Assembly: GCF_947495625.1 (NCBI RefSeq)
Contig: NZ_CANLZW010000004.1
Location: 124,001-188,000, forward strand
Direction: 5' to 3'
DNA length: 64,000 nucleotides
Source: an uncultured Cocleimonas sp.
GTDB taxonomy: Bacteria > Pseudomonadota > Gammaproteobacteria > Thiotrichales > Thiotrichaceae
Part shown: positions 1 through 64,000 of the stretch, piece after piece
Numbering within the stretch: position 1 is the first letter of the stretch
Layout: each line of letters starts with the position of its first letter
The notes under the pieces: model-generated
What the model saw: the letters and a program-made list of their open reading frames with translations, nothing else
What the model was told of the DNA's origin: nothing
Databases searched by the model: none
Translations under genes and position numbers: made by a program

Positions 1-1
1 A

Positions 2-880
2 ATGTGGAGCACATCAGAAACCTTAAATAGCTATTACAAACAGCAATTAACTCAATGGGGAATGAGCTCAAAGATTGTCAAAAACCTCAATAACTTAAAG
101 AGTGAATTAGAGCAAAACAGCTACAATATGTTGGCGCTAGATGCCGATAATATTTTTATAGATTCAGAAAACCCAGAATCATTTTTTCCAATTATTGATA
201 AACTGCGACAGAAATCCAATGCACTTTTTGTTCTATATGCCAGCCATAATCAATATCAGGAATTATTAAAACTTAATTTCGAAAAGAATATCGTTCTATT
301 CAAAAAGCCCATTAAACATACAGCTATCAAAGCGTTAATGGAAAAGTTTGAAAGTAATGCAAAAACAGAAAGTAATACCAAAAATAATACTTCAAGCAAT
401 AGTAAAAACGAAACCAGGAAAGAAGCAAAATCGAATGGATTAGAAAAAGATAAGTTCCATATACTCTTAGCAGAAGATAACCTCGTAAACCAGAAAGTTG
501 CAGTCAAAATGCTTACAACATTGGGATGTAAAATAACAGTTTCTAAAAATGGCGTAGAAGCATTAGAACAAGCAGATAATCACTTTTTTGATGCCATATT
601 CATGGACTGTCAGATGCCAGAACTGGATGGCTATGAAGCAACTAGACTTATAAGAAAATTTCCTGTCGATCACTTTAATTATAATGTTCCAGTCATAGCA
701 TTTACAGCAAATGCCATGAAAGATGATCATAAGAAATGTGAACAAGCTGGAATGGATGACTATCTAAGTAAACCGGTTAGTATTGATAAACTTGAGATGG
801 TTCTTATTAAATGGCTTGAGGGGATGACTGAACGTCAGGCTAAATATTTAAAACAAAAAATAATGAAGGATTTAGTATGA
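2..880 (+). CDS. Hybrid sensor histidine kinase, C-terminal part (truncated by window start)
   Basis: Phosphorelay receiver module. Residues about 153-275 form a canonical receiver: acidic pair E158/D159 in LLAEDN, phosphoacceptor D202 in FMDCQMP, T235 in AFTAN and K257 in LSKP. Residues about 5-115 look like a second, degenerate receiver fold: a QLTQWGM motif typical of the middle receiver of multi-domain hybrid kinases, and a KKP motif at 101-103. An Asn/Ser/Lys-rich linker (about 117-148) joins the two. No kinase core is present, and the ATG at base 2 has no upstream sequence to judge it by, so the reading frame probably continues to the left and this is the tail of a hybrid kinase. The stop overlaps the H-NOX gene start by 4 bp (ATGA), which implies translational coupling. 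The receiver call is firm; the truncation is inferred. Confidence 0.8.
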   Translation: MWSTSETLNSYYKQQLTQWGMSSKIVKNLNNLKSELEQNSYNMLALDADNIFIDSENPESFFPIIDKLRQKSNALFVLYASHNQYQELLKLNFEKNIVLFKKPIKHTAIKALMEKFESNAKTESNTKNNTSSNSKNETRKEAKSNGLEKDKFHILLAEDNLVNQKVAVKMLTTLGCKITVSKNGVEALEQADNHFFDAIFMDCQMPELDGYEATRLIRKFPVDHFNYNVPVIAFTANAMKDDHKKCEQAGMDDYLSKPVSIDKLEMVLIKWLEGMTERQAKYLKQKIMKDLV

Positions 881-1422
881 AAGGCATAGTATTTACAGAA
901 TTTTTAGAGATGGTTGAAGAAAAATTTTCACCAGACATGGCAGATAAAATCATTGATGCATCCAAAAATTTATCCACAGGTGGTGCTTACACAGCAGTAT
1001 CAACTTATCATCATTCCGAGTTAATCGAATTGGTATCACACCTTAGTGAAGAAACCGATATTGATTTAGAATTATTAGTCCAAACATTTGGAATTTATTT
1101 ATTTGGACGTTTTGTTGCGCTATACCCTAGCTTTTTTGATGAAAACAACACTACTTTTGGTTTCCTTCAATTGATAGAAAACCATGTACATATAGAAGTA
1201 AAGAAACTATATCCAGAAGCGGAACTACCCACTTTTGAGACAAATTTATTGGATGATAAACATCTTGAAATGATATACCAATCAAAACGTCCTTTTGCGC
1301 CACTTGCGGAAGGTTTAATGAATGGTTGTATGGAACATTATGGTGAAAAAATAGAAATCCAAAAAGAACAGCTATCCGACGATACGAATAAACACGTCAA
1401 ATTTACATTAATTAAACAATAG
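877..1422 (+). CDS. hnoX: H-NOX heme nitric oxide/oxygen-binding sensor
   Basis: Soluble cytoplasmic heme sensor of 181 residues, the usual single-domain H-NOX length. The start MKGIVFTEFLEMVEEKF matches bacterial H-NOX N-termini. The proximal heme histidine should be H105 in HIEVKKLYPEAELP (H103 is close by). The Y-x-S-x-R signature that binds the heme propionates is Y134/S136/R138 in YQSKR. In known systems such proteins bind NO, and sometimes O2, and inhibit or activate a partner histidine kinase or cyclic-di-GMP enzyme. Here the gene overlaps the upstream hybrid-kinase gene by 4 bp and is followed after 9 bp by another hybrid kinase, so it should regulate one or both. Confidence 0.93.
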   Translation: MKGIVFTEFLEMVEEKFSPDMADKIIDASKNLSTGGAYTAVSTYHHSELIELVSHLSEETDIDLELLVQTFGIYLFGRFVALYPSFFDENNTTFGFLQLIENHVHIEVKKLYPEAELPTFETNLLDDKHLEMIYQSKRPFAPLAEGLMNGCMEHYGEKIEIQKEQLSDDTNKHVKFTLIKQ

Positions 1423-1431
1423 ATAAATATC

Positions 1432-3162
1432 ATGAGTGAAGAACAAGTTAGATTACTCGAGCGAAGGTTAATTCGAGAAAAGTCAGCACGTAAACAAGCT
1501 GAAAGCTTGCTCGAATCTAAAAGTCTTGAACTTTACAATGCCAACTTACAATTAAAAGAAGTCGCTGAATCTCAAGAAGACAAAATACAAAAACGAACTC
1601 AGGAATTAAAAATAGCTAGAGACAAGGCAATCAAAGCTAGTAGCATTAAAAGTAATTTCTTAGCCACAATGAGTCATGAAATTAGAACCCCTATGAACGG
1701 CGTTATAGGTATGGCTCACTTGTTGTTAGATACAGACTTAAGTTCCAAACAAAGACGGCAAGCAAACGTTTTATTATCTTCTTCCGAATCTCTATTACAA
1801 ATCATAAATGATATTCTTGATTTATCTAAACTGGAATCTGGCAAACTTCAGGTTCTAAAACAGTCCTTTGATTTAAGTATATTTTTAGATGATCTTTTAA
1901 ATTCATTTGCCATAACCAGTAAACAAAAAAACATAGAACTCCTTAACTTAATCGATAACAGAATTCCAACCAAAATTACCGGTGATCCTCTACGCTTGCG
2001 TCAAGTACTAATAAACTTGTTAGGTAACGCATTTAAATTTACCGAAGAAGGACATATCGTTTTAAAGCTAGATTTAGAAACAAACGGTGCACCTCCACAA
2101 TTGGTATTCACTATCCGTGATACAGGCATGGGTATTAGCAAGAAGAACCTCGCTAAATTATTTAAACCTTTCAGTCAAATTGAAAATTACAAAGAGAAAC
2201 GCACTATCCAACAAGGTACAGGTTTAGGCTTATCAATCAGCCAAAAGCTGGCAGAATTAATGGGCGGTACTATTCATGTTAACAGCGAAGTGAATATAGG
2301 TTCGACCTTTACAGTAACCATACCTTTTACTCCAAACAAAAAACAGGTAGATCTAAACCCTAGTACCCCTCTGTTAGATAAGAACTTGATTTTTTATCAA
2401 TCATTGAGATCAATAGCTACGATAGTAGAAAAACAGCTCAGTAATATCAGTAAGAATATCGAAAATACTGAATCTCTTAGTCTTTTTCTTGATCATGCAT
2501 CAAAAAGTGATAACCAAGCAGACGTTTTCATTCTTGATTCGGAAAACCTGAATAAAAAAGAAATGACAGAGCTTCTTGATTATTTAACTAACAATAATAT
2601 TAGGCACGATAAATGGATATTTATCCAAAGTATAAAGGATAAAAATGATGAACTAGAGTCATATTGTGAAAAACATCAAGTAAATACGGTAATAAAACCA
2701 ACCTGCCAGTTCACACTATATGAAACTATTAAATCATTAAGTATCGATCAAAAAGGAAATATAGCCCCTAAAAAAGAAGCCATTGTGGATTACACTGATA
2801 AAAATTTACTATTGGTTGAAGACAATAAAGTAAACCAAATGGTTGCGAAAGCGCTTTTAAAGAAAATAGGCTTAGTCGTTACAGTAGCGAACGATGGATT
2901 AGAGGCATTAGAAGCCTATCAGAAAGATTCTTTTGATATAATTTTAATGGATATCAATATGCCAAATATGAGTGGTATTGAAGCCACTCAGGAATTACAC
3001 AAAATGATGGGGGATAAAGCGTCTAAGACACCGATTATTGCATTAACGGCGAATGTCATGGAGGGTGCTGAAGAAGAATATCGTTCTTATGGTATGAATG
3101 GCTATTTATCTAAACCTATTGAAATAGATAAACTCCACGCCGAGCTTAATAAGTGGTTATAG
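1432..3162 (+). CDS. Soluble hybrid histidine kinase, probable H-NOX partner
   Basis: 576 residues with no membrane segment. Residues 5-65 form a charged coiled coil ([17 protein letters not shown] onward). The HisKA dimerisation domain has H82 in SHEIRTP. The HATPase domain shows DTGMGIS and GTGLGLS nucleotide-binding motifs. Residues about 330-450 are weakly conserved and may be a degenerate receiver. The C-terminal receiver has LLVEDN, phosphoacceptor D507 in MDINMP and LSKP near the end. The absence of any sensor domain, with H-NOX encoded 9 bp upstream, fits a kinase that takes its signal from H-NOX in trans, as HnoK-type kinases do. No output regulator is encoded directly downstream, so the phosphorelay partner is elsewhere. 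Confidence 0.9.
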
Positions 3163-3268
3163 AATAAGTTTTCTTTGGTGCTCATAAATTTAAAAACAGT
3201 TAATAAATACCAGATAATTAATTGATAACGAATTAACGAGTTAAAGCCTGAGCAAAAAAGTAAAAAGA

Positions 3269-4279
3269 ATGTTTAAATATGCTCAAATGAAAGACAGACA
3301 TCACAAGACTAATACTCGTGTAAAAACCCCCAAACATTCCGTTAAATCTCCACTACCCATGAGGCACGGCGTATCGGCAAGTAGAGTCTGGTTACCCAAA
3401 GCGGGTGACTCTAAAAATGGGACAGAAAAACATGGCGAATGGAATACTATTCTAGAATTTTTGATTGAAAGATTTCCGTTTATACCTGAAGACATATTGC
3501 GTGATCGAATGACACGAGGTGATATTGTTAATCAGGATGGCACAGTTTTTAATCCTGAGAGTAAGTACCAAGCCGAAACGTTTTTGTTTTATTACCGGGA
3601 AATCCCTAACGAATCCAAAATACCTTTCAAAGAAAAGATTCTTTATAAAGATGAAAATATTATTGTTGTTGATAAACCGCACTTCTTGCCTGTCTCTCCC
3701 TCAGGACGTTATGTGCGCGAGAGTTTGCTCGCACGACTCAAACATCATTATCAGCTAGAAGAAATCAGCCCTATACATCGATTAGACCGGGAAACAGCCG
3801 GCGTGATGCTTTACAGTTGTAATAAAGATATTCGAGGTGACTACCAAAGTCTGTTTCAAAAGAAACAAGTGGTTAAAACTTACGAGGCCATTGCATCAAA
3901 ACCTACTGCTGATTCAGGATTAACGTTTCCTCTCAACTACAAAAGTCGAATAGTGAATGGTGATCCGTTTTTTGTGATGCGCGAAGAAGATGGAGAACCC
4001 AATTCTGAAACATTTATTGATCTCATTAAAATTGAAGGAGAACTGGCTAAATACCGCTTAAGCCCAGTCACTGGCAAGCAACATCAACTTCGTGTGCATT
4101 TAATGTCTTTAGGTATTCCAATTTTAAATGACCCTTTTTACCCTGTTGTGTTACCGGATAAAGGCGATGATTATTCTCAGCCACTACAATTATTAGCAAA
4201 GAATATTTCATTTGTAGACCCTATTACGAATGAAAAACGATTTTTTGAAAGTGAACAAAAATTAGCATTCTGTCATTAA
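3269..4279 (+). CDS. RluA-family RNA pseudouridine synthase
   Basis: Isomerises uridine to pseudouridine in rRNA or tRNA. The RluA active-site motif HRLDRETAG is at residues 170-178 with catalytic D173. VVDKPHFLPVSP before it and GKQHQLRVHL after it are further family motifs. Residues 60-110 may be an S4-like RNA-binding portion (FLIERFPFIPEDILRDR, then a GDI turn). The family start is uncertain: homologous proteins typically begin near MRHGVSASRVWLP, which is M31 here (base 3359), so the first 30 basic residues may be an extension or untranslated. The exact RNA target cannot be read from sequence. Apparently monocistronic. Confidence 0.88.
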   Translation: MFKYAQMKDRHHKTNTRVKTPKHSVKSPLPMRHGVSASRVWLPKAGDSKNGTEKHGEWNTILEFLIERFPFIPEDILRDRMTRGDIVNQDGTVFNPESKYQAETFLFYYREIPNESKIPFKEKILYKDENIIVVDKPHFLPVSPSGRYVRESLLARLKHHYQLEEISPIHRLDRETAGVMLYSCNKDIRGDYQSLFQKKQVVKTYEAIASKPTADSGLTFPLNYKSRIVNGDPFFVMREEDGEPNSETFIDLIKIEGELAKYRLSPVTGKQHQLRVHLMSLGIPILNDPFYPVVLPDKGDDYSQPLQLLAKNISFVDPITNEKRFFESEQKLAFCH

Positions 4280-4334
4280 AATAATTCATAAAGTACTAGA
4301 ACAATAAAAAAGCAGACGCTAAAATCCGCCCCCA

Positions 4335-4661
4335 ATGAATAAAAAACTTAAACGCACTATCACTTCTTTCCTTCCTGTTGAGGAGGGTAGAACTGGTTCG
4401 TGTAATAATTGTGGGGCTTGCTGTCACTTACCCTATCGTTGTGTTTTCCTAAAAACAGCAGAAGACGAAAAAGAATACTGTTCCATTTATACAGTACGCC
4501 CACCAAATTGCCGAAAATTTCCACGAACAGCAGAAGAACATCAGTTAGTTCAAGATACCTGTGGCTTTGAGTTTACTAGCAGCAGTGAAAGTAATAAAAA
4601 TGGAAGTATCGGAAGTATTGCTGGCATCAACATCATCAGTGAAGATAAAAACAAAAAGTAA
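4335..4661 (+). CDS. YkgJ-type cysteine-cluster protein
   Basis: 108-residue protein of the YkgJ/UPF0153 family, thought to bind zinc or an iron-sulfur cluster. Cysteines at 23, 26, 29, 30, 36, 49, 59 and 76 follow the family pattern CNNCGACC...C...YC..Y..RPPNCRKFP...C. The biochemical role is not established. The last 25 residues are a Ser/Asn/Lys-rich tail unlikely to be folded. The stop codon at 4659-4661 abuts a copy of the dispersed GTCACCCCCC repeat, so the end of the gene and the repeat touch. It lies 55 bp after the pseudouridine synthase gene and could be co-transcribed. Confidence 0.85.
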   Translation: MNKKLKRTITSFLPVEEGRTGSCNNCGACCHLPYRCVFLKTAEDEKEYCSIYTVRPPNCRKFPRTAEEHQLVQDTCGFEFTSSSESNKNGSIGSIAGINIISEDKNKK

Positions 4662-4690
4662 GTCACCCCCCTACTTTTAATGAGTTTTTA
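4661..4690 (+). repeat. Dispersed 30-bp repeat, copy 1
   Basis: AGTCACCCCCCTACTTTTAA followed by a T-rich end. It starts on the last base of the YkgJ-like gene stop codon. C-rich strand is on +. Confidence 0.85.
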
Positions 4691-4754
4691 GCGACTTGCT
4701 AACCTTTTTGCTTAACACCTATAAGTTAGTTTCTAAAATATAAAGAATATATAC

Positions 4755-4787
4755 AAAAAGGCCCTATCAGTTGATAGAACCTTTTTT
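4755..4787. terminator. Bidirectional intrinsic terminator
   Basis: Dyad made of outer arms AAAAAGG (4755-4761) and CCTTTTTTT (from 4780) and inner arms CTATCA and TGATAG around a 2-base loop. It has an A-tract on one side and a T-tract on the other, and lies between the convergent YkgJ-like gene (+) and the beta-barrel gene (-). It should serve both. Confidence 0.85.
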
Positions 4788-4853
4788 TGTAACACTTTTT
4801 ATAACGCTAGTTGTTAAAATAAAAATAACTTACAAACAAATAGCTATCGATAT

Positions 4854-5384
4854 TTAAAACGTTTCTACGGTAACACCCGCATTATAACTATCAAAATATT
4901 CATCTGATTGTTCATGTCTCTGGTATTCCACGCGCACATCAATATTTTCTGTAACGTTGTAATAACCACCAACACCAAAGAATGGATTTGTCTCTTCAAC
5001 TTTTGCTCGTAATGTATTTGACGAAGCTTTTGTTTTTATTCTTTCTGCACCAACACGTCCGTAAAGACCTGCTCGTGGGCTGAGTGGCACATAGGCCACA
5101 GCCGAGAATTGAATCGCAGAAGCTTTAAATTCAGCATCAATTCCGTTTTGATTAACTGTTTTATCGCCGTAATCGGTATAACCCAATTCTAGAGAAACTC
5201 GTTTGCCTTCTCCTATGTATTTACCGACAGCAACATTATAGCCAGCTTCATCGAAATCATCTTCATATTCTGCGTGTAAGCTATTAGCAGCGACATAGAA
5301 GCCATTAGCATTTGCTGACGATGATATGCCCAGTGCGAGAACCACTGGCAGTGTAATACTCAAAATTGTTTTATTCATATTCAA
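4854..5384 (-). CDS. Small outer-membrane beta-barrel protein
   Basis: 176 residues. A signal peptide (MNMNKTILSITLPVVLALG, cleavage likely after ANA at about residue 27) precedes alternating hydrophobic/polar strands such as RVSLELGYTDYG, ASAIQFSAVAYVPL, AGLYGRVGAERI and FFGVGGYYNV. The protein ends in F (VTVETF), the usual Bam recognition signal for outer-membrane barrels. The size fits an 8-stranded OmpA/OmpW-like barrel. There is no enzymatic motif and the ligand is unknown. Monocistronic, with the bidirectional terminator downstream. Confidence 0.8.
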   Translation of the reverse strand: MNMNKTILSITLPVVLALGISSSANANGFYVAANSLHAEYEDDFDEAGYNVAVGKYIGEGKRVSLELGYTDYGDKTVNQNGIDAEFKASAIQFSAVAYVPLSPRAGLYGRVGAERIKTKASSNTLRAKVEETNPFFGVGGYYNVTENIDVRVEYQRHEQSDEYFDSYNAGVTVETF

Positions 5385-5716
5385 TCCATTGATAATGATA
5401 GTGTGATGACTATATCAAGTGCAGAATTAGGTACAAAGAATTAGCACAAGATAAAACCAAAGAATGTTAGCTAACGCGGTTGTAGAATTAAACGAACCGA
5501 TTAAACATTTCTATTAAGATACTATCAGACTCTATATAGAGTTAGATGATCAAATATGTAGCAATTTCAACTATTTGGGTGATTTTTAAACAGTAGGGGA
5601 ATATTAAGTCACCCCCCTACTTTAAGTCACTATTTACAATCTAATCAAACAAAGCAAAAAAACAAATACAAAGACAAAGACAGGATCTTTATCAAGTTAA
5701 TAGTGCCAGGTGTGAT
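5385..5716. other. Intergenic region with repeat copy 2
   Basis: 332 bp between two minus-strand genes: the promoter region of the beta-barrel gene and the 3' side of the fumarase gene. AT-rich, with no ORF of note. It holds repeat copy 2 and, just before it, a short degenerate inverted fragment (CAGTAGGGG at 5591-5599). Confidence 0.6.
5607..5634 (+). repeat. Dispersed repeat, copy 2
   Basis: AGTCACCCCCCTACTTTAAG then TCACTATTT. C-rich strand on +, 83 bp past the fumarase stop and so antisense to that gene. A partial inverted copy lies at about 5584-5600. Confidence 0.8.
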
Positions 5717-7228
5717 TTAAGCCTTTTTATTAAGAATGATCTCTTGCCATTCAGCCGGTCCGGTTTGATGTACCGACACACCCTTAGAATCTACTGCTAC
5801 CGTTACTGGCATATCTTTGACTTCAAACTCATAGATAGCTTCCATGCCCATTTCTTCGAATGCCAGTACTTTTGATCCGATAATAGCTTTAGATACCAGA
5901 TACGCAGCACCACCAACAGCCATCAAATACACGCTTTTATGTTTCTTAATAGCTTCGATACCAGCGGGTCCACGTTCCGCTTTTCCGATCATTCCAAGTA
6001 AACCTGTTTCAGCCAGCATTTGCTCGGTGAATTTATCCATACGTGTAGATGTTGTAGGGCCAGCAGGACCTACCACTTCATCGCGAACAGGATCAACAGG
6101 TCCAACGTAATAAATGAATCTGTCTTTTAAACTCACCGGAAGTTCTTCTCCAGCATCTAACATACTAGTCATACGCTTATGCGCAGCATCACGACCCGTT
6201 AGAATTTTACCGTTGAGCAATAACACGTCGCCTGGTTTCCAACTTTGTACTTCTTCACGCGTAATCGCATCGATATCAACACGTTTAGCTGACTCACCCG
6301 CTTCATAACTGATATCAGGCCAGACGCTACTGTCTGGAGGCGTTAATACCGCAGGACCAGAGCCATCAAGCGTGAAATGTATATGACGTGTCGCTGCACA
6401 GTTAGGAATCATACACACAGGCAATGAAGCCGCGTGTGTTGGATAATCCAGAATCTTGACATCAAGCACTGTTGTCAATCCACCCAAACCTTGTGCACCA
6501 ATACCGAGATTATTAACCGCATCCATAATCTCAATACGCAGTTCTTCAACTCTATTTTGTGGGCCACGATCACGTAATTCCTGGATATCAATTTCCTGCA
6601 TTAATGATCTTTTTGCCAGCACAGCTGCTTTTTCTGCAGTACCACCCACACCAATGCCTAAAACACCCGGTGGACACCAGCCAGAACCCATTGTTGGAAC
6701 CGTTTTAACTACCCAATCAAGCAACGAATCACTTGGGTTGAGCATTACCATTTTAGATTTATTTTCTGATCCGCCACCTTTAGCAGCTACCTGAACATCT
6801 ATCTTGTCACCCTTCACCATATTCAGGTGAACGACGGCAGGCGTATTGTCTTTGGTATTGGTTCTAGCGCCTAATGGATCAGCCATAATAGAAGCGCGTA
6901 ATTTATTATCAGGATTGTTATAGGCCTGACGCGTTCCTTCATTAACCATTTCCTGAATATCCATTGAAGTGGTATCCCACTTCACATCCATTCCCACATC
7001 TACAAAAACAGCCACAATGCCGGTATCCTGACAAATAGGTCGATGACCTTCAGCACACATACGTGAATTCACCAAAATCTGAGTTAATGCATCTTTAGCT
7101 GCAGGAGATTCTTCTTTTTCCCATGCATTAGTCATAGCACGGATAAAATCTTCGCCATGGTAGTAAGAAATAAATTGCAATGCATCGGCAATACTAGAAA
7201 TAAAGTCAGCTTGTTTAATTATAGTCAT
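5717..7228 (-). CDS. fumA: Class I (iron-sulfur) fumarate hydratase
   Basis: Hydrates fumarate to L-malate in the TCA cycle using a labile 4Fe-4S cluster. Single-chain form of 503 residues: the N-terminal catalytic part has KGGGSENKS and the C-terminal part has GPAGPTTSTRMD. Candidate cluster cysteines are C66 (ICQDTG), C185 (GSGWCPPG) and C277 (PNCAATRH). The 119-residue spacing of the first two equals the C105-C224 spacing of E. coli FumA, and the third is offset by 92. Start MTIIKQADF at 7228 follows an AT-rich leader. It is divergent from the isocitrate dehydrogenase gene across 478 bp, so two TCA genes share an upstream region. No downstream partner on its strand. Confidence 0.95.
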   Translation of the reverse strand: MTIIKQADFISSIADALQFISYYHGEDFIRAMTNAWEKEESPAAKDALTQILVNSRMCAEGHRPICQDTGIVAVFVDVGMDVKWDTTSMDIQEMVNEGTRQAYNNPDNKLRASIMADPLGARTNTKDNTPAVVHLNMVKGDKIDVQVAAKGGGSENKSKMVMLNPSDSLLDWVVKTVPTMGSGWCPPGVLGIGVGGTAEKAAVLAKRSLMQEIDIQELRDRGPQNRVEELRIEIMDAVNNLGIGAQGLGGLTTVLDVKILDYPTHAASLPVCMIPNCAATRHIHFTLDGSGPAVLTPPDSSVWPDISYEAGESAKRVDIDAITREEVQSWKPGDVLLLNGKILTGRDAAHKRMTSMLDAGEELPVSLKDRFIYYVGPVDPVRDEVVGPAGPTTSTRMDKFTEQMLAETGLLGMIGKAERGPAGIEAIKKHKSVYLMAVGGAAYLVSKAIIGSKVLAFEEMGMEAIYEFEVKDMPVTVAVDSKGVSVHQTGPAEWQEIILNKKA

Positions 7229-7706
7229 GGGATCTTATTGGGTTGTTTTAGTTAATAAATATTGGTCAAAATTCGATAGGATAACGCTTAATATCTAACA
7301 AATAACTATAGCACTTGAATTATTTCCTACACTCATAAAAAATGAATAGTGAAAATAAACCCAACTAGCTAAAAATTCTAAAACCAATAAAAAGATGATT
7401 TATAAATTTCGTAAAGTCACCCCCCTACTTATAGAGGCTTTTTTATAATAAATAATAGAGATTAAACAATTTGTCAGTGATGAATCTATGATCTTAAATC
7501 AGCATAGAAAAATATTGTTCAAATACCTTAAATTCTAATAGCTCGATATAGCTAGGTTTTAAAACAATTCATTTTACAAATAACGCTCTTTCAAAAAAAT
7601 CTCATGGCACTCAATTAGTTAAATCTATAGTAAGTTTTCTTGAGCTTATTTCAAAAGTGTTTTATACAGTCGCCACATATTAATTTATAAAAAGTAGGAT
7701 TTTTGC
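7229..7706. other. Divergent fum/icd promoter region with repeat copy 3
   Basis: 478 bp upstream of both fumarase (-) and isocitrate dehydrogenase (+). AT-rich, with no ORF or RNA gene that I can support. It contains one dispersed-repeat copy about 190 bp from the fumarase start and 260 bp from the icd start. No clear operator dyad was recognised. Confidence 0.5.
7415..7446 (+). repeat. Dispersed repeat, copy 3
   Basis: AGTCACCCCCCTACTTATAG then AGGCTTTTTTAT. This is the only well-conserved copy in a region that is 5' to both neighbouring genes. Confidence 0.85.
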
Positions 7707-9956
7707 ATGACTGATAAACAATCGACCATTATTTATACGCATACTGATGAAGCACCCGCTTTAGCAACTCGTTCTTTATTACCTATTGTTCAGGCTTTTG
7801 CTGCAAAAGCAGATATCAATGTTGAGACACGCGATATCTCATTAGCGGGAAGAATTATTTCTAACTTTGCAGAGTACTTGTCAGAAGATCAGCGTATTGA
7901 TGATGCACTGCAAGAATTAGGTGAACTGACTCAAAGCCCAGATGCGAATATTATAAAACTTCCTAACATCAGCGCTTCTATTCCACAGTTAAAAAAAGTA
8001 ATTGCAGAACTACAGGCCAAAGGTTATGCCATTCCTGAATTTCCGGACGACCCACAAACGGATGAAGAACAAGAAATTCGTACCAAATTCAGCAAGGTTT
8101 TAGGAAGTGCGGTAAACCCTGTGCTTCGTGAAGGTAATTCAGATCGTCGTGCACCAGCATCCGTTAAACAATATGCACGAAATAATCCACACAAGATGGG
8201 CGCCTGGAGTCAGGCATCACGTTCTCACGTAGCACATATGCGTGGTGGTGATTTCTACTCAAGTGAAAAATCTACAGTGATGGAAGAAGACTGTAATTTC
8301 AGCATTGAGTTTGAAGACAAGGCAACAGGTGAGAAGAAATTATTAAAAACACCTGCACCTTTACTAAAAGGTGAAGTGATCGATGCCATGTTCATGAGTA
8401 GCAAAGCACTTCGAGCGTTTTTTGAAGAACAAATGAATGATGCTAAAGAGACAGACATACTATTCTCGTTGCATGTAAAAGCGACAATGATGAAAGTTTC
8501 TCACCCTATTGTATTTGGCCATGCTGTTACCGTTTTCTACAAACGCTTGTTCGATAAGTGGGGAGAAGTGTTTGAAGAGGTGGGGGTTAATCCAAACAAC
8601 GGTTTGGGTAATGTCTATGCCAAGATTCAAAATCTCCCTCAATCTAAGCGTGCAGAAATTGAAGCGGATATTCGTGCCTGTTACATAAACCGTCCAGAAA
8701 TAGCGATGGTTGATTCTGATCGTGGCATCTCAAACTTACACGTACCCAGCGATGTGATTGTTGATGCTTCTATGCCTGCGATGATTCGCAGCTCTGGCAA
8801 GATGTGGGGAGCTGACGGCAAACTTAAAGACACTAAAGCCGTAATTCCAGAAAGTACCTATGCGACGATTTATCAGGAAGTGATTAACTTCTGTAAAACG
8901 AACGGTGCATTTGATCCAACGACCATGGGTTCTGTCCCTAATGTGGGTTTAATGGCACAAAAAGCTGAAGAATACGGTTCTCATGACAAAACCTTTGAAC
9001 TAGAGGCTGATGGTATCGTTCGCGTTATTGGTGACAATGGTGAAGTATTCCTGGAGCATAATGTTGAGAAAGGCGATATCTGGAGAATGTGTCAGACCAA
9101 AGATGCACCTATCAGAGATTGGGTAAAGCTTGCCGTTAAACGTGCGCGTATTACAGGTGACACTACGGTGTTCTGGTTAGATCACAAACGTGAACACGAT
9201 ATGCAGTTAATCAAAAAAGTTAAACTGTATCTTAAAGATCACGATACAGAAGGTCTTGATATCAAAATCATGCCTCCTGTAACCGCTATCCGTTACACCA
9301 TGGAACGCTTGATCGAAGGTAAGGACACGATCTCTGTAACAGGTAATGTGTTACGTGATTACCTGACTGACCTATTTCCTATTTTAGAATTAGGCACTAG
9401 CGCAAAAATGCTATCTGTGGTTCCACTAATGCAAGGTGGTGGAATGTTCGAAACGGGCGCAGGCGGATCAGCACCGAAACACGTTCAGCAGTTCAACGAA
9501 GAAAACTATTTACGTTGGGATTCATTAGGTGAGTTCCTGGCATTAGCTGAATCGCTTGAACACATGTCTGAATCTACAGATAATTCTAAAGCCCATGTAC
9601 TGGCTGAAGCATTAGACAAAGCTACGGGTGAATTACTCAACAACAATAAATCACCACAACGTAAAGTAGGCTTGTTAGATAATCGTGGCAGTCACTTCTA
9701 TCTTGCCTTGTATTGGGCTAAGGCACTTGCAGAACAAGACGCGGATGCTGAGTTAAAAGCACAGTTTACTGAGTTGGCGAACAAACTTGTTAGCGATGAA
9801 GAAAAAATCGTAACTGAACTAAACAGTGTTCAAGCTAAAGCAGTGGATATCGGTGGTTACTACTTCCCGGATGAAGATAAAGCGGTTGCCGAGATGCGCC
9901 CTAGCGCAACCTTCAATGCATTACTTTCTTCTCTTAGCCAAGTTAAGTTAAGTTAA
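7707..9956 (+). CDS. icd: Monomeric NADP-dependent isocitrate dehydrogenase
   Basis: Oxidatively decarboxylates isocitrate to 2-oxoglutarate with NADP. The 749 residues match the monomeric type (about 740) and not the roughly 415-residue dimeric type. Family signatures include [10 protein letters not shown] at 141-150 and the preceding S134 and N137, which line up with isocitrate-binding Ser132/Asn135 of the Azotobacter enzyme. [24 protein letters not shown] and [15 protein letters not shown] are further conserved stretches. The start is preceded by AAGTAGGATTTTTGC, a plausible ribosome site. The 3' end sits in a short GTTAA tandem repeat. Divergent from the class I fumarase gene. Confidence 0.96.
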
Positions 9957-9963
9957 GTTAAGA
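9941..9963 (+). repeat. GTTAA tandem repeat at the icd stop codon
   Basis: About four AAGTTAAGTTAAGTTAAGTTAAG-type units span the last codons (QVKLS) and the stop of icd. Slippage here would change only the C-terminal tail. Confidence 0.6.
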
Positions 9964-9987
9964 ATATTCCATAAAAACTATCCCATT

Positions 9988-10015
9988 ACCTATCTGACTA
10001 TTCAGTCAGATAGGT
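9988..10015 (+). terminator. Perfect 12-bp stem-loop after icd
   Basis: ACCTATCTGACT, loop ATTC, AGTCAGATAGGT. It lies 32 bp after the icd stop. There is no T-tract directly behind it, so it may stabilise or process the 3' end rather than act as a classic terminator. Confidence 0.6.
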
Positions 10016-10042
10016 CTAATAAATTCTAATGTATATCTTTTA

Positions 10043-10072
10043 AGTCACCCCCCTACTTTTAAGCACTTTTTA
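10043..10072 (+). repeat. Dispersed repeat, copy 4
   Basis: AGTCACCCCCCTACTTTTAA then GCACTTTTT. It is 87 bp after icd and 70 bp before the RND adaptor gene. Confidence 0.85.
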
Positions 10073-10142
10073 CCAAGCCTATATATTTCTCCTATAATCA
10101 TGAAATATTAAAACAAAACAATTTTCTACCAAAGGATTTCTA

Positions 10143-11438
10143 ATGAATTACAGGCTTTCAAAAAAGTTACATCAACGCATAATCCTATTGATCACACTTA
10201 GTTTTAGTTTGTTTGTCAGTGCATGTAATGGCGGTGACAATAAAAAACCAGAAGCCAAAGCTGCAGTGGTTAGACCGGTAAAAACAATCACGGTTAAACC
10301 CGCCAGTAATTCAATAAAGAAAACTTATTCTGCAGTGGTTTTGGCCACTCAACAAGTCGATCTTTCTTTTAGGGTATCAGGTAAATTGCAACAGTTACCG
10401 ATAAAAAATGGAATGGAAGTTAAGAAAGGTGATGTCATTGCGCAACTTGATAAACGTGACTTTCAATCCAAAATCACTCAACTTAAAAGCCAGATAAATC
10501 AAGCCAATGCTCAGATGAAAGCAATGAAAGCAGGCGCAAGACCTGAAGATGTTGCCTCATTAAATTCAGCGGTAACAGCGGCTCAGGCAGAATTGAATCA
10601 AGCTCAAATTCAATTTAACCGTACCGCAGAGTTGGTTAAAAAGCAGGTAATTGCAAGAAATGAGCTGGACAAAGACCGGAGCGCCTTAACCGTTGCAAAA
10701 GCTAATTTAAACAGCAAAAAGCAAGAATTACGCAAAGGTAAAACTGGCGGTAGAAAAGAAGATGTTTCTGCACAGGTTGCTGTCATTCAAGGCTTGCAAT
10801 CGCAACTTAAAAATCTTGAAGATACTTTGGCTGATGCCACTTTACGCGCACCTTTTGACGGCAGAATTTCATCGCGTCAAGTTGAAAATTTTGCCAACGT
10901 TCAAGCAAAAGAGTCTATCGCAACCATCCAGAAAACCTCTTCTGAAATTGATATTGTTTTTAATATCCCTGCGCCTGATATCGTGATACTTGTTCCTATT
11001 AAAGATCAATTGAAATCGACTGTTGTGTTAGATAGTTTTCCAGGAAAAGAGTTTCCGGCAGAACAGCGCGAATTTTCTAGCGAAGCAGATTCAGCTACAC
11101 AAACCTACCAGGGGCGTGTTGCTATCAAGAACTCTAAAGGCGAGCCAATACTTCCAGGTATGACCGGTAATTTAATTGTAACGGGTAATAGCGGTAACAG
11201 TGATAAATACTCATTACCAGTAGCAGCAATAGCTTCCCTACCTTCAGGAAATCCATTTGTTTGGGTAGTTGATGATGCCAATAAAGTGTCAAAACGTGAT
11301 ATCACTATAGGCGAAGCTACAGGAGCGAATGTAGCAGTTTCTAAGGGCATCAAAACCGGAGATGTGGTTGTCACTGCGGGGATATCCGCTTTACAAGATG
11401 GAATGCAAGTAAAACCAATCACCGCTGTTGGAGAATAA
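10143..11438 (+). CDS. RND efflux periplasmic adaptor lipoprotein (HlyD/AcrA family)
   Basis: Membrane fusion subunit of a tripartite efflux pump. The signal sequence carries a lipobox FVSAC with acylated C28. A barrel-sandwich half follows (QVDLSFRVSGKLQQLPIKNG, then MEVKKGDVIAQLD), then a long alpha-helical hairpin (about residues 115-240, rich in Gln/Ala/Lys), then TLRAPFDGRISSRQVENFA as the returning half-lipoyl domain. It ends 4 bp before the permease ATG at 11443, so the pair forms an operon. Its job is to link the inner-membrane permease to a TolC-like channel; no channel gene is nearby. Confidence 0.92.
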   Translation: MNYRLSKKLHQRIILLITLSFSLFVSACNGGDNKKPEAKAAVVRPVKTITVKPASNSIKKTYSAVVLATQQVDLSFRVSGKLQQLPIKNGMEVKKGDVIAQLDKRDFQSKITQLKSQINQANAQMKAMKAGARPEDVASLNSAVTAAQAELNQAQIQFNRTAELVKKQVIARNELDKDRSALTVAKANLNSKKQELRKGKTGGRKEDVSAQVAVIQGLQSQLKNLEDTLADATLRAPFDGRISSRQVENFANVQAKESIATIQKTSSEIDIVFNIPAPDIVILVPIKDQLKSTVVLDSFPGKEFPAEQREFSSEADSATQTYQGRVAIKNSKGEPILPGMTGNLIVTGNSGNSDKYSLPVAAIASLPSGNPFVWVVDDANKVSKRDITIGEATGANVAVSKGIKTGDVVVTAGISALQDGMQVKPITAVGE

Positions 11439-11442
11439 TCGC

Positions 11443-14400
11443 ATGAATCTTGCAAAGTTTGCGATTGAAAAACGCGTAGTCAGTGCTTTATTAACACTGC
11501 TTATTTTATTTGGCGGATATCTGGCTTATACCTTATTGCCACGTTTTGAAGATCCTGAGTTTATCGTTAGACAGGTCAAAATAATCACGCCTTATCAGGG
11601 TGCGAGTGCAACAGAAGTCGCTGACGAAGTGACCGATGTTGTAGAAAATGCGGTACAACAATTACAAGGTGTGAAAGAAGTAAAGTCAGTTTCTTCGATA
11701 GGTCTTTCAGAAGTCACTCTTGAATTTACCATTTCATCAACTAAAACCCGTCCTCAGTTAAATCAGAAATTCTCACAACTGCGGGCGAAAATATCTGATA
11801 TCACCAATCAACTACCTCCGGGTTCTTCACCCCCAATCGTTTATGACGATTTCGGTGATGTGTATGCGCTTTATTTTGCTATTACTGGTGATGGCTATTC
11901 GCTAGCTGAAATAAAGACCTATGCAAAATCTCTACAAAAGGAATTAGTATTGGTACCGGGGGTTTCTAAAGTATTGATAGCAGGTGACCCCACAGAAGTC
12001 ATTTATGTTGAATATAATCCATCCAAACTTGCTCAGTTAGGTTTCTCATCTGGGCAAGTAGCGCAATTACTCGAAGGGCAAAATCTTGTCACTTCTGCCG
12101 GTAGTGTCGATGCAGGTAACACCCGTTTAACAATTCGCCCTAGTTCTGCAGTTTCATCGCTAGCAAATATCGAAGAACTCGTGATTGTAAATGCGCAAAG
12201 TGGACGCAGCTTTCGCTTAAAAGATATTGCTACTGTTAAACGTGGGGTTAAAGAACCAGAGTCAAAACTGTTATATCGAGACGGCAAACCAGCAATTGGT
12301 ATAGGCATTTCGAATACCATCGGCGGTAACGTTGTAAATATGGGTGATGCTGTTAATGCCCGTATAGCGGCACTCGAAAGCCAAAGACCTTTAGGTATGC
12401 AGTTGTCTGTCATTTCTGATCAATCCGTTTCGGTACGGACTTCTGTGAATGATTTTGTCGTCAATGTGATGTTAGCTTTAGCGATCGTTGTTGGTACTTT
12501 ACTGATATTTATGGGCTTGCGTAGTGGTCTGTTAATGGGTGGCATCTTGCTCGTTACTGTTGCGGGAACGCTGATCGGCATGTACTTCTATGGATTGAAT
12601 TTACAACGTATTTCCTTAGGCGCACTGATTATTGCATTAGGTATGCTGGTGGATAATGCCATTGTGGTAGTTGATGGCACCCTGGTCAGAATTAAAAAAG
12701 GTGAATCTCCCAAAGAAGCTTCTATCGCCGTCGTTGAACAAACTAAATGGCCATTATTAGGCGGAACTGTTGTTGGCTTCCTCGCCTTTTCAGCGATCGG
12801 ATTTTCACCAGATAACACCGGTGAATACGCTGGTTCGCTATTCTGGACGATTACCATATCACTGCTATTTAGTTGGTTGATCGCGATTTGGCTAACACCG
12901 TATTTTTGTACGTTATTCTTAAAAGCTGAAGCTGCTTCAACCAAAGTTAAGAAAGAGCATTTTATCCTGTCCGGTTATCGCAAAATCCTGACTGGTTTTC
13001 TACGTTTTCGCTGGGTAACACTGGGCTTGGTTCTTGCTCTTTTCGCTGCCGCAGTCGTTAGTTTTGGACAGGTAAAACAAGGCTTTTTTCCGACATCTAC
13101 GCGTGCACAATTTGTTATTGATTACACGCTTCCTCAAGGTACAACCTTTAATAAAACCAATTCTGACTTGAATGAAGTAAGTGATTGGGTACGTAAATTA
13201 GAAGGAGTTACAGGCACAAATAGAGTCGTCGGTGGCGGCCATTTACGCTTTATGCTTACCTACTCTGCTGAAAGTGGTAATGCCGCTTATGGTCAACTTT
13301 TAGTTGATGTGGAAGATTATCAACAGATAACAGACTTATTGCCTAAAATCCAAACACACCTTGATTCGACCTACCCCAATGCAATCTCTAAAGTTTGGAA
13401 GTTTGTACTTGGCCCTGGTGGAGGCAGTTTAATTCAAGCCCGTTTTACGGGTAAAGATCCGGTAGTTTTACGAGAACTCGCCGAACAAACCAAGTCCATC
13501 TATAGCAAACAGGGTGCGATAAGTGTTAAAGATGATTGGCGTGAAATGGTTAAAGTTATCAGGCCAAAAATTAATGAGCAGAATGCACGACGTGTGGGTC
13601 TCTCACAATCGGATATATCTAAAGCTATCGATGAGTTTTTTAATGGCACAACGGTTGGACTTTATCGTGAAGCTGATGAATTGCGCTCAATTGTATTTAG
13701 ACCAAATGCCGAGAACCGCAAAGATGTGAAAAATATTCGTGATATCGAAATATTTAGTCAATCATCAGGACGTTATATCCCTATCACGCAAGTGGTAGAT
13801 GATTTTGGCGTGGTCTTTGAAAATGCCAAGTTACAACGTTATAACCGTTCTCTAGCGATTATGGCAGAAGCTGACCCAGCGCCCGATGTTGATGTTAGTG
13901 AAGTATTTGCAAAGATTAAACCTGAAGTAGAAGCGCTGAATTTACCTGATGGATATAAACTTGAGTGGCGAGGTCAATATGGCGATGGAAATGATGCAAA
14001 TGCAGGCTTAGCGTCGACGTTCCCTTATGGTTTTGGCGCGATGATAATCGTGGTCTTTTTATTATTTAATGCCATTAAACAGCCCATTATCATTTATTTA
14101 ACGGTTCCATTGGCAATCATTGGTGTTGTATTTGGACTGATCGCTTTAAGGACGCCAATGGAGTTCATGGCAATCCTTGGAATGTTAAGTCTTACAGGCA
14201 TGCTGATAAAAAATGCCATCGTGCTGATTGATCAAACCGACTCAGAAATAGCCGATGGTAAAGCCCGGATGGCTGCAGTCATAGATGCGGCTGTATCTCG
14301 TGTACGCCCCGTAAGTTTAGGTGTGTTGACCACGGTATTAGGGGTTGTTCCTTTACTATCAGATCCTTTCTTTAGAAGCCTGGCTGTGGTGATTATTTGC

Positions 14401-14487
14401 GGCCTAAGCTTTGCAACGATTTTAACACTGATTATTGTCCCGACTTTATATGCGATTTTCTTTGGGGTTAAAAAGGATGAAGTCTAG
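11443..14487 (+). CDS. RND multidrug efflux permease (AcrB/HAE-1 type)
   Basis: Proton-driven inner-membrane exporter of about 1014 residues. Topology is typical: TM1 at MNLAKFAIEKRVVSALLTLL, a large periplasmic loop, TM2-6, the proton-relay segment LGMLVDNAIVVVDG in TM4, a second periplasmic loop, then TM8-12 ending in LIIVPTLYAIFFG. The start MNLAKFAIEKR (11443) is preferred over an upstream TTG at 11428, because it matches family N-termini and does not overlap the adaptor gene. The second loop is rich in conserved gating elements (GGGHLRFML, RWRGQYG-like). The substrate is not predictable. It follows the adaptor gene and is followed after 19 bp by a K+ channel gene. Confidence 0.93.
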   Translation: MNLAKFAIEKRVVSALLTLLILFGGYLAYTLLPRFEDPEFIVRQVKIITPYQGASATEVADEVTDVVENAVQQLQGVKEVKSVSSIGLSEVTLEFTISSTKTRPQLNQKFSQLRAKISDITNQLPPGSSPPIVYDDFGDVYALYFAITGDGYSLAEIKTYAKSLQKELVLVPGVSKVLIAGDPTEVIYVEYNPSKLAQLGFSSGQVAQLLEGQNLVTSAGSVDAGNTRLTIRPSSAVSSLANIEELVIVNAQSGRSFRLKDIATVKRGVKEPESKLLYRDGKPAIGIGISNTIGGNVVNMGDAVNARIAALESQRPLGMQLSVISDQSVSVRTSVNDFVVNVMLALAIVVGTLLIFMGLRSGLLMGGILLVTVAGTLIGMYFYGLNLQRISLGALIIALGMLVDNAIVVVDGTLVRIKKGESPKEASIAVVEQTKWPLLGGTVVGFLAFSAIGFSPDNTGEYAGSLFWTITISLLFSWLIAIWLTPYFCTLFLKAEAASTKVKKEHFILSGYRKILTGFLRFRWVTLGLVLALFAAAVVSFGQVKQGFFPTSTRAQFVIDYTLPQGTTFNKTNSDLNEVSDWVRKLEGVTGTNRVVGGGHLRFMLTYSAESGNAAYGQLLVDVEDYQQITDLLPKIQTHLDSTYPNAISKVWKFVLGPGGGSLIQARFTGKDPVVLRELAEQTKSIYSKQGAISVKDDWREMVKVIRPKINEQNARRVGLSQSDISKAIDEFFNGTTVGLYREADELRSIVFRPNAENRKDVKNIRDIEIFSQSSGRYIPITQVVDDFGVVFENAKLQRYNRSLAIMAEADPAPDVDVSEVFAKIKPEVEALNLPDGYKLEWRGQYGDGNDANAGLASTFPYGFGAMIIVVFLLFNAIKQPIIIYLTVPLAIIGVVFGLIALRTPMEFMAILGMLSLTGMLIKNAIVLIDQTDSEIADGKARMAAVIDAAVSRVRPVSLGVLTTVLGVVPLLSDPFFRSLAVVIICGLSFATILTLIIVPTLYAIFFGVKKDEV

Positions 14488-14506
14488 CCTGATCAAGGAA
14501 TGAGTT

Positions 14507-14830
14507 ATGGATCTAACATTTGCCTTTCTTTATAAGTTTTTTTGGGCGGTAGTCCTGACCTTTCCGACGCTAATACTATTCTCAATAGTGATTGCTGTCT
14601 TGGGCTTAGTGGTTGGAAAGAAGGAAGGCTGGACTAACTTTGATGCGATCTACTGGGCTTTTATTACCGCCTTAACCGTTGGTTATGGCGATTTAAGACC
14701 GACTAAAAAGTCATCACGAATTTTTGCTCTGCTTATTTCAGTGATAGGAATCATGTTATTCGGTATTGTAGTTGCAATAACCGTCAATACCTTTGGAAGT
14801 TCGTTACAGGAACAGCTAGCGTCGAAATAA
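14507..14830 (+). CDS. Two-TM potassium channel
   Basis: 107-residue inner-membrane protein with one helix before (about 12-36) and one after (about 72-97) a pore loop. The selectivity filter TVGYGD is at residues 57-62 (ALTVGYGDLRP). This is the minimal Ion_trans_2 channel without a cytoplasmic regulatory domain. It probably tetramerises to conduct K+. It lies 19 bp after the RND permease gene, so it may share its transcript, which would link ion balance to proton-driven efflux; that link is inference. Confidence 0.9.
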   Translation: MDLTFAFLYKFFWAVVLTFPTLILFSIVIAVLGLVVGKKEGWTNFDAIYWAFITALTVGYGDLRPTKKSSRIFALLISVIGIMLFGIVVAITVNTFGSSLQEQLASK

Positions 14831-14850
14831 GTATTTTGTTATTTAGATGA

Positions 14851-14881
14851 GGTCACCCCCCTACTTTAACAAGCTTTTTTA
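14851..14881 (+). repeat. Dispersed repeat, copy 5
   Basis: GGTCACCCCCCTACTTTAAC then AAGCTTTTTT. It begins 20 bp after the K+ channel stop codon. Confidence 0.85.
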
Positions 14882-15177
14882 CTTAACTATTTCAGACAAA
14901 TACCAAATTAATGTCAAAACTTTAAAATACCAATAGCAAACCCATAGTAAACCAATATTAAGTACTCTCATCTGACAGTTAACTTGAACTAAAGTAGCCT
15001 TAAGTCAGACAAAGCATTACATAAATTAGCTATTTTTTTCACCATCTATTAGCAGGCTTAGTAATAGCAGGTGGGACAACTATTTTAACCAGTTATGATT
15101 TTCTAAGCGATTGATACTTACGTATAAATATTCATTAAGTATCTCTATTTGTAATCTGCTATTGTTACCAGCTTTTT

Positions 15178-15203
15178 GTAGCTTGCCAGCTTAACCAAGC
15201 TAC
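15178..15203 (+). promoter_or_regulatory. Inverted repeat upstream of CBM9 protein gene
   Basis: GTAGCTTG, 10-base spacer, CAAGCTAC; a perfect 8-bp dyad ending 57 bp before the start codon. It could be an operator or a leader hairpin; nothing in the sequence decides which. Confidence 0.4.
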
Positions 15204-15259
15204 ATTTAATCGACTGTTTTATTTAATCAGCTATCCACTTTAATCAACTTAGAGTTTTA

Positions 15260-17764
15260 ATGAAATTGAGTACCATAACATTTGTTTTTATCGCCTTATT
15301 GTCGCTAACCCCTTTTGCGGCTTATCTCTATAAAAACCTTGAACCTGAAAAAGTCTCAGCGCAATCCGTTTTCACGCCTGCTGCAATCAAAAATGGAACA
15401 AGCGACACTACAAAAAATAAAACAGCAGAAGGTAATACTCAATCATCTGTTGAGATAACAAAAATAGCTGATGATAAAAACACAGCGTCTAAGCCAAAAA
15501 AAGTTTCTATTGACGTTAAATACCCACCTGCTGTTAATAAGACTTCACCATTAGGCATTAACACCAATGAAATTTATGAGCAGGATGCCAGTATTCCCTT
15601 TGTTGATTTATTCAGAGTATCAATGCCGTTTCATGAAAATATTCGTTGCCGAAAGAAGGATCAGCCTTGCTTAACATCGGCAAAAGTAGAATACGATAAA
15701 CAAGGCTGGCCGAAGAAACTCAATGGTGGAAAAGCCGGTGTATTCTTCATACGTAACGTCAGCCGCGAAGCTTATCCAGAGGGTAATTATACCGTGCTCT
15801 ATGACGGTGAAGGCAAAATCGAGTACCTACAGAATGTCGAAGTCGTGAAACGTGAAAAAGGCGAAGATACCATTCAACTCACCGCGCGCGCTGATGGATT
15901 CATGACGGCTGCATTACAAATTGTAGAATCAAACCCTGAAAAACCCTTACGCAATATTCGTATTCTGTTACCGGGTGGTATTTGTCAGGGCAAACCGTTT
16001 GAGCAGGTTGCAGACTCTATTTTCTGTAAAGATTCAAAATACCTAAGCTTTAAAGATCATTACAAAACAATTCTGTTTAACCCTGATTATCTAAACTTTA
16101 TGAAAGACTTTAATGTCATTCGTTTTATGCCCATGTCTGGCGTGACGCGTAATCCTGCAGTTACCTGGGATCAACGTCCTAAAATGGATAATGCAACCTG
16201 GGGCGGCATATATGGATCACGTGGTGCACCGTTAGAAGTTCAGGTTGAATTAGCTAATCGACTCAAGGCAAACCCATGGTTAAATGTGCCACATGCTGCT
16301 GATGATAATTATATTAAGCAGTTCGCTAGCTATGTGCATGAGAATCTAGACCCAAAGTTAACACCCTATATTGAATACACCAATGAAGCGTGGAATTCGA
16401 ATTTCGTGCACAACGAATACATGCAGAAAATGGGCATCAAGGAAAAACTCGATCAAGATGCATTAATGGCTGGTTATAAATACTATTCCAAGCGCTCTGT
16501 TGAATTTTTTGAAATCTGGGAGAAGATCTATGGTGGTCACGAGAAATTTGTCAGAGTCATCAGTGGTTGGGATACCCGCCCTGATATTAGCGGCATTATT
16601 CTGGCCTACAAAGATACTTACAAGTCTGTTGATGCTTTGGCAATCGCGCCTTATATCGGTGGCAATACGCGTGGTTTTAGAGAGTCTGAGACAGTTGATG
16701 ATATTTTCCATCTACTTACCGATGAGAAATCGTATCGCTCTTTAAATAAAGTCATCGATGAAATCAAAAAACATGAAAAACTGGCGAATGATTTTGGTGT
16801 GAGTCTGGTTGCTTATGAAGGTGGTCAAGGTCTAGTAGATTGGGCCACCAGAGATTATATGCAACACCCTAACCCACTATTTTTTGGAGCAAATCGTGAT
16901 CCCCGTATGGCGGATTTATACGCCACTATTTATAAAGAATGGCGTGAACTTGGGGCAGACTTATTTGTGGCATTTAGTGCGCCTAGAAGTTGTAATGCGT
17001 CTGGTTGCTGGGGATTAAAAGAACATATCCGCAAAGATCTAAAAGAATCTCCGAAACATCAAGCTAGTCTCGACTTTATCAACACCAATGATAAGTGGTG
17101 GAAGTGGGATGAGATTAAAGCTGCGAAGAAGCCTAGCAGCAAAGAAGTAGCAAAATACCTACCGAAAACTGATCCGGATAAACCTCGAATAGTGATTCGC
17201 CCTGCTAAAGGTGATCCAAAGCATTTCTTCCGTCTGGAGAATCCACAAGCACTTAATATCTTACTGGAAGGTGATTCGTGGGATAAACGCGATATATCGG
17301 GTAAATGGCAAGTCAAATGGGATAAAGACTATTTGTATTTCAGTGCAAAAGTTTACGACAAAGAAGCGAAGAATGATTCTAAAAAACCTGAAGATGATGA
17401 CTCTGTAGAATTCTTCATAGACCCGAATAATAGTCGTAGCAAAACCCTAGACAAATCCAACGATTTCCATTTTATATTTGCTCGAAATGGCAAAAAAGCA
17501 ACCTTTGGAAGTGGCACTTCAAAAAACCAGAAATTAGATATTCCATTTGATGTAGAAGAGAAATATGATGGCTACGAAATCCACGCCAAGATCAAATGGA
17601 AAGATCTGGGTGTAACACCTGCTGTTAAAAATAAACTCGGCATGGATGTCGTCATTAATGACGATGATGACGGCGGAAAAAGTGATGCACGATTAGGCTG
17701 GAACACTAGAAATAGTCACCCTGTACCTAGTGATTACGGGATGATTTTAATGAGTGGCAGGTAG
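15260..17764 (+). CDS. Secreted glycoside-hydrolase-like protein with C-terminal CBM9-type module
   Basis: 834 residues. An N-terminal hydrophobic segment (about 5-25) acts as signal or anchor, then a low-complexity Ser/Thr/Lys linker to about residue 90. The central region resembles clan GH-A hydrolases: E376 in EYTNEAWN is placed like an acid/base, and E520 in AYEGGQG like a nucleophile. Residues about 640-834 read as a family 9 carbohydrate-binding module (FRLENPQ, WDKDYLYFSAKVYDKEAK, DDSVEFFIDP, YDGYEIHAKIKWKDLG, DARLGWN). It probably binds and may cut a polysaccharide outside the inner membrane. The substrate is unknown, and some relatives are annotated only as cellulose-binding proteins. 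Monocistronic. Confidence 0.72.
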   Translation: MKLSTITFVFIALLSLTPFAAYLYKNLEPEKVSAQSVFTPAAIKNGTSDTTKNKTAEGNTQSSVEITKIADDKNTASKPKKVSIDVKYPPAVNKTSPLGINTNEIYEQDASIPFVDLFRVSMPFHENIRCRKKDQPCLTSAKVEYDKQGWPKKLNGGKAGVFFIRNVSREAYPEGNYTVLYDGEGKIEYLQNVEVVKREKGEDTIQLTARADGFMTAALQIVESNPEKPLRNIRILLPGGICQGKPFEQVADSIFCKDSKYLSFKDHYKTILFNPDYLNFMKDFNVIRFMPMSGVTRNPAVTWDQRPKMDNATWGGIYGSRGAPLEVQVELANRLKANPWLNVPHAADDNYIKQFASYVHENLDPKLTPYIEYTNEAWNSNFVHNEYMQKMGIKEKLDQDALMAGYKYYSKRSVEFFEIWEKIYGGHEKFVRVISGWDTRPDISGIILAYKDTYKSVDALAIAPYIGGNTRGFRESETVDDIFHLLTDEKSYRSLNKVIDEIKKHEKLANDFGVSLVAYEGGQGLVDWATRDYMQHPNPLFFGANRDPRMADLYATIYKEWRELGADLFVAFSAPRSCNASGCWGLKEHIRKDLKESPKHQASLDFINTNDKWWKWDEIKAAKKPSSKEVAKYLPKTDPDKPRIVIRPAKGDPKHFFRLENPQALNILLEGDSWDKRDISGKWQVKWDKDYLYFSAKVYDKEAKNDSKKPEDDDSVEFFIDPNNSRSKTLDKSNDFHFIFARNGKKATFGSGTSKNQKLDIPFDVEEKYDGYEIHAKIKWKDLGVTPAVKNKLGMDVVINDDDDGGKSDARLGWNTRNSHPVPSDYGMILMSGR

Positions 17765-17790
17765 TCTTTTATTAGTATGATCTAATGTAA

Positions 17791-17820
17791 AGGCACCCCC
17801 CACCTTTGGGGCGTTTTTTT
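17791..17820 (+). repeat. Dispersed repeat, copy 6 (variant with terminator-like fold)
   Basis: GGCACCCCCCACCTTTGGGG then CGTTTTTTT. This variant has a short CCCC/GGGG stem before the T-tract, so it could also terminate the upstream gene. It shares the exact 16-mer CACCCCCCACCTTTGG with the copy inside the lolC/E gene at 22517. Confidence 0.75.
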
Positions 17821-17823
17821 ACA

Positions 17824-18444
17824 TTGAATATATTAACTGTCTTCGATTCTTTCGAACAATTTATACCCACCATTATCTTCTGGGCTTCGTTTACCCTAAG
17901 CGCTGGCCCTTTCTGGATAACCGTGATGAGTTCGGCAAAGCATACGCCGATATCTGAATTATTCCGTCATTTCCTGATCTATCAATTATTAGGCTGGTTC
18001 CCGATCATCATGGTGATCGGTGCAATCGTAACAACCATTGGAAAATTAAATGAGGCCATCTACACAAGTCTCTATTTCATTGGTGCAGCGGTCATTTTCT
18101 ACCTTGCGTATAAAACCTATCAAAGCACAATAAGCAGCAAAGCCAGTTTTAAATTTAATTGGAAAGCGATGATAGTGCTTTCGTGGACCAATCCAAAAGT
18201 CTGGCTGACTGTCCCTACCGGTGTATTGACCGCCAACTACACAGACAATAATAGCCTGAATATTTTAATTATGTTTATTGTTGGTATCCCGCTTTACTAT
18301 ATCGGCTTCTTTATGTGGGCATATATGGGGAAATTTGGTGCGAAAATAGCCAAAGATAAATTCAATATTTTCAATGCCTTATTATTGTTTATCTATGGCG
18401 CTTATCTTCTTTATGAAGGTGTATTGGCTGTAAAAGCGGCGTAG
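17824..18444 (+). CDS. LysE/RhtB-like membrane exporter
   Basis: About 206-residue polytopic protein with roughly five or six hydrophobic helices and the family motif SWTNPKVWL in the centre, comparable to the NPK motif of LysE/RhtB amino-acid exporters. ASFTLSAGPFW near the N-terminus matches the first-helix G-P region. No ATG lies before the conserved part, so the start is taken as TTG at 17824; another TTG at 17806 lies inside the repeat/terminator element. It may export an amino acid or a related metabolite; the substrate is not predictable. Flanked by repeat copies 6 and 7. Confidence 0.75.
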   Translation: MNILTVFDSFEQFIPTIIFWASFTLSAGPFWITVMSSAKHTPISELFRHFLIYQLLGWFPIIMVIGAIVTTIGKLNEAIYTSLYFIGAAVIFYLAYKTYQSTISSKASFKFNWKAMIVLSWTNPKVWLTVPTGVLTANYTDNNSLNILIMFIVGIPLYYIGFFMWAYMGKFGAKIAKDKFNIFNALLLFIYGAYLLYEGVLAVKAA

Positions 18445-18475
18445 AGACAAACATTGAGGATTTATAATAGATAAT

Positions 18476-18504
18476 AGTCACCCCCCTACTTTAACGTGGT
18501 TTTT
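18476..18504 (+). repeat. Dispersed repeat, copy 7
   Basis: AGTCACCCCCCTACTTTAAC then GTGGTTTTT. It begins 31 bp after the LysE-like stop. The tail sequence TAGGCACTTTTT typical of other copies recurs alone at 18575-18586. Confidence 0.85.
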
Positions 18505-18527
18505 CTCTTATGAATAATGAAACCACG
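18495..18527. terminator. Stem-loop CGTGGTTT/AAACCACG
   Basis: 8-bp dyad with a 17-base loop. Its left arm is the variable part of repeat copy 7. It lies between the convergent LysE-like (+) and PPK2 (-) genes, so it may mark the transcript ends. Confidence 0.4.
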
Positions 18528-18616
18528 CCCTTCGGGTCGTCGTTATACTCCAACGTTTTCTCACTCTGTTCGGCTAGGCACTTTTTCGATTATTTAAAAC
18601 AAACTACTTAATGAAT

Positions 18617-19507
18617 CTATTCTGATTCGAGTAAGCGTTTCATTTCTTCAAATTTTTCACCTTCTTTCTTTTCTACTTTTGGAAACTGAGGATTCATCGC
18701 ACGTAGGTTCTCAACAATTGTTCTGGCAACCTGCACTCGCATATAGAGTTTATTATCTGCAGGAATCGCATACCACGGAGCGTGCTCTTTGCTGGTGTGA
18801 TTAATAAGCTCTTCATAGGCGTGCATATAATCATTCCACAAGGCACGTTCTTTGATATCGCCGGATGAGAATTTCCAGTTTTTTTCTGGTTCGTTTAAAC
18901 GGGAAAGAAAACGGTTTTTCTGCTCTTCTTTAGAAACATTCAACCAGAACTTTAGAACCAGAGTACCATTTCTGGCTAGGTGCTTTTCATAGTCATTAAA
19001 GGATTCAAAACGATTCTGCCAAAATCCTTGTAGATTCTTTTCATCCAGCGTTTCTGGTAAATCATTTAAGCGCTGGTATTTTAGATAGTCGGGATGAACA
19101 CGAACCACTAAACCTTCTTCATAGTAACTGCGGTTGAATATACCTATTTTACCTCTTTCTGGGGCGCGAATATTACTGCGCCACATAAAGTCATGATCGA
19201 GCTCTAATGATGAAGGTTGTTTGAAGGATGAAACCTGGCAGCCAGCAGGATTTACACGATTAAACACCGAACGTATGGTGCTGTCTTTTCCTGCGGCATC
19301 CATTGCCTGAAAAACGATAAGCAATGAGCGTTTATCTTCGGCGAATAGCTGATGTTGCAACTCAGCAAGTTCCTGCCTGAGGTCACCCAATTCTTTTTTC
19401 AGCGTTTTTTTATCTAACTCAGATTTATCAGCAATGGTTGCTGCCTCTGAAAGCTTGAATTGGTTATCTATTCCAACCTGAAAATTACTTTTAACCGCTT
19501 TTAGCAT
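18617..19507 (-). CDS. ppk2: Polyphosphate kinase 2 (PPK2) family
   Basis: Transfers phosphate between polyphosphate and nucleotides in the cytoplasm. 296 residues. The Walker A segment MDAAGKDST is at 69-77 after LLIVFQA; the lid/Walker B side has GIFNRSYYEEGLVVRVHP. LKFWLNVSKEEQKNRFLSRL and the C-terminal AWYAIPADNKLYMRVQVAR are family blocks. One-domain PPK2 enzymes phosphorylate NMP and/or NDP; the exact class cannot be fixed by eye. It has its own promoter region of about 100 bp next to the end of lolD. Confidence 0.92.
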   Translation of the reverse strand: MLKAVKSNFQVGIDNQFKLSEAATIADKSELDKKTLKKELGDLRQELAELQHQLFAEDKRSLLIVFQAMDAAGKDSTIRSVFNRVNPAGCQVSSFKQPSSLELDHDFMWRSNIRAPERGKIGIFNRSYYEEGLVVRVHPDYLKYQRLNDLPETLDEKNLQGFWQNRFESFNDYEKHLARNGTLVLKFWLNVSKEEQKNRFLSRLNEPEKNWKFSSGDIKERALWNDYMHAYEELINHTSKEHAPWYAIPADNKLYMRVQVARTIVENLRAMNPQFPKVEKKEGEKFEEMKRLLESE

Positions 19508-19610
19508 GTTGACGTCCTCAAGACTTATTTTATCTTATAGCGTGATCTACTTTTCCTGTGATGTGCTTTTCTTGTGTTGTTCTTTTAACGAGAAGTTTCG
19601 TATAAGTACT

Positions 19611-20324
19611 TTAGTAGTTACTCAGCCTTCCATCAACCAGCGAGTAAATCTTATCCATCTTTTCAGCAAGTTGCATATCGTGGGTAACGATAACAAATGC
19701 GGTTTGCATTTCCTGATTGAGGCTTTGCATCAAATCAAATATTTGTAGTGCCGTTTTATGATCAAGGTTTCCTGTTGGCTCGTCAGCCAATACCGCATTC
19801 GGATTGGTTACCAATGCTCTGGCTATGGCTGCACGTTGACGTTCACCACCTGAAAGTTGACCCGGCTTATGAGACAACCTTTCAGAGAGTCCCACCTTAT
19901 TAAGAATTTCACTGGCTTTGCTACTGGCTTCAGTTGTAGATAATCCACGAATCAGCAATGGCATTGCGACGTTTTCCAGCGCAGTGAATTCGGGTAGTAA
20001 GTGATGGAATTGATAGATAAAACCTAGAGACTGGTTACGTAAATCTCCGCGTTCTTTATCACTGAGCTTGGCAATATTTTTACCCATGACACGCACAGTA
20101 CCTTCGGTTGGAAGATCAAGCCCACCCAGGATATGTAGCAAGGTACTTTTACCACTGCCAGAACTACCCACGATGGCTATTTTTTCTCCGGCGCTAATAT
20201 CAAGTGAAATACCTTTGAGTACTTCAACGTCTAACTTACCTTCTTTAAAACGTTTGGTAAGGTTTTCACACGCAATTACCTTGTCTATTCCATTATTATT
20301 AGTTTCAGTCATTGTTTTACTCAT
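19611..20324 (-). CDS. lolD: LolD, ATPase of the lipoprotein-releasing ABC transporter
   Basis: Energises release of outer-membrane lipoproteins from the inner membrane to LolA. About 237 residues with Walker [11 protein letters not shown]-loop [10 protein letters not shown], signature LSGGERQR, Walker [13 protein letters not shown] and switch His in VTHD. The start [11 protein letters not shown] at 20324 overlaps the upstream permease stop (ATGAGTAA), giving translational coupling; the second ATG at 20312 is an alternative. A longer open frame to 20405 runs into the permease gene and is rejected. Third gene of a permease-permease-ATPase operon. Confidence 0.95.
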
Positions 20325-21609
20325 AGCGAAGCGCTTCAGCGGGTTGGACTTTAGATGCTTTCCACGCAGGAAAAATGGTTGCCAGTATAGATAACAGGAA
20401 GGCACTGATAGAAATCAAGATCACATCTCCCCATTCAATTTTTGCATCGATGTGCGTGATACCGTGAATTTCGGCATTCAATAGCTGAACATTTATCAGG
20501 TGCTCGATTCCTTGAACGATAGCGCTGACATTACTCGCAACCAATACACCCAGCAGCACACCAATAACGGTTCCTATTAAAGCCAGTAATCCACCTTGCA
20601 CGATAAAAACCCGCATTACTTGTGCCGGTGACATGCCTAAGGTTCTGAGGATAGCGATGTCAGATTCTTTATCAGTAACGACCATAATCAAGGTAGAGAC
20701 AAGATTAAATGCAGCCACACCAATGATCAGAAGCAAGACTAGAAAAAGCATGGTTTTCTGTAATTGCAAAGCTTTAAAGAATGTTGAGTGCTGTGTTGTC
20801 CAATTAGTAATTACGTAGTCACCGTTAGAATTTTCAGCTATCTCTTTTGTGACTTGATTCGCCATAAATATATCGGAAATCTGGGCGCGTATTCCTGTTA
20901 CTTCTTTATCCATTCCAAACAGTTCAGCAGCGTCGTCCATGTGAATGTAAGCAACCGACTTATCATAGATATTTAAATCTACTTTGAATGTGGCAGCGAC
21001 TTCAAAATCCTTCAGTATCGGAATCAAATCATCAGGGTTTTGTGACTCTCCGTCATTCGTAAAACTCTGTTGTTTAGGACTTAACAGAGTGATTGTTTCG
21101 CCGATAGAAACATCCAGGGTTTTCGCTAGTGTTTCACCCAGTATTATTTTATATTCGCCAGATTTAAGTACATTCAAACTCACCGCTTCTGTTGTCCCTT
21201 CAGGCGTTTGAATATAGCGGTTGATTGTACCGATATCTTTTTCTAAATCAGGCAAAACACCTTCCAGTAAAGTTGCCTGAACAGTATCAGCTTCTTTAAG
21301 CATCACCTGTTTTTCTATGAATGGTGCAGCTCCGGTAACCTGAGTATTTTCCAGTATCTGATTACGACGGTTTTCCCATTGGGGTAGTACCCAGTCCGAA
21401 TCAGAAACGGTAACGTGAGAAAGCATCCCTAAGTGACGATCTTGAATACCTTTGACATAACCATTCATGATTGACAGAACAGTAATCAAAACAATGATAC
21501 CCAGCGCAATTCCTATCACTGAGGCCAATGAAATGAATGAAATAAAGTGGTTGTCTTTCTTCGCCTTGGTATAGCGAAAACCGATAAAAGCGGATAGTGG
21601 CTGAAACAT
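20317..21609 (-). CDS. lolE: Lipoprotein-releasing system permease (LolC/LolE family)
   Basis: 430-residue FtsX-type permease with the LolC/E start pattern [31 protein letters not shown]. It has TM1 near 27-49, a large periplasmic domain (about 50-270), TM2-4 in the last third, and the C-terminus AEALRYE. It partners LolD (overlap 8 bp) and the homologous upstream permease (41 bp away), so the three make a LolCDE-like complex. The assignment as LolE rather than LolC is from gene order only. Confidence 0.9.
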
Positions 21610-21650
21610 ATACTTAAATTTCGCTCTTATTGCTTATTAAATTAATCAGT

Positions 21651-22901
21651 TTATTCATAACGCAAAGACTCAGCAGGTTGAACTTTAGCGGCGCGACTTG
21701 CAGGATATAACGTTGCTAAAATTGCGAGAACAAACGATGCGATTGAAATGCCTATCACTTGTTTAAAATCCACGACTGATGGAAATTTAGAACTAGCGTA
21801 GAACAAATCCTGAGGCAATAACTCGATATTGAAGAGTGTTTCTATCCATTCAACAATTGTGCCGATATTCAGTGCCAGTAATACACCTAAAATCGCCCCG
21901 AGAATCGCACCGAACAAACCGATAATAATCCCCTGAACCATGAATATTCGTTTGACCTGTTTGGCCGACATACCTTGGGTACGTAGAATCGCGATATCAG
22001 CTTGCTTGTCATTCACCACCATCACTAGCGATGAAACCAGGTTAAACACTGCGACCAGTACAATCAAAAACAGGATGAAGAACATCACTACTTTTTCAGT
22101 CTTCTGGACTTGAAACAGGCTTTTGTTTTCTTGTCCCCAATCAGTAACCGTAAATTCATCACCGAGTTTTTCAGATAATTCTTTTGATACTGAAGGCGCA
22201 TCAAATAAATCGGTTAATTTTAAACGAATACCCGTGACATTCTCTTTGGTTGAAAACAGCTTGGAGGCGTCTTGCATATGTATAAATGCTGTCGCGCTAT
22301 CATATTCTGCCATATTGATTTTATACACGGCAACCACGGTAAAGCGTTTACTTCTGGGAATCATGCCAGCGGGAGTGACTCTAAACCTGGGTGTTACAAC
22401 CGTTACCTTATCCCCTGGGAACACACCTAGTTGTTGCGCAAGTTCTACGCCTAAGGCAATACCATATCCACGCGGTTGAAGATCATCAAAACTGCCTTCC
22501 AGCATTCGATTATGCACACCCCCCACCTTTGGCTGCTCTTTTGGTAAAATTCCTTCGAGTAAAACGCCACGAAGTTCACCATTTGCGCTTAACATAACCT
22601 GATTTCTGATGAATGGTGCAGAGCCAATAACTTCTGGCATATCAACAAGTTCCTGCTGTTGTTTCCGCCAATCTGAGAGCAAACCGTTTGTCTCACTAAT
22701 GGTGACATGCGAAACCATGCTTAGTATTCTATCCCTAAGCTCTTTCTCGAACCCATTCATTACGGAAAGAACGGTAATAAGTACAAGAACCCCAAATAAT
22801 ATCCCAAGCATGGAAGCCAAGGAAATAAACGATATAAAGTTATTTTTGTGCTTTGAGCGTGTGTAACGCAAACCGACAAAGAGTTCTAATGGTTTAAACA
22901 T
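21651..22901 (-). CDS. lolC: Lipoprotein-releasing system permease (LolC/LolE family)
   Basis: 416 residues, paralogous to the next gene along most of its length: [30 protein letters not shown] at the start, VMNGFEKELRDRIL, FIRNQVM, and AESLRYE at the end. It has one N-terminal TM, a periplasmic domain and three C-terminal TMs. First gene of the lol operon. Residues P124-H130 (PKVGGVH) are encoded by a stretch that matches the window's dispersed repeat (16 bp identical to copy 6). The paralog aligns here without a gap (LEKDIGTIN), so the reading frame length is unaffected. LolC versus LolE naming is provisional. Confidence 0.9.
   Translation of the reverse strand: MFKPLELFVGLRYTRSKHKNNFISFISLASMLGILFGVLVLITVLSVMNGFEKELRDRILSMVSHVTISETNGLLSDWRKQQQELVDMPEVIGSAPFIRNQVMLSANGELRGVLLEGILPKEQPKVGGVHNRMLEGSFDDLQPRGYGIALGVELAQQLGVFPGDKVTVVTPRFRVTPAGMIPRSKRFTVVAVYKINMAEYDSATAFIHMQDASKLFSTKENVTGIRLKLTDLFDAPSVSKELSEKLGDEFTVTDWGQENKSLFQVQKTEKVVMFFILFLIVLVAVFNLVSSLVMVVNDKQADIAILRTQGMSAKQVKRIFMVQGIIIGLFGAILGAILGVLLALNIGTIVEWIETLFNIELLPQDLFYASSKFPSVVDFKQVIGISIASFVLAILATLYPASRAAKVQPAESLRYE
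22517..22544 (+). repeat. Dispersed-repeat-like sequence inside lolC/E coding region
   Basis: CACCCCCCACCTTTGGCTGC then TCTTTTGG. The first 16 bp are identical to copy 6 at 17794-17809. It is the only copy within the body of a gene. Confidence 0.55.
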
Positions 22902-23017
22902 GGGTGCGGATTATAGCCCTGACTGTATGAATAAGTAACAAAATTGTAAAAGAAAACACATACTTAAAAATTTGACAACGAATTAATAAAAATAGTCATA
23001 AAGAAGAGAAAATAAAA

Positions 23018-23320
23018 ATGAATATTAAACCCCTACTCCTTAGCGCAGCCTTTGCTTTTAGTGCACAAATGATACCAATGAGTGCAAGTGCAGAAATATT
23101 AGCGATTGGCCCGCATGCAAAAGTATTAAAGAAAGCGAATCTGCCTACACATGGTCAAAGCATGAAACAGGTAAAAAAGCGTTTCGGTCCTGCTCAAAGA
23201 ATCAAAGTATCAAAAGGTAAAGTAACTAAACGTAACCCAAAAATCACTCGTTGGGATTACTCAGGCTTCTCAGTATATTTTGAAAATTCACATGTAATTC
23301 ATAGTGTTGTAAAGCGATAG
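23018..23320 (+). CDS. Small exported protein, conserved hypothetical
   Basis: 100 residues. Signal peptide to about residue 26 (FSAQMIPMSASAE), then a compact basic domain: MKQVKKRFGPAQRIK...KRNPKITRWDYSGFSVYFENSHVIHSVV. The pattern VxxRFG...P..RWDY..F.VYFE...V is reminiscent of SmpA/BamE-like small periplasmic domains, in which a strand-turn-strand follows a short helix. There is no lipobox, so it should be soluble in the periplasm. It lies 57 bp before the large OmpA-anchored surface protein gene on the same strand, and co-transcription is possible. Confidence 0.75.
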   Translation: MNIKPLLLSAAFAFSAQMIPMSASAEILAIGPHAKVLKKANLPTHGQSMKQVKKRFGPAQRIKVSKGKVTKRNPKITRWDYSGFSVYFENSHVIHSVVKR

Positions 23321-23377
23321 CAGTCACAGCTTAGAAAAATAAATATAAAAATAATATAACCACCAAAGAAATTAATA

Positions 23378-26300
23378 ATGTCTAAAAAGTTTACCACTTA
23401 CACGTGGGCGTTCCTTCCGTTCGTCTTCAGTTCAGCTGCAGTTCTTACATCACCTTCATTTGCTGCACCATCAGCATCACAACAATATCAAGATGGCCAT
23501 TATGAAGATGCCAGACAAGTAAGCCGGGCAAACCATGAATATGTAGGTGGTAGAACCAGTATTGGAGCTGGTGTTACAGATGACGGCGACGTCGATGTAG
23601 AATTTAATCAGGTAATTTCAGAAGGTCAAAACCACAGTACTGGAGTTGGACTCTGGGCAGGTTATGATATAGAAGGTGAGGACAAAGGCTTATTAGATCG
23701 CGGCGTTCAAGTTAATCATAACTGGGTCTCACGCGATAAATTGGGCAATGCTTCACACGTAAATAAAATATTTGCAGCATACGATAAAAACGAAGCAGGT
23801 CATGATAAAGCTACTGTCGGTTATGGTCGTGAAAATCAGAACTTATTCTGGGATGCACACGTAAGTAAAGGTTTATCTGGTCGAAAAGATTCAAGACCTG
23901 TTGATGGTAAAATAGTAAGCGATCGTGCCTATGATTACGGTGTAGGTGGAACTATCGGTAAATTTATTCCTGATGCTAATGTGCGTGTACGTGCCGGATT
24001 AGATCATGAATGGAGTGATAAAGTTGGCGCTGGAGAGAAAGATGCTCGCAATACTACTTTATCTGCTGGATTAGAAAAATTCTTCCAGGGAACAGGCCAC
24101 AGTGTATCCGTTGATGTTTCAGGCTCTAAACGCAGCGGTGGTTATAATGATGGTGGAAGCTCAGATGCAGATGTAAGCGGACGTGTTGGCTATCGTTACG
24201 ACTTTGGAAGTGCATTCCGCGCCGAATCGACAACTCGTCGAGTTCGTGTAGAAGTACCGGGGAAAGCAACACCACCTCGTTATGAACAACGCACACAATA
24301 TAAACGTGTACCGACTTACAAAACAGTCCCTGTTTATGGAAATAAAAACGTTGGCACCGGCAAAAAACGTTTAGTTAAAAGCACTATGGAACTTGAAGGA
24401 CAAACGTTCTTTAAACTCAATAGTTCTAAATTAATTCCTTCTGCAAAAACCCGTTTACTTCAAGTCGCTGCAGAAATTCGTAAAACAGGTTATAAGGGTA
24501 ATATCCGAATCACTGGTAATACCTGCGGTTTAGGTGATGCCGTATATGACCAGATTTTATCTGAGAAACGTGCAAATTCTGTAAAGAAATTCTTAATTAA
24601 AAACGGTTTCAACCCTGATCATCTGGTTTCTCGTGGTTTAGGTAAAGCTCATCCCAAATATCCTAACGTACCAGGACAAGGGTTCAAAAATCGACGTGTC
24701 GATATCGAATACGTTACAGAATCCCAGCGTTATGTTGAAGACAAAACGGCACAACAAAGAGTACAAACAGGCACCCGTCAAGTAGTCAGTGGTTTCAAAA
24801 ATGTTCCCAATGGCACAAAAAATGTCATGATTGATAGCGGACAACCAGGAACACCACGCGTTATCTGGAAAACCGAAACAATCAAAAATTCACCGGCCTG
24901 GATTACCCGTGCGCTTCACAATAATATTAAGCACGATAGAAGTGTTAATACTTATCAAACTACCGAAGGTTCTACGACTACCCCTGGCAATCAAGGCCCA
25001 GTCGCGACTAATGATTCGACAAAAGTAGAATGTGGTCAATCAGTAGCAATTAATGTTCTTGCTAACGATACAGATGTCAATAACGACACATTAAATGTAA
25101 CAAGCTTTACCCAGCCTTCAAACGGTACGGTTAGTCGTGGAGCGAATAACGAACTCATTTATACGGCTAATGGCGGTGGTTGTGGTGTTGATGATCAATT
25201 CACTTATACGATTTCTGATGGAAATGGTGGAACAGATACAGCAACTGTAACAATCTCGGTTGAAGCTGATGATAAAGTAGTCGCAGCAAATGAAGTAAGT
25301 GCAACAGAAGAAGGCGAAGCAGTGACTATCGATGTGCTCAGCAACGATGATGCCGATGCGACTATTACTCGTGTCGTAGCTGCAGCTGCTAATGGTGTGG
25401 TTTCGATTGTAAATGGCAAGTTGGTATATACCCCAAACCCGGGCTTCTATGGTACTGACAAGTTTACTTATGAAGTTAAAGATCCTAGTGGCAATGTTGA
25501 CACCGCTACGGTAACAGTAACCGTTAAAAAACCTGAAAATTCAGCACCTATTGCTGTGGGCGAAACTACACCGACACAAATGGGACAAGCCGTTACACTT
25601 AATATTCTAGATAATGATTCAGACCCTGAAAATGATACATTAACCATTACCAATGTCAGTGACCCAGCACATGGTACGGCAGTTATCAGAGGTGGTCAGA
25701 TTATTTATACGCCAGATGCTGGTTATGTCGGTACTGACAGCTTTACATACACCATTTCCGACGGTAATGGCGGCAATGCAACAGCGACTGAAACGATTAC
25801 GATCACAGGTTCTACAAATCCTACCAACTCTGCACCAGTAGCGACAGATGACAATGCAACTACGCCTGTCAATCAAGCAGTGACACTGACTACCTTATCT
25901 AATGATACAGACCCAGACGGTGATGCTTTAACAATATCAAACGTAAGCAACCCACAAAATGGAACCGCAGTCATTCGTGGTGGAGAAATCATATACACTC
26001 CGGATACTGATTTTGTTGGTACTGAAACATTCACATACACAATATCTGATGGCAATGGCAATACTGCAACAGCGACTGAAACAGTAATTGTTACAGCCTC
26101 TGGTAACGCAATACCGAATGCGGTCAATGATGCTAGTAAAGTGGCTTGTAATGATGACGTTGTGATCAATGTGTTATCGAATGATACCGACACCGATGGA
26201 AACACCTTATCTGTCAGCAGTTTCACACAGCCAGCCAATGGTTCGGTAACTCAAGGATCTAATGGCACTCTGATCTATACCTCTAACGGTGCAGCTTGTG

Positions 26301-27820
26301 ATATTGATGATAAATTCACATACACAGTTTCAGACGGTAGCGGCGGCTCAGATACAGCAACAGTGACTGTCGTTGTCGACCCTGCTGCTAACTCAGCTCC
26401 TGTTGCCGTGGATGATAATAAAACAACATTACAGAATACTCCGGTAAGTTTTAATAGCTTAACGAATGATTCCGACCCAGAGAATGATACTTTAACAATC
26501 ACAGCTGTTGGTTCTCCTTCTCATGGTTCTGCCGAAATCAGTGGTAATCAAATCATATATACACCTGATAATGGTTATGTCGGTCAGGATTCATTTAGCT
26601 ACACTATTTCAGATGGCAAAGGCAACACTGCAACAGCAACTGAAACAGTTACAATAACTGCAGTAGTTGAGCCGAATAAAATGCCCGTTGCCAAGGATGA
26701 CTCTGTAACAACAAATCAAGACACCCCAGTAACCTTGAATACTTTATCAAATGATTCTGATCCTGATGGAGACACACTCACAATCACCAGCATAGGTAAT
26801 CCATCTAATGGTAAAGCGGTAATTAATGGCGATAAGATAGTGTATACACCAGAAGCAGGATTTGTTGGAGAGGACTCTTTCACCTACTTTATTTCGGATG
26901 GTAAAGGTGGCACTGCAACAGCAATTGAAACTATTACCATTAAGGCAGTAGTTGTGCCTAATAAAGCACCGATTGCTAAAGATGATTCCACTACTACACC
27001 GGAAGCAACTGCAGTGACATTAGCTACCCTTTCTAATGATTCTGACCCTGATGGTGATAACTTGACCATTACTAATGTAGATAAACCTGCAAACGGTGCA
27101 GCAGTTATTAAGGGTCAAACTATAGTTTACACACCAAAAGCTGGTTTCTCTGGGTCAGATAAATTCCAGTACACTATCTCTGATGGTAATGGCGGAACGG
27201 CAACGGCTACTGAAACTGTTATTGTAACAGCGGTTAACAAAGCACCTAATGCCGTAAAAGACACAGCAACAACAGGTTGTAGTGTTATCACTATTGATGT
27301 TTTAGGTAATGATACAGATCCAGATGGTGATACATTGGAGTTAGTTAGCGTAACCGGTGCAAACCTGGGTACTGCTACAGTTTCAGGTAACAGCATTGTT
27401 TACACTCCTTTAAATACCTGTGGTAAAGGTGATACAGGTGTTGATAGCCTAAGTTATACCATCTCTGATAAAAAAGGACATACAGCTACTGGTGATGTTA
27501 TCGTTAATGTGGAAGGTGTTACAGGTACTTCCACTATCGATGCTGAATCAGATGATGTAACAACGACTAAAGGAACAGCGATAACCATAAATGCACTTGC
27601 AAATGATGGCGGCGATGGTTTACAAATCATAGCGGTAGATTCTGGTAGTAACGGAAATGCAGTCATTAGTGGAAATCAAATCGTATATACACCTTTTGCT
27701 GGCTTTACCGGTACAGAAAATATCTGGTATGACATAAAGGATGAAAATGGGCACCTTGATTCAGCATTAATCGTAATATTTGTCGAAGAAGGTTGTCCTA
27801 CAGGTACTAAATGTAACTAG
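23378..27820 (+). CDS. Giant OmpA-anchored surface protein with ten Ig/cadherin-like repeats
   Basis: 1480 residues. Signal peptide (about 1-29, cleavage near SFAAPS). Residues about 35-285 are barrel-like strands (HSTGVGLWAGYDIEG, ATVGYGRENQNLFWDA, DVSGRVGYRYDFG). Residues about 337-450 are an OmpA peptidoglycan-binding domain with NSSKLIPSAKTRL, LSEKRANSVKKFL, SRGLGKAHP and NRRVDIEY. From residue 538, ten repeats of about 90-95 residues follow (NxAPxAxDD...TLxNDSDPDGDxLTI...G..I.YTP..G..G.D.FTYTISDGxGxTATAT), the tandem-95 / Big_9 type. Repeats 1, 5 and 9 carry cysteine pairs and the C-terminus has GCPTGTKC. Probably an adhesin or matrix protein. The arrangement of barrel, peptidoglycan anchor and Ig stalk resembles inverse autotransporters by analogy only. 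Confidence 0.85.
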   Translation: MSKKFTTYTWAFLPFVFSSAAVLTSPSFAAPSASQQYQDGHYEDARQVSRANHEYVGGRTSIGAGVTDDGDVDVEFNQVISEGQNHSTGVGLWAGYDIEGEDKGLLDRGVQVNHNWVSRDKLGNASHVNKIFAAYDKNEAGHDKATVGYGRENQNLFWDAHVSKGLSGRKDSRPVDGKIVSDRAYDYGVGGTIGKFIPDANVRVRAGLDHEWSDKVGAGEKDARNTTLSAGLEKFFQGTGHSVSVDVSGSKRSGGYNDGGSSDADVSGRVGYRYDFGSAFRAESTTRRVRVEVPGKATPPRYEQRTQYKRVPTYKTVPVYGNKNVGTGKKRLVKSTMELEGQTFFKLNSSKLIPSAKTRLLQVAAEIRKTGYKGNIRITGNTCGLGDAVYDQILSEKRANSVKKFLIKNGFNPDHLVSRGLGKAHPKYPNVPGQGFKNRRVDIEYVTESQRYVEDKTAQQRVQTGTRQVVSGFKNVPNGTKNVMIDSGQPGTPRVIWKTETIKNSPAWITRALHNNIKHDRSVNTYQTTEGSTTTPGNQGPVATNDSTKVECGQSVAINVLANDTDVNNDTLNVTSFTQPSNGTVSRGANNELIYTANGGGCGVDDQFTYTISDGNGGTDTATVTISVEADDKVVAANEVSATEEGEAVTIDVLSNDDADATITRVVAAAANGVVSIVNGKLVYTPNPGFYGTDKFTYEVKDPSGNVDTATVTVTVKKPENSAPIAVGETTPTQMGQAVTLNILDNDSDPENDTLTITNVSDPAHGTAVIRGGQIIYTPDAGYVGTDSFTYTISDGNGGNATATETITITGSTNPTNSAPVATDDNATTPVNQAVTLTTLSNDTDPDGDALTISNVSNPQNGTAVIRGGEIIYTPDTDFVGTETFTYTISDGNGNTATATETVIVTASGNAIPNAVNDASKVACNDDVVINVLSNDTDTDGNTLSVSSFTQPANGSVTQGSNGTLIYTSNGAACDIDDKFTYTVSDGSGGSDTATVTVVVDPAANSAPVAVDDNKTTLQNTPVSFNSLTNDSDPENDTLTITAVGSPSHGSAEISGNQIIYTPDNGYVGQDSFSYTISDGKGNTATATETVTITAVVEPNKMPVAKDDSVTTNQDTPVTLNTLSNDSDPDGDTLTITSIGNPSNGKAVINGDKIVYTPEAGFVGEDSFTYFISDGKGGTATAIETITIKAVVVPNKAPIAKDDSTTTPEATAVTLATLSNDSDPDGDNLTITNVDKPANGAAVIKGQTIVYTPKAGFSGSDKFQYTISDGNGGTATATETVIVTAVNKAPNAVKDTATTGCSVITIDVLGNDTDPDGDTLELVSVTGANLGTATVSGNSIVYTPLNTCGKGDTGVDSLSYTISDKKGHTATGDVIVNVEGVTGTSTIDAESDDVTTTKGTAITINALANDGGDGLQIIAVDSGSNGNAVISGNQIVYTPFAGFTGTENIWYDIKDENGHLDSALIVIFVEEGCPTGTKCN
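24989..27793 (+). repeat. Ten tandem Ig-like coding repeats
   Basis: Imperfect repeats of about 270-290 bp inside the surface-protein gene. Units 3, 4, 6, 7 and 8 are the most alike (TLTIT..., YTISDGNGG...). Units 1, 5 and 9 form a second class with cysteines. Confidence 0.85.
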
Positions 27821-27887
27821 TTAAAAAACGTAGTTACGCATTGAGTTACATGTTGAGTAAGTTAAGTTACTTGTTGTTTTAATACTT

Positions 27888-27916
27888 AAGCCACAGTTTA
27901 TGCTGTGGCTTTTTTT
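27888..27916 (+). terminator. Intrinsic terminator of the surface-protein gene
   Basis: AAGCCACAG, loop TTTATG, CTGTGGCTTTTTTT. Perfect 9-bp stem with a 7-T tract, 68 bp after the stop codon. Confidence 0.93.
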
Positions 27917-27937
27917 GGATAACACTTAGTGTTATCC
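27917..27937. repeat. Stem-loop GGATAACAC/GTGTTATCC
   Basis: Perfect 9-bp dyad with a 3-base loop placed directly behind the terminator T-tract. Function unknown. Confidence 0.5.
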
Positions 27938-27975
27938 AATATTTTCCAGATATTCCTGTTATTAGAGTAATAAAT

Positions 27976-28005
27976 AGTCACCCCCCTACTTTTAGGCACT
28001 TTTTT
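27976..28005 (+). repeat. Dispersed repeat, copy 8
   Basis: AGTCACCCCCCTACTTTTAG then GCACTTTTTT. It has the same tail (GCACTTTTTT) as the oppositely oriented copies at 44.6 and 53.1 kb. Confidence 0.85.
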
Positions 28006-28150
28006 AGTCTATAACTATTTGAGATCACATTAGAATAATCTCTATCAGCATGATTTATCTCATGAACTCATCATTTTTAAGATTCTTTTTGTGTTTTAAT
28101 TGATTAGCTGTCCTAAACTAAATTCATATTAAATATGAGTTGAGCTGTTA

Positions 28151-29872
28151 ATGTCACTTTTAGAAATTGAAAACCTTACTATAGAATTCCCCAATCGTCA
28201 TGGCACTGAAGTTGCTGTTGATAACGTTAGTTTAACTATTAATGCAGGAGAAATTCTTGGATTAGTGGGTGAATCCGGTGCAGGAAAGTCCACAATTGGA
28301 AACGGAATTGTCCAGTTATTAAGTAAACCCGGTCGAGTTTCATCCGGTAAAGTGACTCTCAATGGTAAGTTTATCTCTGGTCTTCAAGGCGAAGCAATTC
28401 GAAAGATTCGGGGCTCTAAGATCGGGTTTATCTTTCAAGACCCGATGACATCATTGAATCCTCTATTCACCATAGAAAATCAAATGGTGGAAACCATTAT
28501 TAATTGTCTTGATGTTAGCTACAAAGAAGCGTTAGAGAGGTCTATCGAACTACTAAACAAAGTAGGCATTCCTGAACCTGAAGTAAGAATCAAACAGTAC
28601 CCTCATCAATTTTCAGGTGGTATGCGTCAACGCGTAGTGATTGCTATTGCTTTATCTGGTGAGCCCGATCTCATTATTGCCGATGAGCCAACCACTGCAC
28701 TCGATGTCTCTGTTCAGGACCAAATACTTAAACTGATTCAGGATTTATGCACCGATTTACAAGTGGGTTGTATGTTAGTCACACACGATATGGGTGTTAT
28801 TGCTAATGTAACAGATCGCGTGGCCGTTCTTTATCGTGGAGAATTGGTAGAAATCGGAGCTACCAAGGATGTTTTGGGTAATCCACAACACCCTTATACC
28901 CAAAGCCTGATTAGTGCTGTGCCATTAGCAGGGAAAAAAGTTGATAGATTTCCATTAGTGGAGACTATAGAGAGCTTAGCGTCTGGTTTAAAATCAATTG
29001 ATGTAACCACTCACTGGCTAGGCCAGAGTTCTCAGCATCATAATACTGATGACTTGTTAGTCATTAAAAACCTCAATTTAAGTTTTCTAACTCAGGATGC
29101 CTTCTTCAAAAAGAATCAAAAACGTCTTCAAGCGACTCACGATGTTAGCTTTAGCGTAAAACAAGGAGAATCTTTTGGATTGGTAGGAGAAAGTGGCTCT
29201 GGAAAATCTACCATCGCCAGGATGATAGCAGGCTTACAACAGCCAGATTCTGGGTCTATTGTTTATGATGGTGTTGAGCTAATAAACAATCCCGACAAAG
29301 AAAAAATAAAGTCTGTTAGACAACGTCTACAAATGATTTTTCAAAACCCTTATTCTAGTCTCAATTCACGAATGCATATCAAAGACATTATTGCTGAACC
29401 GATTTTGTACCATCATCTTGCCGATAAAAAAGATGTAGAAGGGATTGTGGGTGACCTGCTTGATCATGTTGGTTTAGGCCGTAAATCCGGGGTTAAATAC
29501 CCGCACGAATTCTCAGGTGGTCAACGCCAAAGAATCTCGATTGCGAGAGCACTAGCTACACGCCCTCGCCTACTTATCTGCGATGAGCCAACATCCGCGC
29601 TTGATGTATCTGTTCAAGCTCAAATCCTTAATCTGCTAAAAGATTTACAGGATGAATTAGGTCTAACCATGCTTTTCATTAGTCACGATTTACCGGTAAT
29701 ACGCCAAATGTGTGATCGGGTTGCCATTATGAGACAAGGTAAAATTCTTGAACTTCAAGATACTGAAGATCTGTTTGAACATCCTAAAGATACATATACT
29801 AAAGAATTGCTTGATCTAATGCCTCGTTTTGATGATATTACGAGTGACTCATCTGCTAACTCGGCTATTTAA
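28151..29872 (+). CDS. Peptide/oligopeptide ABC transporter, fused dual ATPase (YejF/DppDF type)
   Basis: 573 residues with two complete nucleotide-binding domains. First: Walker A GESGAGKST at 40-48, signature FSGGMRQR, Walker B LIIADEPTTALD. Second: Walker A GESGSGKST near residue 346, signature FSGGQRQR, Walker B LLICDEPTSALD. Each is followed by the oligopeptide-transporter type C-terminal segment (GNPQHPYTQSLISAVP; EHPKDTYTKELLDLMP). It energises uptake of peptides or similar solutes. Followed by the binding protein and two permeases on the same strand, so the whole importer is encoded here. The gene order ATPase, binding protein, permease, permease is less common than having the ATPase last. 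Confidence 0.93.
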   Translation: MSLLEIENLTIEFPNRHGTEVAVDNVSLTINAGEILGLVGESGAGKSTIGNGIVQLLSKPGRVSSGKVTLNGKFISGLQGEAIRKIRGSKIGFIFQDPMTSLNPLFTIENQMVETIINCLDVSYKEALERSIELLNKVGIPEPEVRIKQYPHQFSGGMRQRVVIAIALSGEPDLIIADEPTTALDVSVQDQILKLIQDLCTDLQVGCMLVTHDMGVIANVTDRVAVLYRGELVEIGATKDVLGNPQHPYTQSLISAVPLAGKKVDRFPLVETIESLASGLKSIDVTTHWLGQSSQHHNTDDLLVIKNLNLSFLTQDAFFKKNQKRLQATHDVSFSVKQGESFGLVGESGSGKSTIARMIAGLQQPDSGSIVYDGVELINNPDKEKIKSVRQRLQMIFQNPYSSLNSRMHIKDIIAEPILYHHLADKKDVEGIVGDLLDHVGLGRKSGVKYPHEFSGGQRQRISIARALATRPRLLICDEPTSALDVSVQAQILNLLKDLQDELGLTMLFISHDLPVIRQMCDRVAIMRQGKILELQDTEDLFEHPKDTYTKELLDLMPRFDDITSDSSANSAI

Positions 29873-30053
29873 ACTTTAAATTTATATTAGCAATATTAGC
29901 CATGCTTATTTAAAGTGCTGATTTAAGTCCAAAACTAATAGTCCAATTTAAAAAGCAGTTCCAAAAATCTGTACTAAACTCATAAAGTCTAAAAATTATT
30001 TAGTCTTTTAAGTTATCCAAAAACCTTAATCAAAATAAATAGGGAGTTAAAAC

Positions 30054-31619
30054 ATGAAGAAACAACTTGGTTTTATCGGAAAAGTCAGCGGACTTCTCCT
30101 GACGAGTTTACTCGTACTAAACCCAGCTACTGCTAAAACACTTAAATTAGCGTATGACGCTGATCCTGTCAGTTTAGATATTCATGAACAATTATCTGGC
30201 GGTATGTTACAGCTCTCACACATGACGCATGATCCACTCGTGCGTTGGGCACAGGATTTATCTTTTGAGCCACGTTTAGCGACATCATGGGAACGTACAG
30301 ATGAAAATACTGTTCGTTTTAAACTGCGTGAAGGGGTTAAATTCCATTCGGGCAATACGCTAACAGCTGCTGACTTTAAATGGACGTTTGATCGTCTAAA
30401 AACCAGTAAAGATTTCAAAGGTATTTTCTCGAACTTTAAAGCCTTAAACGTTATTGATGATAATACTATTGATCTAGTAACTGATGGACCTTATCCACTA
30501 GTGATGCACACTGCGACTTACATCTTCCCAATGGATAGTAAGTTCTATGCAGGCAAAGACGCGAATGGAAAAGACAAAGCAGAAATCGTTAAAGACGGCG
30601 CTTCTTTTGCTTCATCCAATACCTCGGGAACAGGTCCTTTCAAAGTTACATCTCGTGAACAAGGCGTAAAAGTGGTATTTGATCGTTTTGCCGATTACTG
30701 GGATAAAGACTCAAAAGGTAATGTTAGCCAGGTCATTTTGACGCCGATTAAAGACAACCAAACCCGTGTTGCTGCTTTATTATCAGGTGATGTTGACTTT
30801 ATCGCACCTGTTGCACCAAATGAGTTTGGTCAGATCGAAGCTAATGACAAAGTGCAATTGGTGACTATGGCTGGCACTCGTGTAATAACTTTTCAGCTTA
30901 ATCAGGAACGCCGTAAAGAGTTCAAAGACCAGAAAGTACGTCAGGCAATGACATACGCTGTTAACAATGAAGGTATTGTACAAAAGATCATGAAAGGCTT
31001 TGCAACCACCGCCGGACAGATGAGCCCTAAAGGTTACCTGGGTTATAACGAAAGCCTTAAGCCTCGTTTTAATTTAGAAAAAGCTAAACAGCTCATGAGT
31101 GAATCTGGCTATCCAGATGGTTTCTCGGTAACTATGATGGCGCCAAATAACCGTTATGTAAATGATGAAAAAATCGCGCAGGCGGTTGCTGCAATGCTAT
31201 CTAAAATCAATATCAAAGTTGACCTTAAAACCATGCCGAAAGCACAGTACTGGCCTGAGTTTGATAAGCGCGCAGCTGACATGATGATGATCGGCTGGCA
31301 TTCTGATACAGAAGATAGCGCAAACTTCTATGAATTCCTGGCTATGACGCCTAACAAAGAAACCGGTATGGGTGCTTATAACTCAGGAAACTACAGCAGT
31401 AAAATGGTTGATGAAACAACGATGAAAGCTAACAAAGAAACAGACGATACTAAGCGTGCTGCTATGTTGAAGTCTATAGAAAAGCAGATTTATGATGACG
31501 CTGCTTTTATCCCGCTACATTGGCAGAATCTTGCATGGGCTTCGCGTAAAGGTGTAAACATCAAGCCGATCGTAAATGCAATGAACTTCCCTTACATTGG
31601 CGATCTTGCTATTGACTAG
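30054..31619 (+). CDS. Periplasmic solute-binding protein, family 5 (peptide type)
   Basis: 521 residues with signal peptide (LLLTSLLVLNPATAK, cleavage near residue 28). Hallmarks of SBP family 5: LKLAYDADPVSLDIHEQ at the mature N-terminus, VRFKLREGVKFHSGNTLTAADFKWTFDR, VRQAMTYAVNNEGIVQKI, and KAKQLMSESGYPDGF. Captures peptides or related ligands for the adjacent permease. A Shine-Dalgarno GGGAGTT lies before the ATG. A terminator-like stem-loop follows the stop, which would give more binding protein than permease. The substrate cannot be specified. Confidence 0.93.
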   Translation: MKKQLGFIGKVSGLLLTSLLVLNPATAKTLKLAYDADPVSLDIHEQLSGGMLQLSHMTHDPLVRWAQDLSFEPRLATSWERTDENTVRFKLREGVKFHSGNTLTAADFKWTFDRLKTSKDFKGIFSNFKALNVIDDNTIDLVTDGPYPLVMHTATYIFPMDSKFYAGKDANGKDKAEIVKDGASFASSNTSGTGPFKVTSREQGVKVVFDRFADYWDKDSKGNVSQVILTPIKDNQTRVAALLSGDVDFIAPVAPNEFGQIEANDKVQLVTMAGTRVITFQLNQERRKEFKDQKVRQAMTYAVNNEGIVQKIMKGFATTAGQMSPKGYLGYNESLKPRFNLEKAKQLMSESGYPDGFSVTMMAPNNRYVNDEKIAQAVAAMLSKINIKVDLKTMPKAQYWPEFDKRAADMMMIGWHSDTEDSANFYEFLAMTPNKETGMGAYNSGNYSSKMVDETTMKANKETDDTKRAAMLKSIEKQIYDDAAFIPLHWQNLAWASRKGVNIKPIVNAMNFPYIGDLAID

Positions 31620-31662
31620 TTTTACCAATCGACTCCATTAATTTTTACAATTAATGACTAAT

Positions 31663-31696
31663 GCTGGGTATAGGCTTCAACCTTACCCAGCTTTTT
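31663..31696 (+). terminator. Stem-loop between binding protein and permease genes
   Basis: GCTGGGTA, 13-base loop, TACCCAGC then TTTTTATT. It is a plausible partial terminator that raises the ratio of binding protein to permease. Confidence 0.8.
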
Positions 31697-31728
31697 ATTA
31701 ACTACACTAATAATATTCACGCCCTACT

Positions 31729-32709
31729 ATGCTGCAATTTTTGCTTAAACGGTTTATACAAGCCATCGTTGTGATGCTAATCATTAGCCTCCTGAGTTTT
31801 TCTATTAAAGATAAATTAGGTGACCCTTTACGGGAAATGACAGGACAATCAGTATCGCAGGCAGAAAGAGAGGTTATGCGTGATGAAATGGGCTTGAATG
31901 ATCCATTCTTAGTTCAATATTTTCGATTTATTAAAGATGCAGTACACGGTGATTTAGGTACATCCTATTTCCATAAATTACCGACAATGACAGTTATCCT
32001 GAAGAAACTACCCGCGACCCTGGAGCTTACCTTTGCCGCGTCGCTAATTATCATTTTTCTTTCTATCCCGCTGGGTGTTTTTTCCGCCATAAAACCCAAA
32101 CACTGGTTTAGTAAATTCATTATGGCGGTAAGTATCGTGGGTATTTCAATACCCGTGTTCCTTACTGCATTAGCTTTAATCTACATTTTTTCAGTAAAGC
32201 TCGGTTGGATGCCATCTTTTGGCCGCGGCGAAACCGTTCACCTGTTTGGATATTGGGAAACGAATTTCCTCAGTAAAGACGGCATCATGCATATCATCAT
32301 GCCAGCAATCGCTTTGTCATCCATCATGTTGCCGTTATTCATACGCTTAGTAAGAGCTGAAATGCTCGAAGTGTTAAGCTCTGAATACGTTAAATTTGCA
32401 AAAGCAAAAGGCTTGAAAGCAGGCAAAATCTATTTCAAACATGCCTTAAAAAATACCATGTTACCCGTCATAACTGTAGGCGGTGTTCAGATCGGAATCA
32501 TGGTCGCTTACACGATTCTAACAGAATCAGTTTTTCAATGGCCGGGCATGGGCTTTATGTTTTTAGAGGCGGTAAATCGTTCTGATATTCCCCTGATCGT
32601 CGCTTACATTATGTTTGTAGGTTTTCTATTTGTTGTTGTTAATACGCTGGTGGATTTGCTCTACGGCGTCATCAACCCAACGGTTAATTTATTGGGTAAA
32701 AGTAAATAA
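31729..32709 (+). CDS. Peptide ABC transporter permease (DppB/OppB type)
   Basis: 326 residues, inner membrane, about six helices. N-terminus MLQFLLKRFIQAIVVMLIISLLSF and FGDPLREM-like loop are typical of DppB-type subunits. The EAA coupling loop is EYVKFAKAKGLKAGKIYFKH before NTMLPVITV. It pairs with the next permease to form the channel. Its stop overlaps the next start (TAATG), so the two are translationally coupled. Confidence 0.93.
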   Translation: MLQFLLKRFIQAIVVMLIISLLSFSIKDKLGDPLREMTGQSVSQAEREVMRDEMGLNDPFLVQYFRFIKDAVHGDLGTSYFHKLPTMTVILKKLPATLELTFAASLIIIFLSIPLGVFSAIKPKHWFSKFIMAVSIVGISIPVFLTALALIYIFSVKLGWMPSFGRGETVHLFGYWETNFLSKDGIMHIIMPAIALSSIMLPLFIRLVRAEMLEVLSSEYVKFAKAKGLKAGKIYFKHALKNTMLPVITVGGVQIGIMVAYTILTESVFQWPGMGFMFLEAVNRSDIPLIVAYIMFVGFLFVVVNTLVDLLYGVINPTVNLLGKSK

Positions 32710-33647
32710 TGAATGACTCTACAAGCAAAGATTCAAAGTTTCAGCGCTTTTTAGCGTCTGATTTTTTCTACCATTTTAAACGCGATAAACTAGCGATCAT
32801 TAGTACTATTATTTTTCTCATACTGGTTCTACTTGCAATCCTATCGCCATTAGTAGCGCCTTATAACCCTTATGATTTACAGATTCTGGATATCATGGAT
32901 TCTGAAATGCCACCCGTTTGGCAACAAGGTGGAGATCCACGGTTTCTTTTAGGTACAGACGATCAAGGTCGTGATCTATGGAGCACCATACTTTATGGTA
33001 TGCGTGTCTCTTTGATGATTGGCATTCTTGCGGTGTTACTACAGGGAGTAATCGGTATTACGATTGGTCTTGTTGCCGGTTATGTTGGTGGTAGAACGGA
33101 TAATTTACTGATGCGTATTGCAGATGTGCAGTTGTCTTTTTCTACGTTGATGGTTGCCATTATTATTCTGGCTATCGTTCAAAGCGCCTTTGGTAGCGAC
33201 GCGTTTAATCAATGGGCGATGGTAATACTGATTTTAATCATTGGACTCGCAGAATGGCCACAAATCGCCAGAACAGTTCGTTCCAGTGTGCTGGCAGAAA
33301 AAGAGAAAGAATACGTAGATGCAGCAAAAGTAATGGGGTTTAGTCCTATCAGAATAATGTTTAAACATATTTTGCCTAACTGTCTTTCGCCTATATTCGT
33401 AATCTCAACGGTTCAGATTGCCAATGCGATTATTACCGAAGCCAGTCTGTCATTCCTTGGACTAGGAATGCCAGTAACCGAACCAAGTCTTGGATCGTTG
33501 ATTAGTATTGGCAAACAGTATTTATTCTCTGGATCGTGGTGGATTACCTTGATTCCCGGAGCATTTTTAATTGTACTGGTAATCGTGATTAATTTACTCG
33601 GTGACTTCTTACGAGATACCTTTAATCCAAAGCTCTATAAAGATTAA
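32709..33647 (+). CDS. Peptide ABC transporter permease (DppC/OppC type)
   Basis: 312 residues with the N-terminal cytoplasmic stretch and first helix (AIISTIIFLILVLLAILSPL) typical of DppC-type subunits, then LLGTDDQGRDLWSTILYGMRVSL, and the EAA loop EYVDAAKVMGFSPIRIMFKH followed by ILPNCLSPIFV. It ends with LLGDFLRDTFNPKL. Forms the channel together with the preceding permease. Last gene of the importer. Confidence 0.93.
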   Translation: MNDSTSKDSKFQRFLASDFFYHFKRDKLAIISTIIFLILVLLAILSPLVAPYNPYDLQILDIMDSEMPPVWQQGGDPRFLLGTDDQGRDLWSTILYGMRVSLMIGILAVLLQGVIGITIGLVAGYVGGRTDNLLMRIADVQLSFSTLMVAIIILAIVQSAFGSDAFNQWAMVILILIIGLAEWPQIARTVRSSVLAEKEKEYVDAAKVMGFSPIRIMFKHILPNCLSPIFVISTVQIANAIITEASLSFLGLGMPVTEPSLGSLISIGKQYLFSGSWWITLIPGAFLIVLVIVINLLGDFLRDTFNPKLYKD

Positions 33648-33683
33648 GTTATGTAGGAATTCAAGAAGAATTATATGTTAGCG

Positions 33684-34697
33684 TCATTCGACTGTGGGAA
33701 CGTCCATTAAACTAGGGCTATTAAATACTAGATCTGGAAGAGGTATACCAACAACCTCCCTGCTATCTGGACAAGATGTTTTTCTGGGAAAATTATCTAC
33801 AAATGAATATCCATACGTCGTTAGTACTTCAGAAAAATACAGATCACCTTCACTAAAAATATTATATTCTTCAGGAATTATTGTTTCTTGGCCTATTGGA
33901 TCATCCAAATAATATGCTGTTCCTTCAGCCGCATTAATTCTGACATCATCAAGACATACCTCTGCAACTTCCTCAAATAAAGAAACAATATATGCTGTGC
34001 AATCAGCACCATTTTTTAGTCCATCATCAACAAGTGGAATAACTTTTGTTATTTTTGTTTCTGGTCCTATATGAAAAGGGATTTGAGATGGAAACTCATT
34101 GATTAAATGCTGTTTAATGGTTGATATTAATTCTGCTTCATTTTCAAACAAAGATTTTTTTAAATCAGGGACTAACTGTTTTGCCCACATATAATCATAT
34201 TTTTCTAAACCATGTATATATCTATCCTCGGGGCATTCTTGCTGAGCAAAATCTGCACCTAAACAATATACAAACAAGTTACCATCTATGTTTAAACCAT
34301 CTAAACCTAATGTGTAACTCTGATTTTCAGTAGAATTTATTTCTACAGCATAAGCAAACCCATCTGAATCTTTACCTATGTACATAAGCATGTGTGTATA
34401 AATACCAGGAATTGCTCTTGCTAAAATATCGGTGTAATCATTTGTAGAACTTGAGTTATAAAGATCATAACCAACAAAAATCAGATCAAATCGTTCTAAT
34501 GACTGGTAACTTAGTTCTCTTGTATCAGGGTTTATCGCTGAAAAAATATAAGATTTATTCGATAGATAATCAATGGCATACCTATCCACAACATCCTCTT
34601 GTGTAACATTATCTCTAGTTACTGGATTTGAAGTGCTTCCTGAACCACAACCGACTAAACTTAAGAGTATTAATAAGAAAAGAACTAATTTTTTCAT
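33684..34697 (-). CDS. Lipoprotein with possible permuted NlpC/P60 (YiiX-like) fold
   Basis: 337 residues. Lipoprotein signal LLILLSLVGCGSG with acylated C17. The body is not a family I recognise with certainty. SLERFDLIFVGYDLYN, then THMLMYIGKDSDGFAYAVEI (H102), and much later NGADCTAYIVSLFEEV (C233) follow the order DLIFV...H.hhYhG...hhE...C..hhh seen in circularly permuted papain-like YiiX proteins, where His precedes Cys. If so, it would be a periplasmic hydrolase or amidase. Four further cysteines (C145, C155 and two later) could form disulfides. Last of four minus-strand genes that include an ABC exporter. Confidence 0.5.
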   Translation of the reverse strand: MKKLVLFLLILLSLVGCGSGSTSNPVTRDNVTQEDVVDRYAIDYLSNKSYIFSAINPDTRELSYQSLERFDLIFVGYDLYNSSSTNDYTDILARAIPGIYTHMLMYIGKDSDGFAYAVEINSTENQSYTLGLDGLNIDGNLFVYCLGADFAQQECPEDRYIHGLEKYDYMWAKQLVPDLKKSLFENEAELISTIKQHLINEFPSQIPFHIGPETKITKVIPLVDDGLKNGADCTAYIVSLFEEVAEVCLDDVRINAAEGTAYYLDDPIGQETIIPEEYNIFSEGDLYFSEVLTTYGYSFVDNFPRKTSCPDSREVVGIPLPDLVFNSPSLMDVPTVE

Positions 34698-34758
34698 TTA
34701 TGTACACCTAGGAAGAATATTTTATGAAGACTGCAAAATAATAGATTTGTTAATTATT

Positions 34759-35469
34759 TTAGTTAGATTTTAATTTTCCATTGTTTATAGATAAATTCTC
34801 CTCAATAAAAATAATTTTTCCATCTTTCATCTGGATTACAACGTCAGCAAGCTCTGCGACATCTTTATCATGTGTGGCAATTAATATAGTAGAATTGTAT
34901 GTAGATACATAATCCCTCATTTTTACAAGAATTTTTTTAGCTGTCTTTGAATCAACATTGCCGGTAGGTTCGTCAGCTAATAATAATTTAGGTTTATTTA
35001 TTAATGCTCTTGCAATCGCACCACGTTGGCGTTCACCACCTGATATTTTTTCAGGAAAAGAATTCGCATAATGTGCTATATCCATTTCTTCAAGGCTTTC
35101 CATGGCTAGGTTTTTTCTTTCTAATAGAGTAAATCGATGTATAGGTAAAAGTGCCGATTCAACATTTTCACGTAATGTTAAAACAGGAATAAGATGGTGA
35201 AACTGAAAAACAAAACCAACAAATTCCTGCCTAAATTTAGACATGGATAAGATTTCATCTTTATGAGTACCTTCATAAGTGATGTCGCCACTAGTGGCAT
35301 TATCCAATGTGCCTATTATATTTAGAAGAGAACTCTTACCACACCCGGAAGCCCCCATTAATGCATATATTTTTCCATGTTCTAGCACTAGATCTACACC
35401 ATTTAATGCCCGTATAAGACCATCCTCATATATTTTATTAATTGCTTTTACTGTTACTAAACTACTCAT
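34759..35469 (-). CDS. LolD/MacB-like ABC exporter ATPase
   Basis: About 236 residues with Walker A GASGCGKSS, QFHHLIPVLT after the Q-loop, signature ISGGERQR, Walker [13 protein letters not shown] and switch His in IATHD. This is the type-VII (LolCDE/MacB/FtsE) ATPase group, which drives extrusion of lipoproteins or periplasmic cargo rather than transport through the membrane. The start MSSLVTVKAINK (35469) overlaps the permease stop (ATGAGTAG). The longer frame to 35505 is rejected because it runs back into the permease gene. By eye this cluster is more AT-rich than its neighbours. Confidence 0.9.
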   Translation of the reverse strand: MSSLVTVKAINKIYEDGLIRALNGVDLVLEHGKIYALMGASGCGKSSLLNIIGTLDNATSGDITYEGTHKDEILSMSKFRQEFVGFVFQFHHLIPVLTLRENVESALLPIHRFTLLERKNLAMESLEEMDIAHYANSFPEKISGGERQRGAIARALINKPKLLLADEPTGNVDSKTAKKILVKMRDYVSTYNSTILIATHDKDVAELADVVIQMKDGKIIFIEENLSINNGKLKSN

Positions 35470-36589
35470 GATGTAACGCCTTAGACACTTGTATTTGAGT
35501 ACCATAAACAGCAGGAAAAATTGTACTAATCAAACCGACCAAAAAGCATATAAACATCACATTAATAAAAATGTCCGGTGATGGTGAATCTGGCAAAAAC
35601 ATATATACAGTTGTGAATTTATTTCTTAGATAAAACATCACTGGATAGGCTGTAATAAAACCTAATATTCCACCAACAAATGATAAAAGTAATGATTCAA
35701 TCAAAATTGTAAAAATAATGTACGACCTTGGCCAACCGATGGCATTTAGTATTCCTATTTCTTTCGTACGCTCACTGATCGCCATAATAAAAGTATTCAA
35801 TAAAACCGCAACAGCAATAACAAGGGTTAAAAGTGATACAATTTTTGAAAAGAAAAAAACACTCTTTATCGGCCCCATATAATCAGGAAGCTGTAAACTT
35901 TCTATTGCCCTCATTTCAGGGAATTGATTATTAATCAGATTTACAACTCGCTTTGTATCATTGCTATCTTTAAGTGACAAAAAAAGTAAGCTCGAAAAGC
36001 CCTTCTTACCTGTCAGTTTTTGTGATAATTCTAGATCTAAAATTATTCCAGAATTTAAAAAATTTAACCAACTAGAGTAAATACCCGTGACGATATATTC
36101 ATTACCCCCGTCGAGTTTGATTTTATCCCCAATTCCTAAGTTAAGTACCTTTGATAATTTATCCCCAATAACAAGTTCAGAGCTTTTATCAGATATCTGT
36201 CTGCCTTCTATGATATTGAAACCTAATCTTTGGGCAAAAACAGAATAATTAGATACTCCTAAAAGAAATACCGATGATTCTCCCCTCACTCGTTTCTTAC
36301 TAATTAAAATCGATTCACTATCTTTGACAGATTTATAATTAGTTATTTCATTCACAATAGCAGAGGATATTTTTGATGAAACTGGTGAAGATGCATATCT
36401 TGCTTGTACCGCAATATCAACATCTTGTTGGTTAGTAACTCTATTGATTTGAGAGGTAAATGAATTTCCTACACTTGTTAGAACTGTATAGAGAGTAATA
36501 ATAAGCATGATTGATAAGAGTGTAAAAAATGACCGCATCCGTGATCTAAGAATGTTTCTGGTTGCATATTTTAGAATTGTTATTAGCAC
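35462..36589 (-). CDS. FtsX-like ABC permease (MacB/LolC-type)
   Basis: 375 residues with TM1 at about 18-40 (RSFFTLLSIMLIITLYTVLTS), a periplasmic domain of about 200 residues, and three C-terminal helices. The FtsX signature is SERTKEIGILNAIGWPRSYII. It pairs with the overlapping ATPase gene. No MacA-like adaptor and no outer-membrane channel is encoded nearby, so a mechanotransmission role (lipoprotein extraction or activation of a periplasmic enzyme) is more likely than drug export; this is inference. Confidence 0.88.
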   Translation of the reverse strand: MLITILKYATRNILRSRMRSFFTLLSIMLIITLYTVLTSVGNSFTSQINRVTNQQDVDIAVQARYASSPVSSKISSAIVNEITNYKSVKDSESILISKKRVRGESSVFLLGVSNYSVFAQRLGFNIIEGRQISDKSSELVIGDKLSKVLNLGIGDKIKLDGGNEYIVTGIYSSWLNFLNSGIILDLELSQKLTGKKGFSSLLFLSLKDSNDTKRVVNLINNQFPEMRAIESLQLPDYMGPIKSVFFFSKIVSLLTLVIAVAVLLNTFIMAISERTKEIGILNAIGWPRSYIIFTILIESLLLSFVGGILGFITAYPVMFYLRNKFTTVYMFLPDSPSPDIFINVMFICFLVGLISTIFPAVYGTQIQVSKALHHE

Positions 36590-36709
36590 AATACATCCTT
36601 ATTATAAATTAGTAGGGAGTGTAACTTAACACCATTAACTTAAGGAGCTACTCGCTCTAGCTACACCCCCACTCATCAAACGCTTATCTGACTAAACTTA
36701 AACTTTAAA

Positions 36710-37723
36710 TTACTGACTATCTACGATGTCATCTAAAGATAAGTTTGAACAATCCATAACACCTAACATCTGTTCACCGACAACTACATCGAAGGCATTA
36801 TCTACGGTTGCACTTGGATTCATCACCATAGTTGAACCATCTGAACCTGTTGCAGTAATTGAACCACTTATTAAAACTCCGTTTTCATCTATCTGAAGAT
36901 CAGTTGTTGAAATATTGATAGAGCCAGTATCAGGATCTTTATAAGTCGTTCCTTCTATTTTAATTATGTCATTCACCCCATCGGTGTATCCTGAGATTTT
37001 AACATTAGAGACATTAAATTCTTTATTATCTCTTCCATCAACTATAACTATGGAATTAGCTTCCAATTTATTAGGAGCAGTTACTATAGGATCCGCAAAT
37101 CCATTACCATAGTTGTATAGAAGATTATCAATTTTTGCTACATGGTTATAGATTGCACCTTCTCCAGTCTGTTCTGCAATTTGAAGACCACTACTACCCG
37201 TTGAAACTGCAGTATTCTGGGGGATGGGACCTATATCGCTTGGTACCCCTACATTATCAACATCAAGTACGCCATTTAAAGTTGAACTACCCCCTTCAAC
37301 AAGTATGCAATAATTTGTAAATGTATATGTCACATCATCTACACCATCATCATGTGTTCCTACAATAGAATAAGATCCTGGTACTGCACAATTGCCTTGA
37401 TATTCTTCATTAATATCTCTTGCACTAATTGTGCGAGCGCTTAAATCATCTTTAGCTTTACTTGCGTACTCATCTATTGTGCTTTTGTACAACACCAATA
37501 AATCTTCATTTGAACGGGCGGCTAAAACCGCATCCGCTGATGTGTAAGTACAGCCTGGTAGAGCTTTTGAGACATTATTAGCCATTATATCACCCGTCTC
37601 CGGTGATAACTCAGCTAGTGCAGGATCGGATTCATCACTACTGCTACCACCTCCACAACCAACAACTAAACCTAAAGTCAAGCCAACTGTCGCATACAAT
37701 TTAATTTTAGAATTAAATTTCAT
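36710..37723 (-). CDS. Uncharacterised lipoprotein
   Basis: 337 residues. Lipoprotein signal LGLVVGCGGGSSSDESD with acylated C23 and an acidic Ser-rich tether. The rest is mostly beta-structured with Asp/Gly/Thr-rich stretches (TGSINISTTDLQIDENGVLISGSITATGSDGS). Cysteines at about 58, 112, 139 and near the C-terminus may pair. I do not recognise a family. It lies 120 bp upstream of the FtsX-like permease gene on the same strand, so it may be the first gene of the exporter cluster and a candidate cargo or partner. Confidence 0.6.
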   Translation of the reverse strand: MKFNSKIKLYATVGLTLGLVVGCGGGSSSDESDPALAELSPETGDIMANNVSKALPGCTYTSADAVLAARSNEDLLVLYKSTIDEYASKAKDDLSARTISARDINEEYQGNCAVPGSYSIVGTHDDGVDDVTYTFTNYCILVEGGSSTLNGVLDVDNVGVPSDIGPIPQNTAVSTGSSGLQIAEQTGEGAIYNHVAKIDNLLYNYGNGFADPIVTAPNKLEANSIVIVDGRDNKEFNVSNVKISGYTDGVNDIIKIEGTTYKDPDTGSINISTTDLQIDENGVLISGSITATGSDGSTMVMNPSATVDNAFDVVVGEQMLGVMDCSNLSLDDIVDSQ

Positions 37724-38130
37724 CTCTATTTTCCTTATTTAATGTTCAAATTTAAATGAACGTTTAACAAAACTGATTTACCAGAACACTTCTATTTCGC
37801 CTCTGACAGTTCATATATAAACTATTGATATAGTTTAATAATTAACAATTGTTAAGAATTAAATAAAAAATTTATTTATTGGAAATTTAGTTGCTTTAAA
37901 TCAAGAAAATATAGAAATTATTTTAGAAGAAGAATGTTAGCTTTTTGTAAAAGTGAAATCTTATTCTATTTAATTTACGAAAAGAATTTCGTATGAAAAA
38001 CGGTGTATAGCAAATTACAATATCGTAGTAATATGATTACGAGTTACATAACTTTAGTGAGAGGTATATTCTAAGCTAGATTTACTTATGATTATGTTGG
38101 ATTGCAACCGTCGCTTGAATTCACACCCCA
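37724..38130. other. Intergenic region, 407 bp, very AT-rich
   Basis: Upstream region of the lipoprotein gene at 37723. It contains short dyads such as AAACTAT-TGAT-ATAGTTT near 37817-37834. No ORF or RNA gene can be supported. The right end enters repeat copy 9. Confidence 0.5.
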
Positions 38131-38152
38131 CTACTTATATGTAGTTTTTTTA
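38121..38152 (+). repeat. Dispersed repeat, copy 9 (degenerate)
   Basis: TCACACCCCACTACTTATAT then GTAGTTTTTTTA. It overlaps the 3' end of the minus-strand basic lipoprotein gene: the stop TAG (38131-38133) and the last codons lie in the repeat. Confidence 0.6.
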
Positions 38153-38685
38153 AAGAAACTCGATGGTCTTCTATTACTAGAAGATCTTGAACGATTACGA
38201 TTAGAGTTGGATGCGCGATTATGCTGCCTCGCATAATCGCGTTTAGTATGATTTCTCTTTACTCCACTTGTTCTCATCTTGTGAGGTTGTCCGCTTCTAA
38301 CTCTGTTTGTATTACCATTACGTACCCGGTTTGGATGACCATTACTAACTCTATTCGGTTGACTTCCTCGCACACGATTTGGATGACCGTTTTTAACACG
38401 GTTATGATTTCGTTTTATGTGGTTGCGATTATGCTGTTTATTCCGACTTTTATGTTTATGGCCATTGTATCTAGTGGTATACGACCTGGTATTTCGATTG
38501 GGATAACGATTAAAGTAATATGGATTGTAACCAATATAATCATAATCGGAATAATAAGAATCGTAGTAGGGACGATAATAGGTCGACGAACCGGAACCTA
38601 CATAGCCAGAATCAGAATATGGTGGAGCAGAGGTGCAACCATTAATAAGAAAAGCAAAAACTACAACGATACCGAGCTTATACAT
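38131..38685 (-). CDS. Basic, Asn/Arg-repeat lipoprotein
   Basis: About 184 residues. Lipoprotein signal MYKLGIVVVFAFLINGC with acylated Cys in the LINGC lipobox. A Tyr/Ser-rich stretch follows (SYYSDYDYIGYNPYYFNR), then a strongly basic region with repeated HPNRVRNG/QPNRVSNG-type units and many His, Arg and Asn. The start at 38685 is preferred because AAGG lies about 9 bases before it; in-frame ATGs at 38694 and 38730 would put extra residues before the signal. There is no family I recognise. The high charge suggests binding to a polyanion such as LPS, exopolysaccharide or DNA, as inference. The C-terminal FFKKTTYK is encoded by the dispersed repeat. Confidence 0.6.
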   Translation of the reverse strand: MYKLGIVVVFAFLINGCTSAPPYSDSGYVGSGSSTYYRPYYDSYYSDYDYIGYNPYYFNRYPNRNTRSYTTRYNGHKHKSRNKQHNRNHIKRNHNRVKNGHPNRVRGSQPNRVSNGHPNRVRNGNTNRVRSGQPHKMRTSGVKRNHTKRDYARQHNRASNSNRNRSRSSSNRRPSSFFKKTTYK

Positions 38686-38854
38686 TTTATCCATCCTTGG
38701 GGGGTTCATGGAATTTTTATATCTTAACATTGATTTAAGTATCTAAAATAAAACAACATTTATCTTAGTATAGTTAAATATACGCACGGAATACGTTTTT
38801 GGATTGTAATTTTATGTAAAGTCACCCCTCTGTTTATTATCACCACCGATTTAT

Positions 38855-38883
38855 ATCACCCCCCTACTTTTAGGCGTTTTTTT
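38855..38883 (+). repeat. Dispersed repeat, copy 10, with a partial copy at 38820-38836
   Basis: TATCACCCCCCTACTTTTAG then GCGTTTTTTT. It contains the stop codon of bioA (38870-38872, minus strand). AGTCACCCCTCTGTTTA just to the left is a degenerate half copy in the same orientation. Confidence 0.8.
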
Positions 38884-40180
38884 CTTTTTGCCATTCACCA
38901 AGCACATCATATATGGCAGAAGTCAAAACCCTAAGCTCAGCCGATTCCATAATATAAGCGGGCATCAAATACACCAATTTACCAAACGGTCTTAACCAAA
39001 CGCCTTTTTCTGTAAAGCGTGGTTGTGACCATGTTGTAACTAACGGCTCATGCAATTCAACGACACCAATCGCCCCTTTAACCCGGACTTCTTTTACACA
39101 GTCTAATTGATTACAAAGAGATAGTTCGGCTTTGAGTTGTGCAGATATTGCGTTAACTCTATCTTGCCATGGGGATTTTAATAACAGATCAATACTGGCG
39201 TTGGCGACGCTACAAGCGAGCGGGTTACCCATAAAGGTTGGGCCATGCATTAAAAGACCTTTGCCGTCTGCTTCGATGCCATCAACTACTTTACGGGATG
39301 TTAGTGTGGCAGCTAATGTCATGGTGCCACCTGTAAGTGCTTTACCAACCGTTAGAATATCGGGTTGGATATTGGCTTGCTCGTAGGCAAACAGAGTTCC
39401 AGTTCGACCGAAGCCAGTGGCAATTTCATCGAGAATTAATAGCACATCGTATTGGTCACAAAGTTCTCGGACAGCTTGCAAGTATTCAGGGTGATAAAAA
39501 CGCATTCCGCCTGCGTTTTGCACCATCGGTTCGATGATAACTGCCGCTATCTGTTGGTGATTTTGTTTAAGCTTGGTTTTGAAGTCATATATGAATTCAG
39601 GCTTCCAGGTAACTTCTTCACCACTCTCAGTTAAAGTCTGCGGTGCTTCGGCAAAGATGTGTTGAGGTAATACGCCTGTAAACATTTCGTGCATGCCATT
39701 AACGGGATCACACACAGCCATGCCACCAAATGTATCGCCGTAATAACCGTTTCTTGCAGTAAGTAGTTTGGTTTTTTGTGTTTGGCCTTGGGCAAAACAA
39801 TATTGAAGTGCCATTTTAATCGCGACTTCTACCGCAACTGAACCTGAATCTGCCAGGAACACATGTTGTAAATTATCACAGGTGATATCCACGAGCTTTT
39901 TACCCAAAGTCACCGCAGGTTCGTGGGTTAAACCACCAAACATGACGTGTGACATTTTATGAGTTTGATCGATTAACGCTTGATTCAAAACGGGATGATT
40001 GTAACCATGGATAGTTGACCACCACGACGACATTCCATCGATGAGCTTTGTGCCATCAGTCAATTCAATATAAACACCCTGTGCAGAAGCAACTGGAAGT
40101 ACGGGGGTGGGTTTGGAAAAACTCGTATACGGATGCCAAAGGTGTTTGGCATCTAGCGCTAATAATTCATCTTGGTTCAT
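38870..40180 (-). CDS. bioA: BioA, adenosylmethionine-8-amino-7-oxononanoate aminotransferase
   Basis: PLP enzyme of biotin synthesis that transfers the amino group of S-adenosylmethionine to KAPA, giving DAPA. 436 residues. N-terminus LWHPYTSF, then MSSWWSTIHGYNHP; the cofactor aspartate lies in LILDEIATGFGRTG, and the PLP lysine is in TVGKALTGGTMTLAATL. HGPTFMGNPLACSVA follows. The stop codon and the last residues (KEKNA) fall in a dispersed-repeat copy. No other bio gene is adjacent in the window. Confidence 0.96.
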   Translation of the reverse strand: MNQDELLALDAKHLWHPYTSFSKPTPVLPVASAQGVYIELTDGTKLIDGMSSWWSTIHGYNHPVLNQALIDQTHKMSHVMFGGLTHEPAVTLGKKLVDITCDNLQHVFLADSGSVAVEVAIKMALQYCFAQGQTQKTKLLTARNGYYGDTFGGMAVCDPVNGMHEMFTGVLPQHIFAEAPQTLTESGEEVTWKPEFIYDFKTKLKQNHQQIAAVIIEPMVQNAGGMRFYHPEYLQAVRELCDQYDVLLILDEIATGFGRTGTLFAYEQANIQPDILTVGKALTGGTMTLAATLTSRKVVDGIEADGKGLLMHGPTFMGNPLACSVANASIDLLLKSPWQDRVNAISAQLKAELSLCNQLDCVKEVRVKGAIGVVELHEPLVTTWSQPRFTEKGVWLRPFGKLVYLMPAYIMESAELRVLTSAIYDVLGEWQKEKNA

Positions 40181-40268
40181 TCGTGAAACTCATATCATTT
40201 GATAAGAGATTATCTCACAGTGACTTTCTTTATGCCTCTTGTCTAAATCAAATATCTTAAGCGAATAA

Positions 40269-40712
40269 TTAACTTCGACTATTTGCCGCATCCTGCATCG
40301 CTTCAGAAATAGCGTAGCCATAAGCACAATCCACTTCCATACGTACTTTCAGTAAACCATTGGGAGAATCGTCATGCATAATGACAGCTAAAGGGGTATT
40401 TTTACGAAAACGTCTATGCGGTTTACGCAACCACATCAAGCGCATTTTATCGCTAAACGGAAACGTAGTTCTAAGCGCATCGGCGATTCCAATAATATGA
40501 TCGATTCTAATCATCAGTTCACTGCTTTCAGGGAATGCTCTTTCTCCCATTCGAAAGCCTTGTAAATGCCGATTCTTGGCATCATCACTCAAGCCTAACA
40601 CAGCAATCATCTGCTCAGTGGACAATTGCCAACCATCCAAATAACCCATAACGCCTTGTGTTAGTTGCAATAGCTCATCTGTAGAGTACTCATCGTATGT
40701 TTTTTGGGCCAT
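40269..40712 (-). CDS. MbcA/ParS/Xre-type (DUF2384-like) protein
   Basis: 147 residues. The N-terminal half is helical, with QLSTEQMIAVLGLSDDAKNRHLQGFRMG read as a possible Xre-like helix-turn-helix. The C-terminal segment MWLRKPHRRFRKNTPLAVI...GLLKVRMEVD resembles the Xre-MbcA-ParS toxin-binding domain that usually partners RES-domain toxins. No RES toxin is adjacent; instead the gene overlaps a small uncharacterised gene by 1 bp (TAATG). The pair is divergent from the MoxR/VWA operon. A regulatory role over that operon is possible. The domain call is by pattern and moderately certain. Confidence 0.6.
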   Translation of the reverse strand: MAQKTYDEYSTDELLQLTQGVMGYLDGWQLSTEQMIAVLGLSDDAKNRHLQGFRMGERAFPESSELMIRIDHIIGIADALRTTFPFSDKMRLMWLRKPHRRFRKNTPLAVIMHDDSPNGLLKVRMEVDCAYGYAISEAMQDAANSRS

Positions 40713-41101
40713 TATTCAAAACCCTCTTCAGTAGGGTCGATATCATCATAATTTGATTTTTTAGATATTTTTTTAGCTGGCTTTTTGTTTGAGCTTTTAC
40801 TCACACTTTTACTTTTCATCGTGATTTGTAAAGAATCCAGAGAAACTACATTGGAAGTGAAAGCCTCATCGGTAAAGTGAGGTTTTTCATTGAGTTCAAC
40901 ACCCGCTTCTTTCGCAATTTCCTGTTCACGTGCAGCAATCAAACCGAAACACATTTTAATATCTTCAATCGTTGTTTCTGTAAGTGGTGACTTGATTGCA
41001 GAACTTGATGGGGTAACATCTTTGACAATGCTTGATAAGGTTTTACGCATCGCTACCAGTACGCGTTTCTCCTTGGTGAAGTGCTCGACTTCTTGAGACA
41101 T
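40712..41101 (-). CDS. Uncharacterised small protein
   Basis: 129 residues, soluble. The N-terminal 90 residues are predicted helical and polar (EVEHFTKEKRVLVAMRKTLSSIVKD; IEDIKMCFGLIAAREQEIAKEAG). A Ser/Lys-rich linker and an acidic tail (DDIDPTEEGFE) follow. No family recognised. It is the first gene of a two-gene unit with the DUF2384-like gene (TAATG overlap) and is divergent from moxR across 212 bp. The tail composition suggests a flexible protein-interaction end. Confidence 0.65.
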   Translation of the reverse strand: MSQEVEHFTKEKRVLVAMRKTLSSIVKDVTPSSSAIKSPLTETTIEDIKMCFGLIAAREQEIAKEAGVELNEKPHFTDEAFTSNVVSLDSLQITMKSKSVSKSSNKKPAKKISKKSNYDDIDPTEEGFE

Positions 41102-41313
41102 AATATTTCCAGATTATCTAGTTAGCTTTATTTTATCTTTTTTTGATGTGTTCTGCATATATCCCTTTATTTATATCTTTGAAAATGATCTCAAACATTT
41201 GATGAATCTATTGCTTAATAGGAGTATTCAAGCATTAGTGGATTGTCTACACTACTTAAAACAAATTACCAACACTCTATCAACAACGTCCAAATAGCGA
41301 GAAATTAAAGGTT

Positions 41314-42363
41314 ATGCGTCCAGCTTTATTAAATACTGTCCTCGATAAAGAATTCATTGGCGCTCAGGATGGAAGCCATACACCCGTGATGTTATGGGGT
41401 CCTCCCGGGGTTGGCAAATCTGATTTGATCGCCCAAATCGGAAATCGTCAGCAGGTTTCGGTAATTGATATCCGCTTATCTCAAATGGAACCGAGTGACC
41501 TTCGTGGCATTCCTTTTCGAGATGACGACAGTGGCAATGTTGAATGGGCAATTCCATCGATGTTACCGAATATTGAGAAACATGGTGAAAAAGGCATTTT
41601 ATTTCTCGATGAAATCACTTCAGCTGTACCGAGTGTTTCTGCTGCAGCCTATCAACTGATTTTAGATAGAAGATTAGGTGAATATGAAGTACCCGATGGC
41701 TGGGCAATCTTTGCAGCAGGCAACCGCCAAGGTGATCGAGGCGTGACGTACACCATGCCTTCACCACTAGCTAATCGCTTCTCTCATTATGAAGTTGATG
41801 TGAATCTGGATGATTGGGTAGCCTGGGCCTATAAAAATGACATCAGCGAAAAAATCATCGCCTTCTTACGCTTTCGCCCGGAGTTATTATTTGATTTTGA
41901 TCCCGCGCATAATCCCGTTGCATTTCCATCACCACGTTCCTGGCAGTTTGCAAATAATGCGTTGATTAAGTTTTCAGACTCACCTCAAGTACTGCTCGGC
42001 ACCTTACAAGCCTGTGTTGGCCCTGCCGCTGGCGTTGAGTTAAAAGCATTTATCGACAGTATGGACCAGATGCCAGATCTTGATGCTATTTTAACGGGAG
42101 AAGACGTTAAAGCACCAAAAGAAATTGATTTGCAATACGCGGTGGCCAGTGCCTTAGTTGGACGAGCGATTAAATCCAAAGATGCTGGCAACTCCGCCGA
42201 AGTATTTGGCCATATTTTGAATTACGCCAAAGCCTTTAGACAAAAAGAAATGGGAGTGATGCTGGTTTCAGATATGTTACGCGCAGTCGGTGATGAGTTA
42301 TTTTCAGTTCCCGAGTTTTCCCAATGGGCGAGTTCTATTGGCGACATCATGTTATATGACTGA
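41314..42363 (+). CDS. MoxR-family AAA+ ATPase
   Basis: 349 residues. Walker A GPPGVGKS at 29-36, Walker B in GILFLDEIT, sensor-like AAGNRQGDRG, and arginine-finger region MPSPLANRFSHYEV. MoxR ATPases act as chaperones that insert cofactors or remodel complexes, almost always with a VWA-domain partner. Here the partner follows immediately, overlapping by 8 bp (starts at 42356). Cytoplasmic. Confidence 0.93.
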   Translation: MRPALLNTVLDKEFIGAQDGSHTPVMLWGPPGVGKSDLIAQIGNRQQVSVIDIRLSQMEPSDLRGIPFRDDDSGNVEWAIPSMLPNIEKHGEKGILFLDEITSAVPSVSAAAYQLILDRRLGEYEVPDGWAIFAAGNRQGDRGVTYTMPSPLANRFSHYEVDVNLDDWVAWAYKNDISEKIIAFLRFRPELLFDFDPAHNPVAFPSPRSWQFANNALIKFSDSPQVLLGTLQACVGPAAGVELKAFIDSMDQMPDLDAILTGEDVKAPKEIDLQYAVASALVGRAIKSKDAGNSAEVFGHILNYAKAFRQKEMGVMLVSDMLRAVGDELFSVPEFSQWASSIGDIMLYD

Positions 42364-43672
42364 TACTTTAGAACAGTCTGACCTTAACGCCATTGAAAAC
42401 AAGCTTACTGCCGCGCGAACTAAATTAATACTCGATAAACCCTTTCTTGGCGCTTTGGTCTTAAGATTACCACTTCAAGCGGCTGATCCTGCCTGGTGCG
42501 CTACTACAGGCACTGATGCACGCAAGTTCTATTACAATCCTGATTTCATTGATGCTTTAAACCCTGCTGAAACACAATTCATTCTCGCGCATGAAGCATT
42601 ACATTGTGCGTTATCTCATTTCGCGCGCCGTGAACATCGTATCAAACATCGTTGGGATCTCGCCTGTGATTATGCCATCAACCCGATACTTTTAGCCGAG
42701 GGCCTAACTCCTCCACCGGGTATTTTGCATTTAAAAGAATACGAAGGGATGACGGCTGAAGAAATATATCCTTTAATCGACGATAACGATATGAGCGATA
42801 CGCTCGATCAACATCTCTATGATAAAGAAGACCAGTTCAGTGAAGGTGGACAAGATAGCAGCGATAATCCACTAGATCACACAGAGGAAGGTACAAAGCC
42901 GCCAGAAGAAAAATCGACCAAAGATAAGTCCGGAGGAGGCAGTTCAGGCGATGAAGAAAAAGATCCAGAAGGAAGCGGCCAACAAGAATTTGATGAAAAT
43001 GCAGGAGGTGCTGAAGCGCCACCACCACCATTAGATCAACAAGAAGCAGAAGAACTCAGTATTCAATGGCAACAGCGCATGGCAGGTGCTGCGCAACAAG
43101 CGCAACAGGCGGGTAAATTAAGTGGCGTGATGAAACGTCTGGTTGAAACATTATTACAACCAAACTTACCGTGGCGGATGTTACTCGCCAGATACATGAC
43201 AGCGATGGCGCGTGACGATTATAGCTATACCCGACCTTCCACACGTCGTGGTGATCCGGCTATTTTTCCAACATTACGAAGTTCAGAGATCAATGTATTG
43301 GTTGCACTAGACGTGAGTGGTTCTGTCAGCGATAAAGAACTGCTCGAATGCCTCTCTGAAATTAATGCCATAAAAGGTCAAATGCGCGCAAAAATAACGC
43401 TGATAGCGTGTGATTCAGATATCGCGGATGGCTTTCCTAGAGTCTTTGAACCATGGGAAGAAGTCACCTTGCCAGACACTATTGCAGGTGGCGGATCTAC
43501 TGATTTTAGACCTGTATTTAACTGGGTGCATCAGCAAGATAATCAACCGGGTTGCGTGGTTTATTTTACAGACGCACAGGGTAGCTTTCCTACTGAGCCT
43601 AATTACCCTGTTGTATGGTTAATTAAAGGGAAAGGACAAGTCCCATGGGGACAACGTGTTCAATTAAACTAA
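42356..43672 (+). CDS. VWA-domain protein with N-terminal metallopeptidase-like domain (DUF2201 type)
   Basis: 438 residues. The N-terminal domain has a zinc-peptidase motif HEALHCALSH: H79, E80, H83, and H88 as possible third ligand. A Gly/Ser/Glu-rich acidic linker (about 165-245) follows. The C-terminal domain is VWA-like with a MIDAS motif DVSGSVS starting at D319, and GGGSTDFRP later. The start at MTDTLEQSDL (42356) is preferred over an in-frame ATG at 42290 because the latter lies deep inside the MoxR gene. Together with MoxR it forms a chaperone/adaptor pair; the client is unknown. Confidence 0.88.
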   Translation: MTDTLEQSDLNAIENKLTAARTKLILDKPFLGALVLRLPLQAADPAWCATTGTDARKFYYNPDFIDALNPAETQFILAHEALHCALSHFARREHRIKHRWDLACDYAINPILLAEGLTPPPGILHLKEYEGMTAEEIYPLIDDNDMSDTLDQHLYDKEDQFSEGGQDSSDNPLDHTEEGTKPPEEKSTKDKSGGGSSGDEEKDPEGSGQQEFDENAGGAEAPPPPLDQQEAEELSIQWQQRMAGAAQQAQQAGKLSGVMKRLVETLLQPNLPWRMLLARYMTAMARDDYSYTRPSTRRGDPAIFPTLRSSEINVLVALDVSGSVSDKELLECLSEINAIKGQMRAKITLIACDSDIADGFPRVFEPWEEVTLPDTIAGGGSTDFRPVFNWVHQQDNQPGCVVYFTDAQGSFPTEPNYPVVWLIKGKGQVPWGQRVQLN

Positions 43673-43788
43673 TTAATAAGCCCTTTACCCTCCGTTAGGC
43701 GGATTGTTGATTTAAGTTAATTTGAAAAACATTAATTCTGTTATATTTGTTACCTAGATTCATTAATATTCATCTTATAGTCATTCAG

Positions 43789-43797
43789 AAAGGAGGA
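43789..43797 (+). promoter_or_regulatory. Strong Shine-Dalgarno AAAGGAGG
   Basis: Near-perfect anti-16S complement about 5 bases before the ATG at 43802, stronger than most ribosome sites in this window. Suggests high translation of the solute-binding-like protein. Confidence 0.7.
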
Positions 43798-43801
43798 GAA
43801 C

Positions 43802-44581
43802 ATGAGACAAAACTTCATAAATAATGTTGTTGTTACTCTTCTCGTCTTATTTTTCTCTATCAGCAACCTTTCTTCAGCAAGTGCAGAGTCATGCATTCTA
43901 AAAGCACGTGTGACAAATATCCCACCCTTATATTATAAGGACGATTCTGGAGAATGGTCTGGCTTAACGGTAGACTTAGCGAATGTTTTACTAAATGAAG
44001 TAGGATGTAAAGGCGATTTCGAATCAATTAGCTGGTCACGATCATTAGATTTATTGAAGACGGGTGGAATTGACATGATGATGAATCTTTCAAAAACGAA
44101 AGACAGAGAAAAATTCATTCATTTTATTGGTCCGCAAAGCATCGAAACTGCACAGCTATTAACGAAAAAGAATATAGCCATAGATATTAATTCTTTAGAG
44201 GATTTTAAAAAGTTACCCGGAATTGTTGGATATCAACAAGGCTCTTTTTATGGAAAAGAATTTCATGAAAAACTGAAAAGTGACCCTGAATTTAACGGTA
44301 AATTTGAAGTGGTATTCTCTCAGGAATTTAATCTGAATAAATTGAAATCTGACAGAATAATAGGAATTTTGGGCCAAAACTATAGCGGTGTATCTGCCCA
44401 GAAAGATCTACTCAATAGTAATGAATACAAAGTTCACCCATATATTATTCATCATAATGAAGTGTATTTTGGCTTTTCTAAAAAATCGGTATTGCCTGAA
44501 ATTATCAGTAAATTAAACGAAGCTTACGACAGAGCCACAAATAATAAAGAATTTCATAGAGTCATTGAAAGCTACAAATAA
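43802..44581 (+). CDS. Periplasmic solute-binding-like protein, family 3 (paralog 1)
   Basis: 259 residues. Signal peptide with cleavage near SSASAES (about residue 29), then one SBP family 3 domain: RVTNIPPLYYKDDSGEWSGLTVDL, SWSRSLDLLKTGGIDMMMNLSKTKDREK, and YFGFSKKSV near the end. In importers such proteins bind polar amino acids, but no permease or ATPase is adjacent, and the same fold serves as a sensor or scavenging protein. It is clearly related to the protein encoded at 45041-45823 over its whole length, an apparent tandem duplication. Ends 46 bp before a repeat copy. Confidence 0.85.
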   Translation: MRQNFINNVVVTLLVLFFSISNLSSASAESCILKARVTNIPPLYYKDDSGEWSGLTVDLANVLLNEVGCKGDFESISWSRSLDLLKTGGIDMMMNLSKTKDREKFIHFIGPQSIETAQLLTKKNIAIDINSLEDFKKLPGIVGYQQGSFYGKEFHEKLKSDPEFNGKFEVVFSQEFNLNKLKSDRIIGILGQNYSGVSAQKDLLNSNEYKVHPYIIHHNEVYFGFSKKSVLPEIISKLNEAYDRATNNKEFHRVIESYK

Positions 44582-45040
44582 ATATCTATAAGCACCCTGT
44601 TTCATGCTTATTAGTCATATTTTTTTTAAAAAAGTGCCTATAAGTAGGGGGGTGTATTATTAAACCGATATACCTAATAGCTATAGTTGTGCAGCTATCA
44701 TTACCCAGCTTACATTACGTTCTTATTTCGCTTCCTAACTGATATAGAAACAACAATAAAATAACAGCTATTTTTTCCAATACGTTTAAACGAAACCGGA
44801 ACGAAACTAGAATAAGGACAGGACAGAACAAAAGCAAAACAAAACTATAGTTAAACTATTCTGAACTATTTAACGTCCCTACTCTCCATAAGATGATAAA
44901 GGAATTTTATCTTGCCAGTTTTATTTCAAAAACTTATATTGCACATCAATAAATACAAATATGTATCAACGTGCAATGACATACGTAAACTTTTATCTGA
45001 CTCTTTCATTAAAACAGCAACAAATACAGGGGTAAATAGT
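44582..45040. other. Intergenic region, 459 bp
   Basis: Contains repeat copy 11 (44628-44656) and a nearly T-free purine/C-rich strand at about 44788-44845. The open frame that extends the second paralog leftward to 44912 is judged not coding. No RNA gene recognised. Confidence 0.5.
44628..44656 (-). repeat. Dispersed repeat, copy 11 (G-rich strand on +)
   Basis: AAAAAAGTGCCTATAAGTAG then GGGGGTGTA. First of a run of copies in the opposite orientation to those at 4-39 kb. Confidence 0.85.
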
Positions 45041-45823
45041 ATGAAACAGGTTATAAGTATAGTTAATGTACTTGTAGTTGTAGTTGTAGTTGTTTTTATA
45101 TTTTTTAGCAGTACTGCAATCAATGCAGAAACATGCAATATCAATGCACGTGTCACGCAAATTCCTCCATTATTTTATCAAGACGAATCCAAACAATGGG
45201 TTGGTTTAACCATAGATTTAACAAAAGAATTACTCAATGAAGCAAATTGCGACGTACATTTTGAGAATATCAATTGGGCTCGATCACTAGAATTAATGAA
45301 ATCAGGCCAGGTTGATATGATGATGAATATGTCAATTACGGACGAAAGAAAAGAATACATCCACTTTATTGGTCCACATAACAATGAAACGATTCAACTT
45401 TTATTAAAAAAGTCAGTCAATACAGAGATTCAATCCTTGGATGACATCAAAAACTTACCCGGTAAAATTGGCATTCAACATGGGGCATATTTTGGCAAAG
45501 CCTTTAAAGATAAAATAGAAAATGACCCCGTTTTTGCTGATAAATTCGAGAAAACATACTCTCAGGAAAACAACGTTAAAAAACTTAAATTAGGCAGAAT
45601 TATTGGGATATTAAGACAGAATTACAGCGGTGTATCTGCCGAAATTGAATTGATGAAAACCGGGGAATATAAAGTAGACCCATTCGTTATCAACACAAAT
45701 CAGGTTTATTTTGGTTTTTCAAAAAAGTCAGTCCCCACTAATTTGATCAAACAATTAGAACAGGCTTTTGAAAGAGTCACCCTGAAGAAAGGTTTTCAGA
45801 GAGTGATTGATAGTTACAAATAA
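45041..45823 (+). CDS. Periplasmic solute-binding-like protein, family 3 (paralog 2)
   Basis: 260 residues from MKQVISIVNV (45041), preceded by AGGGGT as ribosome site; an upstream ATG at 44912 would place 43 residues before the signal peptide and is rejected. The signal core is an unusual valine run (LVVVVVVVF) encoded by GTAGTT repeats. The mature part parallels paralog 1: RVTQIPPLFYQDESKQWVGLTIDL, NWARSLELMKSGQVDMMMNMS, IHFIGPHN, QVYFGFSKKSVP. The stop codon at 45821-45823 runs into the A-tract of a repeat copy. No transporter membrane subunit nearby. Confidence 0.85.
   Translation: MKQVISIVNVLVVVVVVVFIFFSSTAINAETCNINARVTQIPPLFYQDESKQWVGLTIDLTKELLNEANCDVHFENINWARSLELMKSGQVDMMMNMSITDERKEYIHFIGPHNNETIQLLLKKSVNTEIQSLDDIKNLPGKIGIQHGAYFGKAFKDKIENDPVFADKFEKTYSQENNVKKLKLGRIIGILRQNYSGVSAEIELMKTGEYKVDPFVINTNQVYFGFSKKSVPTNLIKQLEQAFERVTLKKGFQRVIDSYK
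45074..45091 (+). repeat. GTAGTT hexanucleotide repeat (3 units)
   Basis: In-frame microsatellite in the signal peptide of paralog 2, encoding Val-Val units. Slippage would lengthen or shorten the hydrophobic core by two valines. Confidence 0.75.
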
Positions 45824-45862
45824 AAAAGTGCCTGTAAAAACCGCCTATAAGTAGGGGGGTGT
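45823..45862 (-). repeat. Dispersed repeat, copy 12 (extended)
   Basis: AAAAAAGTGCCTGTAAAAAC then CGCCTATAAGTAGGGGGGTG. The A-tract/GCCT part is partly doubled. It starts at the stop codon of the solute-binding-like gene. Confidence 0.8.
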
Positions 45863-45973
45863 ATAATAATAAAAATCGTTATTTTCTAAGACACCTCTTG
45901 TCTTATAGATTTCATAACATCCTGTTTTTCCTTTATTATTTAAAATACCTCTCATACATAATAATAAAAACCT

Positions 45974-47527
45974 ATGAAAAGCACGCCATTGTTTCTAACG
46001 ATCAGCCTATCTTCTCTTTTACTTGCTCTTCCTATTACTTCTCATGCAGAGAATAATCCCCGCTCTATCGTTAAAGATTTTCTGACAATGGAATCAGAGA
46101 AAAGTGAAGAGACTGCACTACTCAATAGATTCAATAAGCTTCATCCATCAAACCAGAAAATAATTTTCTTTACATTAATAAGACTCAAACGCTCTGATTT
46201 GTTAGATTCAATCATTAAATCCGGATTTGATATTAACTATCTTTACGTAGGAAAATCACCGCTGCATTTTGCGATTGAAGACAAAAATCTGGATGCGATT
46301 AAAGTACTGGTGAAAAACAGTGCAGACCTCGAACTAAAAGATGAAGACCAGGAAAGCGCTTTAAAAAGTGCAGTCAGAACGGATGACATTGAGATGCTCA
46401 AATACCTGATAAGTCAGGGAGCAGATGTAAACACCGTCGGTAAAAGTGGCTCTTCACCACTCACTACAGCTGCGTATAAAGGCAATAAAGAGGCCATAGA
46501 ATTACTCGTTAAACACGACGCTAATCTACATATAAAACAACAGAAGAATGGTTGGACCTTGCTACATTATGCAGCTAATTACAATCATCCCCATCTTGTT
46601 GACTATCTGATTGATAATGGCATCGATGTCGATTCGCGTTCCAATAATGGCTGGAGCCCACTTTCGTTAGCCAGCAACAAAGGCAATACTGACGTTGTTT
46701 CACAATTATTAAAGCATTCGGCTGATATAGAGCTGCCCACCGAAAAATCAAAAAACACTCCGTTAATGACTGCAGCTGCCAATGGCCACACTGACATTGT
46801 AAAGATTCTTTTAGCGTCTGGCGCTAATCTCGAACGTACCAACAAATTCAAACACGGACCGCTATGGCTGGCAGCCCATTATAGTCATGCTAATACAGTA
46901 AAAGAGTTATTGAGCATTGTTAAAAAACCACAAGACATTTTATTAAAAGCCAGTAGTAAAGGCGATTATGAAGTTGTCAGAATGTTGCTTAAGAATGGCG
47001 TTGATATTCATGCGCGTGACAAAGACGGTTCAACAGCGTTACATTTGGCGGCAAGACATGGCCATTTAGAGGTTGTAAAACTCTTACACCAACAAGGTTC
47101 TGATATTCATGCGCTTGCTACAAATAAAAAAGACACGCCATTAATGAGAGCAGCTGGTTGGGGTCATAAAAACGTCATCAGATATTTAATAGATCAGGGT
47201 GCGAAAGTTGATATTCAAAATAAAACGGGCTGGACAGCTGCCCTATCAACTGCTCGTCACCATTCACTGGATACGCTTAAATTATTAATCGATAAAGGTG
47301 CAGACATTCATAAAACCACAAACAGTGGTTGGACTATAGTTATGCTGGCGGTTAAGGGCAAAAAAAGAGACACGCTGGAATACTTATTAAAGCAGGATGT
47401 AAACCTCTCTATTAAAAACAAAAAAGGTCAAACAGCGTTAGATCTTGCGCTTAAGTTCAAGAATAAACAAATCATAGAAATGATTAAAAAAGCAGAAAAA
47501 GATAGCGTTATTATTTCAAGTACTTAA
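45974..47527 (+). CDS. Exported ankyrin-repeat protein
   Basis: 517 residues. Signal peptide (LFLTISLSSLLLALPITSHA, cleavage near residue 25). A helical cap of about 60 residues is followed by roughly a dozen ankyrin repeats with the pattern G.TPLhhAA..Gh..hV..LL..GADh (NGWTLLHYAANYNHPHLVDYLI; DGSTALHLAARHGHLEVVKLL). Ankyrin arrays bind proteins; the signal peptide places this one in the periplasm or outside the cell. It precedes a shorter relative that lacks a signal peptide. No enzymatic domain seen. Confidence 0.9.
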   Translation: MKSTPLFLTISLSSLLLALPITSHAENNPRSIVKDFLTMESEKSEETALLNRFNKLHPSNQKIIFFTLIRLKRSDLLDSIIKSGFDINYLYVGKSPLHFAIEDKNLDAIKVLVKNSADLELKDEDQESALKSAVRTDDIEMLKYLISQGADVNTVGKSGSSPLTTAAYKGNKEAIELLVKHDANLHIKQQKNGWTLLHYAANYNHPHLVDYLIDNGIDVDSRSNNGWSPLSLASNKGNTDVVSQLLKHSADIELPTEKSKNTPLMTAAANGHTDIVKILLASGANLERTNKFKHGPLWLAAHYSHANTVKELLSIVKKPQDILLKASSKGDYEVVRMLLKNGVDIHARDKDGSTALHLAARHGHLEVVKLLHQQGSDIHALATNKKDTPLMRAAGWGHKNVIRYLIDQGAKVDIQNKTGWTAALSTARHHSLDTLKLLIDKGADIHKTTNSGWTIVMLAVKGKKRDTLEYLLKQDVNLSIKNKKGQTALDLALKFKNKQIIEMIKKAEKDSVIISST

Positions 47528-47594
47528 CAGCTAGACTGGGATTGATCAGAGTTAGACAGTCTACGCTCAGGGTAGATATTAAAAAAATAATATC

Positions 47595-47622
47595 AAAAAA
47601 GTACCTATAAGTGGGAGGGTGC
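47595..47622 (-). repeat. Dispersed repeat, copy 13 (diverged core)
   Basis: AAAAAAGTACCTATAAGTGG then GAGGGTGC. The core is changed to GTGGGAGGGTG but its length is kept. Confidence 0.75.
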
Positions 47623-47818
47623 CTAACTAGAAAAAACTATTCGAAAAACTATTTATAAGCGATTTTTTCAGCCTAACTAAAGATAGCAGTTGAATAATAT
47701 CCCGCTAATTAGCAGTCATTAACGATCAGTTCAGTAACCGTGTTTTACAATGAATCTTACTCGTTTAATTAACAACTCAATAACTAAAATAAAATAGTTA
47801 ATAAGAAACACACTGATT

Positions 47819-48427
47819 ATGAAATTCCCATCTTTATCATCTACTCTGAAATTGCTTAAGCCTTCGGCAAATTCAAATATTGATATAAAAAAAAGTGCTG
47901 ATAAAAACAAAATCCCAGAAAGCAACTTGTACGATAATATTGAAGAGATCATTTCGATTTATGACGCTCTAAATAACAGTAAAGAAGTCCTATTAAAATT
48001 TTATCAACTTAGTGAGATCCATCAACAAATACTGATTGTTACTTTAATAGAACATAATATTTTCGATACCTTAAAAGTGATTGTAGATTCTTCTTTCGAT
48101 GTGAATTTCTTGATTAGAGGTCAAACACCTTTACACTTTGCTATCCATGTTCAGAATACAAAAATGATAAAGTTGTTAATCGATCATGACGCTGACTTAG
48201 AACTTAAAGATAACTTCAAAGAAACAGCACTGAATTGTGCCGTTAGAATGGGTAGTAACGATATTATCAAATTCTTGCTGGAACAAGGTGCAAATGTGAA
48301 TACACATTCTAGCGATAACACCTCACCTTTAACTTTTGCAATTCAGGAAGGCAACAGCGAAGCGGTAAATATTCTACTTAAATATGGGGCGCTTCTTGAT
48401 CGTAGCCATCTGGTTAGAACACTTTAG
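47819..48427 (+). CDS. Short ankyrin-repeat protein without signal peptide
   Basis: 202 residues. The N-terminal 40 residues are polar (FPSLSSTLKLLKPSANSNID) with no signal peptide. From about residue 65 it matches the N-terminal cap and first three ankyrin repeats of the upstream gene (IIKSGFDINYL versus IVDSSFDVNFL; DADLELKD in both), then stops. It looks like a partial duplication that lost its export signal and most repeats; it may be cytoplasmic or a decaying copy. The frame is intact. Confidence 0.75.
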   Translation: MKFPSLSSTLKLLKPSANSNIDIKKSADKNKIPESNLYDNIEEIISIYDALNNSKEVLLKFYQLSEIHQQILIVTLIEHNIFDTLKVIVDSSFDVNFLIRGQTPLHFAIHVQNTKMIKLLIDHDADLELKDNFKETALNCAVRMGSNDIIKFLLEQGANVNTHSSDNTSPLTFAIQEGNSEAVNILLKYGALLDRSHLVRTL

Positions 48428-48485
48428 TGCTCGGTTCATCGATGTATATTTACAATATTCGAATTAAAATCATAAATATTTAAAC

Positions 48486-48513
48486 AAAAACTCGCTATAA
48501 GTGGGGGGGTGTA
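48486..48513 (-). repeat. Dispersed repeat, copy 14
   Basis: AAAAACTCGCTATAAGTGGG then GGGGTGTA. It lies 58 bp after the short ankyrin gene and 15 bp before the DUF1415 ATG, so it is in that gene's leader. Confidence 0.8.
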
Positions 48514-48527
48514 TTTACAATACACGA

Positions 48528-49088
48528 ATGACTACTTTACCCACATCAAATACAGAATTTAAAGCAATTAGCCAAACTCAAAAATGGCTAAACACGGTTA
48601 TTATCGAACATTCAATTTGTCCGTTTGCTAAACGCGAATTCGTGAATAACACGATTTACTACGAACTGATCGAACAATCCGGAATCGAACAACAACTTGA
48701 GCAACTCATCATCAATTGTGAAAAGCTCGACAATGATGCTGCTATCGAAACGAGCCTGTTAATTTTTCCTGATTCTCTTTCTGACTTTGATGATTATCTC
48801 GATTTTTTAGAGATAGCAGATGCCTTGATGCATAAACAAGGTTATGAAGGCATTTACCAATTAGCCAGTTTTCACCCACAGTATCTATTTGCTGATTCCG
48901 ATGAAAATGACGCGAGTAATTACACCAATCGATCACCCTACCCGATGCTACATTTACTTCGCGAAGCTAGTTTAGAAAAAGTATTAGAGAGCTATCCAAA
49001 CCCTGAGAATATCCCAGAAAGAAATATAGAACTGACTCGTAACTTAGGTCTTAACACGATGCAGAAACTATTATCAGATTGCTTCTAA
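48528..49088 (+). CDS. DUF1415 family protein
   Basis: 186 residues, soluble. Recognisable DUF1415 blocks: TQKWLNTVIIEHSICPFAKRE near the start, LLIFPDSLSDFDDYLDFLEIADALM in the middle, YQLASFHPQYLFAD and NYTNRSPYPMLHLLREAS later. The function of the family is unknown. The start ATG at 48528 is preferred; the in-frame GTG at 48501 lies inside the dispersed repeat. A Cys in ICPFAK is conserved in the family and could be functional. Confidence 0.9.
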   Translation: MTTLPTSNTEFKAISQTQKWLNTVIIEHSICPFAKREFVNNTIYYELIEQSGIEQQLEQLIINCEKLDNDAAIETSLLIFPDSLSDFDDYLDFLEIADALMHKQGYEGIYQLASFHPQYLFADSDENDASNYTNRSPYPMLHLLREASLEKVLESYPNPENIPERNIELTRNLGLNTMQKLLSDCF

Positions 49089-49210
49089 GAATGAAAAATA
49101 AATTCATGATTTATTAACAGTTTGAAGTTATTCTTAAATAATAAATCTAAAAACACATTACAAATCCCCCAACTCAATAAACAGACTAATGATAAACAAA
49201 GGATCAATAA

Positions 49211-50587
49211 ATGGATGACAAAATAATTGTAGGAAGTGAAGAATGGCTCAGCTTCCCTAATTTGGGTATTCCCGCAATTAAAGCACGTGTAGATTCAGGT
49301 GCAAAAACTTCATCATTGCATGCTGATAATATCAGTACGTTTAAACGTAACGGTACCCCTTGGGTAACATTTGAGGTTCACCCGTTACAGAAAAATAGAC
49401 GTACTGTTGTTCGTTGTGAAGCCGCTGTAGTAGATAGAAGAAACATTAAAAGCTCTAACGGAACCACTGAAAAACGTTATGTAATAAGCACACAATTAAG
49501 TGCAGGCGATCATAGCTGGGATGTTGAGTTGACTCTGACCAATCGCGATTCGATGGGTTACCGCATGTTGCTTGGTCGCGAAGCAATGAGACATAGAATG
49601 CTGGTTGATCCGGCAGAAAGTTGCAACCTGGGCAGTGTAAGCAAAGAGCAACTTAAAGGACATTATGGCACCAATAAGCAACCTCAAGATGGTTTAAAGA
49701 TTGGTATTTTAGCGAGTAATCCTAATCTTTATAGTAATCAACGTTTAATGGAAGCTGCAGAGGAACATGGTCATCAAGCCGTATTTCTAAATATGCGCCA
49801 TTGTTATATGAAAATGGATGCTGAAGAGCCAGAGATTCATTATCGAGGCGGTCGATTACTGAATGATTTGGATGCCGTTATCACCAGAATTCGCCCTAGT
49901 ATGACTTTCTATGGCTGTGCCTTGGCCCGTCAGTTTGAAAGTATGGGGATCTATACCACTAACACATCTACAGCGATAACTCAGTCCCGAGATAAGTTGT
50001 TTTCTTTACAGTTATTGATAAAGAAGGGTTTGAATATACCTACCACTGGTTTCGCCAATTCCCCTATTGATACCAATGACCTTATCGACATGGTGGGTGG
50101 TGCGCCATTAATTGTAAAACTTTTAGAAGGCACTCAAGGCAGCGGCGTGGTATTGGCTGAAACCCGTAAAGCAGCAGAAAGTGTAATCAATGCATTTAAA
50201 GCCCTTCATGCAAATTTATTGGTACAGGAATTCGTTAAAGAAGCGGATGGTAAAGACTTACGTTGTTTTGTAATCGACAACAAAGTAGTTGCGACGATTC
50301 AACGTGAAGCGGCACCAGGAGAGTTTAGAGCTAATCTACATCTTGGTGGTACTGCATCAGTGGTTCGTATCAGTTCAGAAGAGCGAAAATTAGCGTTAGA
50401 TGCTGCTAAAACCTTAGGTTTAAAAGTTGCAGGTGTTGATATTATTCGTTCGTCTAAAGGCCCGCTACTGTTAGAGGTAAACTCTTCACCAGGCCTGGAA
50501 GGTATTGAAACAGCAACAGGTAAAGACATTGCGGGCATGGTAATTTCTTCAATCGAAAAGAAGTTACGCTGGAAAAAACCTGCATAA
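49211..50587 (+). CDS. Retropepsin-like protease domain fused to RimK-type ATP-grasp ligase
   Basis: 458 residues. Residues about 1-140 match the putative ATP-dependent zinc protease / retropepsin-like family (PF05618 type): [22 protein letters not shown] with the DSGA active-site motif, then [12 protein letters not shown]. Residues about 155-455 are a RimK-type ATP-grasp ligase: [61 protein letters not shown], and [26 protein letters not shown]. RimK enzymes add glutamate to a protein or small acceptor; the fused peptidase could trim or process it. Convergent with ccoI, only 4 bp apart. Confidence 0.88.
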
Positions 50588-50591
50588 AAAC

Positions 50592-53009
50592 TTACTTGAG
50601 TCTTAACGCGTTTAAAACCACCAATAAAGAACTCATCGACATTCCAATTGCTGCCATCCAGGGTGTAACAAAACCCATGGCAGCAATAGGTACGGCAACC
50701 ACATTGTATAAAATTGCCCAGCTAAAATTCTGATGGATGATTGTTTGCATGCGCTTTGATAAGGTAATCGAAGCAGGTATCTGATTTAAATCTTCAGCTA
50801 ATAAGATCATATCAGCGCTTGCCTGGGCTAATTGTGAACCCTTTCCCATGGCAATGGATACATTGGCTGCAGCAAGCACAGGCGCATCATTCACGCCATC
50901 GCCTATCATGGCAACTACTTCACCTTTAGATTGCAGTGCTTGTACGGCATTTAGTTTATCAGCAGGAAGTAACTTTGCCTGATAATTAGTAATTCCTAGC
51001 GTTTCTGCCACTGATTTTACTGCGGCATCATTATCACCACTGAGCAAACTGACATTGATACCGGCTGATTGTAGAGAAGTAATCGCTGATTTTGATTCTT
51101 CTCTGATTTCATCCTGTAAATGAAACGCGGCTATCCATTCCCCTTTTTTTGCCAGGTAAACGGTAGAAACTGGAGAATCTATATTGGTATTGAATGTATT
51201 ATCTGGCAAATCCATTTCTGCCAATTGGTTCGCATAATTAAAAGAACCTAAGCGGAACTCTTGGTTTTGATAATCACCTGTAACTCCTTTACCTGACTCT
51301 GCTGAGAGTTTGTCGAAAACAACGTGACTGTTAGTAATCTCCGAAAGGGCTTTAGCGAGAGGATGTTCAGAAGCAGCCTCCAATCCAGCAGCAAACTGCA
51401 TGCACTTTGATTTGTCAAAACTACCTAATACATCAATACCGATAAGTTGATGTCTTCCATGAGTCAATGTGCCTGTTTTATCAAAGATAACGTGAGTCAC
51501 TTTACTTAAGGTTTCTAAGGCGTGACCTCTGGTGGTCAACACACCTTTTTGTGTGAGATTACCTGTGGTGGCCGTTAAAGCTGCTGGAGTAGCTAATGAC
51601 AAGGCGCAAGGGCATGTGATCACTAACACTGATAAAGCCACCCAGAAAGCTCTTGAAGGGTCTATAAACCACCATGCTATAAATACCAGTAACGCAACTC
51701 CGAGAAGTGCTAAAACAAACCATGCGGCACTTTTATCTGCAAACTTGGCTAGATTAGGTTTTTCGGTTTGAGCACGATCCAGCAAACGAATAATGGATGA
51801 AAGCATGGTGCTATCGCCCAATTTCATGACTTTCATCGTCAATGGGCTTTCAACGTTTAAGGTGCCACCAATAAGTTCGTCACCGAATTGTTTTTGTAAG
51901 GGCATATTCTCGCCGGTAAGTAGTGATTCATTTACACTACTGGTTCCCTCAATAACATTCCCATCGGCTGGAATAGTTTCACCCGGTTTAATGATAACTT
52001 TGTCTTCCAGCGCCAACTCATTGGCTGCGATGACAGTTTGAATTTCATTGCCCTGCTCGTCTTTATCGAGGCGCGTCGCAGTTTGTGGCAATAACCGGAC
52101 TAAAGCATCCGCAACCTGCCCTGCTTTATGTCTGACACCCATTTCAAAGAATCGACCGAGCAACAAAAAGAAGGTAAACATCACCACCGAATCGAAATAC
52201 ACTTCGCCAGTATTGGTTAACGTTGCCCAGATACTCGCCAGATAAGCGCTTCCAATAGCTAATGAAACAGGTACATCCATGCCAAAATGACGACGCTTTA
52301 GATCGCGCCAGGCAGAGGTAAAAAACACGCGAGAAGAATAAAACACCACAGGCGTGGTAATGATCAAACTAATCCAGCGCAGGAAATGCAGCATGGAGTC
52401 AGACATATCAGAACTTTCACCAATATAGATAGCAATTGCTGGCATCATCACCTGCATCATTCCCATACCAGCTAGCGCAATACGTCTTAAAGCTAATGAT
52501 TTTTCTTTTTTCTGCAGGGTTTCCATGCGACCGGGGTCAAAAGGATGAGCGTGATAACCGATGTCTACAATTGCTTGCAGAACTTCACTAAGTTTTATCT
52601 GGTCATTATTCCACTTTAAACTGGCTCGACTTGTTGAATAATTTATGCGGAATTCAATAACACCGGGTAAAGCTAACACATGCTTTTCGTTTAACCAGAC
52701 ACAGGCTGCACAAACTATGCCTTCCAGGACTAAAGACGCTTCACGAATGGTGCCATCTTCAGAATGGACAAAACTTTTTTGTAATGATTCATTATCGTAA
52801 ACAAAAAGCTCTTCAGGAATTAAATCTTCAGCTTTTCTGGAATTGGTAGTGCGGTGTTTGTAAAAATCTGTGAGGCCGTTTTCAACGATTGCTTCAGCGA
52901 CCGCTTTGCAACCGTTGCAACACATTGGTTGCTGTTTGTTATCGATAACAACCGTGTAGGACGAACCATTTGGTACAGGGAGTCCACAGTGAAAACAATC
53001 TTGAGACAT
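50592..53009 (-). CDS. ccoI: CcoI/FixI copper-transporting P1B-type ATPase
   Basis: Supplies copper for assembly of cbb3 oxidase. 805 residues: an N-terminal Cys-rich metal-binding domain (CFHCGLPV, MCCNGCKAVAEAI), an HMA domain with GIVCAACVWL, eight TM helices, TCPCALSLATP copper site, phosphorylation motif DKTGTLT, HP motif in ASEHPLAKAL and hinge GDGVNDAPVL. It is followed by no ccoS in this window, although CcoS usually accompanies CcoI. It lies downstream of ccoN-ccoO-ccoQ-ccoP, ccoG and a ccoH-like gene on the same strand. Confidence 0.94.
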   Translation of the reverse strand: MSQDCFHCGLPVPNGSSYTVVIDNKQQPMCCNGCKAVAEAIVENGLTDFYKHRTTNSRKAEDLIPEELFVYDNESLQKSFVHSEDGTIREASLVLEGIVCAACVWLNEKHVLALPGVIEFRINYSTSRASLKWNNDQIKLSEVLQAIVDIGYHAHPFDPGRMETLQKKEKSLALRRIALAGMGMMQVMMPAIAIYIGESSDMSDSMLHFLRWISLIITTPVVFYSSRVFFTSAWRDLKRRHFGMDVPVSLAIGSAYLASIWATLTNTGEVYFDSVVMFTFFLLLGRFFEMGVRHKAGQVADALVRLLPQTATRLDKDEQGNEIQTVIAANELALEDKVIIKPGETIPADGNVIEGTSSVNESLLTGENMPLQKQFGDELIGGTLNVESPLTMKVMKLGDSTMLSSIIRLLDRAQTEKPNLAKFADKSAAWFVLALLGVALLVFIAWWFIDPSRAFWVALSVLVITCPCALSLATPAALTATTGNLTQKGVLTTRGHALETLSKVTHVIFDKTGTLTHGRHQLIGIDVLGSFDKSKCMQFAAGLEAASEHPLAKALSEITNSHVVFDKLSAESGKGVTGDYQNQEFRLGSFNYANQLAEMDLPDNTFNTNIDSPVSTVYLAKKGEWIAAFHLQDEIREESKSAITSLQSAGINVSLLSGDNDAAVKSVAETLGITNYQAKLLPADKLNAVQALQSKGEVVAMIGDGVNDAPVLAAANVSIAMGKGSQLAQASADMILLAEDLNQIPASITLSKRMQTIIHQNFSWAILYNVVAVPIAAMGFVTPWMAAIGMSMSSLLVVLNALRLK

Positions 53010-53059
53010 GAGTGTATGCGTTTAACCGTGAACGAGTGAGTGCTGTAAAACAAAGCTTA

Positions 53060-53145
53060 AAAAAGTGCCTATAAGTAGGGGGGTGACTTTTCTGGCTCTT
53101 GGTGAGCCTAGAAAAGCCACCCCCCTACTTTTAAGCTGTTTTTTC
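53060..53145. repeat. Inverted pair of dispersed repeats forming a long hairpin (copies 15 and 16)
   Basis: Left arm AAAAAAGTGCCTATAAGTAG then GGGGGTGACTTTTCTGGCTC (G-rich, from 53059/53060). Right arm from about 53104: GAGCCTAGAAAAGCCACCCC then CCTACTTTTAAGCTGTTTTTT. Complementarity extends past the repeat cores through GACTTTTCT-GGCTC/GAGCCTAGAAAAGCC to a 5-base loop. It sits between the ccoH-like stop and the ccoI start (both minus) and could end or weaken transcription into ccoI. Confidence 0.85.
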
Positions 53146-53154
53146 TGGAAACTA

Positions 53155-54084
53155 TTAGCGTAAACGCTTTTGTTCCACATCTGGCTCACCTTCAGCACAT
53201 TCTGGTGTAACAATCTTACCATCGACGATTGAAGATACTACAGATTCACCTTTAATCTCATGCTCTGCCATATTTTCTCCTTCACCTTTGATCACAAGAA
53301 TCTTCATTTCCCAACACCCTAATAAAGGCAGTGAAACAGGAACCGAATATTTTCCAGCATGGTTTTCTTTATCCGTCTCTGTAAGCGTATAGAGTTTATC
53401 GTAGCTCATATCAGAAGCGCGTCTAAATTCAGAAGTAACCGTTGCATCACTGATTGGATTACCCGAGCGATCTTTGACGATTAGATTAAAATTAGTCTCA
53501 GTATCAACAATAGGTGATTGGTCCCAACCGCCTGATACTCGCCAACCTCTTTCACGTTGCTTTTTCATTTTTTCTACATAGACATTAAACTGGTGTTCTT
53601 CATCTTGTAGATCATTCGAAACAGCACCCGTGAACTGTGAGCTGATATTGACGCCAACATCTTCACTGGCTGCTTTGGGTAATAATATTTTCGCTAAGCC
53701 AGTATCTAATCCACCCGTAGCTGATGAAATGATAAAACTATCAACCGTTGCCAGTAGAATAAAAAACACAATGATGAGTGCTGGAGCCATATGCATCCCA
53801 CGTTTGATGTCTTCTCCTTCAATCAAGCGACGTTCTTCATGGACACCAGTGATAATACCGAGACCATAAGGAATCATCATGAAGAACGCAAAGTGAATCG
53901 CAAAAACATCAATGCCTACCCAATGAGTAACCGATAACGGCACATAGATAAGAAGCATTAAGGCAGCTGTAGCTAGCGCAGACATCTTTCCACCCCAGCG
54001 GATGATCTTGTAAAAGACAAAGAACAGGAAAAATGCCAGTAGTGAGCCAAAACCCAGGGTCACTACGAGATTGTAATTACTCAT
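53155..54084 (-). CDS. ccoH: CcoH/FixH-like protein with extra N-terminal membrane segments
   Basis: 309 residues. The C-terminal part, from about residue 95, matches FixH: one TM (APALIIVFFILLATVDSFIIS), then RERGWRVSGGWDQSPIVDTETNFNLIVKDRSGNPI and LPLLGCWEMKILV. The first 90 residues add about three more hydrophobic helices (LVVTLGFGSLLAFFLFFVFYK; ALMLLIYVPLSVTHWVG; FAIHFAFFMMIPYGLGIITGV), longer than the usual CcoH of about 170 residues. CcoH stabilises cbb3 assembly. Its position between ccoG and ccoI supports the call. Confidence 0.82.
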   Translation of the reverse strand: MSNYNLVVTLGFGSLLAFFLFFVFYKIIRWGGKMSALATAALMLLIYVPLSVTHWVGIDVFAIHFAFFMMIPYGLGIITGVHEERRLIEGEDIKRGMHMAPALIIVFFILLATVDSFIISSATGGLDTGLAKILLPKAASEDVGVNISSQFTGAVSNDLQDEEHQFNVYVEKMKKQRERGWRVSGGWDQSPIVDTETNFNLIVKDRSGNPISDATVTSEFRRASDMSYDKLYTLTETDKENHAGKYSVPVSLPLLGCWEMKILVIKGEGENMAEHEIKGESVVSSIVDGKIVTPECAEGEPDVEQKRLR

Positions 54085-54169
54085 TAATTAATACTCTATG
54101 TTGCATGTTTGCTTATTTACTAAATTGCTAGATGAATAGCTATAAACCATACTATAAGTCATAGTTACT

Positions 54170-55582
54170 TTATGGCGTTATAAACTGAGAATCTATATAA
54201 AGAGGCTCTTTAACTTCACCTGTTTTAGGCGTAAGCACAAATTGGAATTCAGTATTATTAGTCAATGATTTAGCAGGGTCACGTCTCACTTTCACCATGA
54301 CTCTTTGCTTTTCATCAGGCTTTAATAAGACTTCTTTAATCTGCCCCATGTCGACTTCCGCTCCATCAAGACCTTTTAAACTCAAGCTAAAGCTAACATC
54401 GTACATTGATTTATTATCTACCTTTAATTCGTATCTATTCAAAATACGACCATCAGATAAGGACACATATAGCGGGCTTCTAATTTGTCTTGCGGTACTT
54501 TCAACGATCTTCTTACCACTCATGCTCCACATCAGGAAAGCAATCGCACCGATCATAGCCAAACCATAACCATAAGTTCTTAACTTGAAGAAGTGAGTTT
54601 TACCGTGTTCCAAACCATTTTCTGATTCATAACGAATCAATCCACGGTCCCAGCCACGAGCATCCATAATAGAATCACAGGCATCTACACATAGACCACA
54701 TTGAATACAGGCATATTGCATACCATCACGAATATCGATGCCAACAGGGCAGACCTGAACACATAAACCACAATCTACACAATCTCCAACACCAGCTGCT
54801 TTTCTGGCTTCTTGAGTTTTCAGTGCTTTTACAGGCTTTGCGCGGCCAGCTGTGCCCTCACCTCTCTCAGGATCATAAGCTGGAACCAATGTATCTTTAT
54901 CGATCATGACGCTCTGGAAACGAGAGTAAGGACATACATGCTGACAAACTTTTTCGCGCATTAAACCCGCAGCGAGATATGTCGTTGTCATCAAACCAAA
55001 AGTAGCGAAATATGAAACTGATGGCGCTTGACCAGTAAAAAACTTAACGATTAAATCTGGCGCATAACCCCAATAAAGAATAAATGATAAACCCGTCCAA
55101 AAGGCAAGAAACAGCCATAAAAAATGCGTTGAGCCTTTTTTGAGAATCTTTTCGCCATTCCAGGGTTGTTTATCTAGACGAATACGCTTTACACGATCAC
55201 CTTGAATCATCTTCTCTATTGAACGAAAAGCATCCGTCCATAAAGTCTGGAAACAGAAATAACCACAGAAAGCACGACCGACTAACGCCGTAGAAAAGAA
55301 TAATAAAACGGCAGCCAGAAATAATAGTGCCGCTAACCAGAATATATCCTGGGCATGAACAACCAGTCCAAAAATATAAAACTTTCTTGCCGTCATATCA
55401 AAAAGAACGGCCTGCGGATCACCTACTGGTCTACTCCACGGTATCCACGGTAAAATAAAATAAACCAGATATGCCAAATACAGTGTTACAGATTTGAATA
55501 GTCTGAAACGCCCTTTAATGGAACGTGGGTGTATAGTTACAGATTCTGCAACTACTGGAATTGGAAAGTCACTCATTATCAA
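54170..55582 (-). CDS. ccoG: CcoG, cbb3 oxidase accessory 4Fe-4S membrane protein
   Basis: 470 residues with about five TM helices and two ferredoxin-type motif sets: CVDCGLCVQVCPVGID and CIQCGLCVDACDSIM. CGYFCFQTLWTD and VCQHVCPYSRFQ are further conserved metal-binding stretches. CcoG reduces cupric copper for CcoI and the oxidase. The C-terminal periplasmic Ig-like domain is seen after the last TM (NRYELKVDNKSMYDVSFSLS). Between ccoP and this gene is a strong stem-loop. Confidence 0.94.
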   Translation of the reverse strand: MIMSDFPIPVVAESVTIHPRSIKGRFRLFKSVTLYLAYLVYFILPWIPWSRPVGDPQAVLFDMTARKFYIFGLVVHAQDIFWLAALLFLAAVLLFFSTALVGRAFCGYFCFQTLWTDAFRSIEKMIQGDRVKRIRLDKQPWNGEKILKKGSTHFLWLFLAFWTGLSFILYWGYAPDLIVKFFTGQAPSVSYFATFGLMTTTYLAAGLMREKVCQHVCPYSRFQSVMIDKDTLVPAYDPERGEGTAGRAKPVKALKTQEARKAAGVGDCVDCGLCVQVCPVGIDIRDGMQYACIQCGLCVDACDSIMDARGWDRGLIRYESENGLEHGKTHFFKLRTYGYGLAMIGAIAFLMWSMSGKKIVESTARQIRSPLYVSLSDGRILNRYELKVDNKSMYDVSFSLSLKGLDGAEVDMGQIKEVLLKPDEKQRVMVKVRRDPAKSLTNNTEFQFVLTPKTGEVKEPLYIDSQFITP

Positions 55583-55652
55583 TACCTGACATAATATTTA
55601 ATAGCTTTTAAGTCTACTTAAACCATTAATAAGAACATTAATTAAAATCAAA

Positions 55653-55675
55653 TACGGCCGGAAAAACCGGCCGTA
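55653..55675. terminator. Perfect 9-bp stem-loop after ccoP
   Basis: TACGGCCGG, loop AAAAA, CCGGCCGTA. On the minus strand it lies 39 bp past the ccoP stop and is followed by TTTGATTTTAATT, a weak T-rich tail. It probably attenuates transcription into ccoG or stabilises the ccoNOQP mRNA. Confidence 0.75.
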
Positions 55676-55713
55676 AATAACATATATATTCTAAAATAAT
55701 TAACTAAGTGATT

Positions 55714-56679
55714 TTATTCAGCACTTAGTAATTTAATGTAAGCAACAAGTACCTTGACCTCATCATTACTTAAACGAGATTCAAAAGCTGGCATTTCACG
55801 TTGGATACCATTTTCAACAACATATTCAACAGCAGTAACTTTAGCCGCCATATCTTTTGCTCCAGGTACATTCGCTTGCGTCCAGATTTTGTCAGTAAGA
55901 TTTGCAGAACCAAGTGCTTTCATACCAACACCTGTAGGCATATGACAACCAGAACAACCTTTAGTATTAAAAACACCTTTACCTTTCTCAGCTAAAGCAG
56001 TGTCAACAGGCTCACCTGAAAGGCTTAGTGCATAATTAGATACTTCAGTAATCTCTGTAGCTGTTAAAGAAGCTTTATGAGCAGGCATATTTCCTTTTCT
56101 GCCCTTTCGTATAGTTGTTTCGATATCAGCACTTTCACTACCCCATAACCACGCATCATCGATAATATTTGGATAATGACCAATTACGCCTTGTCCACCA
56201 GCTTGATGACAGGCAGCACAGTAATCACCAAAGATACCTTTACCATAAGCCAATACAAAAGCACTTTGCTGAGGATCTTTTGCTACAGTTTCGAAAGGAG
56301 TTGCAGCAACTTTCTTAACCATTGTCTGACGCTTTAGCTCGTTAGGATCAGTCTGCATTTGTACTGCAAGTAATGCACGTGTATTCCAATGAGTGGTGAC
56401 TTCGGGACCAGCAGCTATTGTTTTTTTGCCATCTTCTATTTTGTCAGACTTAAACGTTAATGTGCTTGTTCCTGGAATAAAACCATCTTTTGCAAGACCT
56501 GTTGGCCAGCTAGGATAGATAACCCAGTATACGATTGTAAAAATGATTGTTCCGTAGAACGCCCATAGCCACCAACGTGGTAAGGGATTATTAAACTCTT
56601 GAAGATTATCATCCCAGACATGGCCAGTTGTTTCTGCCCCAGTGATTGGATCTTTTGTTACTTCATGTTTATCAGACAT
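55714..56679 (-). CDS. ccoP: CcoP, diheme cytochrome c subunit of cbb3 oxidase
   Basis: Transfers electrons from soluble donors to CcoO/CcoN. 321 residues: one N-terminal TM (WWLWAFYGTIIFTIVYWVIYP) and two cytochrome c domains with heme motifs CAACH and CSGCH, axial Met in GNMPAHK and REMPAF. N-terminus has GAETTGHVWDDNLQEFNNPLPRW, typical of CcoP. Separated by 2 bp from ccoQ upstream. Confidence 0.96.
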   Translation of the reverse strand: MSDKHEVTKDPITGAETTGHVWDDNLQEFNNPLPRWWLWAFYGTIIFTIVYWVIYPSWPTGLAKDGFIPGTSTLTFKSDKIEDGKKTIAAGPEVTTHWNTRALLAVQMQTDPNELKRQTMVKKVAATPFETVAKDPQQSAFVLAYGKGIFGDYCAACHQAGGQGVIGHYPNIIDDAWLWGSESADIETTIRKGRKGNMPAHKASLTATEITEVSNYALSLSGEPVDTALAEKGKGVFNTKGCSGCHMPTGVGMKALGSANLTDKIWTQANVPGAKDMAAKVTAVEYVVENGIQREMPAFESRLSNDEVKVLVAYIKLLSAE

Positions 56680-56681
56680 AA

Positions 56682-56915
56682 TTATTTTTCACCTGTACTT
56701 TTTGTACTTCCAGTTGCTTTTCCTTGCTGATCATCATTACCAAAATTGTCATCATCAAGAAAAGGGATATTCCGATATTCTTCGAAGCGCGCACTGCGCT
56801 TTTTACTACCATATACGTAAATTATAATAGCGAGGAAAGTAACTACGAATATCACAAGAGTCACACTCTTATTATTTCCCATTACCATGAACCATTCGAA
56901 AATATCATTCATCAT
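56682..56915 (-). CDS. ccoQ: CcoQ, small membrane subunit of cbb3 oxidase
   Basis: 77 residues with one TM helix (SVTLVIFVVTFLAIIIYVYG) followed by basic and acidic cytoplasmic stretches, the CcoQ/FixQ layout. It is longer than many CcoQ proteins because of the polar tail. It lies exactly between ccoO and ccoP, which supports the assignment. Protects the core complex in other organisms. Confidence 0.88.
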   Translation of the reverse strand: MMNDIFEWFMVMGNNKSVTLVIFVVTFLAIIIYVYGSKKRSARFEEYRNIPFLDDDNFGNDDQQGKATGSTKSTGEK

Positions 56916-56958
56916 ACGATTATTACCTTGTTACTATGTTACGAAGGTTTGCAAAGTC

Positions 56959-57711
56959 CTAGCGGAACTTCACAAACTCCGCTTCATCATGTTTGCTGAA
57001 ATCGATCATCGTGCCTAGTATCTGCAAATAAGCAACCAAGGCATCCATTTCAGTTAAATTATCAGGATCACCATCGAAATTTCCTAATTTTGATTGCGCT
57101 TCAATATTTACCTCAGCAGCGTTGATGTCTAATTTCTTTGCAACATCTTCACCAAACTTTTCAACGTTTGCATCAAACTCAATTTTAGATAATGAATAAG
57201 GAACACCAACTGCCTTGAGCGCCTTCATTTTTCCCTGAACATTAGTGATATCTAACTTATCCATTAACCAAGGATAATTAGGCATGATTGACTCTGGAAC
57301 AACTGAACGAGGTGCCATCAAATGCTTCGTATGCCAAGCACTTGAATACTTACCACCAACACGAGCCAGATCAGGTCCTGTTCTCTTTGATCCCCACTGG
57401 AATGGGTGATCATACTGAGATTCAGCCGCTAAAGAATAATGTCCATAACGTAATGCTTCATCACGGAAAGGCCTGATCATTTGTGAATGACAGGTGTAAC
57501 AACCTTCACGTGTATATACATCACGACCAAGTTGCTCTAAAGGAGTGTAAGGACGAACTGCGTCTTTACCATCTTCGTTTTTCACATCTTCAACAGTACC
57601 TTCGATATAGAACAAAGGTACGATCTCTACTAATCCACCGATACTAATGGCTGCTAGTGTTAAAACTATTAACAGTGCTGCATTAGTTTCAATACTTTCG
57701 TGTTTCATCAT
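56959..57711 (-). CDS. ccoO: CcoO, monoheme cytochrome c subunit of cbb3 oxidase
   Basis: 250 residues: a TM anchor (ALLIVLTLAAISIGGLVEIVP) and a cytochrome c domain with REGCYTCHSQMIRPF as heme motif and SIMPNYPW for the axial Met. The order ccoN-ccoO-ccoQ-ccoP is complete here. Confidence 0.96.
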   Translation of the reverse strand: MMKHESIETNAALLIVLTLAAISIGGLVEIVPLFYIEGTVEDVKNEDGKDAVRPYTPLEQLGRDVYTREGCYTCHSQMIRPFRDEALRYGHYSLAAESQYDHPFQWGSKRTGPDLARVGGKYSSAWHTKHLMAPRSVVPESIMPNYPWLMDKLDITNVQGKMKALKAVGVPYSLSKIEFDANVEKFGEDVAKKLDINAAEVNIEAQSKLGNFDGDPDNLTEMDALVAYLQILGTMIDFSKHDEAEFVKFR

Positions 57712-57723
57712 GGCTGTATCTCC

Positions 57724-59211
57724 TTAAGCCTTAGCAGCTGATGTTGCTTCATCAGTGACAGTGTTACGTTTTGCGATTGTCATCCATATGTTGTAAGTCA
57801 TGAAGAACATACCTGTGACTATGAACATACCTGCTATCGCTCTAGCTACCAATGGACCGTGCATGAATACAACTGTTTCGATAAAGCTGTATGCAAGGTT
57901 TCCGTATTCATCAAATGCTCTTAACATCAAACCTTGACCGATACCAGATACCCAAAGAGCAGTGATATATAGAAGAATACCGATAGTAGTTAAGAAGAAG
58001 TGAATGTATACGAGCTTCAAACTGTATATAGTCGTGTTCCAAATCTTAGGAATCATGTGGTAGAAAGAACCGAAGGTAACCATTGCAACCCAACCTAAGG
58101 CACCCGAGTGAACGTGTCCAACTGTCCAGTCAGTATAATGAGATAGTGCATTTACACTCTTAAGTGACATCATCGGACCTTCGAACGTAGACATACCGTA
58201 GAAAGACAATGAAGTAATCAAGAACATCATAACTGGGTCAGAACGTAATTTATCCCACGCTCCAGATAGCGTCATGATACCGTTGATCATACCACCCCAT
58301 GAAGGCATCAATAGCATGATTGAGAATGTTGCTGCTAGTGTTGAAGTCCAGTCAGGAATCGCTGTCCAATGTAAATGGTGAGTACCAACCCACATGTACA
58401 TGAAGCTCAACGCCCAGAAGTGAATGATAGATAAACGATATGAATAAACCGGACGTCCAGCCTGCTTAGGAACAAAGTAGTACATCATCCCAAGGAAAGC
58501 TGCTGTTAAGAAGAAACCAACTGCGTTATGACCATACCACCATTGTGTCATCGCATCCTGTGCACCAGAGAATAAGCTGTATGACTTTACGCCAAAGAAG
58601 CTTACTGGTACCGCCAGATTATTAAAGATGTGAAGTAGCGCAACTGCAAGTATAAAGCTCATGAAAAACCAGTTCGCAACATAGATATGTGGCTGGTTAC
58701 GCTTGAGTAATGTCATTGTGTAGATTACAAAGTAAACCACCCAAACAACTGTGATCATTAGATCGACATACCACTCCGGCTCAGCGTATTCACGACCTTG
58801 CGTGATACCGAAGAGGTAACCAATACCGGCAATAGTAATGGCTATATTCCAGCCCCAGAAGGTGAAGTCAGCTAACTTGCCACCCCATAAAGGTGTTTGA
58901 CAGGTACGTTGAACAATATAATAAGAAGTAGCGAATAAAGCATTACCACCAAAACCAAATATTACACCACTTGTGTGTAATGGACGTAAACGTCCAAATG
59001 TGATTTGTGCAATATCGAAGTTTAGAAATGGCCAGGCCAATTCTGAAGCGATATAGGTACCAGCAGACATTCCTGCTATTCCCCAAAATATTGCCATCAA
59101 TGCGAATTTCTTCACAATGTCATAGTTATATTGTTCTAGATAAGTCTTCTCAACGCTTGAAGCAATCGAACTGCTTATCCCTGCGCCATCTACCGCTGCA
59201 CTTTGCGACAT
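57724..59211 (-). CDS. ccoN: CcoN, catalytic subunit of cbb3-type cytochrome c oxidase
   Basis: Reduces O2 to water with high affinity. 495 residues, 12 TM helices. Heme and CuB ligands lie in [35 protein letters not shown] and [13 protein letters not shown]. First gene of the operon; an FNR-like dyad at 59384-59397 lies upstream, which fits low-oxygen induction. Confidence 0.97.
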
Positions 59212-59625
59212 CGTTCACCCTCAATGTAAATTTAAATATTCTATAAATTAATACTAATAATTAAGTATATTAGTATCTGCTAATAAGTTGCCGCGAGAAT
59301 ACAACATAATCTTCAAAAATGAAAATAATAAACCAAGATTCTTCAGCCTAAAAAGTATTATATAGATTTGTTTTACAACTAAATTGACATAGGTCAAATG
59401 CAACGAGTCTATAAAATTTAGCTATATACATTTCTATAATACATATTGCTTTTTTAAAACGAAAAACCCATTGGAAATACTCGCGCGGCTAATTGTCATT
59501 TTAATAGGATAGCTCTTCTTATTACCAAAAGACGACCTTGTCTTATCTAATAACGCCATAATGTTACTTGCAATTGAAACTAAATAACGTATAAAACGAT
59601 TTCCAATAATGACCATACACGTCTA
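59212..59625. other. Divergent ccoN/metH upstream region, 414 bp
   Basis: AT-rich region between ccoN (-) and metH (+). It holds the FNR-like site. There is no cobalamin or SAM riboswitch motif that I can recognise before metH. A 60-codon open frame on the minus strand (59434-59616) has no supporting features. Confidence 0.5.
59384..59397. promoter_or_regulatory. FNR/ANR-like box upstream of ccoN
   Basis: TTGACATAGGTCAA, a perfect TTGAC-N4-GTCAA dyad close to the FNR consensus TTGAT-N4-ATCAA. It lies 173 bp from the ccoN start and 229 bp from metH. Oxygen-responsive control of ccoN by FNR-type regulators is established in many bacteria; its use here is inferred. Confidence 0.6.
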
Positions 59626-62600
59626 ATGAATAAAATATCACAAATACAAGAAATACTACAAAAGCGAATCATGATACTTGATGGCGCAATGGGCACAATG
59701 ATCCAACGCCGAAAACTTGAAGAAGCCGACTATCGTGGCGAACGGTTCGCAGATTATCACATGGATATCAAAGGAAACAATGATCTATTGGCCATAACGC
59801 AGCCTCAAATCATTGGTGAGATTCATGAAGAATATCTTGAAGCTGGTGCTGACATCATTGAAACAAATACTTTCAATGCGACTCGAGTCAGCATGGCTGA
59901 TTATGAAATGGAAAACCTGGCTTACGAACTCAATGTTGCTGGCGCAAAAGTTGCTCGTGAAGCAGCAGATAAATTTTCAACTGCGGATAAACCAAGATAT
60001 GTTGCGGGTGTATTGGGCCCTACCAGTAAAACTTGTAGCATGTCTCCAGATGTTAATGACCCGGGTTTCAGAGCAATCACTTTTGATAATTTGGTAGAAG
60101 ACTATATGTCATCAACCAGAGGTCTTATAGAAGGTGGTTCAGATATCATTCTGATCGAAACTATTTTCGATACTTTGAATGCCAAAGCCGCTATTTTTGC
60201 CGTTGAAACGGTATTTGAAGAAGATAATATAAAACTACCCGTAATGATTTCGGGAACCATTACTGACGCCTCTGGCAGAACCTTATCGGGTCAAACCACA
60301 GAAGCATTTTATAACTCACTAAAACACGCAAAACCCATTTCTATCGGTCTTAACTGTGCATTAGGTCCTGATGCATTACGACAGTATGTACAAGAACTTT
60401 CACGCATAAGTGAAACCAATGTGTCAGCTCATCCAAATGCCGGCTTACCTAATGAGTTTGGAGAATATGATTTAGAGCCAGATCAAATGTCAGTACATAT
60501 TGCTGAATGGGCTGAAAGTGGCTATTTAAATATTGTTGGTGGTTGTTGTGGTTCAAGCCCAGAACATATCAAAGCAATCGCAGATGCTGTTGAAAACAAG
60601 AAGCCTCGCATTATTCCGGATATTCCAGTTGAATGTCGTCTGTCTGGACTTGAGCCCTTCAATATAGGTAAAGACAGTCTTTTTGTAAATGTTGGCGAAC
60701 GAACCAATGTTACTGGCTCTGCCAGGTTTAAACGTCTTATCAAAGATGGTGATTACGATACGGCACTTGAAGTTGCCAAAGAACAAGTAGAAAACGGAGC
60801 ACAGATTATTGATATCAACATGGATGAAGGCATGTTGGAATCTAAAGAAGCGATGGTACGTTTCTTGAATTTAATTGCTGCTGAACCTGATATTGCACGT
60901 GTACCTATTATGGTGGATTCATCTAAATGGGAGATCATCGAAGAAGGCCTTAAATGCATTCAAGGCAAAGCCATTGTAAATTCGATATCGCTTAAAGAAG
61001 GTGAAGAAAATTTCCTTCATCAAGCCAAATTAATTAAACGTTATGGCGCGGCTGCTGTTGTAATGGCCTTTGATGAAGACGGTCAAGCTGATACCTACGA
61101 GCGTAAAGTTGAAATTTGTACTCGTGCATATAAATTCCTCACAGAGCAAGCTGACTTCCCGCCTGAAGATATCATCTTTGATCCAAATATCTTTGCTATT
61201 GCAACAGGTATTGAAGAGCACAACAACTACGGCCTGGATTTCATCATAGCTACCAAGGCAATAAAAGATACGCTTCCCCATGCAATGATTTCGGGCGGTG
61301 TTTCTAATGTGTCATTCTCATTCAGAGGCAATAATCCGGTACGTGAAGCGATACATTCAGTATTTCTTTATCATGCCATCAAAAACGGCATGGACATGGG
61401 TATCGTTAATGCTGGCCAATTAGAAGTCTACGATAATCTACCTAAAGAACTCAAAGAAGTTGTTGAAGATGTTGTTCTCAATAAATACCCGGAAGCAACT
61501 GAGAAACTTATCGATATAGCACCGAATTATGTTGGTGATGGTACACAAAAAGAAAACAAACAAGATTTAGAATGGCGTACCTGGCCAGTCGGCAAACGAT
61601 TAGAGCATGCCTTAGTTAAAGGTATTGATGCCTTTGTAGATGCAGACACAGAAGAAGCTTTAGCAGAACTCAAACGCCCTATACATGTGATTGAAGGTCC
61701 TTTAATGGACGGTATGAATGTGGTCGGGGATTTATTCGGCTCTGGTAAAATGTTTTTGCCTCAAGTGGTTAAGTCTGCGCGAGTAATGAAAAAATCGGTT
61801 GCTTGGCTAGAACCCTTCTTACTGGCTGAAAAAGAAGGCAGCGGTGTAAGGAGTAACGGTAAAATCCTTATGGCAACCGTGAAAGGTGATGTTCACGATA
61901 TTGGCAAAAATATTGTCGGCATCGTATTGCAGTGTAATAGCTATGAAGTCCTTGATTTAGGTGTCATGGTTCCTGCAGAGAAAATCCTACAAACTGCGCG
62001 CGATGAAAATTGTGACATTATCGGTTTATCCGGTCTGATCACGCCTTCTCTGGACGAGATGGTTAACGTTGCGAAAGAAATGGAACGTCAGCAAATCAAT
62101 TTACCACTGATGATTGGTGGCGCAACCACATCTAAGATACATACTGCGGTTAAAGTCGATCCTCAATTTAATGGTTCTGTGGTTTATGTTCCGGACGCTT
62201 CAAGAGCTGTTGGAGTTGCTGGCAAACTTTTATCTAAAGAGAATAAAGAATCATTCCATAAAGAGATGAAGGATGAGTACGATGCAATGCGCATCAAACG
62301 TGCGGCGAACCAGCGAGATAAAAAATCTGCGACTTTGGTTCAAGCTCGTGCTAACAAAGTGGCATTAGACTGGTCATCGTATACGCCACCAAAACCTGCA
62401 ATATTTGAAGGCAAGTTAAACAGCCCTCTAATTGCTGGTGACTATAGCGTCGAAACGCTAGACAACGGTGGCGTGATTTTACAATTTGATGAATATCCAC
62501 TGGATAATCTGACGGAAATATTTGACTGGACCCCATTCTTCAGATCTTGGGAATTAGCAGGAAGATATCCTGCTATTCTGACTGACGAAGTTGTTGGTGT

Positions 62601-63375
62601 TGAGGCAACACGTTTACTAGATGATGCTAAAGAGATGCTAAATACCATCATCAAAGAAAAATGGCTTACAGGTAAAGCTGTGCTTGGATTCTTCCCTGCG
62701 AATAGTGATGGCGTTGATGATATCAATTTATATACCGACGAAGAACGCAAAACTTCACATACCACCCTGCATCACATCCGCCAGCAGATGGATAGAAACA
62801 ATCAGCAACCTAATTTCTGTCTTACAGATTTCATTGCTCCAGCTGATTCAGGCAAACAGGACTGGATTGGTTCTTTTGCTGTCACTACTGGTTTTGGTAT
62901 CGAAGAACACATCGAACGCTTCCGTAAGGATCACGATGATTACAACGCTATTTTATTAGAGGCACTTGCGGATAGATTTGCAGAAGCCTTAGCAGAAAAA
63001 ATGCATGAACTGACGCGTAAAGTATTCTGGGGTTATGCAGCAGATGAAAACCTCGCTAATGAAGATGTTATTCGTGAGAAATATCAAGGCATTCGACCTG
63101 CTCCTGGTTATCCAGCATGTCCTGAACACACAGAGAAAGGAACCCTTTGGGAATTACTAAACCCTGAAGAACGCATTGGCTTAAAAATCACAGAATCATT
63201 TGCAATGTGGCCTGCAGCGGCTGTATCTGGTTTCTATTTTTCTCACCCGAATTCGCGTTACTTTGGCACGGGTAAGGTTCAGCGTGATCAGGTTGAGGAT
63301 TATGCGCAACGTAAAGGCTGGAGCATGGCTGAAGCAGAAAAATGGTTAAGCCCTGTATTAGGTTATGATCCTTAA
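59626..63375 (+). CDS. metH: MetH, cobalamin-dependent methionine synthase
   Basis: Transfers methyl from 5-methyltetrahydrofolate to homocysteine through cobalamin. 1249 residues, full length with all four modules: homocysteine domain with zinc cysteines in GLNCALGP and GGCCGSSP; pterin-binding domain ([23 protein letters not shown]); B12 domain with [11 protein letters not shown], where the lower ligand H757 corresponds to H759 of E. coli; C-terminal AdoMet reactivation domain with [15 protein letters not shown]. Monocistronic, with a dispersed-repeat copy 25 bp past the stop. Confidence 0.98.
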
Positions 63376-63400
63376 CAGGTGATGGTTTAACTAGTTTTAT

Positions 63401-63431
63401 AGTCACCCCCCTACTTTAGAGCAGTTTTTTA
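63401..63431 (+). repeat. Dispersed repeat, copy 17
   Basis: AGTCACCCCCCTACTTTAGA then GCAGTTTTTTA, between metH and purT. C-rich strand on +. Confidence 0.85.
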
Positions 63432-63492
63432 TTATCAATTAATTCTTTATCATCTTTTAGATATACTTTAGACATACAAAGGATAATCAACA

Positions 63493-64000
63493 ATGACTAC
63501 ATCGATAGGCACACCGTTATCAAACACAGCGAAACGCGTTCTTTTTTGCGGGGGTGGGGAGCTCGGCAAAGAAGTTGTGATTGAGTTACAACGCTATGGT
63601 GTCGAAGTGATTGTTGTTGATCGTTATCCAAATTCACCGGCGATGCAGGTGGCGCATAGAAGCCATACCGTATCCATGACAGATGGTGCAGCGCTGAGAA
63701 AAATCATTGAGTTGGAAAAACCTGATTATATTGTCCCTGAAATTGAAGCGATTGCTACCGACACCCTGGTTGAATTAGAAAATGAAGGCTTCCATGTCAT
63801 TCCGACAGCTAATGCCGCCAAGCTAACCATGAATCGTGAAGGCATTCGTCGCCTCGCTGCCGAAGAGCTCGGCATTAAAACATCACCTTATAGGTTTGCT
63901 GAGACTAAAGAAGAGTTTGATAACGCCGTCAAAGAAATTGGAATGCCTTGCGTGATAAAACCGATCATGAGTTCATCAGGCAAAGGTCAGAGTACCATTA
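63493..64000 (+). CDS. purT: PurT, formate-dependent GAR transformylase (N-terminal part, cut by window end)
   Basis: Makes formylglycinamide ribonucleotide from GAR, formate and ATP in purine synthesis. The first 169 residues are present without a stop: [44 protein letters not shown] is the PurT N-terminal nucleotide-fold signature, [14 protein letters not shown] follows, and the ATP-grasp part starts at [24 protein letters not shown] and runs to [12 protein letters not shown]. Start ATG at 63493. Confidence 0.95.

Follow-up and report, generated by a model that had tools for sequence, protein, structure and literature searches.

A set of four minus-strand genes, found within a 64,000 nt stretch of DNA (the window) from an uncultured Cocleimonas sp., suggests an undescribed machine for envelope lipids or lipoproteins. 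The set consists of a permease and an ATPase of the type VII ABC kind, preceded by a gene for one predicted lipoprotein, lipoX, and followed by a gene for another, lipo2 (Table 1). The lipoX-permease-ATPase core is present in two loci, the second being on a metagenome contig, L032, and a different candidate enzyme follows the core in each. The interpretation tentatively placed first, with a probability judged somewhat below one half, is that of an ABC module of type VII in which lipoX is the constant partner and the lipid-anchored enzyme can be exchanged, the whole working in the manner of YbbAP-TesA. A literature search, in part at the level of abstracts, likewise found no named system with such a content, as had been supposed when the region was interpreted from its sequence alone.

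Organisation and composition of the gene set

All four open reading frames of the sequence-only reading, namely a lipoprotein, an FtsX-like permease, an overlapping ATPase and a second lipoprotein, were confirmed, the start of the ATPase gene being corrected to a likely ATG at 35469, which gives an overlap of 8 nt with the permease gene. Lipoboxes were read by eye. Pfam identified ABC_tran in the ATPase (E 2.2e-32; PF00005, 113 bits, cut-off 25), and both FtsX (E 2.3e-16; PF02687, 60.4 bits, cut-off 25.5) and MacB_PCD (E 4.9e-14; PF12704, 53.5 bits, cut-off 27) in the permease; there was no significant Pfam match for lipoX or lipo2. The absence of a MacA adaptor and a channel also held: the set contains neither an adaptor nor an outer-membrane channel, and a MacA/AcrA-like and RND pair, recognised by eye, lies at 10143-14487, 19 kb from the set. 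The window additionally harbours a complete lolCDE at 19611-22901, 11 kb from the set.

Table 1. Features of the four-gene set, with positions in the window
Feature	Positions	Strand	Description
lipoX	36710-37723	minus	337 aa, predicted lipoprotein, lipobox VVGC|GGG, no known family
lipoX-permease gap	36590-36709	minus	120 nt, strong hairpin
permease	35462-36589	minus	375 aa, GTG start, FtsX/MacB-type (Pfam)
ABC ATPase	34759-35469	minus	236 aa, ATG start at 35469
lipo2	33684-34697	minus	337 aa, predicted lipoprotein, lipobox LVGC|GSG

The hairpin in the gap between lipoX and the permease gene (-30.9 kcal/mol, z -2.5, with 5 of 200 shuffles folding equally well) is a possible attenuator or mRNA stabiliser; the corresponding gap in L032 also folds, though not beyond its own shuffles (44 of 200). 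Promoter-like sites were not in excess (20, against 26.9 in shuffles), and terminator-like sites were barely more frequent than in shuffles (4 against 2.4).

The region had been described as AT-rich and perhaps transferred. Its AT-richness is clear, as the GC content of 1-kb windows is 0.30-0.36 inside the set and roughly 0.40-0.44 at a greater distance on either side, and the third-position GC of the four genes (0.180, 0.203, 0.219 and 0.250) ranks 1, 2, 3 and 6 among the 41 listed genes of the window. Composition alone does not demonstrate transfer, since equally AT-rich stretches are found elsewhere in the window, at 1-3200, 43.8-45.8 kb and 47.8-48.4 kb; taken with the absence of both lipoproteins from 94 related genomes, it suggests horizontal acquisition of the set but falls short of demonstrating it. 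A synteny comparison, for which 11 stretches were taken from six relatives and 10 from five were compared with 26 window genes, matched the ABC genes alone and is uninformative on transfer, because the neighbourhood of the set was not found. Among the inverted pairs listed (25 of 30), no flanking repeats resembling the ends of an element stood out by eye.

The ABC pair and its relationship to known machines

The ATPase carries a Walker A motif (GASGCGKS), a signature motif (ISGGE), a Walker B motif (LLLADEP) and an H-loop, and the permease has hydrophobic segments near residues 18-43, 240-275, 287-321 and 335-366, the long stretch between the first two being taken as periplasmic. With FtsX, MacB-type periplasmic and ABC ATPase domains all above their cut-offs, the pair belongs to the type VII (MacB/LolCDE/FtsX) superfamily. 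An FtsX-type ABC pair therefore stands as initially described; the likeness to LolD is one of resemblance, LolD being the best NCBIfam match of the ATPase at 201.5 bits against a cut-off of 307.75, and both that score and the ATPase tree speak against its being LolD. In this tree of 24 rows, 6 duplicate or near-duplicate rows out of 30 having been left out, the ATPases of the window set and L032 form a pair of their own with 100/100 support, and E. coli LolD joins the LolD of the window with 98/98. The permease scores 45.5 bits for lolCE, against a cut-off of 362.45, and an alignment of seven permeases has a gap in those of the two loci where LolC carries its insertion, taken to be the hook. 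LolCDE shares with the set its superfamily and a tie to lipoproteins, and differs in having lolC plus lolE where the set has one permease gene. An identity with LolCDE is consequently rejected, the cut-offs being far from reached, the hook missing, the ATPase branch separate and a complete lolCDE present nearby.

Other identities fared no better. FtsX_Gneg gave 34.2 bits against a cut-off of 255 and FtsE 156.3 against 264.85, and the ATPase falls outside the FtsE clade, so the pair is not FtsEX. MacAB-TolC was rejected given that the set lacks an adaptor and that ATPase and permease are separate genes; the permease nevertheless has a MacB-like stretch, SERTKEIGI, and the matches of the ATPase next best after LolD are the lactococcin-972 and darobactin exporter ATPases. 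YbbAP-TesA itself was set aside on account of a 375-aa permease with one long inter-segment stretch and the absence of any GDSL family among the Pfam matches of the four genes. A further difference is that TesA is not known to be a lipoprotein. A defence system was discarded after PADLOC returned generic ATPase matches and LolE-TM matches no higher than 40.5 bits, and there was no useful match among solved structures.

The second locus, lipoX and the candidate enzyme lipo2

L032, which is 7 kb long, has low coverage and belongs to an unclassified bin, retains the lipoX-permease-ATPase order and the 8-nt overlap, with a permease 56% and an ATPase 63% identical to those of the window. Here the ABC genes are followed not by lipo2 but by a DUF2238-like gene and then by one for a PhoD-like phosphatase, in which a Tat-like signal and an LTGC lipobox were recognised by eye. 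A candidate hydrolase with a lipobox follows the ABC genes in both loci. The rare distribution expected of the set was borne out, as L032 is the one close relative of the ABC locus that was found. There was no further such locus in 369 genomes of the class, with at most five candidates scored per genome, or among 17 genomes comprising L032 and those around it. Neither lipoX nor lipo2 was found in the 94 related genomes, 75 of the 95 genomes searched having a completeness of 90% or more and little contamination. A plasmid collection yielded 17 records with a partial permease match, none covering 80%, and no match for lipoX or lipo2, and viral contigs no match for the permease or lipo2.

LipoX is predicted to be lipidated at Cys 23, followed by Gly at +2, and has further cysteines at 58, 112, 139 and 325. 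All four mature cysteines register with those of the L032 protein, which none of 500 shuffles attained; the global alignment score of 77 was matched by none of 500 shuffles (highest 76), and hhalign gave 22.1 against a highest of 21.4 in 200 shuffles. Pairwise phmmer did not detect the relationship (-1.6 bits), nor did a three-sequence profile (2.4 bits, with 23 of 500 shuffles as high). The L032 protein was accepted as a relative on the strength of the global alignment, the four matched cysteines, hhalign and its place in the operon. It scores 6.7 bits against a lipoX relative in C58, a contig of the window's own assembly (best of 60 shuffles 4.0), and 6.4 in the reverse direction (6.8). Both in C58 and in a genome, G212, the lipoX relatives lie divergent beside PhoD-like genes with no such ABC genes alongside, and C58 lacks any FtsX match. 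PhoD-like phosphatases thus accompany lipoX in three other loci, adjoining it in C58 and G212 and three genes farther on in L032, and are absent from the set in the window. Two further candidates for lipoX were rejected: one from G261 (E 2.8e-6), the mature part of which was not above shuffles (60 per pair), and a 475-aa lipoprotein adjoining a lipo2 relative in G411, with a match limited to the signal and GG(S) linker.

Lipo2, with a predicted lipid anchor at Cys 17 and Gly at +2, may be a permuted papain-like enzyme. His102, Glu119 and Cys233, which would have the catalytic role, are conserved in the G411 relative, two sequences being compared, and their order of His, acidic residue and Cys is that of permuted papain-like enzymes. 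In the closest subgroup of the YaeF/YiiX family (Peptidase_C92), the likeness extends to the His block, IPG.[YF][ST]H...Y.G, an acidic residue 17 residues on and then Cys-[ST]. A profile of the lipo2 pair scored 33.3 against a 25-protein Peptidase_C92 profile (best of 100 column shuffles 23.1), in an alignment that falls on the catalytic-His block with an hhalign probability of 24.8%; against one C92 subgroup it scored 28.5, versus 28.1 for shuffles, and against a third 20.2. As a single sequence, lipo2 gave no convincing match to C92 profiles: it tied with the best shuffle for C92 group one, exceeded 100 shuffles and stayed below the permease control for group two, and fell below ten shuffles for group three. 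A His-to-Cys pattern, devised after lipo2 had been seen, matches 31 of 737 ORFs, comprising 25 of 30 C92 loci and six occurrences of lipo2 or of the relative in G411.

No Pfam family matched lipo2 at E <=1, and the one match of the G411 relative is the lipobox family LPAM_1 (E 0.55). Residue numbers given for the permuted family place a signature tyrosine 7-27 residues ahead of the cysteine (PMC3142127); lipo2 has no tyrosine at residues 170-232, and the G411 relative has two some 29-31 residues before its cysteine, where lipo2 has Phe and Ser. As family scores fail and this tyrosine is missing, lipo2 was not filed among the circularly permuted papain-like enzymes (PPNE; YaeF/YiiX, Peptidase_C92, LRAT-like), which it resembles in its His, Glu and Cys motifs. 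Two structure predictions had mean pLDDT values of 33, for a single-sequence model of lipo2, and 42, too poor for structure searching. The G411 relative has no ABC genes of this kind beside it, and a search for further relatives around G411 returned one of 370 genomes, G411 itself.

A putative enzyme-coupled machine and its alternatives

Co-conservation of the lipoproteins with the ABC genes holds for lipoX (both ABC loci) and fails for lipo2 (one of two), and each also has relatives away from such genes. As lipo2 is present in one of the two known ABC loci, its link to them could be a chance neighbourhood. Under the favoured enzyme-coupled interpretation, the inner-membrane machine would probably consist of two permease and two ATPase chains, and ATP used in the cytoplasm would move the periplasmic domains, with lipoX as the constant partner; from the genes we infer a homodimer, a physical complex, an enzyme activity, a substrate and a direction. 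The precedent is YbbAP-TesA of E. coli, whose type VII ABC transporter has a lipid hydrolase coupled to it. It resembles the set in that such a transporter is encoded next to an exported enzyme, with likely lipid-type substrates and without an adaptor or channel (PMC12646458). By contrast, the 804 aa of YbbP form a single chain that has two periplasmic domains, the 375-aa permease having one; TesA is a GDSL esterase, lipo2 being a predicted lipoprotein of another enzyme class; and the parts of that account available to us mention no partner resembling lipoX (PMC12646458). According to the portions of the literature consulted, hydrophobic pockets are present in permuted papain-like enzymes, of which some are active on lipids (PMC3142127, PMC7387801, PMC12994826). 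An extended proposal, judged unlikely, sees in the set a type VII ABC machine of a new class and a modular, functional relative of YbbAP-TesA: with lipoX as its constant lipoprotein partner, it would pull lipids or the acyl ends of lipoproteins out of the inner membrane and pass them to an exchangeable membrane-anchored enzyme, either permuted papain-like or PhoD-like.

The initial hypothesis had offered lipoprotein release or activation of an envelope enzyme. The former, the main rival and a somewhat unlikely one, would have the ABC pair lift its own lipoproteins, lipoX together with lipo2 or PhoD, out of the inner membrane and pass them on to the outer membrane, in parallel to LolCDE. Both non-ABC genes of the set encode predicted lipoproteins with Gly at +2, two of the three in L032 bear lipoboxes by eye, and LolD is the nearest family of the ATPase; however, neither the LolD nor the LolCE cut-off is reached, the permease lacks the hook that, in the parts of the source seen, serves in docking LolA (PMC8333309), and the window has its own lolCDE. 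Furthermore, proteins of the lipoX and lipo2 kind need not have a private pump, because their relatives in C58, G212 and G411 have no such ABC neighbours. Release is thereby weakened, and coupling to an enzyme ranks first.

FtsEX-like mechanotransmission, in which the pair would activate an envelope-remodelling lipo2 or PhoD with lipoX as an EnvC-like intermediary, the substrate perhaps being peptidoglycan or some other polymer of the wall, is improbable: the superfamily is the same, the pairing of an enzyme with a constant partner that is not one matches the FtsEX-EnvC-amidase layout, and peptidoglycan hydrolases are reported among NlpC/P60 relatives in the sections of the sources seen (PMC3142127, PMC12994826), but the periplasmic domain of the permease is of the MacB type, the permease's FtsX_Gneg score is far below cut-off, and lipo2 has His...Cys in the order of the permuted branch. 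Quite improbable is a MacB-kind exporter of small molecules or peptides borrowing an adaptor and TolC, with the lipoproteins serving in immunity or in an accessory role or being no more than neighbours, to which the MacB_PCD domain, the SERTKEIGI stretch and the exporter-type ATPase matches lend support, yet neither ABC locus has an adaptor or channel among ORFs of at least 60 aa, both retaining the lipoX core instead.

The coupling of YbbAP, a type VII ABC machine, to the lipid hydrolase TesA was described in 2025 (PMC12646458, seen in part). If the enzyme-coupled interpretation is true, a second, different layout, in which a lipoprotein partner is combined with anchored enzymes that can be swapped, would point to a general design and at the same time provide a handle both on two protein families of unassigned function, lipoX and lipo2, and on the little-understood permuted papain-like enzymes of bacteria.

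Layout of the cassette and its surroundings

The four minus-strand genes of the sequence-only reading, an overlapping ABC pair between two lipoproteins, are real, and are transcribed in the order lipoX, permease, ATPase and lipo2, lipoX and lipo2 being working names for the two predicted lipoproteins. The first ATG of the open ATPase frame was rejected as a start, being too far upstream; the ATG adopted here fits the family and generates an 8 nt overlap with the permease. Given the strong hairpin separating lipoX from the permease, the level of lipoX expression may differ from that of the ABC genes. Both lipoproteins possess a lipobox with Gly at +2 (read by eye), a residue that indicates an outer-membrane destination under the +2 rule, so this location would be expected for each. 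The cassette region is AT-rich as claimed, yet it shares this property with other parts of the window.

A number of other features are found in the window. Just upstream of the cassette, 38131-38730 (-) encodes a predicted His/Asn/Arg-rich lipoprotein with repeats such as NRV(R/S)NGHP, which had no match in family searches. A further AT-rich stretch, 43802-45823 (+), comprises a tandem pair of look-alike small solute-binding proteins, the second of which, the only copy scanned, is SBP_bac_3, followed by ankyrin-repeat proteins. By eye, 23378-27820 (+) encodes a secreted 1480-aa protein whose middle part resembles OmpA and in which Ig-like (VCBS-type) domains are repeated many times.

Features of the cassette and of the loci compared with it
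Feature	Position	Strand	Remarks
lipoX	37723-36710	-	predicted lipoprotein, first transcribed
lipoX/permease gap	36590-36709	-	120 nt; hairpin -30.9 kcal/mol, z -2.5
permease	36589-35462	-	GTG start
ATPase	35469-34759	-	ATG start at 35469
ATPase/lipo2 gap			61 nt
lipo2	34697-33684	-	predicted lipoprotein, last transcribed
host lolC-lolE-lolD	19611-22901	-	complete; 11 kb from cassette
divergent lipoX/PhoD pair	L033 (contig C58) 10002-12936		ABC genes not adjoining
divergent lipoX/PhoD pair	L044 6659-9591		ABC genes not adjoining
lipo2 relative and 475-aa lipoprotein	L077 (genome G411) 9225-11812	-	same strand, lipo2 relative second

Classification and distribution of the ABC pair

Pfam assigns the permease to the FtsX/MacB group and the ATPase to ABC_tran; each of these matches exceeds its cut-off. 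In NCBIfam the scores stay under the cut-offs: the permease matches ADOP at 60.6 of 622.3 bits and lolCE at 45.5 of 362.45 bits, and the ATPase, earlier described as LolD-like, does match LolD best, yet reaches 201.5 of the 307.75 bits required and stands outside LolD in a tree of 24 ATPases. There it pairs with the ATPase of L032, a metagenome contig, on a branch (100/100) separate from LolD, FtsE and YbbA; the group that holds MacB, with weak support (81/69), excludes both. In an alignment of seven permeases, those of the cassette type lack the LolC-hook stretch and carry a MacB-like SERT(K/R)EIGI. By contrast with LolCDE, therefore, the pair has neither the hook nor an ATPase on the LolD branch, and the host has a separate, complete lolCDE whose LolD groups with that of E. 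coli. Together with the sub-cut-off scores, these features mark it as a type VII ABC machine on its own branch. Taken alone, a rare pair of this type next to lipoproteins is unsurprising.

Short permease patterns, run against 84,980 species genomes, pick up close relatives only; they gave 40 candidate stretches, of which one was confirmed as a relative, L032 (7.2 kb, MAG JALTEE010000299.1, unclassified bin, coverage ~1.6 according to its name). It shares the lipoX-permease-ATPase order and the 8 nt overlap, with 56% identity in the permease and 63% in the ATPase. Among 95 genomes (own and 94 relatives), lipo2 and lipoX were each found in one, the own genome, which has two lipoX copies; permease matches occurred in 79, those outside the own genome being generic only (best E 5.5e-16). 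Across 369 genomes of the class, the permease profile matched five at E 1e-25 or better. The own genome scores 751.5 bits; the other four, with 91-98 bits, are taken as generic. The ABC core is thus known from two loci, one on a small contig. Among 369 genomes, lipoX matched in three (own, G212 and G261, the last rejected as a relative) and lipo2 in two (own and G411); judging by handle numbers, G212 and G411 probably belonged to the sample searched with the permease profile as well, and neither is among its five permease-matching genomes.

Predicted lipoproteins of the cassette and their relatives

The cassette and L032 lipoX proteins are barely alike, and neither pairwise phmmer nor a three-sequence profile detected the relationship. 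Their global alignment scores 77, reached by none of 500 shuffles (highest 76), with all four mature cysteines pairing (0/500 shuffles), and hhalign gives 22.1 (best of 200 shuffles 21.4). Downstream of the L032 ATPase lies a DUF2238-like membrane protein (24.6 bits, narrowly missing the 26.4 bits set by Pfam), and after it a PhoD-like phosphatase with a twin-arginine signal and then an LTGC lipobox (by eye). The second lipoX of the own genome, on contig C58, is 29% identical (E 3.4e-12) and divergent from a PhoD-like gene, the same pair being carried by G212, whose lipoX is close to it (269 bits). With these three loci, C58, G212 and L032, PhoD accompanies lipoX relatives at three sites outside the window, one with ABC and DUF2238-like genes between; the divergent pair is an unnamed lipoprotein-PhoD association.

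The G411 relative of lipo2 is 52% identical over its full length (exact start uncertain). Its neighbours are an unrelated lipoprotein of 475 aa lacking a Pfam match and, by eye, a mutM-like gene. Farther out, also by eye, come an FtsEX-like ABC pair at a distance of 4.6 kb in one direction and, 1.7 kb away in the opposite direction, an ABC-2-like pair. These two sequences conserve DLIFVGYD...IPG.[YF]THML.YIGK...E...GADCT. Profiles of Peptidase_C92 (C92), YaeF/YiiX-like circularly permuted papain-like enzymes, were built from own and related genomes using 25 of 30 loci. On its own, lipo2 equalled the highest of 100 shuffles against one group, exceeded the shuffles but not the permease control against the second, and was outscored by ten shuffles against the third; single-sequence hhalign against the C92 profiles found nothing. 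For the two-sequence profile the score was 33.3 with all C92 proteins combined (0/100 column shuffles as high, top 23.1) and 28.5 with the first subgroup (at most 28.1 in 100 shuffles); the remaining subgroups gave raw scores of 29.8 and 20.2. The hhalign probability stays low (24.8%). Both alignments examined fall on the catalytic-His block. A His-to-Cys pattern, composed post hoc with lipo2 already known, recovered 31 ORFs out of 737, namely six copies of lipo2 or its relative and 25 from the set of 30 C92 loci. The superfamily is marked by a tyrosine 7 to 27 residues ahead of the cysteine, according to residue numbers in PMC3142127, and this is missing from lipo2. Lipo2 is therefore kept as a candidate whose action may resemble that of the permuted papain-like enzymes, rather than as a member.

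Possible function

Permuted enzymes are described, in PMC3142127, PMC7387801 and PMC12994826, as having hydrophobic pockets, with several acting on lipids or lipoprotein acylation: YiiX was co-crystallised with a fatty acid, lipoprotein N-acylation requires LnsA together with LnsB, and Tox-Act1 is a phospholipase. PMC12646458 presents YbbAP-TesA as a lipid hydrolase coupled to a type VII ABC machine, and the setting of function by the partner protein as a recurring theme of type VII systems; the cassette resembles it in combining such a machine with a candidate lipid-acting enzyme. Taken together, these lipid activities and this precedent make it the most likely function, tentatively, that the ABC machine, having lipoX as its constant partner, would extract or present a membrane lipid or acylated substrate and pass it to a lipid-anchored enzyme. 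Dedicated lipoprotein release comes second, somewhat less likely; activation of an enzyme in the manner of FtsEX is improbable, and efflux slightly more so. The remaining probability falls to none of these four.

Searches of open-access papers showed no description of a system with this content. What would be new is an exchangeable enzyme slot.
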